The translations under genes and the position numbers were made by a program. Below, in pieces: positions 1-64,000 of a stretch of 64,000 bases of DNA (its first letter is position 1; the number at the start of each line of letters is the position of its first letter). The notes under the pieces were generated by a model. That model was not told the DNA's origin, did no database searches, and worked only from the letters and a program-made list of their open reading frames with translations. Source of the DNA: Eutreptiella sp. 'Long Island Sound 2002' (lineage: Eukaryota; Euglenozoa; Euglenophyceae; Eutreptiales; Eutreptiaceae); contig OZ038389.1 in NCBI GenBank assembly GCA_964036045.1, positions 42,841,119 to 42,905,118 on the forward strand, given 5' to 3'.

Positions 1-2239
1 CACCTACCTACTCACCAATCTTTCCTACCTACAGCCAACATACCCTGCTATCCGGGTAGCGAGGTTTTTGTGTAAGTGCGCCGTACCTAATTCCTTACCA
101 ACCTCCCTACTCGGCGCCAAAACGGGAAAAATACGCCCCAATGCAGCATGCTGCCATTCGAGGAGGTACATTCCTGTCCATTTTCATGCTGGGAAATACA
201 TTGCAAAAGAGTGATGCAGGGACAGAAGTAGTATATTTGGTGGGGGGCTAGGTGGCATAGGTTACATAGGGTTTGTGCCATTTTGCGTGCTTGCTTCCTG
301 CGATTGTCTCCTTCCACCCTGGACCCTGAACATGGTTACAGAACTGTGCTGGTTACACCAGCTCGGTGACTGAAGGTATGTTGTTGCATCACACGAAGTT
401 TGAGCAAACAAACTCAATTGGTTATGCGCCCCTCAAGCGGAGGTGGTGGGTTTCAAATACTATTGGACGGTGCACAAAAATGCTTTATTTTGGTCACAGC
501 AATGGCTTGTGGTTGGGCCATATATTTTCAAATCCACCTCAATGATGAAACAGCACTCTGTTGAAATGGCTGTCGCCCTCACTGATCTGTGCTTAAAATG
601 ACTCTGGAATGCCCAAATTTTCATTTTTTTGGCTACCTTCCCTTTTGGCAGTAGGTGAAGCTTTCAACACACCTCCAGCCCTCAAGAGTGCGGCATTTTG
701 CTCATGCTGGGGTGCAGAAGGTGAAATGGGGTTCACTTGCAGTCCAAATTGGGTGGAAGATACGTTTTGCAACATGTTGTGCATCTCCCAAAACGCACAG
801 AATATGGGCTGCCGTGAGACTGGAAAATGGGTCTCCATTGGTCAAAATTGAGGTTTTCCAAAAGCGGCGCTGGACCATGATAAAAATGGTATTTCGAAAC
901 CATGAGATGCCACTTTTGTATGTCTCATTTTCAAAAACCAAATGCATCCCTGATACCCTGCAAGCATTCAACATGGCAAAATCCATTCGTCAGTCACCTT
1001 GTTGACAGCTGCAGGCATGTGACCAGCTTTTCGTGCGTGGGAACCATCAGGTCTGTCTTACTAAAACAGATAGTACTTACCTCAGGCGGTCTTCCTGTTG
1101 TGCGGCTCCTCGGACAGATGGGCCTCCGCAAAAGACCCTGCACCCTCCTTTCCCGTGTGCTCCCCAGACCCCAAGCCACTTTGTCCTCACCCCTGCTCAC
1201 CTCCTGCTGCACTTGCTGTCCCTGTTGCGTTTGGCACGGACACCACTGCCACTGCCTCCAGAACAGGGTCACGGGTTACAGAAGTTGGGCGGCGCACAAG
1301 TGCCCTCGCCCTCCGAAACCTCACCTCAACCTTCTCCAGCAGCCCTTCCTTTGCCAAGGCAGAGCGCAGATACTTGGCACAGAATCATCGGTTGGCTCGA
1401 GGGCTTGTCTTTTTGCAGGCAATTCAGTGTCCCCCTGGAGAAGCGGATTGCGTCATGGGGAGCACCGGCGCCCTTCAGGACAGGTCCGCCAACTTCGGAG
1501 GGCGAACCCCTCCCCGGTGCTTCTGTTCTCAGTAGGAGCCAGTCCCACATTTTGGTCAGCTCACTGGGACCCAACCTCACTCTTCGGGCAACAAGCAGCC
1601 ATTCTCAGGACTACTCGTAGGAACCCAGATCTGACACTACCCTACATTGAGCAAAGGCCTGCTTCAGGGGTTGCTGTGGCAAGCAGAGGTTGCAAAAGGG
1701 TTTCACTTGGTTCCTCCTTCAGTAGCACTATCCGCCTCAAATAGCCTCCCACACGGGCAGCAACTTTATACAAAGACTGAAATCAACGGGGAATCTGCAT
1801 TCAGACTGGAGTATTGTGGACAGCTGTCAAACCAAGCCAGCAGCGCATGTGAAGTAGAACAAAGAACTTCTGCAGTGGCGTTTGTGGCTTTGGTGTCGAG
1901 GGCCATGATTCACTGTTCGTATGTTGATGGGGCAATCGCACTGCAGCTTTGTGCAGCTTTGTCCAACAATTGCTTTGATGTGTTCCACCTCCTCAGTGCA
2001 GCCCCCTGAACACCTCGCCAGTGAAAAAAGCCGCTGAAGGCACCTGCGTCATGACAAGCGCACCACTACCGGCTGAAACACAACCCTGACCCATCCGCAC
2101 AATAGCCCACACCGTTGGCTCAAGCACCCGCTTCTCGCCAGTTGGGGTGGGCGTCTCTACATCCGCCGAAGGAGTAGCCTCTTCATCTGCCATCCGAAGG
2201 AATCAGCGAAGTAAAATTCTGCAGAGAGCAACACAATTG
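1..2239. other. No recognisable gene
   Basis: Short overlapping ORFs on both strands are Pro/Ser/Cys-rich and match no family I know. A minus ORF at 1993-2193 begins plausibly (MADEEATPSADVETPTP) and reaches a possible GT donor after about 50 codons, so it could be a first exon, but nothing else supports it. Confidence 0.5.
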
Positions 2240-2292
2240 GTGTGTGTGTGTGTGTGTGTGCGCACGCGCGCGCGCGCGCGTGTGTGTGTGTG
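2240..2292. repeat. (GT)n-(GC)n-(GT)n alternating purine-pyrimidine tract
   Basis: About 20 bases of TG repeats, then about 20 bases of CG-rich alternation, then about 12 bases of TG repeats. The whole 53 bp alternates purine and pyrimidine, the classic composition for Z-DNA formation. No gene is recognised beside it. Confidence 0.9.
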
Positions 2293-4337
2293 CTGTACCA
2301 TGTTACTGCAGGGCTATGGAAATGTGGGGCAGCACCGTAGGTTGTGATACTGCGGGGCTGCAGGGCAATGGAGGAAGGGGTTCAGCTGCTCTTTTTTCCT
2401 GGTGGTAAATTTCGGGGTGGGAAATTTTGCAGAGGATGCCAAAAAAGACGCAGGAAATGCTCAAAAAATGTGATGGTGTGTGGGCCTTGCTGGATACAGA
2501 ACTTTAGTGTTAAAATCTTCTTATTTTCCAAATGGCAGAAAAAGGAGCCAATTTCAGGGGCTACTGACAATGCAAGGGAGACCCACATGCAACACTCCGC
2601 AAATGATGAGGGTGAAATTGGTCTCAGGCTACGTCCAGGGGACAGCAGTAAGGTGGGGGCATAGGGCAAGGACAGCCCTCTTCAAAAAGCATTGAGACCC
2701 GTCAAATCAATCACTGCAAGAAGAGATTTATATGTGGGATCAGGAACCCGTTCCTTTTCTTCGGGTTGAAGCTAGTCATTTTTGAACCCATCGGCACTGT
2801 GTGGATGTGCATCATCTACATGAACAAGAACATTGGTATTGCCTTTGCAATCCAAAATGGCCAAATGGCCAAGCAAATATACAAGTGCTGCGAGAATTTC
2901 ATCATAATGTCCCCTAGGGGGTGACTAACAGATAGAAAATCTATCAAACCCTTAGGCGGCTCAAGTTGCATGGTCAAAACGAGCCCGAAAGTGCCTGACG
3001 GCGGCACCCGGGAAAAATAGTTCTTTGGGTGGCAAGCCAAATACTTCTCCATCAGCGGCAGAGGGAGCAATTTCCCCCCGCTTCATGTCAATCCGAACGA
3101 GAGAGAGAGAGAGTAACGACAGAAACACCACAGTCCCCGACTCAAGTGCAATAACCCAGAAAATGAATAGCGTACGTGAAGCCAAATGGAGCGCCTCTTG
3201 CACGGAAAAGGAATCTTTGCACGTCATTTTGGCCTTTCATGCCTCCCTCTCACCACTTCAAGGAGGCGCTGCCCACAGAGTTGTCGTACTGCCCTACCCG
3301 CGACCACATGCTCAACACTTCAATACATGCACGCCCAGAGACTGGAGCACTAGCAAATTCATTCGACAGTGACATCGGAAAATTCAATGTTGCTGCTAGC
3401 TGCTCACCATTTCTGGGTGGATTGGCTTGTAGTGTTCTAGGTCTTTTGGTTGATATGAAATCCCACCATGTTTGCGCGGTTGCCGTTTTCGTGCACCCCC
3501 AGGTCCTCCTTCCAACCTCTCTTTGAATGAGTCCCCAAAGAAGGAAGATAGCAAATGACTCTTGCCCCTCATGGCTGCTCCACACTTTGCCTCCTAACCA
3601 CTACTCGATACTATTCCTCCGCAATGTTGCTCTACACTGTTGGTTGTTTGATTGTGCTTCCCATCTATTCAGTGACGGCTCCCGGTCTTCCTCGCAAACT
3701 GCACTTGCAGTGTAGCGTGGGGCAGCCAGAAGAGGAACATAGGCACATAGATCAACTACCATGTCGCACACATGTCATCAATGGGCTTTTTTCAACCATC
3801 TCAACACGTGTGCGGCTGCTTCACTTCACGTTCAAAATACAAGTGGCTATCTACAGCTAATTGTGGGGAGTTGTGACCATGTATGGCTTTTGTGTGGCCC
3901 CCCGCCAGTGTACTTAGTGTACTGGTGGCTCTTTGTAGTTACATGTGGCCTACATCTGTCACCCTCCTGCGCCACTATCACATGCGTTATCCACATGTGC
4001 TCATATTAAACAACCCATGTACAGCACCAAGGCTGTCACTCCCGCTGTGCCTGTGTGGGCTGCACGGTGCTGGGTGGAGTGTGACACACTTTCAAGGTTT
4101 GATTTGCAAAACATCCTTTGCCAGCGTTGGGAGGAACTGCCACTGCTATTTTTGATTGTTTTCTGACTTTTCCATAAGCTTTTTTGTTCATTACCCGGCC
4201 ATTTTCTTCTATAGTGGGTTTTCCGAGTGAAAACTTCCGTGGTTTTCTTTGGCTTCATTCAAGGCTTTCAAGATATGTAGTGCAGAAACAATACCCCATG
4301 CAATGCAATGCAAGCATGCATGGGCAGTGTGTGGTAG
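2293..4337. other. No recognisable gene
   Basis: Only short unrelated ORFs. One minus ORF (2961-3227, 88 aa) has a hydrophobic stretch at about residues 18-44 that could span a membrane, but no family match is apparent. Confidence 0.5.
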
Positions 4338-4960
4338 GCGGTCCGCGGATCACTGATCCGCGGGGGTCCAAACCCCCCCCCCCCCACCGAATGATCCGCG
4401 GATCACGGATCACCCACCCCATAAACCCCCCCCCCCCACTGCCTAGCAAAATGATCCGCAATTTTCCGGATCACTAATTCGGACACGTGGACAGTCCTAC
4501 CCCCAAATGTAAGCATCACGTAGAGCACGCACAAAGCAACATATTGATTGACCAATTTGTGTGGCAAAAAATGATCCAAAAATGTAACTTCCAAATGTAA
4601 GTATCACGTAGAGCACGCACAAAACAACATATTGATTGACCAATTTGTGTTGCAAAAAATGATCCAAAAATGTATCTTCCAAATGTAAGTATCACACAGC
4701 AACATAAAAAAAAAGGAACCAAAAATGGAAGTTCACTTGTTCCATCAATTTAACTTGCAAAAAATGATCCACAAGTCCACAAGACCATTGACACAAAGTT
4801 CAAAGTGCAATAAGCAAAATGGTCCGGAATGGTCCAAGAATGATCCAAAGTGATCCACGGATCACCACCCCCGAAAACCCCCCCCCCCTCCCCACTGCCT
4901 AGTGTTTGGATCAAAAATGATCCGGATCACCCACCCCGAAACCCCCCCCCCCCCCTGCCT
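4338..4960. repeat. GATCCGCGGATCA palindromes with long C-runs
   Basis: Palindromic GATCCGCGGATC-type words are scattered through the block, together with four C homopolymers: about 13 C at 4373-4385, 12 at 4426-4437, 11 at 4878-4888 and 15 at 4942-4956. The C-runs give the minus strand G-quadruplex potential. The edges resemble each other (GCCT beside C-runs and GATCC words), suggesting one repeated or inserted unit. Confidence 0.75.
4500..4700. repeat. 88-bp tandem repeat, about 2.3 copies
   Basis: AAATGTAAG(C/T)ATCACG recurs at 4505, 4593 and 4681, an exact 88-bp period. Two full units carry only a few substitutions and the third is truncated. Repeated minus-strand ORFs here merely reflect the tandem array. 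Confidence 0.85.
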
Positions 4961-5515
4961 GCCGCACAGTTGATATTTGCTGTAGCAAGTGTGGGGTCGA
5001 GGATTTGAACTCCTAGCGATGCCATCAATGAGGAGCTAAGGAGGGAGGACGAGCAACCGGTTCATGTTTTGGAGAAACTAGTCGCTATGAAGCATCACTT
5101 GAGTCTCCTCTCACCCGGTTGAGTGGACTAATTGGCATTCAACCTCTTGCTCGGTTTCCGGAACACGCGTCCAGTGGCTCAAAACGGCTTCATTGCATTT
5201 TACCGGAGCAATAGTGTGGGGTGGATCATAGAGGGTTCGCCCCCCACCCCTCACCTCCGTTCTAAAGCGTGTCGGAGGGGATGCCATGGTGCGTCGTCGG
5301 TGTCAAAGTTCGAACACACATCAATGCCCTACGCGATTCCAACTTCTCTATCCAGGGGCTACACACAAGCAGCGGCATTTGACCGATTCGGGGTTACACT
5401 TCGACAATCCACCAAACACAATCAACTTAATGACCGGTACGCATCATGCACCGATCTAGGCAAGGAAAACAATTCCTCCATAATAACTCCAAAAAAGACA
5501 CGTGGGTGCTTGGTG

Positions 5516-5657
5516 TGTGGTGTGGTGTGGTGTGGTGTGGTGTGGTGTGGTGTGGTGTGGTGTGGTGTGGTGTGGTGTGGTGTGGTGTGGTGTGGTGTGG
5601 TGTGGTGTGGTGTGGTGTGGTGTGGTGTGGTGTGGTGTGGTGTGGTGTGGTGTGGTG
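5516..5657. repeat. (GGTGT)n pentanucleotide array
   Basis: About 28 nearly perfect GGTGT units over about 142 bp. All frames stay open through it, giving Cys-Gly-Val-Val-Trp or Thr-Pro-His-His translations, so ORFs crossing it are artefacts. A related (GGTAT)n array lies at 10.5 kb. Confidence 0.95.
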
Positions 5658-7498
5658 TTGGGTCCTCTCAAAACGTAGTCCATCGACGTTCGTCGTGCGA
5701 AATGTCGGAGGGCGTCATGCGTGATGAGGTGTGCCGAATGTTGGTGCAACAATTGTAACGACAACTTTGGGCCCCTTTGGGGGAGCAACGGGTGCTTTTT
5801 TTCCCCCGATGGGAGGCATGTAGTGTCCCGTCTACTTCGCAAACCCATGCTCACGAAGGCTAGGATCCCCTTCTTTTGAAAACCGTCTGCAACAACCAAT
5901 GTCCTTCCGAGGAATAATACATACATGCTGGCTAACTTTTCCGCGCCGAATCTCAAAATGCAAGCTTTTGTCGCCGAATGTTTTGTAGCAAGGGTTGACC
6001 AAAGAAAGAACTTCGTCATCGTTCCTTCAAGAGATATCTGGCGACTACAAGACAAAACCCACAACACCACGCAACCCATGGGGAAAGCCCCATGGGATTA
6101 GGTAAGACACAAGCGAACAACAAGCAACCGCCTCTTGAGTGGCAAAGAAGATGATTTCCCGTTACACGATGTTGGGTAGGCTTGGCAATGTGCATTGGTG
6201 CGACAAAATAGAGCAATAAACAACGCTTGGCACTTCAAAGCATGAGATAACACGTGCATGTGATTGTGTTTCAGATGGCTCAAATTGTATCCGTCTTGTG
6301 CGTCGAGTGGTCTTCAATCGCTTTCCGGCTTAAAATGGCGAACAAATGGCACTAGCACGACATGATCAAACTCGAAACTTCTCTAATACTCCTTCAAGAT
6401 ACATGCATGTACGCAGGATTGTAGGCACATGCACATAGTGATTTTACCCTCGGACATACACAAGTGCCATTTGCTCGATAATACATGACGCAACGGCGGA
6501 GGAACATTTGAATGTCACCGTCCACCAACCTCCATTCCATCGGCCTTAATCATGAATGAGAACACTTGTCCTCTTGAGCGGCCCCACACCGGTGATGGCA
6601 ACGACGCCCTACGCAACATTTCATTTTTTTCTAGGGGTAACGGTTTCGACTGGCACACTCCAAGATTGTGCACGAGGTGCAAATTATATATGAAATCCCC
6701 CCATTGAGCCCACTTGCTGGGTAGAATAGTACAACAATTGAATAAATACACTCGATCCCCACACCCTCATCTTGTTGTTTTCGCGTTCCCTCCGCACACA
6801 AAGGTGGTTACAGAAGCATGGAAGAGACACATCCAAAGAAGCGTCACTTGCACTTCGTTGGCAAACAACGCCAGACACTTGGCCTCTCAAATTGAAAGGT
6901 CAACAACACCCCAAATTTCGGTCCTCCGAACTCGGTTACTATGATTGTTCTTGATCGCTGAAATATCCATCAAGTTTGTCTCGCGCCTGTCATCACGCCT
7001 CCCACGGCATTCCTAAACACAATAGACAAGTCGAGGGGGGGCTACGGCAATGTTGATTTGAGCCCAAGTTCCCGCACATGTTGCTCAAAAATTCTACGAA
7101 AAATTGGAGCCGAAGCACATGCACACCACCACGACAAATTGGAAAGCGCAGCTCATTCAAGGGTCAACCAAAGCCTTGGTTGGAGCTTTCTTTCGAGAAT
7201 CATTAGGATCAACGGCCGAAAGTTATGTGTTTTGTGGTCCCAAGAGGACACGCCACAAGGCAAACTTGCGCAAGACTATTGCCCCAACGCGGCTCAACCT
7301 TCCCAAAGCCACCGAAGAATGAAAAACGACCAGGATCCGAACATCGCCCACTAAAGGGGTTTGCTTTAGTTGGGGCGGGGGGGGGGTTCGCATCCACAAT
7401 GCTATTCCTTCGGTCACCTTCCCGTTGCATCCCTTGACGTCCACGACCGGCACATGATCTTGGCAACGGTTCGCTTGCCGTGTTGTGTGTGGACCTAT
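5658..7498. other. No recognisable gene
   Basis: Unique-looking sequence, AT/GC balanced, with only short ORFs lacking recognisable motifs. Confidence 0.5.
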
Positions 7499-7738
7499 TC
7501 AAAGATCTCCCGTGTCGTACCTTTGCCAAGAGGCATACCTCTCGGGCGTATTATATGCCAACAATTTCTCCATGAGCTCGACATGTGTCAAAACCATACG
7601 CCGGCAACAATACCGCTTCAATCCTAGTGCATCCAATGCTTGACCATCATTATAGTCATCCTGACATAGCCGTTGATATTGCTCGTATTTGTTGCCGATG
7701 ATTTTGCCACAAGTGAAACAACGAACGGGAATAATCAT
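7499..7738 (-). CDS. RPB10: RNA polymerases I/II/III subunit RPABC5 (Rpb10)
   Basis: A single-exon 79-codon gene for the small zinc-binding subunit shared by the three nuclear RNA polymerases, where it helps hold the large subunits together. The ATG chosen gives the family's near-invariant N-terminus [12 protein letters not shown], with the CX2C half of the zinc site at residues 7-10. The RYCCRR motif in the middle supplies the two adjacent cysteines, and [12 protein letters not shown] and [10 protein letters not shown] match the conserved core. Starting at an upstream in-frame ATG (7810) would add 24 residues not seen in the family, and A at -3 supports the chosen start. Typical length is about 65-72 aa; here the C-terminus carries about 10 extra residues ending YDTGDL. 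No intron is needed. No neighbour is recognisable. Confidence 0.95.
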
Positions 7739-8811
7739 GTTGAGACTAGACAAGGACACCATGTGCAACATGTTAGCGGGGGGATAGAATCGGCGGTAGG
7801 ATGTGCACATGGCTCCAAACTCCTAAGTTTGCAATTGGCCCCCGCGTTTGCCATTCGTGCGTTGGTCAACGGCGGTTAGCGGTGGCCACTGGTGGTTCAC
7901 AAGGAAGCTCGTTGGCACGGCATACGAGACAAAACAGGCGCTTGTCAAAGTCGCAAGGAAACCAAGCTAAGTACATAATGAGGGACGGTGTATAGTGAGG
8001 GGCGGTACATAGTGGAGCTGTTTCTTTTTGCTGCAATAAAGTTAACGATAAAATGCGCTTGTAAAAAGATGTGAGGGTGTGTTCTCATCCAGTTTTAGCA
8101 TTTTCGAAGCTCAGATGGTGTCCAAACAAATCCTTGGTTTCACGGTGAATAGGATGCAAGCTTTTGAAGAAAACCAACTCGTTCTTGTCTTGTGTGACGC
8201 GATTGTTATTCAAATTGCCTCTTTGGCGTGGCGGTGAGTACAATGCTTTAAAAAGCCCGAGGGAGTGCTATAGAGCTAATCTCCAAGAATCTATTTTTGA
8301 AGCCTGTGAGAAGAACGGAGAACGGAAGAGGGTGCGTGTGCGCAAAGCAGACGACGAACGTTACTTGAACAGAACGGGTACCTCGGCATTATGGACCTTC
8401 CTTATTCGAATTTTCAGTTTCAGAGTGGATTGTGTCGTCCTCTTTCTACCTCACACAAATTTCCCAAACTCGGGAATGTTGGTGGTATGGGCTACACGCA
8501 ACAGTGCCCCTGCCTTGGTATCGTGATTCCAAAATAATGATTGGTAGTTGCACACCGTTACTCAGGCAGTTTCGGTTCCTTAGCCTCTCGTTTCTACTGT
8601 GCAAAAGCATTGCATTTTCTTGTTCACACCATCTCAATGAGGTCTCTCCACCATCTCAAGGCCATCATGGGGTTTGGCGGCCCCATCCAGAACAAAACTT
8701 TCCCAGAATTTAGAAACCCATGAGGTACCCAAAGTACAAGATCAAGAAGCACTTCAAGTCGTCGTTCTCCGACGCAGGACAGGAACGGAGGCAGTTGCTT
8801 GCTGCTGGCAA
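7739..8811. other. No recognisable gene
   Basis: Upstream side of RPB10, so its promoter should lie here, but no TATA or other box is convincing. A short plus ORF from 8720 (MRYPKYKIKKHFKSSF...) runs into the minisatellite and may be an exon fragment; it matches nothing I recognise. Confidence 0.45.
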
Positions 8812-9009
8812 CGGTGGTAGGGGTGAAGCTGCTTTTTGGGCATGTGCCTCATGAATCTGTGGGTGGTAGGGGTGAAGCTACTTTTTGGGCATGTGCCTCA
8901 TGAATCTGTGGGTGGTAGGGGTGAAGCTGCTTTTTGGGGCATGTGCCTCATGAATGTGTGGGTGGTAGGGGTGAAGCTGCTTCTTGGGCATGTGCCTCAT
9001 GAATCTGTA
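8812..9009. repeat. 49-bp minisatellite, four copies
   Basis: Four units, each beginning GGTGGTAGGGGTGAAGCT and ending near GCCTCATGAATCTGT, with 1-2 differences per unit. A single related copy lies at about 10,624-10,668. The core GTGGTAGGGGTGAA also occurs in the element-A LTR (about 16,788 and 32,068), so the repeat may derive from an LTR fragment. Confidence 0.9.
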
Positions 9010-10082
9010 TGCACGTCAACGTCAACCTTGTGCACGTATTCCCGAAGTGTTCCCCTTACCCTAAATGTTTTGCAAGATCGGTCCTTTGTGATTGTTCAAG
9101 TGGACAATGTGTGCTGCGCTGTCCAAACGACGACCCACTCTTCCAATCTCGTCAGTGGGACAGGCGCGTGCGAAATGACTGGGACCAAACCGAACGAAAA
9201 CCGTCCAGCGCAAACGAGCCCTTTGTACGTAAGTGCGGTGGTGCGGTCACCTTGCGCAATCTAAAAAGCGCGAAATGCACGCCGAACAGGTCCACCACCG
9301 CGTAAAAGTAGAAATTAAAAGTAGATGGACTGTGGAAACCCGGCCGGATTTTGGGAACTGTGCGGAGTTTCGGAAAACAAGCCTTGGAGCTGAGGACGAC
9401 TAGAAATGTACTGTGGTTACAAAGTGATTTACAATATAATAACGTCGACGAAAAACGAAAATGTAAAATGTAAATGTTAAAAAACAATAATGTGGCCGAA
9501 AAATGGATAATGTAAAATGTTATTTTTTAATGGACGGGGATCTCGGATAATGTAATTGGATGTTTTTCTCAATTTTTGCTTCGGCGCCTTCGGCACCCCA
9601 TGTGGACTCCCTCTCACCCTCTGGAAGGCACATAAGACAAGCAGTAACAAAAGCAACACTGAACTCAAGTATGACTAAAGCATCGTCACCGCGCTAGTCC
9701 CTCTTGGGTCGCTTGACGCACCTCCCTGACTGAGTGAAGCACTCGGCCAAAGGATCTGGCAACACAATGTCCCTTTCATCATCCGTTACCTCTACCCCAT
9801 CACCCTCCATCCCTCTTTATGTTCATTATGAAAAAAACCATGGAGGCACCCAAACTCATCATTGTCAAATTCTTTAAAAAACGGAAACAACAAATACCAT
9901 TCCCAATGTAATAATAGTAGAAACGTCCAAAACAGGAATTTTGCAAATTGAAGTCTGTTGCTGCGCAGAACTGTGCTCGGCGATAGCTCCGATCCCTGCA
10001 GGCCGCTGCGCCGATCGCTGCTGAAAATGGGCGCCAATCGCTGCTGAAAATGGGGAAAAAAAAAAGTATGACAGCCCCTCTT
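9010..10082. other. No recognisable gene; AT-rich repeated words
   Basis: A minus ORF at 9477-9668 starts with a signal-peptide-like stretch (MSSVLLLLLLVLCAF) but is only 63 codons long. Words such as AAAATGTAAATGT and TTAAAAAACAATAATG occur at about 9466-9492 and again at about 10,190-10,262, bracketing the tRNA-like repeat. Confidence 0.5.
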
Positions 10083-10165
10083 CCCGTGCAAGTACCGGAA
10101 TCGAACCCATGTTTGCCAAGTCGTAACCCAGCGCGCTGGCCGCTAGGGTACTCCCTGTCGGCAGA
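10083..10165 (-). repeat. tRNA-derived SINE or tRNA pseudogene
   Basis: On the minus strand a perfect pol III B box (GGTTCGATTCC) lies about 50 bases after an A-box-like CCTAGCGGCCAG. The terminal stems GGGAGTA and TACTTGC pair at most positions. The anticodon arm is poor, so a functional tRNA is unlikely. A run of T/A follows within about 40 bases. Flanking repeated AT-rich words suggest an inserted SINE. Confidence 0.65.
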
Positions 10166-11168
10166 GTGCGAGCACGTCATCTGTATAATGTAAATGTAAA
10201 TGTAAAATAAATAATAATGCTCAAGACCGCATACTGTAAATGTAAATTTAAAAAACAATAATGCAACCGGCATCGGGCGCTGTTACGGTAAATCCCTTTG
10301 TAACCACAGTAAGTATATATATAAGTATACCACAAAGGCACTAGTGTACTACAAAGTAGCTATACCCATAGAAGATGTATAGGCAAAGCAATATGAGTAC
10401 AGTAGAATGATAGTAAAGTATTACAATTAATGTGATGATATAGTAAAGGCTACGAGCTAAAGTGCTAAAGATGAAGTGATGTCTGGCAATGGCGATGGTA
10501 TGGTATGGTGTGGTATGGTATGGTATGGTATGGTATGGTATAGTATGGCAATGCAGTGAAGATAGTTTCGCCCCAAGTGGTTGGTCGGGCCGAAGCTGCG
10601 CAGTGAGGGTACCTCCGCCCCATGGGTGGTAGGGGTGAAGGTGCTTTTTGGGCATGTGCCTCATGAAAATGGACAACAGGGTAGCCTTTTGGAGCATTGG
10701 TGTTGGGGGATAATTGCCGAAGTAATTCGAAATATTTTCACCTTGCTTTAATAGATTTGATTGACCCAGTCTCTTCCTGAAAAGGGGGTGCATTCTATCC
10801 GCATTTTGGTATTTGTGTTAATTGTCTTCGCATTATCGAATGTGGCTACTTTTGGACCTATAGATTGTATCAGAGTGGAAACGTGCATTAATCCATGGAT
10901 TTCGATCATACATAACTGGTGCATGACGATGTGATAAAATGGATGAGCTTTCCCACACTTTCGCATTTTCCGGTTTTGCGGCAGCTTGACAACGGACATT
11001 AGTGCCCGTACCTTGTAAGGTACGCTGGTCACTCCTACAAGGGGTGCCATTGGTGAAAGGTATCGTAGAAAGCGCGCTCGACAATAGCCATAAAAAGACA
11101 AAGACGGCATTTTCGACAAAAATTCAATACGCCACGAAGCAAACAAACCGAAAAAATAAGTGATTTAT
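10166..11168. other. No recognisable gene; contains (GGTAT)n
   Basis: Holds the pentanucleotide array at 10,496-10,548 and one diverged copy of the 8.8-kb minisatellite unit at about 10,607-10,668. That copy is preceded by GGTACCTCCGC, as in the element-A LTR, so this may be a relic of that LTR family. Confidence 0.5.
10496..10548. repeat. (GGTAT)n pentanucleotide array
   Basis: About ten GGTAT/GGTGT units. The variant units are the same pentamer that makes up the 5.5-kb array. Confidence 0.9.
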
Positions 11169-11330
11169 TTTGTGTGTGTATGTGTGTGTATGTGTGTGTA
11201 TGTGTGTGTATTTATGTGTATCTGTGTGTATGTGTGTGTATGTGTGTCTGTTTGTTTGCGTTTGTTTGTGTTTATTTGTGATTGTTTGTGTTTGTGTCCA
11301 TGTGTGTGCGCGCGCGTATGGGTGTGATGG
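11169..11330. repeat. (GT)n/(TATGTGTGTG)n microsatellite
   Basis: Interrupted GT repeats with a regular TA or TT every eight to ten bases, decaying into GTTTGTTTGT-type words. Confidence 0.9.
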
Positions 11331-13811
11331 TCTAAATAGTAACATGGCCAAGTTGGAAACGTTGGGGGCAAGATTTCTTGATTGCAGGACAAAATCAACC
11401 CAAAAAATGTCATAAGAAGAGGCCGGCTAAAAATTTTACAGTGGGAGATGATAGCTTCAAAAGGACGCCATCACAAAAATGATGCAACATTTTGAGCTAT
11501 GTCTCAGCTAATGTGCCGTGACAATGGTTGAATGAAAAGCATACATACAAAGTTACAGAAAGATATGAAATATATGGTATGATAACCTCATACAAGCATG
11601 CACATAATATGATGTATATTGTATAGTAAGGCCCAAGTGGAGCATGTGCACCACCATGGGTGGCCATTGGTACCATGCTATCATGGGTAACACTTACTGA
11701 AGTGAACCACCATGCAATAGAATTAAGAAAATGTGCAAGAAGTATGAATGAGACTAAGATTTTGGCTCTAACCAGCAACCCTATAGAAAGCACTGCACCT
11801 TCCACTCATTCATTTCATAAACACTGAGGCTGTACAACACGGAGTATGTCACGGACCACTTACTTATATACACTCGCTGTTTACTATTCACTTCGTTTAC
11901 TTTACGACGCCTTGCTTGTTCGTGTTCTCTATTGCCCTTTGCTTGTTATTTGTGATGTGCACATGTGACCACCATGGGTATTTCCTACCGAGAGCAAAAA
12001 TGGTGAATAGCGCCAAAAGCCCATAAAAGCACCCACGCCAAGTGGGGCGCACAGCTCGATACTATAAAACATTGGTAAAAAGCGACTCACAACAGCCTTA
12101 GAAAAACAGGGTTGCATGATACAGAATTAGTATAAATGATCATCAGAATTGTGATCATCATGCATCAGCACATGACATGCATGTCAGCAAAATGACATCA
12201 ATCTACACAACCTGTCAAAACCTTTTTAACCTGTGGAGCTGGATTGTGGGTCCATTTCACTCCCTCCTCGTCGAAGACCACGCAGGCGTACTTCGTCGTG
12301 TTGTCGTGGCTCGTAGAATGCAGCGGAGTCGTGATTGGCGCCGATCTTGTCGTTGTAAGCGACTCCTCATTCCTGCAATCGAGTCCCTCCATCAGGTCGC
12401 TCTGGGCTTCTTCAAGGTGTGACGCTGTCCTGCTTGAGGTCCACAGCTACGCGTCGTACTCGAAGTGCTTTCAGACTCGTTGACGCTGTCATTTATCAGC
12501 TTCTGTTGCACAATCAGCTTGATTATCTCATTATATTCCTTCATTCAGTGTCATCGTACTCCCAAAGTCCTTGCTCATCCTCCAGTTTGCGCTGTAGTTG
12601 GGGACGACGCACGCGAAGCACTACACACTTGTCACGTTCCTCACGCCGTTCGCATCTTTCGGAGGGCACCTCAGTCTTCGTAGTCCCCCCTTGACGCTCA
12701 GGTCCTTCTTTCGGTTTACCCATAGATTCAACTTACTTCATCTTGACCACAGCACAACGAACTCGCATTCATCTGATTGTAATGATTGTGCAGGAAAACG
12801 AATGCGCAGGTTTGCTGGGGTACGAACTGCAGTGCGGGGTAGTGCCATACAACCCTAACCTTAGGGTCTCAGCACCAACTATCCTTTCAGTATCTACTAC
12901 ACTTAGGCGCAACAGTGTTTTCAGTCAGCACGTCGACAGTCACACTCCAACTACTCCTAGCTCTCCTAGGTTTCTTTCAGGCTCACAGTCAGTGGTTAGA
13001 CAGTCAACACACAGCAGAGTTATCGTGTCAGTCTCCATATTTTTTTCTCTTTCTTTCCCCCCTGGCTTGCAGTCAACGCGCACGTGCGCGCCTCGGATAT
13101 TCTGGTGAGACCAAACTTGCACCAAACTTGTCAAACCCTTCTTTTGGCTCGCAAAACCTTTTGTTCTCTTTTCTGTCAGCACTATGGTGAAGAAGAAGAG
13201 TGTTCCTCGTCGTTATTCATCCCCTTTAGCGACCGCGCCTGCAGCAGCCCTTGCACCTGCACAAGTCCCAGCTCCAGCTCCAGCCCCCGCCTGCCCCTCA
13301 ACTCGACTCATAGTCAACCGTCGCACCTTCGCACAACCTATGAGCGCGGACGCCCATTGGCGTGGACGTCGGCGGTGTGGATCCCACTCCACGGGGTCTC
13401 GGTCCTTCAGCCTCCTCAGGCTGCCGCTGGGCCCGCTGTGTGGTTTGGGACAGGATCCGGTGCACTGCTGGGCGACTGTCGTCGCTCCATGCGGCGCGCC
13501 CCCCGGCTCACCCCTGCCGGGATCCACTGGGTGTGGACCTGGGAGCCCCAGGCCCCCAGTGCTGCTGTGCCCGAGGAGTGGGTAATCCCTCCTCGCCATG
13601 GCCCCCTCGCTCTTCCCCAGGAAGAACTCCTCTTGGAGGTCGAGGACATGGAGGTAGTCGTGGAGGTCGATTCACTGGGTCTCGATCATGAGCAGCAGCG
13701 CGCGGCCACTGCCGCGGTTTGCAACATCCTGCACTCAATCTTCATCGTGGCGTACCACGCCTTCTTCCAGCATCAATACTTGACGTGGGTGTTCCTTCAG
13801 TCCCAAGGAGG
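11331..13811. other. Degenerate sequence, possible element remnants
   Basis: No confident gene. On the minus strand, a very charged 60-codon ORF (12,541-12,723, beginning MGKPKEGPERQGG) and a 64-codon ORF (12,198-12,392) lie downstream of the broken chromovirus E and could be gag-type remnants. On the plus strand an Ala/Pro-rich ORF (13,184-13,585, beginning MVKKKSVPRRYSSP) overlaps other long frames in GC-rich sequence. None has a recognisable domain. Confidence 0.35.
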
Positions 13812-14903
13812 TCAGTTTATTCGCAATTTTCTGCTCCTTCGTGGTACTGCCTCTTGTTCCTGATCATCGTCTCTCTCCATTTGTTTCCGTGCTTCTCTTT
13901 GTTTCATTTCTCGGCGTTGAGCTCGTTCCAACTTGCTTTGCGCCATCTTCCTTGCTGTTTCCAGGATTCCGGTGAGATCGTGCAGCCGGCAGTAGTGGAA
14001 AAACTGGTATGTCAGATTACCATTGTCCAACACAAAAGCGCTTATGGGTTCCCACGCGCTGTCACTGACTTCATATTCGGCCCATCTTGTGAGAAATCGC
14101 CACCGGTGTTTCTACTTGTGCTACACGATCGACTCCACAGTATAACAATCCCTTTTTTTCATTTCTTCGTCGTCCATTTCACGAAGTTGCTGCACTCCGT
14201 CTTCTTCTTGCACGGCTCCTTTGTCCTCGTCCTCGTCAGCCGCCATCTTCGACGTTTCCACTTCGATTGCCAGTTCTTCCCATGCTTCCAGGTCGTCATC
14301 CTCCACAGCTGTGTACCTTCTTAGTTGGTTGTACCCAACTTCTACGAATCCTCCCATGCTCAGGCTCGCCTTGACCTTAACAGTACTGGGCCCAACCTCC
14401 GTCACTAGGTAAGGTCCAAAGTAGGGAAGATCAAGGTCGTTTTGTGGCCACCCTGGAAAGCGCGTGTGATGTACCAGGACCAGGTCTCCTTCTTTGTACT
14501 CAGCGTTGGATTTCCCTCTGTTTTGTCGACAGTGTTCTCGATTACGAACCTTAGTCAGCAGCTCTTGTGCTTTCTCAGCCATGGCTCTTTGATCTTCCAG
14601 CCAATCTTTCACTTTTGTGTTGCAATCGTCTCCGGTAGGAAACTCGTAAAAGAACCCCGGACGTCCCAAAAACGGTTTGGTGGGAGAGTATCCCGTCCGA
14701 CTTGAGATCTGGTTATTCATCATGTACACGGCTACCGGCACCAGCTAATCCAATTTCGGCTGCTTTCTTCGACGAGTAGTATCCTTGTAATCGTCTTGAA
14801 TGCTTTAATTTGCCTCTCACAGTGTGTGTTCTTCTTCTTATAGTTTGGTGTCTCGAAGTCGACCTTGACGCCCATGTTCTTGAGCACTCCGGTGCACCAG
14901 CCC
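13812..14903 (-). pseudogene. Element E: integrase C-terminus plus chromodomain, broken
   Basis: The minus strand encodes the end of a Ty3/gypsy integrase: THCERQIKAFKTI carries the catalytic Glu. It continues as a TGYSP block, a GDLVLVHHTRFP GPY-type C-terminal domain, and a chromodomain (YTVESIV, then WRFLTRWAEYEVSD-AWEP). The sequence is closest to element A in this window. Breaks: a one-base frameshift near 14,745 and two in-frame TAG codons inside the chromodomain at about 14,100. The upstream half is missing because the reading frame runs straight into an LTR fragment at 14,903/14,904. Confidence 0.85.
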
Positions 14904-15190
14904 GAGTAAGAAAAAGTCACTGCCATGTCTTTCTCCGAGGGCTTGATCCAGGCCAAGCCCCCCTTAAGACCCTTTTGTTGATGCTAAGACTAACTTAAGT
15001 ATTTTTATCACTCTTTTGAAGCTTTTAGTACACTTTCTCAAAGTAACTAGGGTTATAACCCTAGCCCCCCATGAAGTTCACCCCTACCACTCAACTGAGC
15101 GGAGGTATCTTCCTTCATGGAGGATATACCGAAATAAAATAGGCATTTCATGCTTTAGGCCTTGGAGGTTAAGCCTAGTGGTCTCCCACT
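14904..15190 (+). mobile_element. Inverted partial LTR of the element-A family
   Basis: Begins GAGTAAGAAAAAGTCACTGCC and follows the first about 287 bp of the element-A LTR, in the opposite orientation to A at 16-32 kb, with more divergence than the A pair shows. It includes the CTAGGGTTATAACCCTAG palindrome. Similarity stops near 15,190. It is either a truncated 5' LTR or a solo LTR of another subfamily, inserted in the integrase of E. Confidence 0.8.
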
Positions 15191-16259
15191 CTAAGCTATT
15201 CCCTTTGAGAAAGCTCCGCGGAGCCTGGCCGGAGGGCTCAGGGCCGGCATGGGGAAAGGGAACAGAGGGCAGGTATTCCTTCTGTGCGTCCCGGCGGTAC
15301 GGAGGGGTCGATGAGGTACAAGCACGACGGTGAAGACAATGAAGATGAAGATACGAACTTGCAAAAAATCCCAGTCTACAAGAAAATGTAGGCGGATAAT
15401 ATGATACATATAATTCCGGAATATTCTTCCTGTATAATTTACAAAAAATCCGATTGTGAAAAAATATTTGGCTGATTTGATTTGCGCACGCGCGCCGGCG
15501 ATTCAACTAAATCATTGGAACGCGACCATCTCAGCCGCAACGGACACCAGAATTGAATCCGGCGTGTCCATAATATACAGGAACTGTTTGGGTAAAAATT
15601 TGGGAAGGCTCCCATATGTAAATGTCCGGAAATGAGCTGAATCTGACTGAATGGGGGTGCATTGACCTGAATTGACCTCAGATCTGCGCGGATGGAGGGT
15701 AGCCGCACTTACACTCCCCCTCCACGAACACACTGGGGTGTGTTACCGGGTCAACAAAGGCGTGAGTGTGGCGAAAAGCCGAAAAACGCGCCTCTTAGCA
15801 GCAAAATCTGTCCAGATCTGCTCACAATCGAATGGATTGAGACTGAATCAGGGTAAATGACACCAGAATGTACAGGAATGAGACATGGAAAACAACCAAA
15901 GGAAACAAAATCAGGTCAAAAGACACGTAAACGTACCTCGAAAGGATATCAAACCGTGTCCTGGTCGAGAATGAGGAGCAATTCAGCAAAATCAGGCAAA
16001 ATTACACAAGAAATGCAGGGGGATTCAAGACAAATGACCTGTTCTGAGCGTTTGTTGCTCTCGCGGGCACGCTACGGTGTCCTCCACGTACTCTACATCG
16101 TGTTATTCCCGCTTTTCTCTTGTCGAACCGACAGCATGTGCTCAAGATGGCCAAAATGCATACAGAATCGGCAGGGATTAAGACAATTGACACTGAATTG
16201 GGCTTGGATTAAGGAGTCAAAATACATGCAGAGGGCAATCGTTAACGGAGATAGTATAC
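15191..16259. other. No gene; left flank of element A
   Basis: Only short ORFs. The vocabulary (GACACCAGAATGTACAGGAATG and similar) resembles the right flank of A at 32.3-32.5 kb, as expected if A split one sequence, possibly a long LTR or 3' region of element B. Confidence 0.4.
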
Positions 16260-16264
16260 ATTCA

Positions 16265-16975
16265 GAAAGATGTCCTTGCTTTATGCCCTAGATATTTTGA
16301 TGATGTCCTGCAGGTTTTGTAGTTGAAAACCCAAACCAAAGCAGCAAGTAGAGCAATAAGAGGATGTGGATCGAATCAATGATTGGTTTTGGAATCCAGT
16401 GTAACACAGAAGGGCTGCAGATAGACAAAGCAGGTATATACACATATATTCAATCACAAATGGACAATACAAAAGATTTTATATGAAAATTGGTCTGACT
16501 CTTGCCTCAGAGATAGCATTAGGCACTTCATGTGCACTCTTTTGGGTGTAATGGTGCTGGTTAGGAATGTGGGGCATAGATGTCAGGACCACACAGAAAA
16601 TGACTTGGCCAAGCAACTGAATTCAGAAACAGTTACAAAGTAGGACCACAATAAGTGGTAGAAACAATTGAGTATAGGGGTCTTGGGGTGGGAGACCACT
16701 AGGCTTAACCTCCAAGGCCAACAAGCATGAAATGCCTGTTTTTTTTTGGTATGTCCTCCATGAAGGAAGGTACCTCCGCTCAGTTGAGTGGTAGGGGTGA
16801 ACTTCATGGGGGGGCTAGGGTCACAACCCTAGTTACTTTGAGGAGGTGTACTTTAGGCAACAAAAGAGAGATAAAAACACTTAAGTTTGTCTTAGCATCA
16901 ACAAAAGGGTTTTAAGGGGGGCTCAGCCTGGATCAAGCCCTCCAAGAAAGACATGGCAGTGACTTTTTCTTACTC
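16265..16975 (-). repeat. Element A 3' LTR
   Basis: 711 bp. Read on the minus strand it starts GAGTAAGAAAAAGTCACTGCC and ends CATCTTTC, so it lacks the usual TG...CA ends. It contains a CTAGGGT/ACCCTAG hairpin at 16,815-16,832. The interior side (16,976-16,983) reads CCAGGGGG on the minus strand, a short polypurine tract. Confidence 0.92.
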
Positions 16976-19678
16976 CCCCCTGGAGTACTAGTTGATCAAG
17001 CTAGTAGGACCAAGGAAAAAGGCTCAAATATTCCAAAAATTACCTCAGAAAATGGATTAAACCTACCAAAAACATCCTCATCACTTCATAGAAGCCTATC
17101 ACACTGTAGGTACCCTTGAAAAACAGTGTAATGTACCGTGAATGATGTCCCTTCGATGGGGCATTCCTCAAAAGTCGCCGGCGTGCGACGAAAACTTTTG
17201 GAAAAAGTGTGGGGGTAGTGGGAATTGAACACAGGACTCCCTCCCTAGAGCACATATGCTTGACCACTAGGGTACAGTCGAACGCTCTAATGCGGACGGC
17301 GACCGCTGTATAAACAGCGTTTTAGTATACGTCCTGACCAAGGGCCAGGGCGGAGCAATACTCCCAATGGAGGACACAAACCCCCAGGAGCTGGAAAAAA
17401 TAGAAAATGTAACCAGCAGGGAGTGATTTCTGCGGTTTAGCGGAAGGGGTTGCGATTTAGCAAGTGAAATCGTTAAAAATCGACGAAACCACGCGGGAAA
17501 TAGTCATTTTTACACATAACTCAAAGTCGCAGACAAGCGCAAAGGAAGCGGACTCCAAGAAAAGGGTTGCGCAAGCGTAAACGGCTTTTGGAAAAGAAGG
17601 TATGAGCCGTAGTTTTCAAAGTTTTAAAGGAAATTTTTGCACAGTTGCATCAAAATTTTTATAAACTTCAGAGTCAAGTATTCAAATTCAGCCCACACCA
17701 CAGAGCATGTCAACAACCCATCTCTCAGGTATGTCAGTGTCACCTCACACTCACGCATTGCGTTCGTGTTGGTTGTTTCGTCAAAGCGTTAGGGTTGTCA
17801 ACGCTGTGCTCGTTGGGGGGTCGGGTGTTCTTCTTTCGTGCTCTGCACAGGTAAAAACAGGAAAGAAAGGTATGTGATGCGAATGGAGCGCGCAGCGCGC
17901 ACGTAGGGTTAGAATATGCGCTGTGCTCGCGATGCATGTGCCTAATCGAGGCATCCACACGCTGTGACGCTTTACCTGTACTCCAAATTCACCCTTGTTT
18001 TCTTCTTCACAGGTAAGTAAAGAAAGCGTTTGTTCGTGTGCGGCTGTGGCGTTAAAGTAGGGTTGCTTAAAACGCTTAGGCTTGTTTTGTGTTCGTTTCA
18101 ATTCGGCATTCACACGATGCATGGTGAGTAAGGTAGGTTAGCCCAGGAGGAGCTCACCTCCTGGTTGAGTCAGTGGTTCAGCCTCCCTTCCCTGCGTGCA
18201 CATGATGCATTAAAGGGTAGGCCACGCGAATTGCGCACGGTAAACCTTGTTTAGGTTACCCAGAGGCTCCTCGGTACGTTCTTTAAGAGAACCTGAGGAG
18301 TCTCTTAAAGCTTGCTTGCTTGACAGGGGAGCTGATCCATCAGCGTGTTTGCAAACAGTGTATTATAGGTCACACTGAGAAGGGTATAATACCTGGAGTG
18401 TGGCTTGGTTCCTCCGTCGCAAACACCCCTTCATTTGCCTCTGTTGTACAGGTGGGAGAGGTTAAGGGTGATTGGTGCACGCAGCAGCTGCCTTCGGCGG
18501 CTATCCATTTTTCTGCCCCAGCAAAACAGGGGCGCTGATCACAAATCAAATCACTGTGCCTCAGCCAGTACTGGCGAGGGCAGTTCGACCTCAACGACAT
18601 CTGCGCTGTGCACGCAACGAGAGCACCCCTTCCCTCCAAGCCCTAGCAGGGGAAACGCGTTGTGGCGTCCCCTGTTAGGCCACAGCTGCTTAGGAGCGCT
18701 GTGTTCTCTTGTCTTCTTCACAGGAGGGCCATTAGGGCCTGAGTGAACTTCGACAGCAGCACCCAGTAGCGTGTGTAGGGGTTAGGGTCAGCAGGCCTGG
18801 CAGGAGGTGAGTGCAAGTGATGACTGCTCACCCTGCCTTCGAAGGCCGGTGCTGGCGTTAGCGAGTGTAGTGTAGTGGTGTCTCTTGTCCCGCGTGCTTT
18901 TCCTCGTGGGCAGGGGAGTGCGTTAGCCTTTGGCCTGTAGCAAAAATGGGCGTTTTGTATGCCCTTAGCACACTTGGCCACCCCTCCCCTCTTAGTAGGT
19001 AGGGCTTTTGCCGTCTTACCCCAAGGATAGGCGCCAGCACAGAAATTGGGCGCCATAGGAGTGGTAATAGTACCTGATTAGGACCTTCGGTCCGACGTCA
19101 GCGAAGCCCGGTCTCCGGGAGCCACGCTGGGGAGAGAAGTGAGACACATACAGACATACGTAGCACACTTAGGGGTATGGTAAACCCTGTAAGGAAGGGT
19201 AGAACCCCATGGGTCTGGACCAGTCAGGGGTCCTAACTGTGGGCTCGCTTGTCCCCAAGGAGGGAAGACACACCTTGCCTCATAACACCTTGCTTGTCAT
19301 TCCCCCCTGGTGTAGTAAGCCACCGTTCTTCGTTGGCTCACCAAGGTCATTACATTAGGGCAGTACCCATGCAACACATGGTCAACAAGGCACACACTCG
19401 CTGGGTGGCTGCAATCTTGATAAGCGGCCACCTGGCTCACGCTGGAAACCATAGGCATGGGTCTGCAGGGCACAGACAGGGTCAGTGCAGTGCTCAGTAA
19501 GCAGTAGTCTGTGAAAAAAACCAATGGCCTTCGGCCAGGGAGTGGTTGTCACGGGGGGCTAACGGTCCTGTCCTGCGATGCAATGCGGGGCAACTGTGAC
19601 AACTGCTCTTACACCCATACACAGGCACGTCTGCAGAAGAGTGCTCACTGCACCTGTCAGTAGACTGACACAGGGTGA
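16976..19678. other. Element A 3' non-coding region
   Basis: 2.7 kb between the pol stop and the 3' LTR with no ORF of recognisable family. It contains a tRNA-like module at 17.2 kb and a perfect 10-bp hairpin at 18,281-18,310 (CTTTAAGAGA / TCTCTTAAAG, 10-nt loop). The unusual length suggests extra inserted material. Confidence 0.6.
17209..17285 (-). repeat. tRNA-like module
   Basis: The minus strand shows an A-box-like CTAGTGGTCAAG and a B-box-like GTTCAATTCC about 45 bases apart, in the same sense as element A. Stem pairing is partial, so it is a tRNA-derived repeat or pol III-type element rather than a working tRNA. Confidence 0.5.
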
Positions 19679-21823
19679 TTAGTTTCGCTTCTTACGCTGG
19701 GACATAGTCTCAGCACGGGTCAGGAGCTGCCCCTCGTTGTTCTCAACGAGGTAAGTGCGGAAGATGGGGTTGATACTCCCATCTGGTTGTATGAAGGCTG
19801 ACATAGGTTCCCAGGTCGCGTCAGATAACCCATAGCCATCCCACAGGGTTAGAAATTTCCATCCCTGTTTATACTCGTGGCGAGCAATACCTGCAACCAC
19901 GTAGTAACCATCGACTGCCATCTCATCGGCAGTCATCTCTTCGAGTTCGTCTGCCTCCTCTGGACTGGCAGCGTTCTCTAGGTCTATACGCTCGACCTCA
20001 CTGTCGCTGAGGCGCCACTCATCCCAAGACAAGTCGTCAGGGGAGTGATAGTGCCTCAACTGCTTAGGTGCACACAGCAGTTCACCACCTAGACGTGGAC
20101 TGCACCTGACATGGATCCTGGATCCATCTATCCTGATGATACGATAGGGTCCAAAGTAAGGGTCCTGTAGGCAGTTACGTGGCCAGGAGGGTAGGCGTGA
20201 ATGGTGTACCAAAACAAGGTCACCAACCTTGAAGCTGGCAGGTCGCCGTAGGCGGTTCCGTCGGCTCTGTTCACGGTCACGAATGTGCCTCAGGTTAGTA
20301 CCAGCCTGGTTAGCCAGAGACTGCTTGTGTTCCAGCCAATCTCCCACAGGGCTCTTGAAGTCCTCAGGAAAGGGGGTTTTGAAGAACCAAGCAGGTCGTC
20401 CTCCATGGAACAGTTCGTGGGGGGTGAAACCCGTAGAAGAGCTCCGCTGTGAGTTCATGGACAGCACTGCCCAGGGCACTAGGCGTACCCAGTCCTTGGT
20501 GCGCTCCTGTTTCATCAGGGTTCTTAAGTTTTGCTCCACCACACGGTTCTGTCTCTCACAGAGAGGGTTAGACGTGTGAGTATAGGGCACACCTGTGGTT
20601 ACCTCCACGTTGAGGGCATTTAGCACTCGTTTGTACCACCCAGTGTCACTGCGGATGCGTACATCTTCATCAGAGTGCACCTGCTTAGGTGCTCCATAGG
20701 GTTCGAACCATTGTTCGACCAACATTTTTACAGTCTGCTCACCTGTGATTTTCTTATTGCAAGGGAACACACGGGTGAAGCGAGATAGACCACAGGTGAC
20801 CACGAGGCAATTATCATAGCCGCCAAAGCGTGGTAGGCCGTGGATGTAATCCACGTAGAGAAGAGAGTTAGCACAATAGGGTATGGGTAAGCTGGAGATC
20901 AGGCCCCTATCCCTACTGTCGCTCTGCTTGCTGGCATGACAGCCACAAGCATCCACAATGGTCTGCATACGCGACCTCAGTTCCGTCAGGGTTAGACTAG
21001 AGTAGAAACACTCACGGAAGAAGTCCACTGAGCGATTAGCGCCAGTGTGACCAGAACTGAGATGGGACCACTGTAGGCACCCATCCAGTCGTGCCTCAGG
21101 CACCACAATTCGGTCCTCGTAGAAGAGGTACTGATTGTTTTTATACCACTGGTGCCCGTCAATGACACGGGGTTCGAGACCAGTGCTGAGGGTTTGGAGA
21201 ATTTCTTCATACTCTGACTGATAGTCGGTTAGACTCCAACCCTCCAGGATTCCAGCAGTGCGCATGGACAGGTCAAGCTGGACATCCATACGCTGGAAAG
21301 CCTCTTTGGCGAGCGCCTCAGAGCTCTCACCAATAAGCGCATCGAAGTTGTTGCACGATATATAGTCAGACAGTTCATTCTTAATCCCGGGGATATGATG
21401 CACTGTCAGCCTGAACTGGCTCAGGTAAGTCCACCACCGTTTTAGCTTTGCTTTTTCTGGTGGTGGGCCCTTCTGAAAAGACTTCACAGGCTCCTGGTCA
21501 CACAGCCAGACAATAGGGTTAGATCCCAGGAGTCGGGATTGTGACGATAGCACCAACATACCGGCCAGGAGTTCCTGGTCATAGGTGCTGTAGTTGGAAC
21601 GCGCTTGGTTCCATTTCCAATTCCAGTGTCCCAGTGGCACCAGTCGCCACTCACTGGTAGGATAGTCATGTTTCAACGAACCATCACGGTTCAGTCCAGT
21701 AGTACGATAATGGCAGTGGGTTAGTTCAGCGGGGTTAAGCTCCTGCCATTGGTAGATCGTACCACCCCCCCCTACATCACTGACATCAGTGATCAGGACT
21801 ATCTCGCCCTCAGGGCGGGGCAC
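19679..21823 (-). CDS. Element A pol, part 2: RNase H, integrase, chromodomain
   Basis: A 714-codon frame, in the same frame as the RT part and separated from it by one TGA (21,824-21,826). It begins with RNase H (ITDVSDVGGGGTIYQ, residues 11-25; RLTVHHIPGIKNELSDY near 138-154). The integrase has a zinc-binding-like H254/H259/C293/C295 (the second pair is CXC, not the usual CX2C) and catalytic D325, D385 and E423. A GDLVLVHHSRLP-type C-terminal domain and a chromodomain (about residues 640-690, YYVVAGIARHEY...WEPMSAF) follow; a chromodomain steers integration toward marked chromatin. The ORF looks intact. Relatives in the window are E and, by its gag and protease, D. Confidence 0.9.
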   Translation of the reverse strand: MPRPEGEIVLITDVSDVGGGGTIYQWQELNPAELTHCHYRTTGLNRDGSLKHDYPTSEWRLVPLGHWNWKWNQARSNYSTYDQELLAGMLVLSSQSRLLGSNPIVWLCDQEPVKSFQKGPPPEKAKLKRWWTYLSQFRLTVHHIPGIKNELSDYISCNNFDALIGESSEALAKEAFQRMDVQLDLSMRTAGILEGWSLTDYQSEYEEILQTLSTGLEPRVIDGHQWYKNNQYLFYEDRIVVPEARLDGCLQWSHLSSGHTGANRSVDFFRECFYSSLTLTELRSRMQTIVDACGCHASKQSDSRDRGLISSLPIPYCANSLLYVDYIHGLPRFGGYDNCLVVTCGLSRFTRVFPCNKKITGEQTVKMLVEQWFEPYGAPKQVHSDEDVRIRSDTGWYKRVLNALNVEVTTGVPYTHTSNPLCERQNRVVEQNLRTLMKQERTKDWVRLVPWAVLSMNSQRSSSTGFTPHELFHGGRPAWFFKTPFPEDFKSPVGDWLEHKQSLANQAGTNLRHIRDREQSRRNRLRRPASFKVGDLVLVHHSRLPSWPRNCLQDPYFGPYRIIRIDGSRIHVRCSPRLGGELLCAPKQLRHYHSPDDLSWDEWRLSDSEVERIDLENAASPEEADELEEMTADEMAVDGYYVVAGIARHEYKQGWKFLTLWDGYGLSDATWEPMSAFIQPDGSINPIFRTYLVENNEGQLLTRAETMSQRKKRN

Positions 21824-21826
21824 TCA
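21824..21826 (-). other. In-frame TGA between RT and RNase H of element A
   Basis: The codon after ...SSNCL is TGA, and the next codons (VPRPEGEIVLITDVS) continue the same frame into RNase H. It is either a nonsense mutation or a leaky stop; only this copy of the region is in the window. Confidence 0.8.
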
Positions 21827-24345
21827 CAGGCAGTTGGAGGAGGCAATCTTCTTCTTCAAATCCTGGAAACACTCTTCCTCTCTGGAGGTCCACCTCCAGG
21901 GAGTAGTTTTCTTGATCAGGTCAGTGAGGGGTGCAGAGGAGTAAGTAAAATTGTGGATGTGACGCCGATAGAAATTACAGGCGCCCACAAAACTCCTCAC
22001 ATCGTGTAGACCCTTCTTAGGGTCATCGCGAATCTGCATGTCCTGTAGGGGCTGCATCTTAGACGCGGCTGGTTTCCACCAGCCATACCCCACGTCGAAA
22101 CCCAAATACTCCATCTCCTCCTTCATAAACTCACATTTTTGGAGTTTGATTCGGAGATGGTTTTCTTGACAGACAGTGAAAAATTCACGGAGGAGAAGGA
22201 CGTGGTCCTCTTTGGTATTAGTACCTAAACTCACGTCGTTGATGTGAGCCTCCATTTCTGCACCCCGAGAAATCAACTCTTGTACTAGAGGCCTGCGCCT
22301 CAGTATGTACAAAATTTTGTTCATAAGCTCCTGGAAGAGCGCTGGGGCATTTGCCACCCCGAAAGGCATAACCTTCCACTTGAAGACACGACCCTTAGGG
22401 GTTATAAAAGCCAGCAGCTCCTGAGCTGCGGTGGTCAAGTCAACCTGCCAGAAACCAGAGCGTTTGTCCATTTTGGTCTTATACCTGCATTTGGCAATAC
22501 GCTCCAAGGTGTTTTCCATGTTAGGAATACTCCCTGAGTGGTTCTGGGTTTTCTTGTTGACCTCACCATAGTCTACAACAAGACGTAGGGCAGTCGACCC
22601 TGGTTTAGCAACAAGGAAACAGGGACTGCAGTGATGGGGATAGTCCCCGTGTTTATACTCTTCAACGAGGCCAGCATCAATGCATTCTTGGATCTGGCGC
22701 TCGATTTCTTCGACCTGTTCCTGTGGAGCGGGATAGGGACGACGCCTCACTCGCGTCTTTTCAAATTCTGGTTTCAATTTCAGGTCCATCTGGACCAGTT
22801 TTTTACAAGAAAGGGGAGGCGGCAAGGCGCCGAACACCTCCTCATAGGTTATAAGCAGTTTCTTCAGGCGGGGGTCAAGGTTAAGACTCTCGAGTTTCTG
22901 AAGGAAATCCTCCTCATCATGGAGGTTGCTTTTTCCATGTTCTTTCTTTTTATGCCGATCAGCAGTTTTGGCAGGCACAGTACCATCGTCCCACTCAGGG
23001 GGACATTGCTGCCCATAGTGTAGAGAATACACTAGAGGTATCTCAGGATCAGGCAGCGTATAGGACTCATCGTCCTCCTCAGACCAGATGGAGTATTTCC
23101 AGGTCTGTCTGAGGTATTGCAGCCGCTCTTGGCGCTCAATACCTTCGGCCTTCAGGTACAACAGCCGCCGGAGTTCTTGAGTGTCATGCTCAGACAATGG
23201 CATGTTATTAGCAGCAGGCCGCGCCAGAGCATCAGTACTCCGGGCCACGGGTTCACCTGTGTGCACAGGCTGCATGTGTAGCACTGGCTTCCCAACAGGG
23301 GAAGCGGGTTCAGAGGTTGACTCTAGATCTACCTCCTCTAGCAACAGCTGGGCTAGGAAAGCACTATGTTTTAGGTCAACACAGCTGGGATCAACAGAGG
23401 GAGTAGTGCTGGCGATCTCAGACAGTTGGTCGTCAGCATCTTCCTTTACAGCTGCAGGTTCCAGATAGTCATCAGGAGACTCACACCCTGTAAGTGTGGC
23501 AGATAGGTGCTCAGAAGATCGATTTTTGAGATCATAAAGGGTCAGGCCACGATTTTCGGCCATGACCTCTTTTAGTAGCACCTGGTCTAGGTCACACAGG
23601 GGTACAAGATTGAGAGATCCATCGACGATGGACAGGAAACTGGCCCACTCAGGGGCCTGCATAGCTGTGTCTGAGTCCTCAGGCACATAGATGGGACCGT
23701 CGGGGAGTTGCACTCTTCCCACGGTCATTCGATCTAGCATACGGCGCCAGTAAGCATGTTCACCAGAGCAACCCCAGTCAGGGGTGCACATAACAACCCT
23801 TCCTCTCTCATAAGCGATTTTGGTTAGAACCTTCGCGAGCAGGGAGAAGGGAGGGTTAGCATACGCTAGGCCCATTGCTTTCCAGAAGAAACGGAAAGCA
23901 TTGTTCATTTGTTTCGAGCAGTACAACTGCATGATGTGCTGTTGTTGGCTCGCAAACAATTCCACCTGGATCTCATCCAGGTTTACCTGAAGGGCCGCCA
24001 GTCCATTTTCAAGAGCGTGACGGGCCAGTTGGTAGTTTTCAGTACGATAGTTCGTCTTGGCTGCGTAGCGCAGCCCAGACTCTTTTCGTCCTGACAGCTC
24101 CAAAGGAACGGAGAATAGCCCACTGCCAAAGTCGCAGTGCAAAGAGTATGGACGCTGTAGGGACAGCATTTTAACCTGGGGGTTTCTTCTTAGAAAGTCG
24201 GTGCCAATGACGATGTCAAAGGCGTCAGTGTCCAACACTCTGCAGTGTTGGGTCACGGTTTCGTCGCCCAGACATATGGTCACATGGACCCCCCCCAAGG
24301 AATGGATGGTACGCCCATCCCCTACTCTTATGGCCACGGTCTTAG
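21824..24345 (-). CDS. Element A pol, part 1 (downstream copy): MTase-like domain and RT
   Basis: Element sequence in this frame starts at 24,345 inside the protease domain; codons further upstream belong to the GC-rich insert. It encodes the end of the protease (DIVIGTDFL), the NPPF methyltransferase-like module, an acidic linker, and RT with RLVVDYGEVNKKT, KMDKRSGFWQVDL and KVMPFGVANAPALFQ. The catalytic YxDD box reads His-Ile-Asn-Asp (22,235-22,246): the first Asp is Asn and Tyr is His, which should abolish polymerase activity. The frame ends at TGA, after which RNase H continues in the same frame. Confidence 0.9.
23037..24345 (-). repeat. 1,309-bp direct repeat, copy 1 (element A PR-MTase region)
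   Basis: Matches 27,824-29,132 at a constant offset of 4,787 with no indels and about six substitutions. Both copies are element-A protease/methyltransferase sequence in the same orientation, flanking the GC-rich insert. Confidence 0.95.
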
Positions 24346-24366
24346 GTAGGTAGGTAGGTAGGTATC
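24346..24366. repeat. (GGTA)5 tract at the insert edge
   Basis: Five GGTA units directly at the junction with element A. Simple-repeat tails mark the 3' ends of some non-LTR retrotransposons. Confidence 0.85.
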
Positions 24367-24931
24367 TTCGGGAGCTCGGGATGCCTCCTTTGACATTGCA
24401 GGAAGAAGGTCTTACCAAGGGGACGTCCTGTCCCTCCCACTGCCCTATGTCAGGTGCCTCTTGAGCCGCTCCCGCATGTGCTTGGGAAGGCATTGTCGCG
24501 GCCACCCGGTCCATGTGTCCCAGGTGGGAGGGTGTCCCCACATGTGTCCATGGGTAGGGCCACATGCCCCCTCCTTTGGGCGGCAGCTCTGGGGGGCTGC
24601 CCAGTAGTGTGGAGTATCTCTCACCACAAGGGGTATTGCTCCCGCTTGTCTACGGTACGACCGCCTCACACTTGTGGCTTGAGTTGCGGGGCCACTCTGC
24701 TTGGCAGGTGACCCCCTCCTGGACTGTGTACCGGCTCGCCTGTCACCGGTTGTTTCCATGGCTCCGGGTGACGTTTGCCATGGTCCCCGGTGCAGCCTGG
24801 CCGGGCTCGGACCAGTGGCCTTGGAGTACCGCTCCTGCCACTGGCCCGTTGGGTCGGCTGGGTCGTCCCAGTGCGTCCGACCCATGGGGTATTGGTTGTT
24901 TTCTGTCCCTCGGCCTCCCTACGTGTGTGCA

Positions 24932-25125
24932 GTGTCCTGGGCCGTTGGGCTCCTGTTCACCGGTGTGCCCGCGCGGTTTGCTGTGGTGCGTCTGCGGTGT
25001 CCTGGGCCAGCTGGCTCCTGTTCACCGGTGTGCTCACTCGGTGCGTTGTGTTGCAGGTGCGGTGTCCTGGGCCACTGGGCTCCTGTTCACCGGTCTGCGT
25101 GCTGTGTGCGGTGCGCGTGTGCCCT
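24932..25125. repeat. 65-bp tandem repeat, three copies
   Basis: GTGTCCTGGGCC begins at 24,932, 24,997 and 25,062; each unit continues to CTCCTGTTCACCGGT. Confidence 0.85.
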
Positions 25126-25387
25126 GGGTGGTTGTGTCCCTCTTCCTCCCCCCCTGATTTTCGTTTTTTTTTTCTTGTTTTTTTTTTCCCTGTTTTTTTT
25201 TTTTTTTGGAAAAAAGAAAAAGAAAAAACAAGAAAGTGGTAAACAGGGGCGCGCGTACACTGCAGGCACAGGCACGGGCAGCTGGTGCGGCGGTGCTATA
25301 GCGTTGTGTCCTCTGGCGTGTGTCGTCGGTGCTGTGGTGGCGGTCGCGCCCCAGGGGTGCGGCTCGCGTGTCCTGATGTACACGGGT

Positions 25388-25760
25388 ATGGGTCAGGGTG
25401 GGTTTGGTTAGGTGTCTCTTTGCTTCTGGTGCTGGTGGTTAGGCGGCTGTGTGGGCTGTGGCTGTGGGCTGTGTCCACGTATTTCCCTCTGCGGGCCTGG
25501 TTTGGAGTCAAGGGTTGACGGTTTCGGGGTGTGGCTCGGGTTTGATTTGTGTTGGGGCTTCGGCTCGGTTAGGCTTGGGTCAGGGTGGGTTTGGTGAGGT
25601 GTCTCTTTGCTTCTGGACCTGGCTGGTTAGGCGGCTGTGTGGGCTGTGGGTGTGGGCTGTGGTTACGTTGTTCCCTCGGCGGGTTTGGTTAGGAGTCAAG
25701 GGTTAGCGGTTTCGGGGTGTGGCTCGGGTTTGATTTGTGCTTGAGTTCTGGATCGGTTTG
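25388..25760. repeat. 188-bp tandem duplication
   Basis: GGGTCAGGGTGGGTTTGGT recurs at a period of about 187-188 bp, and both units end near GTGGCTCGGGTTTGATTTGTG. G/T-rich with several indels between units. Confidence 0.85.
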
Positions 25761-25862
25761 GCGGTGGCGCGGGGCCGGGCGTGTGGGTAGCGGCGTCCAC
25801 GGGGTCGTGCGCCCGAGGCGAGTGCGGGGTGGTGCGTGCGGGCCAGCCGGTGGCCGGTGGCC

Positions 25863-26264
25863 TCACTGGGAGTCCCACACGGAGGGGTCGACGGGCGTGC
25901 CGGGGGCGTACGCAGCGTGCAGGTTGGGCAGCAGCGGGCGCACGTGCAGGGCGTCGGCGTGCCCGATGAGGACCTCACTGAGGACGGAGGGGTTGGCGGC
26001 AAGCAGTATGCGATGCCCGGGAGGGGTGGCGGCGAGGAGCGGGAGGATGTCCGCGGCCCGCGACGTGGGGGCGAACACGACGTGGGCCGGGTGCGGCCCC
26101 GGGAGCGGTGCTGGGGGGAGCGGGACCACAGGACGGCGGTCTACTGTGAGGTGCCAAGTGGGCGATGCTGTGGCGCAGTGTGTGGGGCTGGGTGCTGGGC
26201 GGCGTGGGGACGTGCGGCGGGAGGGGGGGGGGGGGGGGCGGGGCGGTGGCGTGGGAGGGGGCAC
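25863..26264 (-). CDS. Unknown protein in the GC-rich insert
   Basis: 133 codons. After a Pro-rich stretch, about 95 residues look globular, with alternating hydrophobic runs (AHVVFAPTSRAADILPLLA, GHRILLAANPSVLSEVLIGH). I do not recognise the family. It lies downstream of the larger frame of the insert, in the same sense, with an in-frame stop upstream. Confidence 0.35.
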   Translation of the reverse strand: MPPPTPPPRPPPPPSRRTSPRRPAPSPTHCATASPTWHLTVDRRPVVPLPPAPLPGPHPAHVVFAPTSRAADILPLLAATPPGHRILLAANPSVLSEVLIGHADALHVRPLLPNLHAAYAPGTPVDPSVWDSQ

Positions 26265-26466
26265 GGCGGAGGAGTGACGTCAGTGACGTGTGTGTCGTGC
26301 TGAGGTTGGAGAGGAGCCCACGGTATCGGGCCTGGGTTCGGCGCCTTTGGGCGTAGTGGTGCTCGTTGTCGTGTGCGCTGGCTTCCTTCGGCGTCCGGTT
26401 CGTTTGGTGACTTCTGGGCGGGGCCTGGCTTGGCGCCCCGTGGTGTTGGTGTGCTGGGTAACGGGG

Positions 26467-29268
26467 TTAGATGGCGGCGCCGCTGGCCGGGGGGTCGGGC
26501 GCGTCGTGTTGTGTGGCGCGCAGGGCTCCTGGGGTGCTGTGGGTGTCGCCGGTGTCGGTGCGCCGACGCTTGTGGGGTGGTGAGGGGGTGTGTGCGTGCG
26601 GAGCTGGGCTTTGGGTGACGTCCCACAGGCGGATGCCGTCTCGCCGCGTTTCCTGGAGGGTCTCCCGCAGGCGCCTGAGGACATACGGCTGGTCCTGGGG
26701 CGCGGGGAGGTTGCGGGGGTGGACTCCCAGGGGGTGGAGCGCATCGGCCAGCATGGCTTCCCATGCGGCCTGCGGCATCCACCCCCCCGCCGGCCGGAGG
26801 CGGCAGTTCTCCACCGACCCCTTGCGGGGCCGATGGACCAGGCCCTCGAGGGAGGGCTCTCCCCGGGCCCACTTCCGCAGCTCCCAGAGCTGCGTGTGGG
26901 TCCAGCGCTGCCACCACTGTTCCTGGGCGGGCCTGCGGTCTTGGGCGGAGGAGTGGGCGTGGGTGGGTGTGACGGGGTCGTGGGGACCGGCGGCGGTGGC
27001 GGGCCTGGGGGATTCCTCGTAGTCCTGTTCCGTGGGGGTGCGTGGGGAGTGGGGGTGCACGCGGATGTGGACCCGCGGGTGTGCGCGTACGGTCTCCGCC
27101 TCGGGGTTGGGCGGGGATTCGCGGCGGCGGCGGTAGTGGGGCATGCGTTGCATGTGGGCTGTCATCGGGGGCCGGTAGGGGGGCGGGGGCGCTGCTGGTG
27201 GACCCTGGAGCGGTCCGTGGGCCTGGGGTGCGGGCTTTGGGAGGTGGTGGGACGAGGCGCGTCGCGCTTCGGCCGCGGCGCGCTCCGCCATGAAGGTGGT
27301 GGCGGTGCCGTCGGTGACGGTGGGGGGGCGCCGCGCTGGGCGCTGCTGCCTTCGGGCCTGGGACGGCTGGGGCCGGATGTCGTAGAGGACATCCTCGGGG
27401 GGCCGGGCTCGCGCTGCCGTCGTGGCGCCGGGCTTGGGCTTGGGTTTGGGCTTGGCTGCGGGTCGCCGTTTGGCGGCGGTCTTGGGCTTCGGCTGGGTCG
27501 TGGGCGTGCGCTTCGCCGGGGCGTGGGCTTTGGCGGCGGCGGGGCTGCTCGCGGTGGGGGCGGGTTTGGAGGCCCGTTTGGGAGGTGTCCCCCGCGGCCT
27601 GGGGGGTGGAGTGCTGGATGAGGACGTGGTGGTGGTGGTGGATGAGGTGGTCGTGGTGGTGGAGGTTGTGGAGTCGGAGGCGGAGGAGAGGGCTGTGGGA
27701 GACGGCGGAGGGTCCCGGGCCTCGGGGGCGGGCGTATGATGCTGGGTCCTGTAGGTAGCGAGTGCGAGGGTGCAGGTTCGGGCATCGGGCGTGTGCGCGC
27801 GTTTTTTCTGGTGATCCGTGCGTGGTATCTCAGGATCAGGCAGCGTATAGGACTCATCGTCCTCCTCAGACCAGATGGAGTATTTCCAGGTCTGTCTGAG
27901 GTATTGCAGCCGCTCCTGGCGCTCAATACCTTCGGCCTTCAGGTACAACAGCCGCCGGAGTTCTTGAGTGTCATGCTCAGACAATGGCATGTTATTAGCA
28001 GCAGGCCGCGCCAGAGCATCAGTACTCCGGGCCACGGGTTCACCTGTGTGCACAGGCTGCATGTGTAGCACTGGCTTCCCAACAGGGGAAGCGGGTTCAG
28101 AGGTTGACTCTAGATCTACCTCCTCTAGCAACAGCTGGGCTAGGAAAGCACTATGTTTTAGGTCAACACAGCTGGGATCAACAGAGGGAATAGTGCTGGC
28201 GATCTCAGACAGTTGGTCGTCAGCATCTTCTTTTACAGCTGCAGGTTCCAGATAGTCATCAGGAGACTCACACCCTGTAAGTGTGGCAGATAGGTGCTCA
28301 GAAGATCGATTTTTGAGATCATAAAGGGTCAGGCCACGATTTTCGGCCATGACCTCTTTTAGTAGCACCTGGTCTAGGTCACACAGGGGTACAAGATTGA
28401 GAGATCCATCGACGATGGACAGGAAACTGGCCCACTCAGGGGCCTGCATAGCTGTGTCTGAGTCCTCAGGCACATAGATGGGACCGTCGGGGAGTTGCAC
28501 TCTTCCCACGGTCATTCGATCTAGCATACGGCACCAGTAAGCATGTTCACCAGAGCAACCCCAGTCAGGGGTGCACATAACAACCCTTCCTCTCTCATAA
28601 GCGATTTTGGTTAGAACCTTCGCGAGCAGGGAGAAGGGAGGGTTAGCATACGCTAGGCCCATTGCTTTCCAGAAGAAACGGAAAGCATTGTTCATTTGTT
28701 TCGAGCAGTACAACTGCATGATGTGCTGTTGTTGGCTCGCAAACAATTCCACCTGGATCTCATCCAGGTTTACCTGAAGGGCCGCCAGTCCATTTTCAAG
28801 AGCGTGACGGGCCAGTTGGTAGTTTTCAGTACGATAGTTCGTCTTGGCTGCGTAGCGCAGCCCAGACTCTTTTCGTCCTGACAGCTCCAAAGGAACGGAG
28901 AATAGCCCACTGCCAAAGTGGCAGTGCAAAGAGTATGGACGCTGTAGGGACAGCATTTTAACCTGGGGGTTTCTTCTTAGAAAGTCGGTGCCAATGACGA
29001 TGTCAAAGGCGTCAGTGTCCAACACTCTGCAGTGTTGGGTCACGGTTTCGTCGCCCAGACATATGGTCACATGGACCCCCCCCAAGGAATGGATGGTACG
29101 CCCATCCCCTACTCTTATGGCCACGGTTTTAGTTTTCCTGAAAGTCTTAAGCAGGCGCCGGGCCACTATGGAAAGTGTTGCACCGGTATCAAGCACCGCT
29201 CGAAAAACCTGATCCCCGATTTTCACAAGGATCCAGAAAACCAAGTCCTCCTCTTCGGAGCCGCCCCC
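26467..29268 (-). CDS. Element A protease and MTase-like domain fused to the GC-rich insert frame
   Basis: A long frame opening right after the gag TAG. The aspartic protease has AVLDTGATLSIV (catalytic Asp about residue 19, counting from 29,244) and DIVIGTDFL. The methyltransferase-like module has LFAS at 167-170, NPPF at 201-204 and PDW at 226-228. Element sequence stops at 27,824 (residue about 473, after DPEIP), and the frame runs on for about 450 residues into Pro/Ala/Arg-rich sequence of the insert, ending at 26,467. That tail has a basic low-complexity start and a more ordered part near WWQRWTHTQLWELRKWARG that I do not recognise. The fusion is probably a by-product of insertion. Confidence 0.8.
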   Translation of the reverse strand, partial: GGGSEEEDLVFWILVKIGDQVFRAVLDTGATLSIVARRLLKTFRKTKTVAIRVGDGRTIHSLGGVHVTICLGDETVTQHCRVLDTDAFDIVIGTDFLRRNPQVKMLSLQRPYSLHCHFGSGLFSVPLELSGRKESGLRYAAKTNYRTENYQLARHALENGLAALQVNLDEIQVELFASQQQHIMQLYCSKQMNNAFRFFWKAMGLAYANPPFSLLAKVLTKIAYERGRVVMCTPDWGCSGEHAYWCRMLDRMTVGRVQLPDGPIYVPEDSDTAMQAPEWASFLSIVDGSLNLVPLCDLDQVLLKEVMAENRGLTLYDLKNRSSEHLSATLTGCESPDDYLEPAAVKEDADDQLSEIASTIPSVDPSCVDLKHSAFLAQLLLEEVDLESTSEPASPVGKPVLHMQPVHTGEPVARSTDALARPAANNMPLSEHDTQELRRLLYLKAEGIERQERLQYLRQTWKYSIWSEEDDESYTLPDPEIPRTDHQKKRAHTPDARTCTLALATYRTQHHTPAPEARDPPPSPTALSSASDSTTSTTTTTSSTTTTTSSSSTPPPRPRGTPPKRASKPAPTASSPAAAKAHAPAKRTPTTQPKPKTAAKRRPAAKPKPKPKPGATTAARARPPEDVLYDIRPQPSQARRQQRPARRPPTVTDGTATTFMAERAAAEARRASSHHLPKPAPQAHGPLQGPPAAPPPPYRPPMTAHMQRMPHYRRRRESPPNPEAETVRAHPRVHIRVHPHSPRTPTEQDYEESPRPATAAGPHDPVTPTHAHSSAQDRRPAQEQWWQRWTHTQLWELRKWARGEPSLEGLVHRPRKGSVENCRLRPAGGWMPQAAWEAMLADALHPLGVHPRNLPAPQDQPYVLRRLRETLQETRRDGIRLWDVTQSPAPHAHTPSPPHKRRRTDTGDTHSTPGALRATQHDAPDPPASGAAI
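27824..29132 (-). repeat. 1,309-bp direct repeat, copy 2
   Basis: Partner of 23,037-24,345. Here it is contiguous upstream (29,133 and beyond) with the intact protease start and gag, so this is the copy on the 5' side of element A. Confidence 0.95.
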
Positions 29269-29271
29269 CTA
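29269..29271 (-). promoter_or_regulatory. Candidate readthrough stop, TAG-GGG, gag/protease of A
   Basis: Gag and protease share one frame and are divided only by this TAG, followed by GGG GGC. UAG followed by G-rich sequence resembles the gag-pol readthrough context of murine leukaemia virus and of carmoviruses/tombusviruses. No downstream pseudoknot was modelled. Confidence 0.6.
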
Positions 29272-31234
29272 TTCCTCATCAGGGAATTTCACATCCACCC
29301 CTGCAGCCATGAGGGACTTGGCCATCCAGGCCAAGCGCCTCTTCTTAGAATTATTCCCCTCAGGGGTAGCGTTATCCCCTTGGGGGCGTTTCTTGGGGTC
29401 AACTGCGGGAGCGGGTGTAGCAGCAGGAGTGGGTGTAGCAACGGGCGCTGATGAGCGCCTCTGGGGGTTAGGGGGTCCAGTTTTGCCACCCCCTTTGCCA
29501 CCTCCTTTACCACCTTTATCCCCGTTCGGGGGATTTCTGGCGGGCGTCTGGGTCTTCTGGCGCTCCGCCTCCTGACGCTTGAGTTTGTCACTCTCGCGTT
29601 TCTTGATGTGGCATTCGTCCTCGTAGTGACGACGTTTGCCACAGTAACCACAGGTGATAGTACACCTGAAATGGTCCTGATGGGTCACCTGTTTCCCATC
29701 TTTGGTGTGCTGCTGACGTTTCATCTGCAGCATACAGCCACTGCGGAGATCGCAGTCAGAGGCATGACAAGGTCCCCCCTTGTCATTGACAGGTCGGCAG
29801 TAAAACAGGGGGGGTGTGCCTGCATCAGGTTGAACCTCGTTCATGGCACGTAGGTTGCCCCTCCCTTTACCACCTCCCTGGTTGGTGTTAGTGGGATTTT
29901 TATGCCCCTTCCCTTCGCCACGTTCGGGGGTAGGGGTACCACCTCGTCCCAAATGCTTCTTGAGGAATTTCTCCATGTGGGAGTCATTCTCTCTCTCAAG
30001 AGCTAGCTCAATCAAGAGATCCACCAGTTCATCGTACGAGTGGGTCTTGCTCTTCCTCTCAGAGGTGGAGCGGCAATCATCCCACGTACGCTGGGGGATC
30101 TTACTCATGAGCCACAGGTGGGGCTCAGTGGCTCCGTAGGAGCCCACATTCATCCTCGAAAACAAGTACTCCAAGTCGCACACATACTCAGAAATTCGCG
30201 CAGCGGATGGAAACTCAGGGAGCATAGGTAGCTCCTCAATCTGTGTGCGTACGCTGAGGTCAGTCTCATAGACTGGGAATGTTTTCTCCAACCTCAGGAG
30301 TACCTCTGCCCAGGTAGAACAGGTTTTCACAATCTGTTTAACCTGTTTTTTGCAAAAACTTCTTTTTGCATGAGCGTTTTAGCAGTGAACATTTGGTGGC
30401 CACATCCACATGGGATTGGCCAGTCAACAAAAGGAACTCTGCAAATTCTTCTGCCCATTCGGGCAGATTTTTGGGGTCGAACTCCGGCAGTTCCAGCTGG
30501 ATGTTCGCCTGGGCAATTGGTCTGCCCGTCTTCCCACCCCCCGGAGTTAGGCCTGAAGGCGACACGCCGGCAAGAGGGGCCAGGGCTGACAGCCCTCTTC
30601 TCTCACTCTCTGTGACAGGCATGTCCTGTAGATCAGCCATAGGCACAGTCCTGGCACGGGGGTGAAAGGGGCTGGGGCAGGTGACCTTAGGCAACAGCCT
30701 TGAGACCCTTGATCTCTTGAGATCCTCGGCCAGGGTACTCAGTCCTGGAGAGAGAGAGGGCAACTCTGGCTTGGGTAAGGGTTCTGCAATACCCAGTTTA
30801 GCCTTAATGGCCTCCGATAAGGCCGTCACATCTGGATCTTCTGATCCGGAAAGGAGTTTGGCCAACAGCTCGGCCGTATGATCCAGGGCACCGTAGGTTG
30901 GCCTTGGATGATGGTGTTCTTCGACTCGAGTAGGGCCCACTTCGGGAGCCCTCAGGGTTGGACAACATGGTCTTGGATACTCAGGTCTTAGTCGTCTTGG
31001 CAGGGATGCAGTGGACGGAGGACCAGAGTGTGCGTAGGACCCTAGGTCTGTACGTGGTCTGGATCCATGTACAGCCAATGGCTCCTCTCCATCTTCCCCA
31101 CGGATGGATTTGTAGTACTCCTCATGCATGATGTACTCATCCATCTTCTTCCTCAGCTCCTCATACTCCTCAGGTCCTTCAATGGCAGTTGAGGATGAAG
31201 CTGGGCAATTGGATCTTGATACTGAAGCAGCCAC
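29269..31234 (-). CDS. Element A gag (one frameshift)
   Basis: Nucleocapsid/capsid polyprotein. The first frame (31,234-30,338) holds an acidic/Pro-rich N-terminus and the start of a capsid domain (LPEFDPKNLPEWAEEFAEFL). It ends in a premature stop after a run of six A, and the same protein continues one base over (30,330-29,269) with KTFPVYETDLSVRTQI. Near the C-terminus are HASDCDLRSGC and a CX2CX4HX4C zinc knuckle (CGYCGKRRHYEDEC, residues 227-240 of the second frame), then Gly/Lys-rich and basic tails. The matching order in element D is uninterrupted across the A-run, so the break is a homopolymer indel or sequencing error. The frame ends in TAG, in frame with protease. Confidence 0.9.
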
Positions 31235-31529
31235 ACGTCTGTGGAGGTGACTGAAGCTGTCTCCACTGTGTGCTGCTAAGGCCTCGGTGGTAAGGCCTTT
31301 ATTCTATTCCGCCCTTCTGCGTTCTGGATCTCCTTGGGACCCAGATGCGCCACTGAGATGATGTGGAGCTCGGTAAGGTGGTTCACTCATTGGGTGGGCC
31401 ATGCTGCCCATTTGTACTTGGACAGTTCGGATGGGCCAGGTCCTGACACTTGGCGTGGACATGGTGAACTTGTTGTTGAGCTTTTGTGCTGCACTTCTTC
31501 TCAGGGTCGGTTCAAAAGGTCACAAGGGA

Positions 31530-31544
31530 CTGTCTCTGCTACCG
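31530..31544 (-). other. Element A primer-binding site
   Basis: Directly after the 5' LTR the minus strand reads CGGTAGCAGAGACAG. Element D has TGGTAGCAGAAGG at the same place. The pattern resembles the initiator-Met tRNA site TGGTATCAGAG with small changes. Confidence 0.6.
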
Positions 31545-32255
31545 GAAAGATGTCCTTGCTTTCTGCCCTAGATATTTTGATGATGTCCTGCAGGTTTTGT
31601 AATTGAAGACCCAAACCAAAGCAGCAAGTAGAGCAATAAGAGGATGTGGATCGAATCAATGATTGGTTTTGGAATCCAGTGTAACACAGAAGGGCTGCAG
31701 ATAGACAAAGCAGGTATATACACATATATTCAATCACAAATGGACAATACAAAACATTTTATATGAAAATTGGTCTGACTCTTGCCTCAGAGATAGCATT
31801 AGGCACTTCATGTGCACTCTTTTGGGTGTAATGGTGCTGGTTAGGAATGTGGGGCATAGATGTCAGGACCACACAGAAAATGACTTGGCCAAGCAACTGA
31901 ATTCAGAAACAGTTACAAAGTAGGACCACAATAAGTGGTAGAAACAATTGAGTATAGGGGTCTTGGGGTGGGAGACCACTAGGCTTAACCTCCAAGGCCA
32001 ACAAGCATGAAATGCCTGTTTTTTTTTGGTATGTCCTCCATGAAGGAAGGTACCTCCGCTCAGTTGAGTGGTAGGGGTGAACTTCATGGGGGGGCTAGGG
32101 TCACAACCCTAGTTACTTTGAGGAAGTGTACTTTAGGCAACAAAAGAGAGATAAAAACACTTAAGTTTGTCTTAGCATCAACAAAAGGGTTTTAAGGGGG
32201 GCTCAGCCTGGATCAAGCCCTCCAAGAAAGACATGGCAGTGACTTTTTCTTACTC
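31545..32255 (-). repeat. Element A 5' LTR
   Basis: 711 bp, about 99% identical to the 3' LTR. Outside it lies ATTCA, the target duplication. Confidence 0.93.
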
Positions 32256-33560
32256 ATTCACTACAAAGTGTCCTGCCTAGGTCTGCGGCAGGGCAATTGG
32301 AGGAAGCCGTCACTAGATCCTACAGAAATCCAACAAACTGACACCACAATGTCCTGGAATGCAGGAATGTACAAGATTAAGGCTGGAATCAGCTGAAATC
32401 AGCAATAATGAGTAAACGGAGAGTGGGCAAACGAGCACCACAGCAGTAAACAAAAGTCAGTTCACCTTGGGTAGGCGAGTTTTTATCTCACAAAGCGAGC
32501 ATCTAACAGATTCTAAGAAAATGTTGGCAGGATGAATCATTCATGATGATGGACATGCTGACCTTGAATCCTGCAGCTAAATCATGACAGACTCCGCCGG
32601 AGGTTCACGGAAGGCGATAGCCCGTGGGCCATGAGCTGCAACACACCGTATATAACCGTATTTACAGTGGCGGTGGTGTTTTCGAAGGATAAGCAGGTCA
32701 ATCTCTTGCTTTCAGACCACAATCTGAACAATTCTGCTGATCTAGAACCTGAATTCGCAAATGAGGCTCACTTTTGTGACGAAACAGTTTTCGCCTGTGC
32801 CACCAGACTCCAGAAGTGTCTGCCTGAAGTCCGTAGAAGCCATATATAAAGTTCCTTAAGAGAACTGACGTCGCGGTTTAGCGAGATGGTAGAAACAAGT
32901 CAGTAGGATGCTCTCAAATCAAGACAAAATTGGAGGAATCTCCACAGATGAAGCTGGAATGAAGCCTACCGGCAGCAGAATGAAGCTCAAAACTAAGTTT
33001 CTGGTTGTGTTCGGAACACTACCAGACTACAGGGGGTTCCTGTAGGGAGTAAGCGGCTGCGCAACCTGAGATTTATCTACATTACATCATCTGCTGGTGG
33101 TAGAAAGTCAGGAATTCCAGTTCCACAGTTCAGATTACCCCTAGTCTGTCCTTGTGGAAGCCTGGCGCTGACATTCCCACACATTACAGCACTACACCGG
33201 ACATACCAGTAGCGTTCTTACGCTCCAGTAATTAACCAAAGGGGCACGACGCAAAATCTGCAGGAATGAGGGGCGAATGATCAAGATTCCCTCACTCATC
33301 ACACTCCAAAACAGGTGCTCTCCGCTCCTGGTCTAGCGGATGTTGCACGCAGCTGCAGCTTCGAAGGAGCCAGTTCGGTCCCCTTTGGAAGAAGGGGAAA
33401 ATAAGAAAAAGCTGAGGCCCGACCGCGCCACGAAGTCACGGCGACTTTTTACGAGGCACTTGCGTTCCCACCGCAGCCAATGCCTGGGACCGCAGGCGTA
33501 ACCACTCAGGCGAGGGTGTTCAAGAGCTGAATAGGCCATGCCGGAGATATTGGTGGAATG

Positions 33561-33640
33561 AGCATCTATAGGGGTTCGAACCTACGACCCCCTAGCTCAA
33601 GAGGCGGCATGCCTATCCACTCTACTGACGAAGGCCCTTA
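33561..33640 (-). repeat. tRNA-like module 1
   Basis: The minus strand has AGTAGAGTGGATAGGC (A-box-like), CTCTTGAGCTAG as a possible anticodon loop, and GGTTCGAACCC, a perfect B box with a paired T stem. Acceptor ends do not pair well. Confidence 0.6.
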
Positions 33641-33888
33641 GTACAATCCGGTGTTCGGCGGTACAAAAACCGTCTTAGGCTGACCGCTCGGTACATGTAC
33701 GTGACGGTAAAATGTAAATAAAATCTGAATGAACTCTGCCGTCCGGAGACGCAAATAAATATGTAAAACCACCTATACCGGCCTCCAAGGGACAGCCCCA
33801 TGGCGCTGATGCAGCCCCGGATGCAGGCGGTGGATGGGCGGGTCCGTGCCACACGCAATGGACATGCCTGAGACGAAGTGGGAGAGTG

Positions 33889-33962
33889 ACCCTACTGGGG
33901 TTCGAACGAACAACCCGAGTCCGTTGACGAAGGCATTAACCAACTAGAGTAGCACCGGCCTT
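33889..33962 (-). repeat. tRNA-like module 2
   Basis: CTAGTTGGTTAATGCC (A-box-like) and GTTCGAACCCC (B box) on the minus strand, about 320 bp from module 1. Confidence 0.6.
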
Positions 33963-34032
33963 GCCAGTATCGCACAGTCAAAGTTTAACAGCCGGCTTCG
34001 GACTTACGAGTGCACATCTATCGACCGACCGT

Positions 34033-34107
34033 TCCGGGCATTGAACCTACGACCACGGGCCGGGAACCAAGTGCACTGCCCAACTTGACTGACGAGTTGT
34101 ATACTGA
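34033..34107 (-). repeat. tRNA-like module 3
   Basis: TCAAGTTGGGCAGTGC (A-box-like) and GGTTCAATGCCC (B-box-like) on the minus strand. It shares CTCGTCAGT and GGTCGTAGGTTC with module 1, so the two are probably duplicates. Confidence 0.55.
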
Positions 34108-34518
34108 TAATTGGCGAACGAAGTTCAAACCTCTCATCGGTTACCGGACGGGTACATGAAATCTCCAACTTCTAGTAATCAGCTCAGATCTTCGCCTGTC
34201 CGGCTCGAACTGGACTTTTAAGGGCCAGGACAGTTAGTACACCTTCGCCGGCAACACGTGACGGCTTCAGTCGCACAAGTCCAATGTAGGCCGATTTTCT
34301 CACTCATGTGGCCAAAGTCATCCGTTCACCAGTAACACCTCAGAATTGAACCTGAAAAATACGCAAAAATTTGTCTCAAAAATACAACACACCTGGTGTA
34401 CTGGGTAGCCCCACAGTCAACCCGAAGGGGACGTAATTGGGCCTGATGTACCAGGAATTTGAAATTTGGATCAGAATTTGATGAAACGGATGTGAGTGAG
34501 TAATGTACAAAAATGAGC

Positions 34519-35295
34519 TCAGAATGTCTCGGAATCTGGACGAACAACCACCTGGCTCAACGCTGTAGGCTTGCCGCCACCGCGGAACCGGTCTGGTTGT
34601 CTTCGTTCACGCACCGGACGCCCCTCATTGCCCTCCTGTGCATGTGCTGGAGGGGGGCGTGGTGCTTCCGGTCGCACGGCACCTTGTGGCGCCGGATTTC
34701 GTGCAGAATGTGCTGGAATCTGTGGCGGAGGAGCTGGATCTCCGTCCACCACGACGGCCTTTGCTCCGTCCTTTTCCACTACACGGTCTGGCTTGCTCAG
34801 ACAGTCAGTAAATAGGACCGGAATCTCAGGATGAGCTCGCAGGTAATTTCTGAAACCTGTGGTATAACCATGTACAAAGGAAGAGGGAGGTTCCCAAGTG
34901 TTCTCAGACTCAGGGAAACCCTTGTACTTGACAAGAAACCGCCAGTTACCCTCATCATCCTTATAATGGTCGACAAGGCGTTCTACCTCGTAATTACCAC
35001 CTTCAATCCTGCGTTCGGAAAGCCATTTGGAGGTCCAGAAAAGGGGTTTGACCCTGCCCTTTGGACTCGGAATCTCAGACTTAAGCCTGTCTCCGCTCAC
35101 CTCCAACTCCCGATTCACATCCACACGCACCTTAAAACTGTTCTCCCTGACTCGAGAAACAATTTCAAAGGGACCTTCCCACAGGGGGAGAAGTTTGGAG
35201 TCTCCCTCCTGGGTAGTTTCACTCTTGCGGAGCCAAACACGGTCTCCTTTTTCGAGATCTTGTGGTTCTTTTCTGCCCTGGTTGGCAATGCTCAA
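34519..35295 (-). CDS. Element B pol, third segment: integrase tail and chromodomain
   Basis: 258 codons in frame with the preceding segment after a TAA at 35,305-35,307. Contains LEKGDRVWLRKSETTQ and a GPF-type domain, then a well-preserved chromodomain (residues about 102-145; YEVERLVDHY, WRFLVKYKGFPESENTWEP with the aromatic cage positions present) and a Pro/Arg-rich tail. Confidence 0.85.
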   Translation of the reverse strand: MSIANQGRKEPQDLEKGDRVWLRKSETTQEGDSKLLPLWEGPFEIVSRVRENSFKVRVDVNRELEVSGDRLKSEIPSPKGRVKPLFWTSKWLSERRIEGGNYEVERLVDHYKDDEGNWRFLVKYKGFPESENTWEPPSSFVHGYTTGFRNYLRAHPEIPVLFTDCLSKPDRVVEKDGAKAVVVDGDPAPPPQIPAHSARNPAPQGAVRPEAPRPPPAHAQEGNEGRPVRERRQPDRFRGGGKPTALSQVVVRPDSETF

Positions 35296-35304
35296 CCAAT
35301 CTGC

Positions 35305-35721
35305 TTAAAATTTCTCAACAAGTCGCTTTGCCTCCTTTTCCCCAGCCTGAATCTCGTCGAAAAATGCTGATGCATCCTTACATTCCCGTGGATGATCGTA
35401 CGGGAGGTTCCACCAGCACTTGTTCCGACTGAAAACAAGCTGATTGGGTGAGTACCCGTGATACAACTCTGTGTTGTGGTACCGGCGGAGCAGGGCGAAA
35501 AGGATCTCAAGCCAATCGACATCCTTGCCACTGGCGAGTTCCTTTCGCAACATATTAATTATGGTTTTTCCTGCTCGTTCGGCCGGCAATGTCCTGTGCT
35601 GGTGCGCCTCACATCGAAGATGATGGATTCCCAACCGAGCACAAAGGGTTTTCCACCACTCAGAAATATATGCACTGCCTGAAACAGTTAAAATCTCCGA
35701 GGGAACATCCCAGCACCACAT
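35305..35721 (-). pseudogene. Element B pol, second segment: integrase core, inactive
   Basis: In frame with the first segment after a TGA at 35,722-35,724. Where the second catalytic Asp is expected (xSDxGSxF), the sequence reads LTVSGSAY, so Asp is replaced by Val (GTT). The third acidic residue is present (AERAGK). The segment ends at TAA. Confidence 0.85.
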
Positions 35722-38700
35722 TCATGTCTGCGCACACCATTTGGCGGCAGCCTTGCCAGTCATGGCATTCACGTTGCAAGGCAAGACATGAATGTACCCT
35801 GAGTGTCTACCTTGAATTAATAACACAGCATTGATTTTTTTGTTGGTCCAATGGCATTCCTCTCCCTCCGGGTCACCGAGGTAGAAGAAATCAGAGGTGA
35901 CTTGGTGGAAGAGTCGCTCGTGTACGGGATGCGGCCTCAGATAGCCCTTAGGCTTGGCCGTAGCAGGCACCGCCACTGCACATTGGGCACATGATGAGGC
36001 CACTTTCATGCAGTGGGTGTGCAATCGAGCTCCAAAGAGACGATGTTTAATGGATTTCCAGAGTTTGGCGCCATGGGAGTGAGGAGTCTCCCACTTGTGC
36101 CACCAGTTGACAACTCTGGACGCCAATCTGTCAGGCACGCACAGTTTCCCATCCATCCACAGTTTTTCGTTGTCCAAAAAATATTCGGAATGAATTCCGT
36201 CCTGAAATGCTGACTTTGAAGTCAAATGTTCGTAGATTTCTTGAAACATATTATCGGATTCATATTCTTTGGACCAATCCTTGGTGAGCAGGGAGTCCTT
36301 GGGGATCGCCTGGGCAGGTGCCACAGGTTTTCGACCCAATGGATGGACACATCTGAACCGCACCACAGGATTTCGTCGTTTAACGAACTTGGGGGTGGAT
36401 TCCCCAGGTTTAACTAGTCTGAGGGTGTCAACACGCACTGCAGAGCACTGGACATGGGAATGTGGGGGATGACCCTCCACTGTGATATCATGGCAGGGCA
36501 ATCGACCCTGCCGGACTGAACACTGTAGACAGTGGCGCTTAATCAACTGCCTTTCCTCAGCATCCCACTCAATTACTAACCCACGGTCTTGTTCAGTCCC
36601 ATGGATGTTCGTCGACAGGCACACTTCGGAAGCAGGATATGCCCATCTGCTTAAAGCGTCAGCGACAGTGTTGTACTTGCCTGGAAGGTAAGCCACATGA
36701 AGATCGAAAAGACTCAAAAACTCGTGCCATCTAGCACGCCGTCCAGCAGGACCTGACACCGTGTTTACATGTTCTGTCGACCAATACTCAAGAGAGCGAT
36801 GATCCGTCAGAACTTCAACTCTGTTTGTGCCTATCCACAATTGATATTTTTTTAAGGCACAGATGATGGCGTAGGTCTCCTGCTCACGGGGGGACCACTG
36901 CATTTGTCTGGGAGAAAGCTTCCTCGACCAGAATGCAAGCGGATAATGAGCCCCAGTTTCTAAATCTTGCTGTTCTAACACTGCCTCAACCGCATACTTA
37001 CTAGCATCAGTCCTAAGGTAGAAAGGGCGATCGAATTTGGGAAGGTGCAAAGTGGCGACTCCGCAAAGGGCGGCTTTTAATTGCACAAACGCCTCATCGC
37101 ACTCGTCGGTCCACTGCACTCGCACCTTCGAGCCCGCACGACCAGCCTCCCTACCAACCTTGAGTAATTCAGTAAGGGGGGCGGCGTACCTGGCAGAATC
37201 CTTGAAGAAAGTATGGTAAAAATTGCAACAGCCAAGTAATCCACGAAGGGCCGAAATGGTCTCAGGGCGCTTCCACTTCTGAATTGCAAGGAGCTTCCCT
37301 GGACTCGGCTGGCGAGTCCCATTTCGTAGCAAACTGCCACAGAATTCGACACTTTCCAGGAATAATTTACCCTTCTTGGGACCGCAGATGAGCTGACTTT
37401 TGTCCAGAATGTCGAGGACCATGTTCAGCTGTTTCTCATGCAGGTCCACAAGCTCCTGTTTGGTTAAACCATCGCCCACAGTGGCAATGATTATGTCGTC
37501 GATATATACGGAAACGAAATCGCGAAGCTCAGGGTGCTCTGAAAACAAGACTTCTTCCATCATCCGTTGGAAAAAGCTCGGAGCATTCTTCAAACCCATA
37601 GGCATGACGGTCCACTGAACAGGACCCACTGGACTGCACATGCACGTCAGGGGTCTGGATGACTTCGCCAGAGGCATCTGCCGGAAGCCATGCCTTAGAT
37701 CCAGGACTGAGAATAGTTTGCCCTTGGCTCTTTTCACCATTTCCTCCTGTATGAGGGGTAAAGGGTGAGAATCAGCCTTAGTTTCCGCATTTAAATTACG
37801 AAACTCAACCACCATGCGCCAACCATCAATGGTATTCTGGTCTGCTGGGGGCGGTTTAGGCACTGTGAAGGGCGCACAACACCACTCAGAGGTCATGCAC
37901 GCCTCCAAGCAGCCGAATTCTCGCAGATTTCTCTGAATGATGTCACGAAGAATTTCATGCTTCTTGCCATGATTTTCGTAAGGTCGCTGCTTTTTGGGTC
38001 TTGCTCCCTCCTTTAGCTCGATGAACGCCTCTCCGTGCAGGCCACGCACTGGAGGGTTCTTGACTAGCTTACCAGAGAGGGTGGTCTCCTTTCGCCCGGC
38101 GAAAATCTTTTCCCTTCGCTCATTGCAAAGTTGACTTTCAACCTGTTCACCAGCCACCACCGTAGAGCAAATTTTCGCCAAATCTCGCGATCCAACAGGC
38201 AACAGACCTTGTTTCAACGACTGAAACAGAGCGGGATCGACTCCCTCTTGCGGCCATGTCGTGGATGTTCGAACCTGCTGAGCATCTTCCACATCCTCAC
38301 AGACAAAGGGGTCCAAAAAGGCCTCAGACTTGGGTTTTTCGTAAAATTGTCTGAATTTGACCTTCTTTCGGAAGTTTTTTCCCTTGACCACGTGGGAGAT
38401 GCTTGATGGATCTGATCGTATTGGGGTCTGACTACAATCAGACGTTCCAGATTCCAGGTTCGGCACCGTATCATCTCCTTCCAAAAAATCGGAAAAATTC
38501 GAATCTGAATCCGTACCATGGTCAAGACCTGATTCTGACCCATGGTCTGATGTGCAAGATCCGTCAGAGATGAGACCTCCATCGACCAGAAAAGCGACGG
38601 AAGGCCACGGCTGCTGTCGCAGGGGACCAGTGTCGTCCCTGGCGTACAGCTTGACGTCGTGGGGGAGGCGGATGGAGTCGACTGTCATGGCCAAAACATC

Positions 38701-39213
38701 CTTCCACCATGGTTTCCAATCCCATAGTGGTACAACAAGGATGGCCTGTGTGCGATCCTCCTTTTTTTTTTGAACGACCTCTCCCAACAAATGAAAAGGG
38801 GGGTTTATCCACAGCCTTTTATCCCACTTTACTGCCCATGCATCGTCAGCTAAGCGCTTGAAACGCTTGTTTAACTTGTTGCAAAAGGCATCCTTGGCGG
38901 GCACAAAATCGTGGTTCTCCAAAAAATAGGAACATATATAATCACGCGACTTATCTACAACGCGGTAGTTGGAAGACTTCCAATTGCGCGGTTTGGGACG
39001 CTGAGTGTCCCTTCGTCGCTCCTGTAGCAAGATGCTGTAAGCTGTAGTGGCGTTCATCTCACTAATCCCTTCATCCTCACCAAAAACTGTGTTCACCCTT
39101 CGACTCAAAAATTCTTTTGCATTTCGGTACCCAGAATGCAAGAAACGAAAGCTGGGAGCTTCCTGCTCTCCCGATTCCAAAATAAAACAACGTCTGTGTC
39201 CTACAGGGGCCAC
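35722..39213 (-). CDS. Element B pol, first segment: MTase-like, RT, RNase H, integrase N-part
   Basis: 1,163 codons. The methyltransferase-like module spans about residues 85-190, with NPPF at 137-140 and VVPLWDW following. RT has WRMVVEFRNLNAET, SVLDLRHGFRQMPL and an intact YIDD at 570-573. RNase H has LRTDASKYAVEAVLEQ and AYLPGKYNTVADALSRW. The integrase zinc domain and first catalytic Asp (TSDFFYLG) follow. The frame continues from the protease after a TAA at 39,241-39,243 that falls within the conserved D-L-x-x-G motif, a simple nonsense mutation. Confidence 0.9.
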   Translation of the reverse strand: MAPVGHRRCFILESGEQEAPSFRFLHSGYRNAKEFLSRRVNTVFGEDEGISEMNATTAYSILLQERRRDTQRPKPRNWKSSNYRVVDKSRDYICSYFLENHDFVPAKDAFCNKLNKRFKRLADDAWAVKWDKRLWINPPFHLLGEVVQKKKEDRTQAILVVPLWDWKPWWKDVLAMTVDSIRLPHDVKLYARDDTGPLRQQPWPSVAFLVDGGLISDGSCTSDHGSESGLDHGTDSDSNFSDFLEGDDTVPNLESGTSDCSQTPIRSDPSSISHVVKGKNFRKKVKFRQFYEKPKSEAFLDPFVCEDVEDAQQVRTSTTWPQEGVDPALFQSLKQGLLPVGSRDLAKICSTVVAGEQVESQLCNERREKIFAGRKETTLSGKLVKNPPVRGLHGEAFIELKEGARPKKQRPYENHGKKHEILRDIIQRNLREFGCLEACMTSEWCCAPFTVPKPPPADQNTIDGWRMVVEFRNLNAETKADSHPLPLIQEEMVKRAKGKLFSVLDLRHGFRQMPLAKSSRPLTCMCSPVGPVQWTVMPMGLKNAPSFFQRMMEEVLFSEHPELRDFVSVYIDDIIIATVGDGLTKQELVDLHEKQLNMVLDILDKSQLICGPKKGKLFLESVEFCGSLLRNGTRQPSPGKLLAIQKWKRPETISALRGLLGCCNFYHTFFKDSARYAAPLTELLKVGREAGRAGSKVRVQWTDECDEAFVQLKAALCGVATLHLPKFDRPFYLRTDASKYAVEAVLEQQDLETGAHYPLAFWSRKLSPRQMQWSPREQETYAIICALKKYQLWIGTNRVEVLTDHRSLEYWSTEHVNTVSGPAGRRARWHEFLSLFDLHVAYLPGKYNTVADALSRWAYPASEVCLSTNIHGTEQDRGLVIEWDAEERQLIKRHCLQCSVRQGRLPCHDITVEGHPPHSHVQCSAVRVDTLRLVKPGESTPKFVKRRNPVVRFRCVHPLGRKPVAPAQAIPKDSLLTKDWSKEYESDNMFQEIYEHLTSKSAFQDGIHSEYFLDNEKLWMDGKLCVPDRLASRVVNWWHKWETPHSHGAKLWKSIKHRLFGARLHTHCMKVASSCAQCAVAVPATAKPKGYLRPHPVHERLFHQVTSDFFYLGDPEGEECHWTNKKINAVLLIQGRHSGYIHVLPCNVNAMTGKAAAKWCAQT

Positions 39214-39240
39214 TTTGTTCTTCGTTACAAATGGATGACC

Positions 39241-39705
39241 TTAATGAAGGTCGTATTTGATGGCCGCTCTATAAAAATAATCCTCTAAAGCAACATCCTC
39301 TACCTTATCTTCCTCCCATAAATCCTGGGCGACCATGTGCGCCTTCAGAAACGAACCTGTATTCCCTCCTGGAAGAACATGACCTGAAACGCCTTCCAGG
39401 TTAACGGGGTGCAGCGAAGTGTCAACACATTCGTCTGGTAAAAAATTTTCTGACTGAAGATTCACTTCACTACCATTGTCACAAAGACACGTAGCAAGGT
39501 GTTTGTTCCCCTTCTTGTCAGTAACCCACAGACGACAAATGAATTGACGAGCTCGGTATTTGTTGGGAACACCGATCTCCACAACATTCCTATCTCCATC
39601 CGCCTCAACTGGCGGTGGTCCTACAGACAACGCTCCAATGTCCACGATCGGACATTCAGGAAAACGCCTGATTGTGTGTGGGGTGGCCACACAATCTTGG
39701 CGCCT
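39241..39705 (-). CDS. Element B protease, active site changed
   Basis: Follows the gag TAA in the same frame. The expected D(T/S)G reads CDNGSEVNL (Asp about residue 71, counting from 39,690), with Asn in the Thr/Ser position. The C-terminal part ends KYDLH then TAA, where relatives have DxxxGxxF, and GHPF follows the stop. Confidence 0.7.
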   Translation of the reverse strand, partial: RRQDCVATPHTIRRFPECPIVDIGALSVGPPPVEADGDRNVVEIGVPNKYRARQFICRLWVTDKKGNKHLATCLCDNGSEVNLQSENFLPDECVDTSLHPVNLEGVSGHVLPGGNTGSFLKAHMVAQDLWEEDKVEDVALEDYFYRAAIKYDLH

Positions 39706-39708
39706 TTA
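39706..39708 (-). promoter_or_regulatory. In-frame stop TAA-AGG between gag and protease of B
   Basis: Gag and protease share the frame across this TAA, next codons AGG CGC. It parallels the TAG/TGA at the same place in A, C and D; UAA is the least leaky stop, and B is otherwise decayed. Confidence 0.5.
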
Positions 39709-41352
39709 TTCCTGATAATCTCCCTCGTATTCCTGTTGCACGGTTTCCCAGGAACCGTCCTCGTCCTCCCACTGGTCTCCCAGACCTTCTTTGCCAAGAT
39801 TCCCTTCTTCATCGGGGGCATCCTGGTCCTCCGTCGTCACATTAATATAATAATCCTCGTCAGAACCAGCAGATTGGTGCACTGATGCACCACGACCTGA
39901 ATGAGAGTTCCGCTGACCCGATGATCCTTTCCCTCGTCCACCTTTCGTGCCCTGGGAGATCCCCTTGCCCTTACCAGCGCTCATTCCCTTGGCATGTGCC
40001 GAGAACTGGCCACTGGATTGGCCTTTTCCCTTGGAAAAATTGCCTTTTCCACCATCACCCTTGGCAGAATTGGACTTACCATTTCCATTTTTAAAATTTT
40101 CTGGAGAGCGTCCTTGGCTGGATTGGCCCTGGTTTCCCTTGCCTCCAGAAGTGTGCTGGCCTTTACTTCCTTTACCTTTTCCGCTGGGCGTCGATTGGCG
40201 ATTTTCATCCACCTTCATGACAGGGGCTTTGGGCGGATCCTTGCTGGCTTCTTGTGCCACTCTTTCCGCATCTGTCTTATTCCACCAATGATTCTCGGTG
40301 GAATGCGACTTGGCATGGTTTGTGTGACCAAAGGACAAACAAATGGCACAGTCTTTCGACTGCGTGTTATTTACATTCTTCTGATTTTCACCTTTAGAGG
40401 GGGGATTTCGGCTCAATCCTTGATGGAATTGCTGATGATTGGCATCCGCCAATTTTCCCAACTCCTCCCACAATTCAGTGGGTGTGAACCTGAAAACCCA
40501 CGGCTTTGCCACGAGCCGAGTTCCTCCAAAGGAGACGCCTCGGTTCACCACTTCATTGAAAATATCTCTCTCCTCCTTCTCTGCGAATTTCAATCTCCAA
40601 GCAACGTCCTTTTCCTTACAGTTGGAAAAGTTAGTGGGCGAGCACTTTTTAAGGGCATCTCTGACCTGAAAACGACGTGAGCCCTTAGGGAATCCCGTGA
40701 CTTCAGTCCACCAGGATTTCGCCTTCTTGTTGGACTGCTCCTGCCTCAGCGATGCAGCCGTGTCGGCAGGCATTTTCGCGAAGATGATGGCCTTTAATTC
40801 GCCATCTGACAGATGTTCACCAGCACTCTCAGCCTCATTCACCAGATTTTCAAAGCGTTGTCGCTTGTTCTGAACCTCGTGAAGAATGAGTTTGGGAATG
40901 TTCGGGAAAGAGGTGAGGAGGGTTCGGTAATGGTCTTCAGGCAACCTACTTCCTCGTCCCTCATGTAGAGCAAACAATTCACTGTAGGTGAGTGGGTTAG
41001 AGGAATCAGCCCTATCAGTGTAGGATTTAATCCACGTATCACGAATGGGACCCTCTAAACACTCGAGAAGAGCATCAAGCTTCTCGTCGTCTCGAAGCTT
41101 GTTCTTGCCAACCCACAGAGAAAATTCTCTTTCAAAAACAGCCCACCGGCGAGGGTTGCCATTGTATTTTGGTTGTTTTGCAATGGCTCTCAGTTTAGCC
41201 CTCCCAGGGTTAATAATGTCCTCAATGCCGCCACCACCCGCCAGGATGGGATTGACCTGGGCAGCACCTGAGACGCCGGCGGCGCCCAGAAGACTCTGGG
41301 CGAGCAAGACCTGAGCTGCAATCATGGGATCAGTGGATCTTTTCTCGGCCAA
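39706..41352 (-). CDS. Element B gag
   Basis: 548 codons. Capsid-like core with PKYNGNPRRWAVFEREF (residues 61-77). A compact alpha/beta stretch at about 250-300 (WRLKFAEKEERDIF...GVSFGGTRLVAKPW...FTPTELWEEL) is also found in C gag. A zinc-finger-like CAICLSFGHTNH lies at 335-346, and a long Gly-Lys-Ser-rich tail (GKGKG repeats) follows. It ends in TAA, in frame with protease. Confidence 0.85.
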   Translation of the reverse strand: MAEKRSTDPMIAAQVLLAQSLLGAAGVSGAAQVNPILAGGGGIEDIINPGRAKLRAIAKQPKYNGNPRRWAVFEREFSLWVGKNKLRDDEKLDALLECLEGPIRDTWIKSYTDRADSSNPLTYSELFALHEGRGSRLPEDHYRTLLTSFPNIPKLILHEVQNKRQRFENLVNEAESAGEHLSDGELKAIIFAKMPADTAASLRQEQSNKKAKSWWTEVTGFPKGSRRFQVRDALKKCSPTNFSNCKEKDVAWRLKFAEKEERDIFNEVVNRGVSFGGTRLVAKPWVFRFTPTELWEELGKLADANHQQFHQGLSRNPPSKGENQKNVNNTQSKDCAICLSFGHTNHAKSHSTENHWWNKTDAERVAQEASKDPPKAPVMKVDENRQSTPSGKGKGSKGQHTSGGKGNQGQSSQGRSPENFKNGNGKSNSAKGDGGKGNFSKGKGQSSGQFSAHAKGMSAGKGKGISQGTKGGRGKGSSGQRNSHSGRGASVHQSAGSDEDYYINVTTEDQDAPDEEGNLGKEGLGDQWEDEDGSWETVQQEYEGDYQE

Positions 41353-41507
41353 AACTTCTGTTTTCTTTTTGGTCCTCGCTTCTGAAACACGCTGAGGATT
41401 TCTACTCTCAAAAACTCTTTCTTTTCATTTTTCGCGTTTTTACTTTTGTTCTTCCGCTCTGAAATCTGTGGTGGGCGCGAGTGAAAAAACTTCAGTCGCT
41501 TCATCGG

Positions 41508-41985
41508 CTACAGAACAGGTAGATCCGACTGGCGGATCTGGCAAATGAGAGGAGGGGTGAGCGAAAGATCGTCCCATCGAAAAAAAAAGTGGAAGAGTTT
41601 TTCCTGATTAAATCTAATCGCCTGCTTCTCAGCAGCGAGGGTGGCGATTTCTTTCCGACACGAGCAGTGGTGGGCACAGGACACATGAGAGGCGGTTTCA
41701 GACCGCAATCCAATTGATTCTGGCTTCCTTACCACATCTTCCTGCTCGTTCAGCCAACCCTCGATGGTGTTCGCGGCAGGCAGTTCCTGAGATTCCTCCT
41801 GCACCACCTTGAGAAAGGCTTGCTCCAACGCCGTCTCCAGCGACACCACATCGACCTCCATCGTCTTGGCGGTGGACTTGACTGGCACCGGCGGATGTTC
41901 TCCGTGAAACCTGCAGTAGCAATGGTGAATTTGCAGGCACCATTGGTCATACAAATCCAGTCGCTGTAGGCTTTCGATCTTCTGG
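41508..41985 (-). CDS. Element B upstream ORF, 3' part
   Basis: About 158 codons of B sequence ending at 41,508, in a different frame from gag. Includes CAHHCSCRKEIATLAAEKQ, a Cys/His cluster beside a helical stretch. The frame continues across the C insertion: 59,259-59,539 ends ...RWRIKFQ and this piece starts KIESLQRLDL, joined exactly at the CTGG duplication. Function unknown; it may be an extra gag-like ORF. Confidence 0.7.
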
Positions 41986-44900
41986 TGAAGCGGTACCCAG
42001 AACCCCATGGCTAGGTTAGGGCATACAACCGGTCTCCGGTCCACTAACCCTATGTACGGAAGGGAAGACCGGTCTCCGGTCCACTAACCCCATGTACGGA
42101 AGGCGCCCGTTGACGCCCGGTGCGAGCCCGGCGGGAGCGTGTTCCGTGCCGTAAAGCCCCGCATCGGCAACCGATGCACCGCCAGCGGAGATTTATATAT
42201 CAGAATATCAGGAATCAACAGGGTTTTATTCTCATATTGTTTCCGTCAATTTTTTACGCTTCCATTCTGGTATTCACTGTTTTGACTGCTGGCGGTTGGA
42301 TCGCGACTTTACCGTAACCGCCAGTTTAACTGTTTATAATGGAAATTTTAGCGCTATCCGTGACGAAGGCTCTAAAGTCTTCAGGAATTGCGTTGATGCA
42401 TCCGCAATTTTCACATTCTACACTCGCAACCTTAATCCGAATTTTTCAGGATGTCGAAATCGGATTTTCGACTTCGACATCCCCGCACTTGATTTGACCT
42501 CTTTCGAGTGGACCTACGTGCTTCCCTCTGCACGAATCAACTTTCCTTTTATCCTGCCCTCCATTTGTCTTAAAGATATGGGCAAAACAAAGTTGACACG
42601 TGAGGCCACTTGTGAAGGTCATATCTCGTGTTGCTTGCGAGGAATGGAAATAAGGAAACGTGGGATGTATTCACAATACTCCCGACGTAATTTAGGAAGC
42701 ATCATATGCCTTGCGTCTCCACACGTGCGCGCTAGTGTAATGGATCATGGTCAAGAGGGTAGAGTTTGCGTTGTAACTCTATGGCCATGATATTGCGTGC
42801 GTTAAGATAACTTTCGAGTGTAGCGCGCGAGTGTTGGTGTTGCATAGGAACTCTCCTTGAGTTCCTATGAGCGATTGACACAAAGTTATGCCCTTGGAGG
42901 GGCATGACATATCGTGGGGGGAGCTACCTTTTTGGGCAATATGGAGTATGTGCCTTGTGTTGTGTTGCGTGCCAATTTGGCGGGTCCATCGCTCCAAGCC
43001 AAACCCGGCAATGGACCTCATATTGTGCAAGCCCCTTCTCCATACTCCCTACGATCAATTGCAAGCCTAACCTTCGTGAAGGGAAGCTTGTGTGGCGATC
43101 CCGAAGCGATGCGTTGGGAGCAAGGTGTGTGTTTTGCAATTTTCGATAATTTCATGTGCCCACTTGGGAAGTAGCGCTCGTGACCTTTCAAAGCGCCCCA
43201 AGTGGAGCACATATGTGGAATCAAAGGTCATTGGTGTCAAGTCGTTATGTTTAGAAGGTTTAGTTGATTGCACGATCCAAGCCGAAGATATTATAATATA
43301 ATTGTGCACCTTTCAAGGCACTTTTGTGTATCTTGGTGCCAATTTCGCCGTTTTTGGCCCGTCATGATGTCAAGTGGCGACCGTGTATTCCAACGTTGCG
43401 CTCAATTGACATCATGAGCCAAGTATGATATGAGGGTACATACATCGGTGCCCAACATATCTTGGACCCGGCGAATAACTCCTCTTGAACTTGGCACACC
43501 GTGGCCGCCATGTTGGCGATTTGGGACTATCCCAAATCATGGGCTCACTTGGCGACCCTGCCATTCCCAAAACCGGAGGAGTTGGGCGACGCCCAAAAGA
43601 TATGTTGGACACATATGACTTGATACCAATCCTATGGCACACTCCGGTCCAAGTCGGGCATGTGCCTCATTTGCCCCAACCATGAGTGTGTGCATTTTTG
43701 GCCATTTTGAGCAATTTTCCACTTTTGCTGCCCGTCGTGCACTATGTTCAGCCTACCCGTGCACGCCGGACGCATGGACCAATGGACCATATATGACGTG
43801 GGTGTTATGCATATTGGTCCCCATGGTTCACACACCACGTGGGCGAAGCGGAGCAACCTTCGTTAAGGCGCTAGCCCAAAGTGAGTGTGGGGAATTTTGC
43901 CATATTGGCATTTGTGGACCCAATTGGGATCGTCACTACGCCAAGTGGCATGGAGATCTTTGAGAGCCAAAGGCGTGGGAGTCTTCGTTGGACTCCCGAT
44001 GGATCGCGTATGGGATGGCGGATCCGATCTCCAAGCCGGCGAGGAGATATACCATTGAGAGCAACCCAAATTTTGGCTCATTTCGAGCAGCCAAAATGAC
44101 CCCATTTTGGGACCCCAATTTCCCCCTTCCGTGTGGTCAATTGGCGGCCCCATTTCTCTATGCCCATAGGAAGCCCGGACCTAATTTCAAGTTGTACACT
44201 CAGATATAAGTCCTAGGTCCTGCCTCCTACCCTGTGAGCCAATGGCGTTGCCCTGGCTGGGCGAGCCACGCGTGGGAATGACGCCAATTTTGGTGATTTT
44301 GGCATCATGACCCCACTTGACGAACCCGTGGTGCCCTGATGCCGGGACCTCAGAGGGAACCAGGTTGGGTGAGGGTTCCAGGGAGTTCATACCCGAAGGG
44401 CATAGGGTCGGTTGCCTCGTCCCTACCTCTGACGGGTCCGGACGAGGGGTCAATTTTGGGGATTTTTGAGTTAATATCAGCTTGGGCTGAAACAGCCCAT
44501 TTTCAGCTACCAACTCCTAGGGAACATTGGCGGGGCCATATCTCTGGCTCAGAGAGGAGTTGTGACCTGCCGTTAAGGGAGCATAGGGAGCTACCATTGG
44601 TTGGCCTTGGAATATCTTGGTTCCCAGGAACTCGCCTGTGGCTGGGCGGGACACCTCCCCCATTGGCAGGGTTTCAGGGTCCGGACTGAGCAGGGCATGG
44701 GTTGTGTTTGAGCCCCCGCCCCCACCAGCCACTGAGAGGGTCGGACCTGGGATTGGGATACGAGTTGGGATAGAGTGTCTATTGTCCTGTGATGCCCTTT
44801 CTCCAGTCCAGTCTCAACCCCATGTGTACATATCCTGATGTGTTGCTGTACATACTTTCGTTCCCTTGTTGCAGAGTGGCAAGGATCCTGAAACGCTTTG

Positions 44901-45011
44901 TCACATGACACGAGCGTATTGATGCCCTTGTGAGCGTAGTGCTTTGCCTGCCTGCTCACCTGTGCGTGTCACCGCAGCGTCCCGTGGCCGGCCCCCCACG
45001 GGAACGCGTCA
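41986..45011 (+). repeat. Element C 5' LTR
   Basis: Begins TGAAGCGGTACCC, ends ACGCGTCA. Near the start is a 36-bp tandem pair (GACCGGTCTCCGGTCCACTA, 42,028-42,102). A TATA-like TTTATATATC lies at about 42,190. Many perfect hairpins follow (separate entry). A 164-codon frame at 42,296 has no ATG and is probably not coding. Confidence 0.96.
42289..44097 (+). repeat. Series of perfect hairpins in the C LTR
   Basis: Stems: 42,289-42,324 (CTGGCGGTT/AACCGCCAG, 9 bp); 42,449-42,482 (10 bp); 42,843-42,869 (11 bp, 5-nt loop); 42,888-42,905 (6 bp); 43,362-43,417 (TCATGATGTCAA/TTGACATCATGA, 12 bp); 43,518-43,538 (9 bp, 3-nt loop); 43,977-43,997 (7 bp); 44,070-44,097 (9 bp). All recur in the 3' LTR about 14,248 bp on. 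Confidence 0.85.
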
Positions 45012-45431
45012 AAAGCGTTTCACCGCCGCGGGGTTACCCAACCCTGGCGTGCCACTCGGGGCCACCAACCCCGAGCAGCGCGGCGCAGCAGCTCGCAGCT
45101 CGCAGCTCGCAGCTCGCAGCGCAGCGCAGCAGCTCGCAGCGCCGCCCAGCGACAGCGCCGAGTTCGTCACGGAGCCCGCAGCGCCGTCCAGAGCATCGCC
45201 CTGACCGCGCCGCGACCGTGAAGGAAGTGGACTGACCAGGACTCCTGCATCAGCGAGTCCCATCGGCCGACCAGCAAGGCCGCGTCAACCACCTCCACAA
45301 CCACCGGCTGACCAGCACCAGCCGCACTCCCAGCCCAGTGCTGCAGCACCCGCCTCAACAACCACCACCAGTTCGTTGAGTGGAACGAGTGCACACCAAG
45401 GACCTCAAGACCAAGTACGCCCCCCGCTGCC
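45012..45431 (+). other. Element C 5' leader
   Basis: Between LTR and gag. Contains a (GCAGCTC)n array at about 45,086-45,140. No recognisable primer-binding site; first bases AAAGCGTTTCACC. Confidence 0.7.
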
Positions 45432-48404
45432 ATGGTAAACTGGCAAGAAGCGGGTAGGACGTGGCCGCGGCCCCACCCCCATGCAGCGCACCTACTGCGT
45501 GGGTTGGTTTGGGACCAGCACTACCGCCACAGCCACCCCCAGTGCGAAGGCGGCATGCCCGGGAGCTTCGAGCTCCGCACGGACATCACCCCCGACCGCC
45601 TGCAGGCCGTGGAGGACTGGCTGCGGGCGGAAGGGTTCGCCTTCCGCTTCCAGCAGAGGCGCTGGAGGACGTGGACCCGGCCGGACAGGCCCGGCGAAGG
45701 CCTGCGTCCCGACGGGATTGAGGAGGACGAGATGCCCAACGAGTACCCGTCGGGCGCCTCGATCAACGTCTCCATGTGGGACATGATCGAGAAGAACTTC
45801 CCTGAATTGGGGAGCGCGCGCAGGCTGCAGGGCAGCAGCAGCGCGTCTCCGGGGAAGGAGAAGCGGTCCGCCGGGGACAGGAAGCGGGACCGGAAGTGGC
45901 GGGAGTACCAGGAGTCCCTGGCCGCCGAAGCCGCCCAAGGCGCCAAGGGCGGAACCCCAGCCCCCAGTCACCAACGGGCCAATGGTGGTCATCACCCCGG
46001 CCACGCCACCCTCGGCGACTTCCTCCAAGTCGCCAGGCAGACCAAGGCCAAGCCCCGTCCGCTGCTCCTGAGGCCCCAGCAAGCCCCAGCAGGCCCCAGC
46101 AGCGACGTGGAGTCGGCCCACCGCGGGAGGATGCCGGCCGACCAGGCCAGCTCCAGCAGCAGCGTCGCTCCCGACAGGGACGTGGCGCGCGCCTGTGAGC
46201 GCGCCTGTGGGGTGCCCTGCAACCTTCGGGTTGCCCGACAATGGGCCAGGCAGCACAGCGCTGCCGTGGAGGGCGCCGTCGGCATCGCCCAGGAGGAGGC
46301 TGCGGAGTGGGCGCATGGCATGGCCATCCACGCCCAGACCGTGGCGGCCATTGCGGCCGGACTCACGGCCGTAGCCGCCCATGGGGCAGCGACTGCCCAG
46401 GTCAACGGTGAGTTGTCGGCAGCCGACGAGGAAGCCCGCCTGACGCAGGAGGCCATTGCCTGCAAGGAGGCCGAGGTGAGGGCGCTGGAAGAGGCGCTTG
46501 CCCAAGGGAGGGCAAAGAAGGAGGCGGAGGAAAGGGCCCACGCCGAAGCGACGGCTAAGGCCCAGGCGGACGCCGCCAAGAAGGACGCCATCAAGGCCGC
46601 GCGACGGAAGGTCGCTGGGGAGAAGGCCAAGACGGAGGCGGAGCTGGCAGCGTTGGAAGCGCAGAAGGCGCGGCTGCAGCAGGCCCGGGAAGCCGAGGCG
46701 GCTCGTGCTCGGGAGGAAGCCGAAGTGCGAGCTGCCGCAGCCACCGCAGCCGCAATGAAGGAGGCAGAGGCCAAACTCCGCTGCGAGACTCCCCCGGGAC
46801 GATCGCGAGTGGAGACCCTTCCGAAGCTTTTCGAAGGGGACGCCTCCTCCAAGATGACGCTGGACGAGGCTGACACGGGCAGCAGTGGGAGCAGTGGCCC
46901 CACCGCCCACCGACGCAGGAAGGGTAAGGGGAAGACCCCCGAGAGGCCACGAAGGCCAGCGGGCGGACACCCCCACGACAGTGACCCCTTCTTCACCGCC
47001 AGCGACGGGGACGAACGAGGCCGCCGACATCGCCAAGTGGTGGCTTGGACGGGCGGAGGAGGCGGAGACGTCCCCATGGAACCGGAAGGTGAGGATGAGG
47101 ATGTCCCTCCTCCCTACCGGAGCTCGGAGTCTTCCGAGACCGAGACGCCCAGGTGGGGCGACATGGACGAGGATGACGACATGGACTTCGGCATCACGAA
47201 GAAGCGCCCATCCTCGGACCCACCGAGGCGACCCGGCGGAGACCCACCGGGACCCCCTGGCGGAGGACCATCAGGACCCCCTGGAGGACGCCCACCAAGT
47301 GGACCCCCTGGAGGCGGACCACCGGGCGGGGGAGGACCCCCTGGACCGGGCGGACCCGGCGGAGGCCCTCCTGGAAGACCCCCTGGGGACCCCGACGACC
47401 CACCAGGGAACGGCGACCCGGATACCACCTGGCGGTGGATTGTCTACCTCCGCAGGAGGGTCTTTTCCCTCGAGTGCGAGGTAGACACGGGCAAGGGCGA
47501 GATGAGTCGCATCTCCAAGATCGCCGCGCGCGCGCAGAAAGAGCTGGACATCGCCAGGGCCGAGACCAGGCAGCTGAACACGGTCATCAGCGGCCTGCAG
47601 CAGAGGCTGGACGCGCTGGAGGCCCGTGGGAGTGTCGGCAGCGACCACCCACCCCTGGAGTCTGGCTCGTCGGACGACGGCTGGGGACCCGGACCAGGTC
47701 CAGGCAGACCCCACGCCCCCGGCGGAGCCCCCAGGAGTCGCCCCAGCGCCAGTGCCCCCTCTCTCACCGCCCCCTCTCACCACAGCGCGGGCCGCCGCAA
47801 CGAACGCGTGCCGCCCGGCAGTGGCAGTGAGGATTGGCGTGATGAGTGGCTCAGCGCGGAGTACCGCAACCGCCGTGCTCCACCGCGGACACCGGTACGC
47901 CCCCGGCGCCCCGCACCAGCCCCTGGGCCAATCCCAAAGGCTGGTGGACGTTATGGTGGACTCAGGGATGAGGTCCCCAGCGGAGACGTGGAGTGGGATG
48001 TCGGCGAAGGTGAGGACCTGGACCTGGACCTGGAGGAGTTCGACATCAGCCCGCCGCGTGGTGTACGACGGGAGGCCGCTGAACGCAGCCGCCGGCGCCG
48101 TGATGAGGACGCGTACATGGAAGGAGTACGGCGTGAACATCTAGGTTCAGCGTACATGGAGGAACCGCGGCGTAGCCACAGGGATTCCATGGAGGAGATG
48201 GACGTGGCGGCCGTGGGAGTCCGTGGGCGAGGCCGATGGGAACCTCGGTCGACCTCGCGGCCGGCGTTCATGGTCTCTAAGGCCGCGGATGCCGCCGTGT
48301 GGGAAGACTTAAAAGGACATCAAGCCCCCCATGTACGACGGCAACCCCCTCAACCTCGACCGCTTCTTGGAGAAGCTGGACGATTGGGGGCTGACCGTCA
48401 CTGA
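45432..48404 (+). CDS. Element C gag, N-terminal frame
   Basis: 990 codons from an ATG in good context (GCCATGG). An ordered N-terminus (about residues 40-130) is followed by Ser/Lys-rich sequence, a long Ala-Glu-Lys-rich coiled coil (about 320-465), a Pro-Gly-rich collagen-like tract (about 595-670), and a second short coiled coil (about 685-730). The true protein leaves this frame near 48,315, where GACTTAAAAGG must shift +1 to reach the capsid frame; the last 30 codons here are out of frame. Unusually large for a gag. Confidence 0.85.
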   Translation: MVNWQEAGRTWPRPHPHAAHLLRGLVWDQHYRHSHPQCEGGMPGSFELRTDITPDRLQAVEDWLRAEGFAFRFQQRRWRTWTRPDRPGEGLRPDGIEEDEMPNEYPSGASINVSMWDMIEKNFPELGSARRLQGSSSASPGKEKRSAGDRKRDRKWREYQESLAAEAAQGAKGGTPAPSHQRANGGHHPGHATLGDFLQVARQTKAKPRPLLLRPQQAPAGPSSDVESAHRGRMPADQASSSSSVAPDRDVARACERACGVPCNLRVARQWARQHSAAVEGAVGIAQEEAAEWAHGMAIHAQTVAAIAAGLTAVAAHGAATAQVNGELSAADEEARLTQEAIACKEAEVRALEEALAQGRAKKEAEERAHAEATAKAQADAAKKDAIKAARRKVAGEKAKTEAELAALEAQKARLQQAREAEAARAREEAEVRAAAATAAAMKEAEAKLRCETPPGRSRVETLPKLFEGDASSKMTLDEADTGSSGSSGPTAHRRRKGKGKTPERPRRPAGGHPHDSDPFFTASDGDERGRRHRQVVAWTGGGGGDVPMEPEGEDEDVPPPYRSSESSETETPRWGDMDEDDDMDFGITKKRPSSDPPRRPGGDPPGPPGGGPSGPPGGRPPSGPPGGGPPGGGGPPGPGGPGGGPPGRPPGDPDDPPGNGDPDTTWRWIVYLRRRVFSLECEVDTGKGEMSRISKIAARAQKELDIARAETRQLNTVISGLQQRLDALEARGSVGSDHPPLESGSSDDGWGPGPGPGRPHAPGGAPRSRPSASAPSLTAPSHHSAGRRNERVPPGSGSEDWRDEWLSAEYRNRRAPPRTPVRPRRPAPAPGPIPKAGGRYGGLRDEVPSGDVEWDVGEGEDLDLDLEEFDISPPRGVRREAAERSRRRRDEDAYMEGVRREHLGSAYMEEPRRSHRDSMEEMDVAAVGVRGRGRWEPRSTSRPAFMVSKAADAAVWEDLKGHQAPHVRRQPPQPRPLLGEAGRLGADRH

Positions 48405-49752
48405 AGACCTGCCTCCCGCGGATGCGGAGAGATATGTCTTCAGACAGTTCAGGTACCGCCTGCCGGAAGTGCTCGGAGAGCTATACTTCGTGGCGACCAA
48501 GGAGGGGAGAATCAAGACCCTCAAGGAAGCCAAGAAGTGGCTCAACGAGCAGGAGCGGATGGACGCTCCGCAGGTGGCGGCCAAGCGCTGGAAGTCCATC
48601 AAGCTTGAGCATGATGGACGGGAGATCCGCCTACGAGATTGGCGAGACTTCCGAGGGAAATACACCCTCTTCCGCCGCAACGTGGAGGATTGGAACGAGG
48701 GTGACGAGCAGGCTCGCCTGCTCTCCATGCTGCCGGAAGCATGGATCAAGAGGGTCACCAAGGAGGAATCCAAGAGGGCCAGGTCCAACCACACGGTCAA
48801 GATGATGCTCCCCAAAGACTATCATACGAACGTGGTGGCTTGGACGAGGAAGAACGTGGCCCGGGATGTCAAACGGCACTCCCTGCGGAACGCTCTCCTC
48901 ATCACCGTCTCGGGCGATCGCGAGAAGACCGCGATGTGGCACCTTGACGAGTGTGAGTTGAGCGGCCAGACCATCCGTCTGCAGGCCATCCCGGCGCGGA
49001 TGAGCTGCGACGAGATCCTGGAGTGGGTTGGCGAGGAAGTACTCAAGGAGTACCCAAACCTCCACCACACCCGCGGGTTGAGGCCCGGCGACCGCGACGT
49101 CAACTACGTTGGCGAGGGACCTGGCGGGGAAGCTGCTATGGACCCAGCGGGAGCCGGCGGCGATGAGACTCTCGTCGACGATGACGACGACGATGAGCCC
49201 GCCGAGGTGGCCGTTTGTGCCTTCGTGGCCAAGAACCTGAGCGCGGGGAGCAAACCGGGAAACTGGAAGCCCCTGCAGCAGGGTTGGAGGAAGCAGGAGA
49301 AGAGGGACCCTCGCCGCATTGGCGACCCTCCGCTGTCCTTTGGGGAGTTCATACGAGCTCACCCTCAGGGCTGTTTCGTGTGTTATGGGAGGAACCGAGG
49401 CTTCAACCATGACCACCGAACATGCCCCGTCCACAAGGCCGACAGGGAGGCTTACAAGAAGGCGCACGGGTCGAAGAAGCGTGCGCCCGCGGGTATCCGG
49501 GAAGCCAAGGTGGAGGTGGACAGGGACGAGCTCTCCAAGCTGGTGTCGCAGGGGACCGAGTTGGCCAAGGAGATCCAGGAGATCAAGAGGAACTGGGTCC
49601 CCAGGTCGGACAACAAGAACAAGGAGAACAACCAGAATGACCAGAACAAGGACAAGGACAAGAACAAGGGTAAGAAAGGGGGAAGGAAGAAGGGCGTCAA
49701 CGAGGTTGATGCGGAGGAGAACACCCCTTCCTCCACAACCGACGCCCCCTAG
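48331..49752 (+). CDS. Element C gag, capsid and zinc-finger frame
   Basis: 473 codons, entered by a +1 shift or an indel from the previous frame. Capsid domain begins PPMYDGNPLNLDRFLEKLDDW (the ATG shown is internal). The alpha/beta module shared with B gag lies at about 184-240 (ALLITVSGDREKTA...LSGQTIRLQAIPARMSCDEIL). A zinc-finger-like CFVCYGRNRGFNHDHRTC with long spacing is at 348-365. A Lys/Asn-rich tail ends in TAG, in frame with protease. Confidence 0.88.
   Translation: MYDGNPLNLDRFLEKLDDWGLTVTEDLPPADAERYVFRQFRYRLPEVLGELYFVATKEGRIKTLKEAKKWLNEQERMDAPQVAAKRWKSIKLEHDGREIRLRDWRDFRGKYTLFRRNVEDWNEGDEQARLLSMLPEAWIKRVTKEESKRARSNHTVKMMLPKDYHTNVVAWTRKNVARDVKRHSLRNALLITVSGDREKTAMWHLDECELSGQTIRLQAIPARMSCDEILEWVGEEVLKEYPNLHHTRGLRPGDRDVNYVGEGPGGEAAMDPAGAGGDETLVDDDDDDEPAEVAVCAFVAKNLSAGSKPGNWKPLQQGWRKQEKRDPRRIGDPPLSFGEFIRAHPQGCFVCYGRNRGFNHDHRTCPVHKADREAYKKAHGSKKRAPAGIREAKVEVDRDELSKLVSQGTELAKEIQEIKRNWVPRSDNKNKENNQNDQNKDKDKNKGKKGGRKKGVNEVDAEENTPSSTTDAP
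49750..49752 (+). promoter_or_regulatory. Candidate readthrough stop, TAG-CGG, gag/protease of C
   Basis: The frame is open on both sides of this TAG, from capsid through protease. Next codons CGG AGT. Confidence 0.55.
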
Positions 49753-50499
49753 CGGAGTCCCTGCAGCCAAGGGCCCCAGCTAGGGCGGTCGCAGGATGGT
49801 GACGTGGGAAGCGCCGAACCATCCCAGTCGGGAGTCGATAAGCACAAGGGGACTGCCGCGGGCGGAAGGCCCGGTCCGGCACCCAGTCGCGGAGGCGGGG
49901 TGAGGGCAAGTGAAGGCACGAACCCTTGCACCCGTCCGTCCTTCGCGACCAAGAATGTGTTTGATGTACTACAAGATCTTTCCGAAAGCATCGGAGGATC
50001 ACCCGGACCGCAGCTGGATGCTGCAGATGGGCAGCCTGAGCCCATTGTCCACGACCTGCACCAGTCGCTTGTTGAGCTTCTGGAACGGCCGGAGATCCTG
50101 AGTTTGCACGCCGTGCGCCGTGTCGGTCGCGAGCGGCAGTTGCATCTTAAGGTCCGTGCCTTATGTGGGGAAGTCGAAAAGGTTTTTGACGTGTTGGTCG
50201 ACACGGGAGCTCAAGTCAGCTTGGTCAAGGCTGGCCTACTTCCACCAGAGTGTCTGGCCGACAGTCTGAAACCTGTCAGGCTGAAGGTGGCGAACGGCCA
50301 GTACATGGTGGGAGGCACGAAGGAAGCGGCCATTGGGCTGCAGTTCGTGAACCATCGTGAGCTGAGCCGCCCAGACCTCAGCAAGGAAATCCTCCTGCAC
50401 GGTCGCTTCTACGAGGCCGAGATGGACTGGGACATGATCGTCGGGTACGACTTCATGATGGACACGGACTCCGGCGTCTCCCGGCCCAGGCCTCCATGA
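49753..50499 (+). CDS. Element C protease
   Basis: Continues the gag frame. Pepsin-like retroviral protease with LVDTGAQVSLV (catalytic Asp 133, counting from 49,804) and DMIVGYDFM. After MDTDSGVS the frame runs out, while the pol frame resumes as AQASMTLYQ one base over, a missing base in TCCCGGCC or a -1 shift. PR and pol overlap by four bases (ATGA). Confidence 0.88.
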   Translation, partial: RSPCSQGPQLGRSQDGDVGSAEPSQSGVDKHKGTAAGGRPGPAPSRGGGVRASEGTNPCTRPSFATKNVFDVLQDLSESIGGSPGPQLDAADGQPEPIVHDLHQSLVELLERPEILSLHAVRRVGRERQLHLKVRALCGEVEKVFDVLVDTGAQVSLVKAGLLPPECLADSLKPVRLKVANGQYMVGGTKEAAIGLQFVNHRELSRPDLSKEILLHGRFYEAEMDWDMIVGYDFMMDTDSGVSRPRPP

Positions 50500-53400
50500 C
50501 CCTGTACCAGGACGACCAGCTCTCGTGGCTTTCGTCACCTGAGCACCATGTGGAATGCCAATGGATCCACCCCGAACGCAATCAGCTCGAGGTGGCCGCG
50601 CTGGACACTGAGCCCACTGGGTCAGCAAACCAGGAGTACGGCGTAATGCCGGAAGGGGCGAACCGAGTGGTCGCGGACCTGGGAGCGTCGGATCTGGCCC
50701 TGGATGCGTTCTCTTCAGGAACCTCCGCCCATCTTCGGGTTTGTGAGAAGTACTGGAGCGCCCAGGACTCCGCGTGGAAGAAGCACTGGGGTCCGCATCA
50801 GGGATTGATGTGGATCCATTGCCCCCGTTGGGACATTCCAAGAGCGATAGCGAAGATTCGCAAGGACCGCTCCAAGGCAGTGCTGGTTGTTCCTATGGGA
50901 TGCACCGAGGAGGAAAGTACCCGACATTGGGTAGCCTCATTGACCAACATGACCTTAAACAAGGTCGTCCTACCGGCTGGAGAGAGTGTCTATCAGGACG
51001 CTAAGGGACAGCCCATGCCACCCCAGAGATGGCCAACGGAATTCCACTATGTGGATGGGGGCCTTGATCAGGCCGACGCCACGGACTTCGTGTGTGTCAA
51101 CCGCATCATAGCGGAGCCATGGCGGCAATGCTTTGCGGTTCCCCCTGTTGACATCGAAGAATCGGAATCGGAAGACCCCCTCACTGAAGAGGAGTGGGAT
51201 CTGGTTCAGGGGTATATGGATCAGCCCTTTCACGACTGGGGAAACCAGCGTGAGGGCAAGGGCCAGGACAGAGCCTGGTGGGAAGTGGACTCGATCGTCT
51301 CTGGTTCCTATGACGGGAACACCTTCGTGCAGAGGGTGCTGGACCACCTATCCAGCCAGGACGAGCCAATCGGGGGTAACCCACCCACCTACGGCGATCT
51401 ATTCCGAGGCAAGACCAGAGATGGCCCTTTGGGCTACCTGGGAAGACCACCTGAGTCGAAAGGGAGCGGAGTAGCTACCCCTCAAGTAAGCTCCGTGGTC
51501 CAGGTGCCCGGAAAAGCCAAGGCGGAGTCCGATGATTGCCCCAAGATTCAGGCATTGAGGGCCAGGCTGAAGCAGAAGTATGGTGATACCTTCTTCAGCG
51601 GTAAGCCTGTGTTTCCCCCACCGGTGCGTGGACCGTATGGCGAGGCCAAGATACGACTGAAGCAGGACCCCCGTGTGTATCGGCACCGGGAGTTTGCCCT
51701 GAGGGGCGAGAGGAAAGAGGCCATGGAGAAGATCCTCCGTGACTTCATCCAGAGAGGCTGGCTCGAGCCGTGCCACTCCGAATGGGCCTCTCCGTGCTTC
51801 GTCGTCCCCAAGAAGGTTGCCGGTGAGTGGCGGCTCGTGGTCGACTACCGCGGCCTAAACGCCCAAACGCAGCACGACAGCTATACGCTGCCCCTCATTG
51901 AGGACATGCTGCAAAAGCAACACCGGCGGAGGATCTTCACGGTGATTGACCTGAAACATGGTTATCATCAGATGCCTCTCGCCGAGGAGTCCCGTGCCTG
52001 CACAGCCATGAGCACCCCACTTGGACCTCTCCAGTGGAAGGTGATGCCCATGGGCGTTACCAACGGCAATGCGGCTTTTCAGCGCATGCTGGAGAACCTG
52101 CTTGAGCCGGTGCGCGACTGTGCGGACCCCTTCGTGGACGACGTGATCATCGCGTCCGGGGACCCCAGTATGAGCTACGAGGAGCTCCTGGAGGCACACG
52201 AGAGGGACGTCACTCGAGTGCTGGACCTTCTGGTTCGGCACAAACTCACGGGCAGCAGTGACAAGGCCACCATTGCGGTAAGCGAGGTGGTCTTCGCTGG
52301 CCACGTAGTCGGGAACGGGCAGCGAAAGCCCATACCTGGCAAGGTGGCTGCGATTGAGCACTGGGAAAAGCCCAAGACGGTCTCTGAGCTACGGGCGTAT
52401 CTGGGGTTCTGCAACTACTACTCGGGGTATATCAAAATGTATGCCGAGTATGCAGCCCCGATGACGACCATGCTCAAGGGCAACCGAGAGGAGACCAAGA
52501 AGGGGTCCAAGAAGGCTCTGGTGTGGACAGCTGAGTCCGACCGTGCCTTTGAGGGGATGAAGCAGGCGCTGCTATCCGCAGTGGGTCTGCACCTCGTGGA
52601 TCCCGACCGAGGGTTCGTCCTGCGCACCGACGCTTCCGACTACGCCATTGGCGCTGTGTTGGAGCAAGTGCTTGACGACGGGAGGCACGTGCCCGTGGCC
52701 TTCTGGAGCCGAGTCCTGGCGGGAGGCCAGAGACGGACGTGGACGCCCCGTGAAAAGGAGGCGTATGCCATCGTCATGGCTCTCAGGAAATGGGCTGGGT
52801 ACATAGCCCTCCCTCCCGTCACCGTCTGCACCGACCATCAGAGTCTGCAGTCGTGGCACAAGGAGCACGTGGACACCCCCTCAGGTCCCGCCTCCCGACG
52901 GGCAAGATGGCATGAGACCTTGGCCAAGTTCGATCTCACGGTTGTGTATATTCCTGGAAAGGATAACACCGTGGCGGACTGTCTCAGCAGGTGGGCCTAT
53001 CCCGCCAGCAAGGGCATGACGGATATCTCTGCCCATGGCGATGAGGCTGAGACCGCTGAAGCCAAGAGGATCATTGAAATGGAGCGCCTGATGGAGGAGG
53101 AGGGTGTAAAATGCTTGGTCGTCATGGCTGCGGATGCCCCCCTCGGCAAGAGGGTGAGCAGAGCGGTCAGTGTACTCGCCCCCGAGGGAGCTGAGTCCGA
53201 CAAGCACCTCTTCCCGGAGTCTTGCCTCCAGGACGACTGGACCGACGATTACGCCAAGTCTAAGGCCTTTGCGGCCGAGTATAGGGCTGTGACCGACCCT
53301 GATGACGGGCAGAAGTGGCCAAAGGGGCTGACTGAGGAAGATGGCAAGCTCTACCGTAATGGTAAGCTGCTAGTACCAGAGTCCCGGGTGCTTGAGCTTT

Positions 53401-54734
53401 GTGAAGCTTGGCACCACCACATGCTGCACCCAGGGGTCAAGAAGCAAGCCCTTGACATGCAGCGTCGGTTCGAGATCGACCATATCGTTCTCTACACCAC
53501 CATCAAGAAGGTCAGGAAGGGTTGCTCGGTCTTTCAGGCCTGCAATCCCGATAACCGGAACGTCAAGGGGGAACCCCAATGGACCCCGGTTCCTGACCAG
53601 CCCATGGAGAGCGTGGCCATGGACGTCTTCTCCATGCCCGAAGTGCACATTGGCAAGGAGACCTTTGACTGTGTGGTTCTCTGTGTGGACCGCCACAGCG
53701 GCTACGTTGTAGCTGTTCCGGCACGCAAAAAGGGGTTGCTTGCCAAGGAAGTGGCAGTCATGATGATTCGTCATTGGCTGACCGTCTTTGACATCCCCCG
53801 CACCATTTGCAGTGACCAAGGGCCCCAGTTTACTGGTGGCTGGTTCAAGGCTATGTGTTCCCTCATGGGAATACGTCATGCCAAAAGCGTCGCCTATCTC
53901 AGCCGGTCTAACGGCCGTGCTGAAGTGGCTGGACGGCAGCTGTTCGAGAAGCTGCGCAAGATCCACATCACCAATCCACGTCGGAACTGGTTTGAGGAGA
54001 TGTGGCCTGCTCTGAAGGCCCATCATGACACCCCCACTCCGGGCGGTTTGTCCCCTCACCAGATTCTGTTCGGCAGGGACCCCCTGGGTAGGGGACTCCC
54101 CTTGTCTGGTGATGGCATGGCTATGGATGCCAAGGAATTCTTCGCGCGGCAAGAGCAAACGGCGCGGGACATCCGCCAGCAGCTCGAGAAGGAGCATGCT
54201 GAGCGTCAGAAGTCCGCCCCGAGCTCGGCAGCGCAAAAGTTCAGGGTGGGAGACCCGGTGTGGGTGATCAGACCCCGCCCCATGGGCACCCACCGCACCA
54301 AGACCTGGTTCACACCCGGCGAGGTGGTCCGCAGGATTGGTGAGGACACCTACCGCATCAAGGTGGGTCACGGACAGTTCCGGGAGCGCCACGAGAGTCA
54401 ACTCCGTGTGCGGGAACCCGACCTCCGTGGCCAACATGTGTCCCTGAGCTATGCCGCACATGAGGCTGATTCGGACGACGACTATGCTGAGCAGGACGAC
54501 TATACAGTCGAGAAGATCCTTGCTCAGCGTCCGAAAGCCTCGGCACCCGGAGGTCTGGAGTTCAAGGTTCGTTGGCGAGGCTATGGGCCGTCCCACGACA
54601 CCTGGGAACCCGTTTCCTCGTTCGTGCCGCGGGTCAATACTCCCTTCATGGAGTACATCCGCAAGCACAAGACCAAGATCCACGTTTCAGACTTGGCAGC
54701 ACTCACCCGGGCGATTGCAGCCAGGGATGCCTGA
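50496..54734 (+). CDS. Element C pol: MTase-like remnant, RT, RNase H, integrase, chromodomain
   Basis: 1,412 codons, uninterrupted. Residues about 65-170 align with the NPPF module, but the motif reads HCPRW (108-112). RT (about 400-590) has WRLVVDYRGLNAQT, TVIDLKHGYHQMPL and FVDD at 546-549. RNase H has D712 (LRTDASDYAIGAVLEQ). Integrase has an HHCC-like region (HHHMLHPGVKK...KGCSVFQAC) and D1043, D1107 and E1143, an exact DX35E. The GDPVWVI domain and a chromodomain (about 1336-1380, YTVEKILAQR...WEPVSSF) follow. All catalytic residues of RT, RNase H and integrase are present, so this is the best-preserved pol in the window. Confidence 0.95.
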   Translation: MTLYQDDQLSWLSSPEHHVECQWIHPERNQLEVAALDTEPTGSANQEYGVMPEGANRVVADLGASDLALDAFSSGTSAHLRVCEKYWSAQDSAWKKHWGPHQGLMWIHCPRWDIPRAIAKIRKDRSKAVLVVPMGCTEEESTRHWVASLTNMTLNKVVLPAGESVYQDAKGQPMPPQRWPTEFHYVDGGLDQADATDFVCVNRIIAEPWRQCFAVPPVDIEESESEDPLTEEEWDLVQGYMDQPFHDWGNQREGKGQDRAWWEVDSIVSGSYDGNTFVQRVLDHLSSQDEPIGGNPPTYGDLFRGKTRDGPLGYLGRPPESKGSGVATPQVSSVVQVPGKAKAESDDCPKIQALRARLKQKYGDTFFSGKPVFPPPVRGPYGEAKIRLKQDPRVYRHREFALRGERKEAMEKILRDFIQRGWLEPCHSEWASPCFVVPKKVAGEWRLVVDYRGLNAQTQHDSYTLPLIEDMLQKQHRRRIFTVIDLKHGYHQMPLAEESRACTAMSTPLGPLQWKVMPMGVTNGNAAFQRMLENLLEPVRDCADPFVDDVIIASGDPSMSYEELLEAHERDVTRVLDLLVRHKLTGSSDKATIAVSEVVFAGHVVGNGQRKPIPGKVAAIEHWEKPKTVSELRAYLGFCNYYSGYIKMYAEYAAPMTTMLKGNREETKKGSKKALVWTAESDRAFEGMKQALLSAVGLHLVDPDRGFVLRTDASDYAIGAVLEQVLDDGRHVPVAFWSRVLAGGQRRTWTPREKEAYAIVMALRKWAGYIALPPVTVCTDHQSLQSWHKEHVDTPSGPASRRARWHETLAKFDLTVVYIPGKDNTVADCLSRWAYPASKGMTDISAHGDEAETAEAKRIIEMERLMEEEGVKCLVVMAADAPLGKRVSRAVSVLAPEGAESDKHLFPESCLQDDWTDDYAKSKAFAAEYRAVTDPDDGQKWPKGLTEEDGKLYRNGKLLVPESRVLELCEAWHHHMLHPGVKKQALDMQRRFEIDHIVLYTTIKKVRKGCSVFQACNPDNRNVKGEPQWTPVPDQPMESVAMDVFSMPEVHIGKETFDCVVLCVDRHSGYVVAVPARKKGLLAKEVAVMMIRHWLTVFDIPRTICSDQGPQFTGGWFKAMCSLMGIRHAKSVAYLSRSNGRAEVAGRQLFEKLRKIHITNPRRNWFEEMWPALKAHHDTPTPGGLSPHQILFGRDPLGRGLPLSGDGMAMDAKEFFARQEQTARDIRQQLEKEHAERQKSAPSSAAQKFRVGDPVWVIRPRPMGTHRTKTWFTPGEVVRRIGEDTYRIKVGHGQFRERHESQLRVREPDLRGQHVSLSYAAHEADSDDDYAEQDDYTVEKILAQRPKASAPGGLEFKVRWRGYGPSHDTWEPVSSFVPRVNTPFMEYIRKHKTKIHVSDLAALTRAIAARDA

Positions 54735-56222
54735 TCAGCGCCCTGAGCTCTCCCCTGATGTGTTTTCAGCGCTTGTGAGGTCGACGGATCGTCCCTTACT
54801 TGCTTGCTCTCTTCCATCTTTCGGTGACCTGCCATCAGAGTGACCATATACCCCCCCCTGCTGAATCCAGAGCAGGATGGCCCCTCTCTTCTTCTATTCG
54901 TCACTTCCCCCCTGCTGAATCCTTGGGAAACCAGGTAGGGCGACTGACCTTCATATTTCTGAGCTCTTGGGGCCTTGAAGCCCATACGACGTTGCGCAAC
55001 GGATGCCGCTGTCATCGGCATTGCGATTTCTTTCGGTGTGTGGTCTGGTTCCATGGCACTTGCGGAATCCAGACCAGTCGACGTGTGTCTCGAGACTATA
55101 TATGGCCTGCACTCAGGCGTTATCCTGTCCACCCTCCTGCATTTGCCTTATCCTGACCTTGGCGTGGTTTGGCACTCTGTCCAGAGTGTCTTTACACGCC
55201 TGTTTACCTAATTATTGCTTGTTTTCTCTGTTCCCCAGGATATGTGCATTTGTATGTTACGATTGTCAGCCCATCACCGACAGATGGACTGTTTTCTCCC
55301 CCCCAGGGGATGCGAATCGCAATACAGAGACGCCCTGAGTCGCCGTTTACATGTTCATACACAGGGTCCAGCCTGGACCAGTACCGCATTACATATTCTT
55401 CTGTTTGAGTGCCTGTGATACCGTGTTGCCCTATTCGCTGTGATGTGGAGATCCTGATGGCGCCAGGCGGGAAGCCCAGTTGCCTGACTACACTCCCAGC
55501 GGTCCGCCACTGTCAGTCCCAGTGTGAGCCTACCGATTCGCAGACGCACTTGCAGTCGGATGGCGGCCTCCGGTGCTCCTGACCTCGGTCAGTCTGCCTG
55601 GGAAACTGGTGGTTCGAGGAGTCGACGACTCCGCCCACACTGCATGAGGACTCCCTCATGTATGGCCTTCGTGGTAATAGGGCGAGGGAAAAGACGGCCT
55701 TGATGCCCGATCCCTTAAGGAGGAGCTCCCTTAAGATCCGTTAAGGAGTTCGGCTGTACCACTCTGGACTCGCGTCGTATGGATATGGACATGGTGCGCC
55801 CGAGGAAGGACCCGTGGGGACTCTCTGCAGTCGGCGGGCCTTGGGAAGCTTGGGGTAGCCTGATGGATCTTTGTGGTCGCTCTCGACCTGTGGGACCACC
55901 TCGGTCGTCGCGTGACGCCTATGTTGGTCGTGTATGCCACTGCCACTGTGGTGGTGACCGTAGCAGCCGGCACCCGGTGCGCCTGGTATGGGTTAACGGG
56001 TCCTTTGGATGCCGAACAATCGCCGCCAGGACCCGGGACTTGATACTTGATACTATACTTGAAGTTACAAGACCCTACAGCACTATACCTGTCTTACTGT
56101 GGAGTTTGGAGCCTAACCTGCGAATCAACCTGAAGTGAGGATGTGACACCCCCCTTCAGGAGATGGTCCTGGGTACCCGCTGCCATGCGTGGTGTTATCG
56201 AGCCCCCCCCAGGGTTTGCTCT
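54735..56222. other. Element C 3' non-coding region
   Basis: 1.5 kb with no recognised gene. Includes a hairpin at 55,714-55,735 (CTTAAGG/CCTTAAG). Confidence 0.6.
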
Positions 56223-56233
56223 AAGGAGGGGGG
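56223..56233 (+). other. Element C polypurine tract
   Basis: AAGGAGGGGGG directly abutting the 3' LTR, the expected primer for plus-strand DNA synthesis. Confidence 0.9.
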
Positions 56234-59200
56234 TGAAGCGGTACCCAGAACCCCATGGCTAGGTTAGGGCATACAACCGGTCTCCGGTCCACTAACCCTA
56301 TGTACGGAAGGGAAGACCGGTCTCCGGTCCACTAACCCCATGTACGGAAGGCGCCCGTTGACGCCCGGTGCGAGCCCGGCGGGAGCGTGTTCCGTGCCGT
56401 AAAGCCCCGCATCGGCAACCGATGCACCGCCAGCGGAGATTTATATATCAGAATATCAGGAATCAACGGGGTTTTATTCTCATATTGTTTCCGTCAATTT
56501 TTTACGCTTCCATTCTGGTATTCACTGTTTTGACTGCTGGCGGTTGGATCGCGACTTTACCGTAACCGCCAGTTTAACTGTTTATAATGGAAATTTTAGC
56601 GCTATCCGTGACGAAGGCTCTAAAGTCTTCAGGAATTGCGTTGATGCATCCGCAATTTTCACATTCTACACTCGCAACCTTAATCCGAATTTTTCAGAAT
56701 GTCGAAATCGGATTTTCGACTTCGACATCCCCGCACTTGATTTGACCTCTTTCGAGTGGACCTACGTGCTTCCCTCTGCACGAATCAACTTTCCTTTTAT
56801 CCTGCCCTCCATTTGTCTTAAAGATATGGGCAAAACAAAGTTGATTCGTGAGGCCACTTGTGAAGGTCATATCTCGTGTTGCTTGCGAGGAATGGAAATA
56901 AGGAAACGTGGGATGTATTCACAATACTCCCGACGTAATTTAGGAAGCATCATTTGCCTTGCGTCTCCACACGTGCGCGCTAGTGTAATGGATCATGGTC
57001 AAGAGGGTAGAGTTTGCGTTGTAACTCTATGGCCATGATATTGCGTGCGTTAAGATAACTTTCGAGTGTAGCGCGCGAGTGTTGGTGTTGCATAGGAACT
57101 CTCCTTGAGTTCCTATGAGCGATTGACACAAAGTTATGCCCTTGGAGGGGCATGACATATCGTGGGGGGAGCTACCTTTTTGGGCAATATGGAGTATGTG
57201 CCTTGGGTTGTGTTGCGTGCCCATTTGGCGGGTCCATCGCTCCAAGCCAAACCCGCCAATGGACCTCATATTGTGCAAGCCCCTTCTCCATACTCCCTAC
57301 GATCAATTGCAAGCCTAACCTTCGTGAAGGGAAGCTTGCGTGGCGATCCCGAAGCGATGCGTTGGGAGCAAGGTGTGTGTTTTGCAATTTTCCATAATTT
57401 CATGTGCCCACTTGGGAAGTAGCGCTCGTGACCTTTCAAAGCGCCCCAAGTGGAGCACATATGTGGAATCGAAGGTCATTGGTGTCAAGTCGTTATGTTT
57501 AGAAGGATTAGTTGATTGCACGATCCAAGCCGAAGATATTATAATATAATTGTGCACCTTTCAAGGCACTTTTGTGTATCTTGGTGCCAATTTCGCCGTT
57601 TTTGGCCCGTCATGATGTCAAGTGGCGACCGTGTATTCCAACGTTGCGCTCAATTGACATCATGACCCTAGTATGATATGAGGGTACATACATCGGTGCC
57701 CAACATATCTTGGACCCGGCGAATAACTCCTCTTGAACTTGGCACACCGTGGCCGCCATGTTGGCGATTTGGGACTATCCCAAATCATGGGCTCACTTGG
57801 CGACCCTGCCATTCCCAAAACTGGAGGAGTTGGGCGACGCCGTTAGATATGTTGGACACATATGACTTGATACCAATCCTATGGCACACTCCGGTCCAAG
57901 TCGGGCATGTGCCTCATTTGCCCCAACCATGAGTGTGCGCATTTTTGGCCATTTTGAGCAATTTTCCACTTTTGCTGCCCGTCGTGCACTATGTTCAGCC
58001 TACCCGTGCACGCCGGACGCATGGACCAATGGACCATTTATGACGTGGGTGTTATGCATATTGGTCCCCATGGTTCACACACCACGTGGGCGAAGCGGAG
58101 CAACCTTCGTTAAGGCGCTAGCCCAAAGTGAGTGTGGGGAATTTTGCCATATTGGCATTTGTGGACCCAATTGGGATCGTCACTACGCCAAGTGGCATGG
58201 AGATCTTTGAGAGCCAAGGGCATGGGAGTCTTCGTTGGACTCCCGATGGATCGCGTATGGGATGGCGGATCCGATCTCCAAGCCGGCGAGGAGATATACC
58301 ATTGAGAGCACCCCAAAATTTGGCTCATTTCGAGCAGCCAAAATGACCCCATTTTGGGACCCCAATTTCCCCCTTCCGTGTGGTCAATTGGCGGCCCCAT
58401 TCCTCTATGCCCATAGGAAGCCCGGACCTAATTTCAAGTTGTACACTCAGATATAAGTCCTAGGTCCTGCCTCCTACCCTGTGTGCCAATGGCGTTGCCC
58501 TGGCCGGGCGAGCCACGCGTGGGAATGACGCCAATTTTGGTGATTTTGGCATCATGACCCCACTTGACGAACCCGTGGTGCCCTGATGCCGGGACCTCAG
58601 AGGGAACCAGGTTGGGTGAGGGTTCCAGGGAGTTCAAACCCGAAGGGCATAGGGTCGGTTGCCTCATCCCTACCTCTGACGGGTCCGGACGAGGGGTCAA
58701 TTTTGGGGATTTTTGGGTTAATATCAGCTTGGGCTGAAACAGCCCATTTTCAGCTACCAACTCCTAGGGAATATTGGCGGGGCCATATCTCTGGCTCAGA
58801 GAGGAGTTGTGACCCGCCGTTAAGGGAGCATAGGGAGCCACCATCGGTTGGCCTTGGAACCCCTTGGTTCCCAGGAACTCGCCTGTGGCTGGGCGGGACA
58901 CCTCCCCTATTGGCAGGGTTTCAGGGTCCGGACTGAGCAGGGCATGGGTTGTGTTTGAGCCCCCGCCCCCACCAGCCACTGAGAGGGTCGGACCTGGGAT
59001 TGGGATACGAGTTGGGATAGACTGTCTATTGTCCTGTGATGCGCTTACTCCAGTCCAGTCTCAACCCCATGTGTACATATCCTGATGTGTTGCTGTACAT
59101 ACTTTCGTTGCCTTGTTGCAGAGTGGCAAGGATCCTGAAACGCTTTGTCACATGACACGAGCGTATTGATGCCCTTGTGAGCGTAGTGCTTTGCCTGCCT

Positions 59201-59258
59201 GCTCACCTGTGCGTGTCACCGCAGCGTCCCGTGGCCGGCCCCCCACGCGAACGCGTCA
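56234..59258 (+). repeat. Element C 3' LTR
   Basis: 3,025 bp, differing from the 5' LTR at about 45 positions including one single-base indel near 57,842. Followed by CTGG, the target duplication. Confidence 0.96.
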
Positions 59259-59539
59259 CTGGAATTTGATCCTCCAGCGTTCCTGGGACTCCTGGATTTG
59301 AGTGTCCAACTTGGCGGAGACGGCCTGCTCGATGACGTTCTGGAGCAGCAGGTCAATTTCCGCAGGCGTAGGTGTCATTCTGGCGGGCATCTCTCCCGGA
59401 CCACTTGCGATCGGCGGATCTCGATGCACTTGCATGCTTTCCTTGGATGGGAGACGGATGTCGTCCTCCTGACTCGATGAGTCTCCACCCAAGGAGCTGT
59501 ACACTCGGCTGGGACCAGCGCCCGGTGAAGGGCCGCTTG
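59259..59539 (-). pseudogene. Element B upstream ORF, 5' part
   Basis: 94 codons on the minus strand, between C and D. Contains acidic/polar sequence and a helical stretch (EIDLLLQNVIEQAVSAKL). It ends IKFQ at the C insertion point and continues at 41,981 downward. On its other side it runs directly into the D LTR at 59,540, so its true start lies beyond the window. Confidence 0.7.
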
Positions 59540-60337
59540 GAGTAAGAAAAAGTGCTTTTCCATTGCTTTGAGGCATACTCTAGTTGTATTAGAGATGCAC
59601 TGAGCATCCATGCATTTTTATCTTAGTATTGGTCCCACCAAAACTGGTGATAACACATTTTGACCTATGGAACCAAACACCCAATCAGGATATGGAGTGG
59701 ACCCCTTAATCCCCTTTCAATGTGAAGCTATTCATCTTTTCCTGAGTTGACTGAGCACTGACATACCTAAAGTAGAGCCTATGAATTTATCTATGTTTTT
59801 CCATGAATTCTTAGCTATCCTAGTGGTATGCACCCTAGGGGGCTGGGCACCTCTTTTTGAGAGGTCCTGGGTTCAATTCCCGGTCAGCCTAGCTAAGTAG
59901 GAAGATCCCATGTGACATGGCAGTGACCTCATCGCCACATACCATGCCACCTCAGCACATATGGGACCGAAAACAAAGAGTGCACATCTCCTGAGATGGC
60001 ACTATGGAGAGAGAGTGACCTTGAGGCAGTTTTCTAACTCTTTTCCAAGAACATTTCAGCTATCTTTGTGAATATGCATTCATTTGTGACCTGAGTTGCA
60101 GTTTCTGTGAATATCCAATGATCTTTCACTGTTTACACTGCAGCCCTTCATGCTTTGATCCTGAATTACCTTCTCCTTGCACACTTCTGGCTTGGGCTAT
60201 CCTGGATTGACTTGGACTTACTGTATTTCAACAAACAAAAGCTTTTCATCTCCCAAAACAAGCAGCAGGACACCCTACAGCAACAGCAAGCAGCAGGAGA
60301 AGCAAAAACACAGTGCTGAAAACACTATAAACTTTTC
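59540..60337 (+). repeat. Element D 5' LTR
   Basis: 798 bp, set by the GAGTAAGAAAAAGTG start shared with A and by the primer-binding site at its end. The partner LTR is outside the window, so both ends are inferred. Confidence 0.7.
59811..59893 (+). repeat. tRNA-like module inside the D LTR
   Basis: CTAGTGGTATGCACCC (A-box-like) and GGGTTCAATTCCCGG (B box with paired T stem) in the sense of element D. The anticodon-like CCTCTTTTTGAGAGG arm pairs well. Acceptor stem unclear. Confidence 0.6.
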
Positions 60338-60352
60338 TGGTAGCAGAAGGCA
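60338..60352 (+). other. Element D primer-binding site
   Basis: TGGTAGCAGAAGGCA immediately after the LTR; same start as in element A, resembling the initiator-Met tRNA site with one change. Confidence 0.65.
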
Positions 60353-60438
60353 GCCTGTCTCTGCGCACCGGCAGCAAACCCGTGCCGTACATCCAGTGCG
60401 CCGAGTACGGGCAAATATAAGCTGAAGGGTGAAAGAAG

Positions 60439-62880
60439 ATGGATCCAGGAAAGGTGGACGCCGACGTGAAGACAGCGCCAGCGCCTGAGGCACCGGCAAG
60501 GCCGGCACCTGGCGCTGTACCTTCGGCGGAGCCCTTACATGGGCCAGTGGATACGGCTGAGGACTCCCTGGATGGACTCCAGAGGGCCTTCGGGGCCCTG
60601 TCGGTCGAAGAAGTGGTCTCTCAGCCTCAGCCTGTGAAGAGGAAGAGAGAGAACGAGAGCGAGAAGGATGCTGGAGAAGGAGCAGACGAAGGAGAGGAAC
60701 AAGGGCAAGACCCGACGCATGACCCTACCTTCGAAGGCGCACCAAGCGCTTCTGGCCTCCACGCATCACCCTCTCCCATAACCACCACACTCCCAGCCGC
60801 AGCAACATCCACTTCCACAACCAACCCGCCTATGGCAGAGGGCACAGGCTTTATTGGCATGCCTCCCTACCCCGCCTATGGTATGGGCCCACCTACCACT
60901 GCGCTCCATGAGGCAACTACTGCCAGTGAGCCGGTGGCTTCCAGCTCTGCGCCGCGATGGTATGCGGCTGACTATCCCCATCCACTACACGCTACTGGAA
61001 CCTATATGGATGTTCCTGGGTATGCTCCTGGGTATGCACCTGGGTATGCACCCTTGAGTGGGTTTTGGAGAGGTCCAGAGTCTCTTGGAGGCAGGAGTAG
61101 AGGATCGGGGAGATCCTCCAACAGGTCCCTGACGCGGTCGGAGATCAACGAGGTGCTCCGAGGAGCCACTTCAAAAATCGAGGGCGACCTCACGCAAGAG
61201 ATCAGGGAGAAACTGGAGCCCCTGATGATCCCGTCCCATGCGTCACCTACGACGGTGGGAATGTCACCCCACCGAGTACAGGCTAACCACCTGGCGGCAG
61301 GGTTGACAAATACCCTGGGGAGCCTGAGGAGCCGACCGATGCCGACTCCTGCAGCAATACCGAGAAGTCCATTCGTCCCGAGAACGGCCCAGCCGCCCTA
61401 CAGCCACGTGACGAACTCGACGAGGGCCGAGCTGGACCAGCTGGGGCTGACAGCCTTAAGGGCTATGGTGGACGTAGAGCCTTATGGCTCTAGTGATCTT
61501 GGCGGAGACCCCTCCGATGACGAGCCGCCGTCGATGGATTCTTCTTCGCCCTCAGATGACGATGACCCTGAGGACCCCGAGGACCCCAAGGGTAAGAAGA
61601 AGAAGAAGAAGAAGAAGAAGACCCGACGCCCTGAAGGACGCCGAGCTCAGGAGGCGAAGGCTATTGCCACCTCCAAGATAGTGGTGAACCTGCCTGAGTT
61701 CACAGGCAAGGACCTCAGCGAGTTCGCTGAGAACTTTGGCCGGTTCCTACGACTGACCGGCCAAACCCACGCGAGTGGGCGAGTGAAGTGCGATCTGCTC
61801 CTGCAGTGCTGCAAGACCAAGTACCTGGAGAAGCAGGTCAGGCAGATCGTAACTAACTCCGCCACCTTTGCCGATGTGTTGGTTGCCCTGGAGAGGCAGT
61901 ACCCAATCTACGAAACCGACCTCTCCATCAGGGCCGAGATCCAGAACCTGCCCGTGCTGCCCAAAAACCCTAAACCTGGCAGGGTCTCCGAGCTGTTGGC
62001 TGACCTGGATCACTGGGCTGGACGACTGACGCCCGGTTCATACAGCAGCGACGACCTGCTGTTCTGGTTGTGCGCCAAGCTCCCCCGAGAGCTATGGGAC
62101 GAGTGCCGTTTGACGGCTGAGCGCAAGGCTAGATCCCTCCGCTACGAGGATCTATGCGTGCTGCTCCTGGAGATGGCGCTGGAGATGGAGAGCGACCAGC
62201 ACTTGAACAACTACCGTCCTGGTGGTGGAGGTTCTGGAGGCAAAGGGTACCAAGGGTCCCGACCTGGGCAGGGGACTACCCCCAAACACGCCCACGCCCG
62301 TCTAATGGAGAACGTGAAGGAGCTATTCTGGTGTGATGCCAGAGATGAGCAGGGCCACCTGCAGCACGCCTCTGACTGCGAGCAACGAGACTGCTTCGTC
62401 GTCCAGGGGAAGCAGCAGGAGAAGAACACCGGCGCCAAAGCGAAGCTGCCGGATCATTACCGCTGCACCATCACGTGTGCATTCTGCGGTAAGCGGAAGC
62501 ACTACGAGGATGAGTGCTACCATAAGCAACGCCTATCGGCGAAGCTTAAGGGGGAAGATCCTGGCAAAGGCTCAGGCAAAGGTGGAGGCAAGGCCAAAGG
62601 CAACGACTCCGGCAAGGGCAAGTCGAAACGACGTGGTCAAGGTGGTCAAGACAAGGGTCAAGGTGGACGAGGAGGAGGCGCTAACCGCCAGCCCGACAAC
62701 AAGAACAAGGACAAGAACGGAGGCAACCCCAACCCTAATCCAGGGGGGAACTCCGAGCCCTCTGGAGGGCAGACTGGTCCTACCACACGCTCACAGACGC
62801 AGGCCCAGCAAGAACAAGGAGCCAAGGTGAGCATGAAGGTGGTGACGACGGCAACGCTAAGAAGAGGAGCCGTTTCATGA
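60439..62880 (+). CDS. Element D gag
   Basis: 813 codons. Pro/Ala-rich and acidic N-terminal part, a tract of nine or more Lys near residue 390, capsid domain (LPEFTGKDLSEFAENFGRFL; YPIYETDLSIRAEIQNLPVL) and a conserved HASDCEQRDC block. The zinc knuckle is CX2CX4HX4C (C680, C683, H688, C693), followed by a Gly-Lys-rich tail. The expected C-terminal peptide (KKRSRFMRMARKL) lies in the -1 frame, so the last about 20 codons here are out of frame; the break is between about 62,745 and 62,860. Confidence 0.88.
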   Translation: MDPGKVDADVKTAPAPEAPARPAPGAVPSAEPLHGPVDTAEDSLDGLQRAFGALSVEEVVSQPQPVKRKRENESEKDAGEGADEGEEQGQDPTHDPTFEGAPSASGLHASPSPITTTLPAAATSTSTTNPPMAEGTGFIGMPPYPAYGMGPPTTALHEATTASEPVASSSAPRWYAADYPHPLHATGTYMDVPGYAPGYAPGYAPLSGFWRGPESLGGRSRGSGRSSNRSLTRSEINEVLRGATSKIEGDLTQEIREKLEPLMIPSHASPTTVGMSPHRVQANHLAAGLTNTLGSLRSRPMPTPAAIPRSPFVPRTAQPPYSHVTNSTRAELDQLGLTALRAMVDVEPYGSSDLGGDPSDDEPPSMDSSSPSDDDDPEDPEDPKGKKKKKKKKKTRRPEGRRAQEAKAIATSKIVVNLPEFTGKDLSEFAENFGRFLRLTGQTHASGRVKCDLLLQCCKTKYLEKQVRQIVTNSATFADVLVALERQYPIYETDLSIRAEIQNLPVLPKNPKPGRVSELLADLDHWAGRLTPGSYSSDDLLFWLCAKLPRELWDECRLTAERKARSLRYEDLCVLLLEMALEMESDQHLNNYRPGGGGSGGKGYQGSRPGQGTTPKHAHARLMENVKELFWCDARDEQGHLQHASDCEQRDCFVVQGKQQEKNTGAKAKLPDHYRCTITCAFCGKRKHYEDECYHKQRLSAKLKGEDPGKGSGKGGGKAKGNDSGKGKSKRRGQGGQDKGQGGRGGGANRQPDNKNKDKNGGNPNPNPGGNSEPSGGQTGPTTRSQTQAQQEQGAKVSMKVVTTATLRRGAVS

Positions 62881-62936
62881 GGATGGCCCGCAAGTTGCGG
62901 AACAAGGGGTTCGAGGTGACCTGTCCCGCGGAGTTC

Positions 62937-62939
62937 TGA
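62937..62939 (+). promoter_or_regulatory. Candidate readthrough stop, TGA-CGG, gag/protease of D
   Basis: Ends the gag C-terminal peptide (TCPAEF) and is in frame with protease. UGA followed by CGG is a known leaky context in several plant and animal RNA viruses. The next codon GGG extends a G-rich stretch. Confidence 0.6.
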
Positions 62940-64000
62940 CGGGGGCGCTCTGGTGGCACCCAAGACCTGGTGTTTTGGGTACGTATCCGACTAGGGGGAC
63001 GTGAATACCTGGGGGTACTGGATACTGGCGCCACAATATGGATAGTGGCCAAGAAAATTTTACCTTGTGGGAGCCTGAAGAACACCATGACCACCGCCGC
63101 CATACGCATGGCGGATGGACATGTGGTGCACAGCTGCGGGGACTGTGAAGTGGAGGTACCTATGGGCTCCAGGACTATCGCCCATCGGTTCTATGTGATG
63201 GACACTGATGCCTTCGACTTTGTACTGGGTACTGACTTCTTCGTGCAGCACTCCCAGATACAATCCCTGACGCTGCAAGCGCCCTACCTCCTCTACGTGG
63301 ACCACGGCAGTGGCAGAGAGTCTATGCCACTGGAGCAGTCGGAACATACCTCGAGTTACCTGAGGCTATCGAAGGAGGAGCCCTCTAACATGATGGCAGC
63401 CTCCAAAACTGAGGACTATCAACTATTGGGGGAAGTCCTAGACCAAGGTCTGAAGGAGTTGGGTTACTCTCGAGAAGACCTGAGTGTGGAGTTGTTCGCC
63501 AGCGACAAGCAACATGTACTGGGCCTTTACTGCAGCAAGGGGAAGAACTGCAGCTACAAATTTTACTGGCCCTCTTTCGGGATGGCCTACGGGAACCCCA
63601 GATTCAGTGAACTGGGGAAGGTGCTAACCAAGGTGGCCTTGGAACGTTCCCGTATGGTCCTGTGTTCCCCCGATTGGGGAGCCCATGGGGGCAACGAGTA
63701 CTGGCGAAACCTCCTGGACAGGCTGACTATCAGCTCTGTTCGTTTGCCTGATGAGGCCATCTACGTGCCTCTGGGGCGCAAGACGCCTATTGGGAAGCCT
63801 GGATGGGGGAGTATGCTCAGCGTGGTGGACGGAAGTCTTACCACCATCCCCTGGGAGTACCTGGACCCGACTCTGGTCGAGACTATACAACGAGAAAGCG
63901 ATGGACTCGCCTTGGGTGACTTGAAGGATCGCCTACGACCTCAAGACGCTGTTGAGACTACACCCGGAGGAGATGAGTACGTCGTGACTGACACCAACGC
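62940..64000 (+). CDS. Element D protease and MTase-like domain (partial pol)
   Basis: Open without interruption to the window end, 353 codons. Protease: GVLDTGATIWIVAKK and DFVLGTDFF. The methyltransferase-like module has VELFASDKQHV, NPRF in place of NPPF, and MVLCSPDWG. The order and spacing match element A, and the shared word LYCSK lies between LFAS and the motif. RT should follow beyond the window. Confidence 0.9.

Follow-up and report, generated by a model that had tools for sequence, protein, structure and literature searches.

A T1 Dam-like methyltransferase domain ahead of the reverse transcriptase in Ty3/gypsy elements of Eutreptiella sp. 'Long Island Sound 2002'

The window analysed here is a 64,000-nucleotide stretch of the genome of Eutreptiella sp. 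'Long Island Sound 2002'. It carries four retroelements, A to D, and five copies of a shared protein module, two in A and one each in B, C and D (Table 1). A search of the window against Rfam, at gathering thresholds, gave no match.

Table 1. Positions of the module copies and of the surrounding retroelement features in the window (profile values are E-values)
Feature	Position	Strand	Evidence
Module, A copy nearest gag and protease (NPPF, PDW)	28399..28845	-	Pfam Dam 0.00099, 19.3 bits
Module, A duplicate copy, RT follows (NPPF, PDW)	23612..24058	-	Pfam Dam 0.015 in full ORF
Module of B (INPPF, PLW)	38572..39000	-	Pfam Dam 0.0012; genome-only profile 5.4e-32
Module of C (motif IV changed to IHCPRW)	50625..51065	+	Pfam Dam 0.0012; TIGR01712 0.0011; genome-only profile 6.6e-21
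Module of D (motif IV is NPRF)	63378..63839	+	Genome-only profile 2.6e-16; TIGR01712 0.24
Element A	16265..32255	-	711-bp LTRs 16265-16975 / 31545-32255, 99.3%; 5-bp flanking duplication ATTCA
Aspartic protease of A	28972..29226	-	PF13975 4.8e-7, over cut-off
Reverse transcriptase of A	22094..22609	-	PF00078 4.2e-27
Integrase core of A	20579..20875	-	PF00665 4.3e-6, below Pfam cut-off
Possible chromodomain of A	19799..19888	-	PF00385 0.011, sub-threshold
Reverse transcriptase of B, RNase H next	37336..37860	-	PF00078 7.9e-23; RNase H PF17917 1.3e-24
Element C	41986..59258	+	3-kb LTRs (TG...CA) 41986-45011 / 56234-59258, 98.5%
Target-site duplication of C	41982-41985 and 59259-59262		4-bp CTGG
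Reverse transcriptase of C	51804..52307	+	PF00078 2.4e-23
Integrase core of C	53598..53882	+	PF00665 5.6e-7, 30.2 bits against a cut-off of 32.6
Chromodomain of C	54501..54611	+	PF00385 6.3e-9; PDB matches chromomethylase, HP1 and CBX chains
Gag-like ORF of D	60433..62880	+	Named by position and by eye; no Pfam match
Aspartic protease of D	62982..63242	+	PF13975 3.6e-5, below cut-off

Element A has all the domains of a Ty3/gypsy element together with LTRs and a target-site duplication, its integrase core scoring under the cut-off. The two modules of A, 99% identical to each other, are part of a direct duplication of 1309 bp with 99.5% identity, and both lie inside what looks like a single LTR-bounded element. 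The initial annotation had placed one of them, at about 28.3-28.75 kb, between protease and reverse transcriptase (RT). Gag and protease do precede that copy, but GC-rich, foreign-looking sequence follows it, and it is the duplicate that has the RT after it. Element C likewise shows domains, LTRs and duplication, with a protease recognised only by eye. B has RT and RNase H and a protease seen by eye; no LTR pair of B was seen within the window. The pol of D continues beyond the end of the window, where RT, RNase H and integrase follow (locus L089; RVT_1 3.5e-26).

The module is present in eight element families of the same genome, A, B, B2, C, D, E, F and G, a grouping made in this analysis. 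Of 93 genomic Dam matches 28 were read, picked for their score or to give spread. In all eight families the module comes before RT in a Ty3/gypsy-type pol. Profile matches place a protease upstream of it in A, D and G. The order protease, module, RT was first proposed for the window elements; in A and D the protease is such a match (below the cut-off in D), whereas in B and C it was recognised by eye only. No protease was shown in B2, E or F. Protease, RT, RNase H and integrase were all matched in D and G (protease and integrase core under the cut-off), RT, RNase H and integrase in B2 and E, and RT and RNase H in F, whose integrase is represented by weak C-terminal matches only. The chromodomain is clear in C (6.3e-9) and B2 (8.2e-8), falls below the cut-off in A (0.011) and D (0.0094), and was not found in the scanned pieces of B (a truncated frame), E, F and G. 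The description of all four window elements as chromoviral is therefore clear for C, sub-threshold for A and D, and without a visible counterpart in the truncated frame of B. Tyrosine recombinase (PF00589) was not listed for the scanned ORFs; an integrase is present and the module comes before RT. Nothing was found in favour of reading these as DIRS-type rather than gypsy elements, and the separate RNase H and integrase, the LTR pairs and the 4-5 bp duplications all speak against it.

The module had been delimited at roughly 110 residues. It is in fact about 145-155 residues long, with an N-terminal helix/strand and a C-terminal W-x-(S/T)...VDG strand among its parts. That it is common to A to D is confirmed by profile search: a profile made solely with four modules from other parts of the genome detects each of the five window copies, with E-values between 5.4e-32 and 2.6e-16 (E = 1 for the next ORF of the window), and leave-one-out profiles recover each omitted window module at 8.5e-37 to 2.5e-24. 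Reciprocally, a window-only profile recovers the genome relatives at E-values down to 2.3e-31.

The initial annotation had further suggested homology to Dam-type N6-adenine methyltransferases. On the Pfam Dam profile (PF05869) the window modules of A, B and C reach about 19 bits, below the cut-off of 28.1, and that of D gives no match at E<=10. Relatives ahead of RT in the same genome do exceed the cut-off, namely those of family E (6.8e-12, 45.8 bits), F (5.3e-9, 36.4 bits), G (9.3e-7, 29.1 bits) and B2 (1.1e-6, 28.9 bits). Because these relatives exceed the cut-off and the reciprocal profiles join them to the window modules, the wider domain family belongs with Dam, and the window copies do so only by this link. 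Homology of the module to T1-Dam-like N6-adenine methyltransferases is well supported on these grounds. The suggestion is borne out through the same-genome relatives and not by the window copies alone. The family E module also matches TIGR01712 at 5e-8 and the phrog_111 DNA methyltransferase at 4e-11, and aligns with phage T1 Dam by tblastn (1e-5, 29% identity over 80%). In hhalign, eight modules against five phage Dams gave a probability of 97.1 (E 7e-11, 77 columns), and the window modules only gave 94.4 (E 8.8e-8).

A profile built from phage Dams only was less generous. B matched it at 0.0023, beating shuffled sequences; A scored 0.11, a value that the best among 20 shuffled sets surpassed (0.058); C scored 8 and D had no match at all. 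Since this small profile failed for the A, C and D window modules alone, the case for homology is made through the intermediate families. PHROGs returned nothing for C and D, NCBIfam nothing for B, and sequence searches of the PDB nothing useful for this question. Searching IMG/VR with the modules of A, B2 and F brought up no relatives; the E module brought up one phage Dam.

Structure prediction points the same way. An AF2 model of the A module, made from window sequences only and with no Dam sequence, has a pLDDT of 74.7 and a pTM of 0.73. Its top match in BFVD is a phage DNA N6-adenine methyltransferase, and the five matches at E<=0.001 comprise two DNA N6-adenine methyltransferases, one 'methyltransferase' and two unnamed or uncharacterized proteins. 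Foldseek against the PDB gave nothing at E<=0.001, the best match being the cap adenosine N6-methyltransferase 6irx (E 2.6e-3, TM 0.53 over the query). The C model (pLDDT 64) has DNA N6-adenine methyltransferases as its two best BFVD matches. Of the two modules modelled, A is predicted to adopt a Rossmann-like methyltransferase fold and C a fold of the same class, at lower confidence. An unrelated fold, such as an RNase H duplicate or a connection domain, was to have counted against the homology; neither appeared as a fold or as the best profile match, and the significant profile matches and both models indicate DNA or adenine methyltransferases. We give practically no credence to an unrelated fold or to DIRS identity, and chance as an explanation of the module is rejected along with them.

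The motifs are less uniform than first described. A (W/Y)xNPPF followed by P-x-W had been ascribed to all four window elements, and holds for A and B: among the window modules NPPF is literal in both A copies and in B, and in no other. The corresponding region is G-N-P-R-F in D and W-I-H-C-P-R-W in C, where P-x-W has also lost its W (PMG instead). In the alignment, H and R of C occupy the places of the motif IV N and aromatic residue. Judged by the rule (N/D)PP(Y/F/W), families A, B, B2, F and G fit, E comes near with NAPF, and C and D do not. HCPR was found in 11 of 11 C copies read and NPRF in 11 of 11 D copies, C and D both being abundant families. The variety of motif IV forms among families (NPPF, NPPW, NAPF, NPRF, HCPR), in a fold that otherwise persists, could mean that the module is non-catalytic everywhere and retained in Pol solely to bind nucleic acid or as a structural element. 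NPPF or NPPW is, however, intact in five of the eight families and in seven of the eight F loci, which makes this reading unlikely.

Divergence among copies bears on whether the module is maintained. C and D give pN/pS values of 0.097 and 0.094 (11 copies each), which are biased low because the copies were those scoring best by protein; one of ten C copies fetched carries a stop and was retained in the count. For E, dN/dS is 0.196 on nine of the 18 copies, the other nine loci having incomplete modules, as do three of the eight F loci, likewise left out. A decaying relic under no selection would accord with the A and D modules being 50% identical where their RTs are 84% identical, and with the F ratio of 1.47, obtained on five near-identical copies (dS 0.02). 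Against it stand the low ratios of C and D (about 0.1) and E (about 0.2), albeit from a biased sample, the open reading frame of almost every C and D match scored (149 of 150 and 148 of 150 stop-free modules, respectively), and an A-D module pN of 0.39 below a pS of 0.77. We consider decay very improbable.

Since HCPR is present in 11 of 11 copies while pN/pS is about 0.1, C keeps the domain without a canonical motif IV. Motif IV being lost in all 11 copies read, a role in modifying element DNA, as originally envisaged, is disfavoured for C; for D it is uncertain. It might be argued that the altered motif still works and that adenine methyltransferase activity extends to every family, even C and D. 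Erm/KsgA-type enzymes use N-L/I-P-Y/F, E and D retain the N plus an aromatic residue, and conservation of the domain extends to C, D and E. The absence of both residues from every C copy read renders such general activity distinctly doubtful. We read the module as a captured adenine methyltransferase that probably remains catalytic in part of the families and has become a pseudo-enzyme in C, perhaps also in D.

The module and RT diverged in parallel. Their pairwise identities over the eight families correlate with r 0.87, a value reached in 4 of 40,320 permutations, and the module and RT trees share three groupings, C sitting differently in each. Divergence in step suggests one old capture. 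Several captures of phage-like or DIRS methyltransferases by separate gypsy lineages would fit the low module identity (21-38%) between the four groups A/D/G, B/B2, C and E/F and the unsettled place of C, in FastTree trees that are unrooted, hold eight taxa and contain no DIRS or other eukaryotic sequences. The position ahead of RT in eight of eight families and the joint rise of module and RT identities weigh against multiple captures, to which we assign a low probability.

We thus favour, as fairly likely, a single gypsy capture of a T1-Dam-type domain that is catalytic where motif IV is more or less intact and non-methylating in C, D being either. The domain, with its motif X-like start, D/E-x-F-A motif I, NPPF and P-x-W, would have entered a Ty3/gypsy pol between protease and RT before the present families split, and would have been co-inherited with RT since. 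In A, B, B2, F and G, and in E with its NAPF, it would most likely act with S-adenosylmethionine on adenines of the nucleic acid of its own element, methylating either cDNA or genomic RNA inside the particle and after protease processing. C, having lost the motif in every copy read and yet conserved the domain, most likely works without methyl transfer, serving Pol by binding nucleic acid or a cofactor. D, with NPRF, could be an enzyme or a non-methylating part. A further reading seems to us an even call: an adenine methyltransferase captured by a chromovirus-like lineage would have turned, in an abundant and apparently recently amplified family (C, possibly D), into a conserved pseudo-methyltransferase, catalytically silent and retained ahead of RT for some task in replication other than methylation, with sister families keeping the enzyme.

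The module aligns with T1 Dam and its family in motif order and spacing, from the W/Y start through D-x-x-A, N-P-P-Y/F, K, L/V-x-P and W-F to the last strand. Unlike the free-standing phage gene, it is a segment of pol, has NPPF rather than NPPY, and has an altered motif IV in C, D and E. PCIF1/CAPAM (6irx), the top-ranking PDB structure for the A model, is a modest match, an RNA enzyme with other domains. A close parallel is the methyltransferase domain of DIRS1-like elements, also Dam-like, also in the pol of a retroelement, one whose RT is related to that of Ty3/gypsy, and matched by the same Pfam profile (PMC3266345, PMC3783388). As described there, and compared by description, the DIRS domain follows RT-RNase H in elements with a tyrosine recombinase and neither protease nor DDE integrase; here the module precedes RT, in elements with an integrase and, where seen, protease and LTRs. 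PMC3266345 (2011) calls the function of the DIRS domain unknown. KnitGypsy-Dnmt3 and SymbioDIRS/SymbioLINE-Dnmt (PMC5890265) are retrotransposons bearing DNA methyltransferases, one a gypsy element, but these are cytosine DNMTs, said there to have no structural relationship with Dam-like enzymes. Orchid gypsy elements, as described in PMC9289625, have gained an enzyme of adenine methylation, the AlkB m6A demethylase, which differs in being a demethylase, an additional ORF and RNA-directed. Placement ahead of RT had been called non-standard for Ty3/gypsy elements. This unusual position is well supported here, and the literature matches listed contain no clear report of it.

The same fold is thus found in another retroelement order, at a different position in pol, with intact and lost motif IV in one genome. 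Because both kinds of family coexist there, the question of what the DIRS methyltransferase domain does becomes testable: if methylation matters, families with an intact motif should mark cDNA, RNA or insertions, and C should not. With the module, a eukaryotic genome gains one more possible source of adenine methylation, and annotators may wish to treat PF05869 hits in eukaryotes as possible parts of retroelements.

Retroelement polyproteins lie on both strands of the window, as judged by reading-frame inspection, and four of its elements (A-D) carry a domain resembling the T1-type N6-adenine methyltransferase Dam.

Positions of the Dam-like module in the window
Feature	Position	Strand
Module, element A, copy nearest gag and protease	28399-28845	-
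Module, element A, second copy, reading into RT	23612-24058	-
Module, element B	38572-39000	-
Module, element C	50625-51065	+
Module, element D	63378-63839	+

Element A is delimited by 711-bp LTRs (99.3% identical) with a 5-bp flanking duplication. The LTRs that delimit element C are 3 kb long and 98.5% identical, have TG...CA termini and come with a 4-bp duplication. For B the window showed no LTR pair. Element D runs off the window end; its continuation (locus L089) encodes RT, RNase H and integrase and gives a weak match to the chromodomain. Both A modules belong to a 1309-bp direct duplication inside the element (23037-24345 and 27824-29132, 99.5% identical). The initial annotation had placed the module at 28.3-28.75 kb between protease and RT; gag and protease do precede it, but a GC-rich block (~66%) separates it from RT. 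This block, between the duplicates, holds low-complexity, foreign-looking ORFs.

Pfam matched the aspartic protease of A (4.8e-7) and, under the cut-off, that of D (3.6e-5), those of B and C being identified by eye only. RT was matched at 7.9e-23 to 4.2e-27, along with RNase H. The integrase core matches of A (4.3e-6), C (5.6e-7) and D (5e-7) are all beneath the rve cut-off; the chromodomain was detected in C (6.3e-9) and, under cut-off, in A (0.011) and D (0.0094).

Taken alone, the modules of the window score just 19 bits against Pfam Dam (cut-off 28.1), that of D giving no match; an 11-sequence phage-only Dam profile gave no significance for A, C or D, and the PHROGs search listed nothing for C and D. 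Related families in the 2.28-Gb genome score 45.8 bits (E, 6.8e-12), 36.4 (F), 29.1 (G) and 28.9 (B2). The E module also matches TIGR01712 (5e-8), phrog_111 (4e-11), phage T1 Dam (tblastn 1e-5, 29% identity over 80%) and one IMG/VR phage Dam (1e-4). A profile built from window modules only detects the families found elsewhere in the genome (best 2.3e-31); the reverse profile recovers all five window copies. Aligned by hhalign, eight modules and five phage Dams match at 97.1% (E 7e-11, 77 columns). The joint alignment extends from the W/Y start to the last strand by way of motif I, motif IV, the K and P-x-W; the names motif X, I and IV are assigned on it after the usual motifs of the enzyme class.

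An AF2 model of the A module, from window sequences only (pLDDT 74.7, pTM 0.73), has alternating strands and helices. Its first BFVD match is a phage DNA N6-adenine methyltransferase (2.3e-4), and the five matches at E<=0.001 comprise two such enzymes, one 'methyltransferase' and two unnamed or uncharacterized proteins. Against PDB no match reached E<=0.001; zebrafish cap adenosine N6-methyltransferase ranks first (2.6e-3), with RlmJ from rank 6. N6-adenine methyltransferases hold ranks 1-2 in BFVD for the less confident C model (pLDDT 64).

A Dam profile search of the genome gave 93 matches at E<=1e-3, all over the cut-off (150 scored of 3,813 candidates). The 28 read (L001-L008, L010-L029) all contain the module, as expected from how the loci were chosen, and by our grouping divide into E (18 loci), F (8), B2 (L025) and G (L026), four families in addition to A-D. 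Where frames were scanned, Dam precedes RT within one pol frame at L010, L021, L025 and L027, and at L026 occupies the frame immediately preceding that of RT. Upstream of the module, Pfam matched a protease in G under the cut-off (0.0029) and none in the scanned frames of B2, E and F.

The NPPF catalytic motif (motif IV) was initially thought common to A-D; it is literal in A and B, but reads HCPR in C and NPRF in D (11/11 copies read in each, window copy included). It is intact in B2 (NPPF) and G (NPPW); F has NPPF in 7/8 loci and NPPC in one, and E has NAPF in 16/18, with one NTPF and one DAPF. Erm/KsgA-type enzymes carry N-x-P-(Y/F). D and E retain N and F and may or may not be catalytic. 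Where motif IV is intact, the domain would most likely methylate adenine in cDNA or RNA of the element itself; in C it has most likely turned into a non-catalytic part of Pol. Methylation of the element's own nucleic acid was suggested for the DNMT that DIRS elements carry and, by analogy, for adenine enzymes (PMC5890265).

Families C and D are large, the 31,440 and 27,948 first-look candidates not being copy counts. In each, all 150 scored matches are 98-100% identical, and 149 (C) and 148 (D) lack a stop. Their pN/pS values (0.097 and 0.094) are biased low because copies were drawn from the best protein scores. For E, dN/dS is 0.196 (9 of 18 copies); the 1.47 of F comes from five almost identical copies and is thus little informative.

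A Dam-like domain is established in DIRS elements (excerpts of PMC3266345 and PMC3783388), and so are DNMTs in gypsy and DIRS elements (excerpts of PMC5890265 and PMC6338049). One sentence of PMC6338049 appears loosely worded, since in those preceding it DIRS elements have DAM and both kinds of element have DCM, but an earlier report may exist. Among the papers listed by the literature searches, which covered few subscription papers, none clearly described gypsy elements with a Dam domain placed between protease and RT.

Across the eight families, module and RT identities correlate (r 0.87; as high in 4 of 40,320 permutations). Both trees group A+D+G, B+B2 and E+F, while C changes place. A and D share 50% identity in the module and 84% in RT, synonymous sites being almost saturated in both; the module therefore evolves faster than RT. 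In these two families of one group, protease end, module and linker of pol are 32-50% identical, against the RT figure.

Element C is ~17 kb, with unusually long LTRs (41986-45011, 56234-59258). The pol frame of its window copy has 1457 aa, many same-genome copies having longer frames, up to 1658-1673 aa and more. GC rises to 66% at 44000-48000, in its gag-like region, whose ORF (45312-48404) has no Pfam match at E<=0.01. An inverted 294-bp piece at 14904-15195, 91% identical to part of the A LTR, is probably what remains of a related LTR. Two-copy tandem repeats occur at 4503-4695, 8813-9008 and 25389-25762 (units of ~88, 98 and 187 bp).
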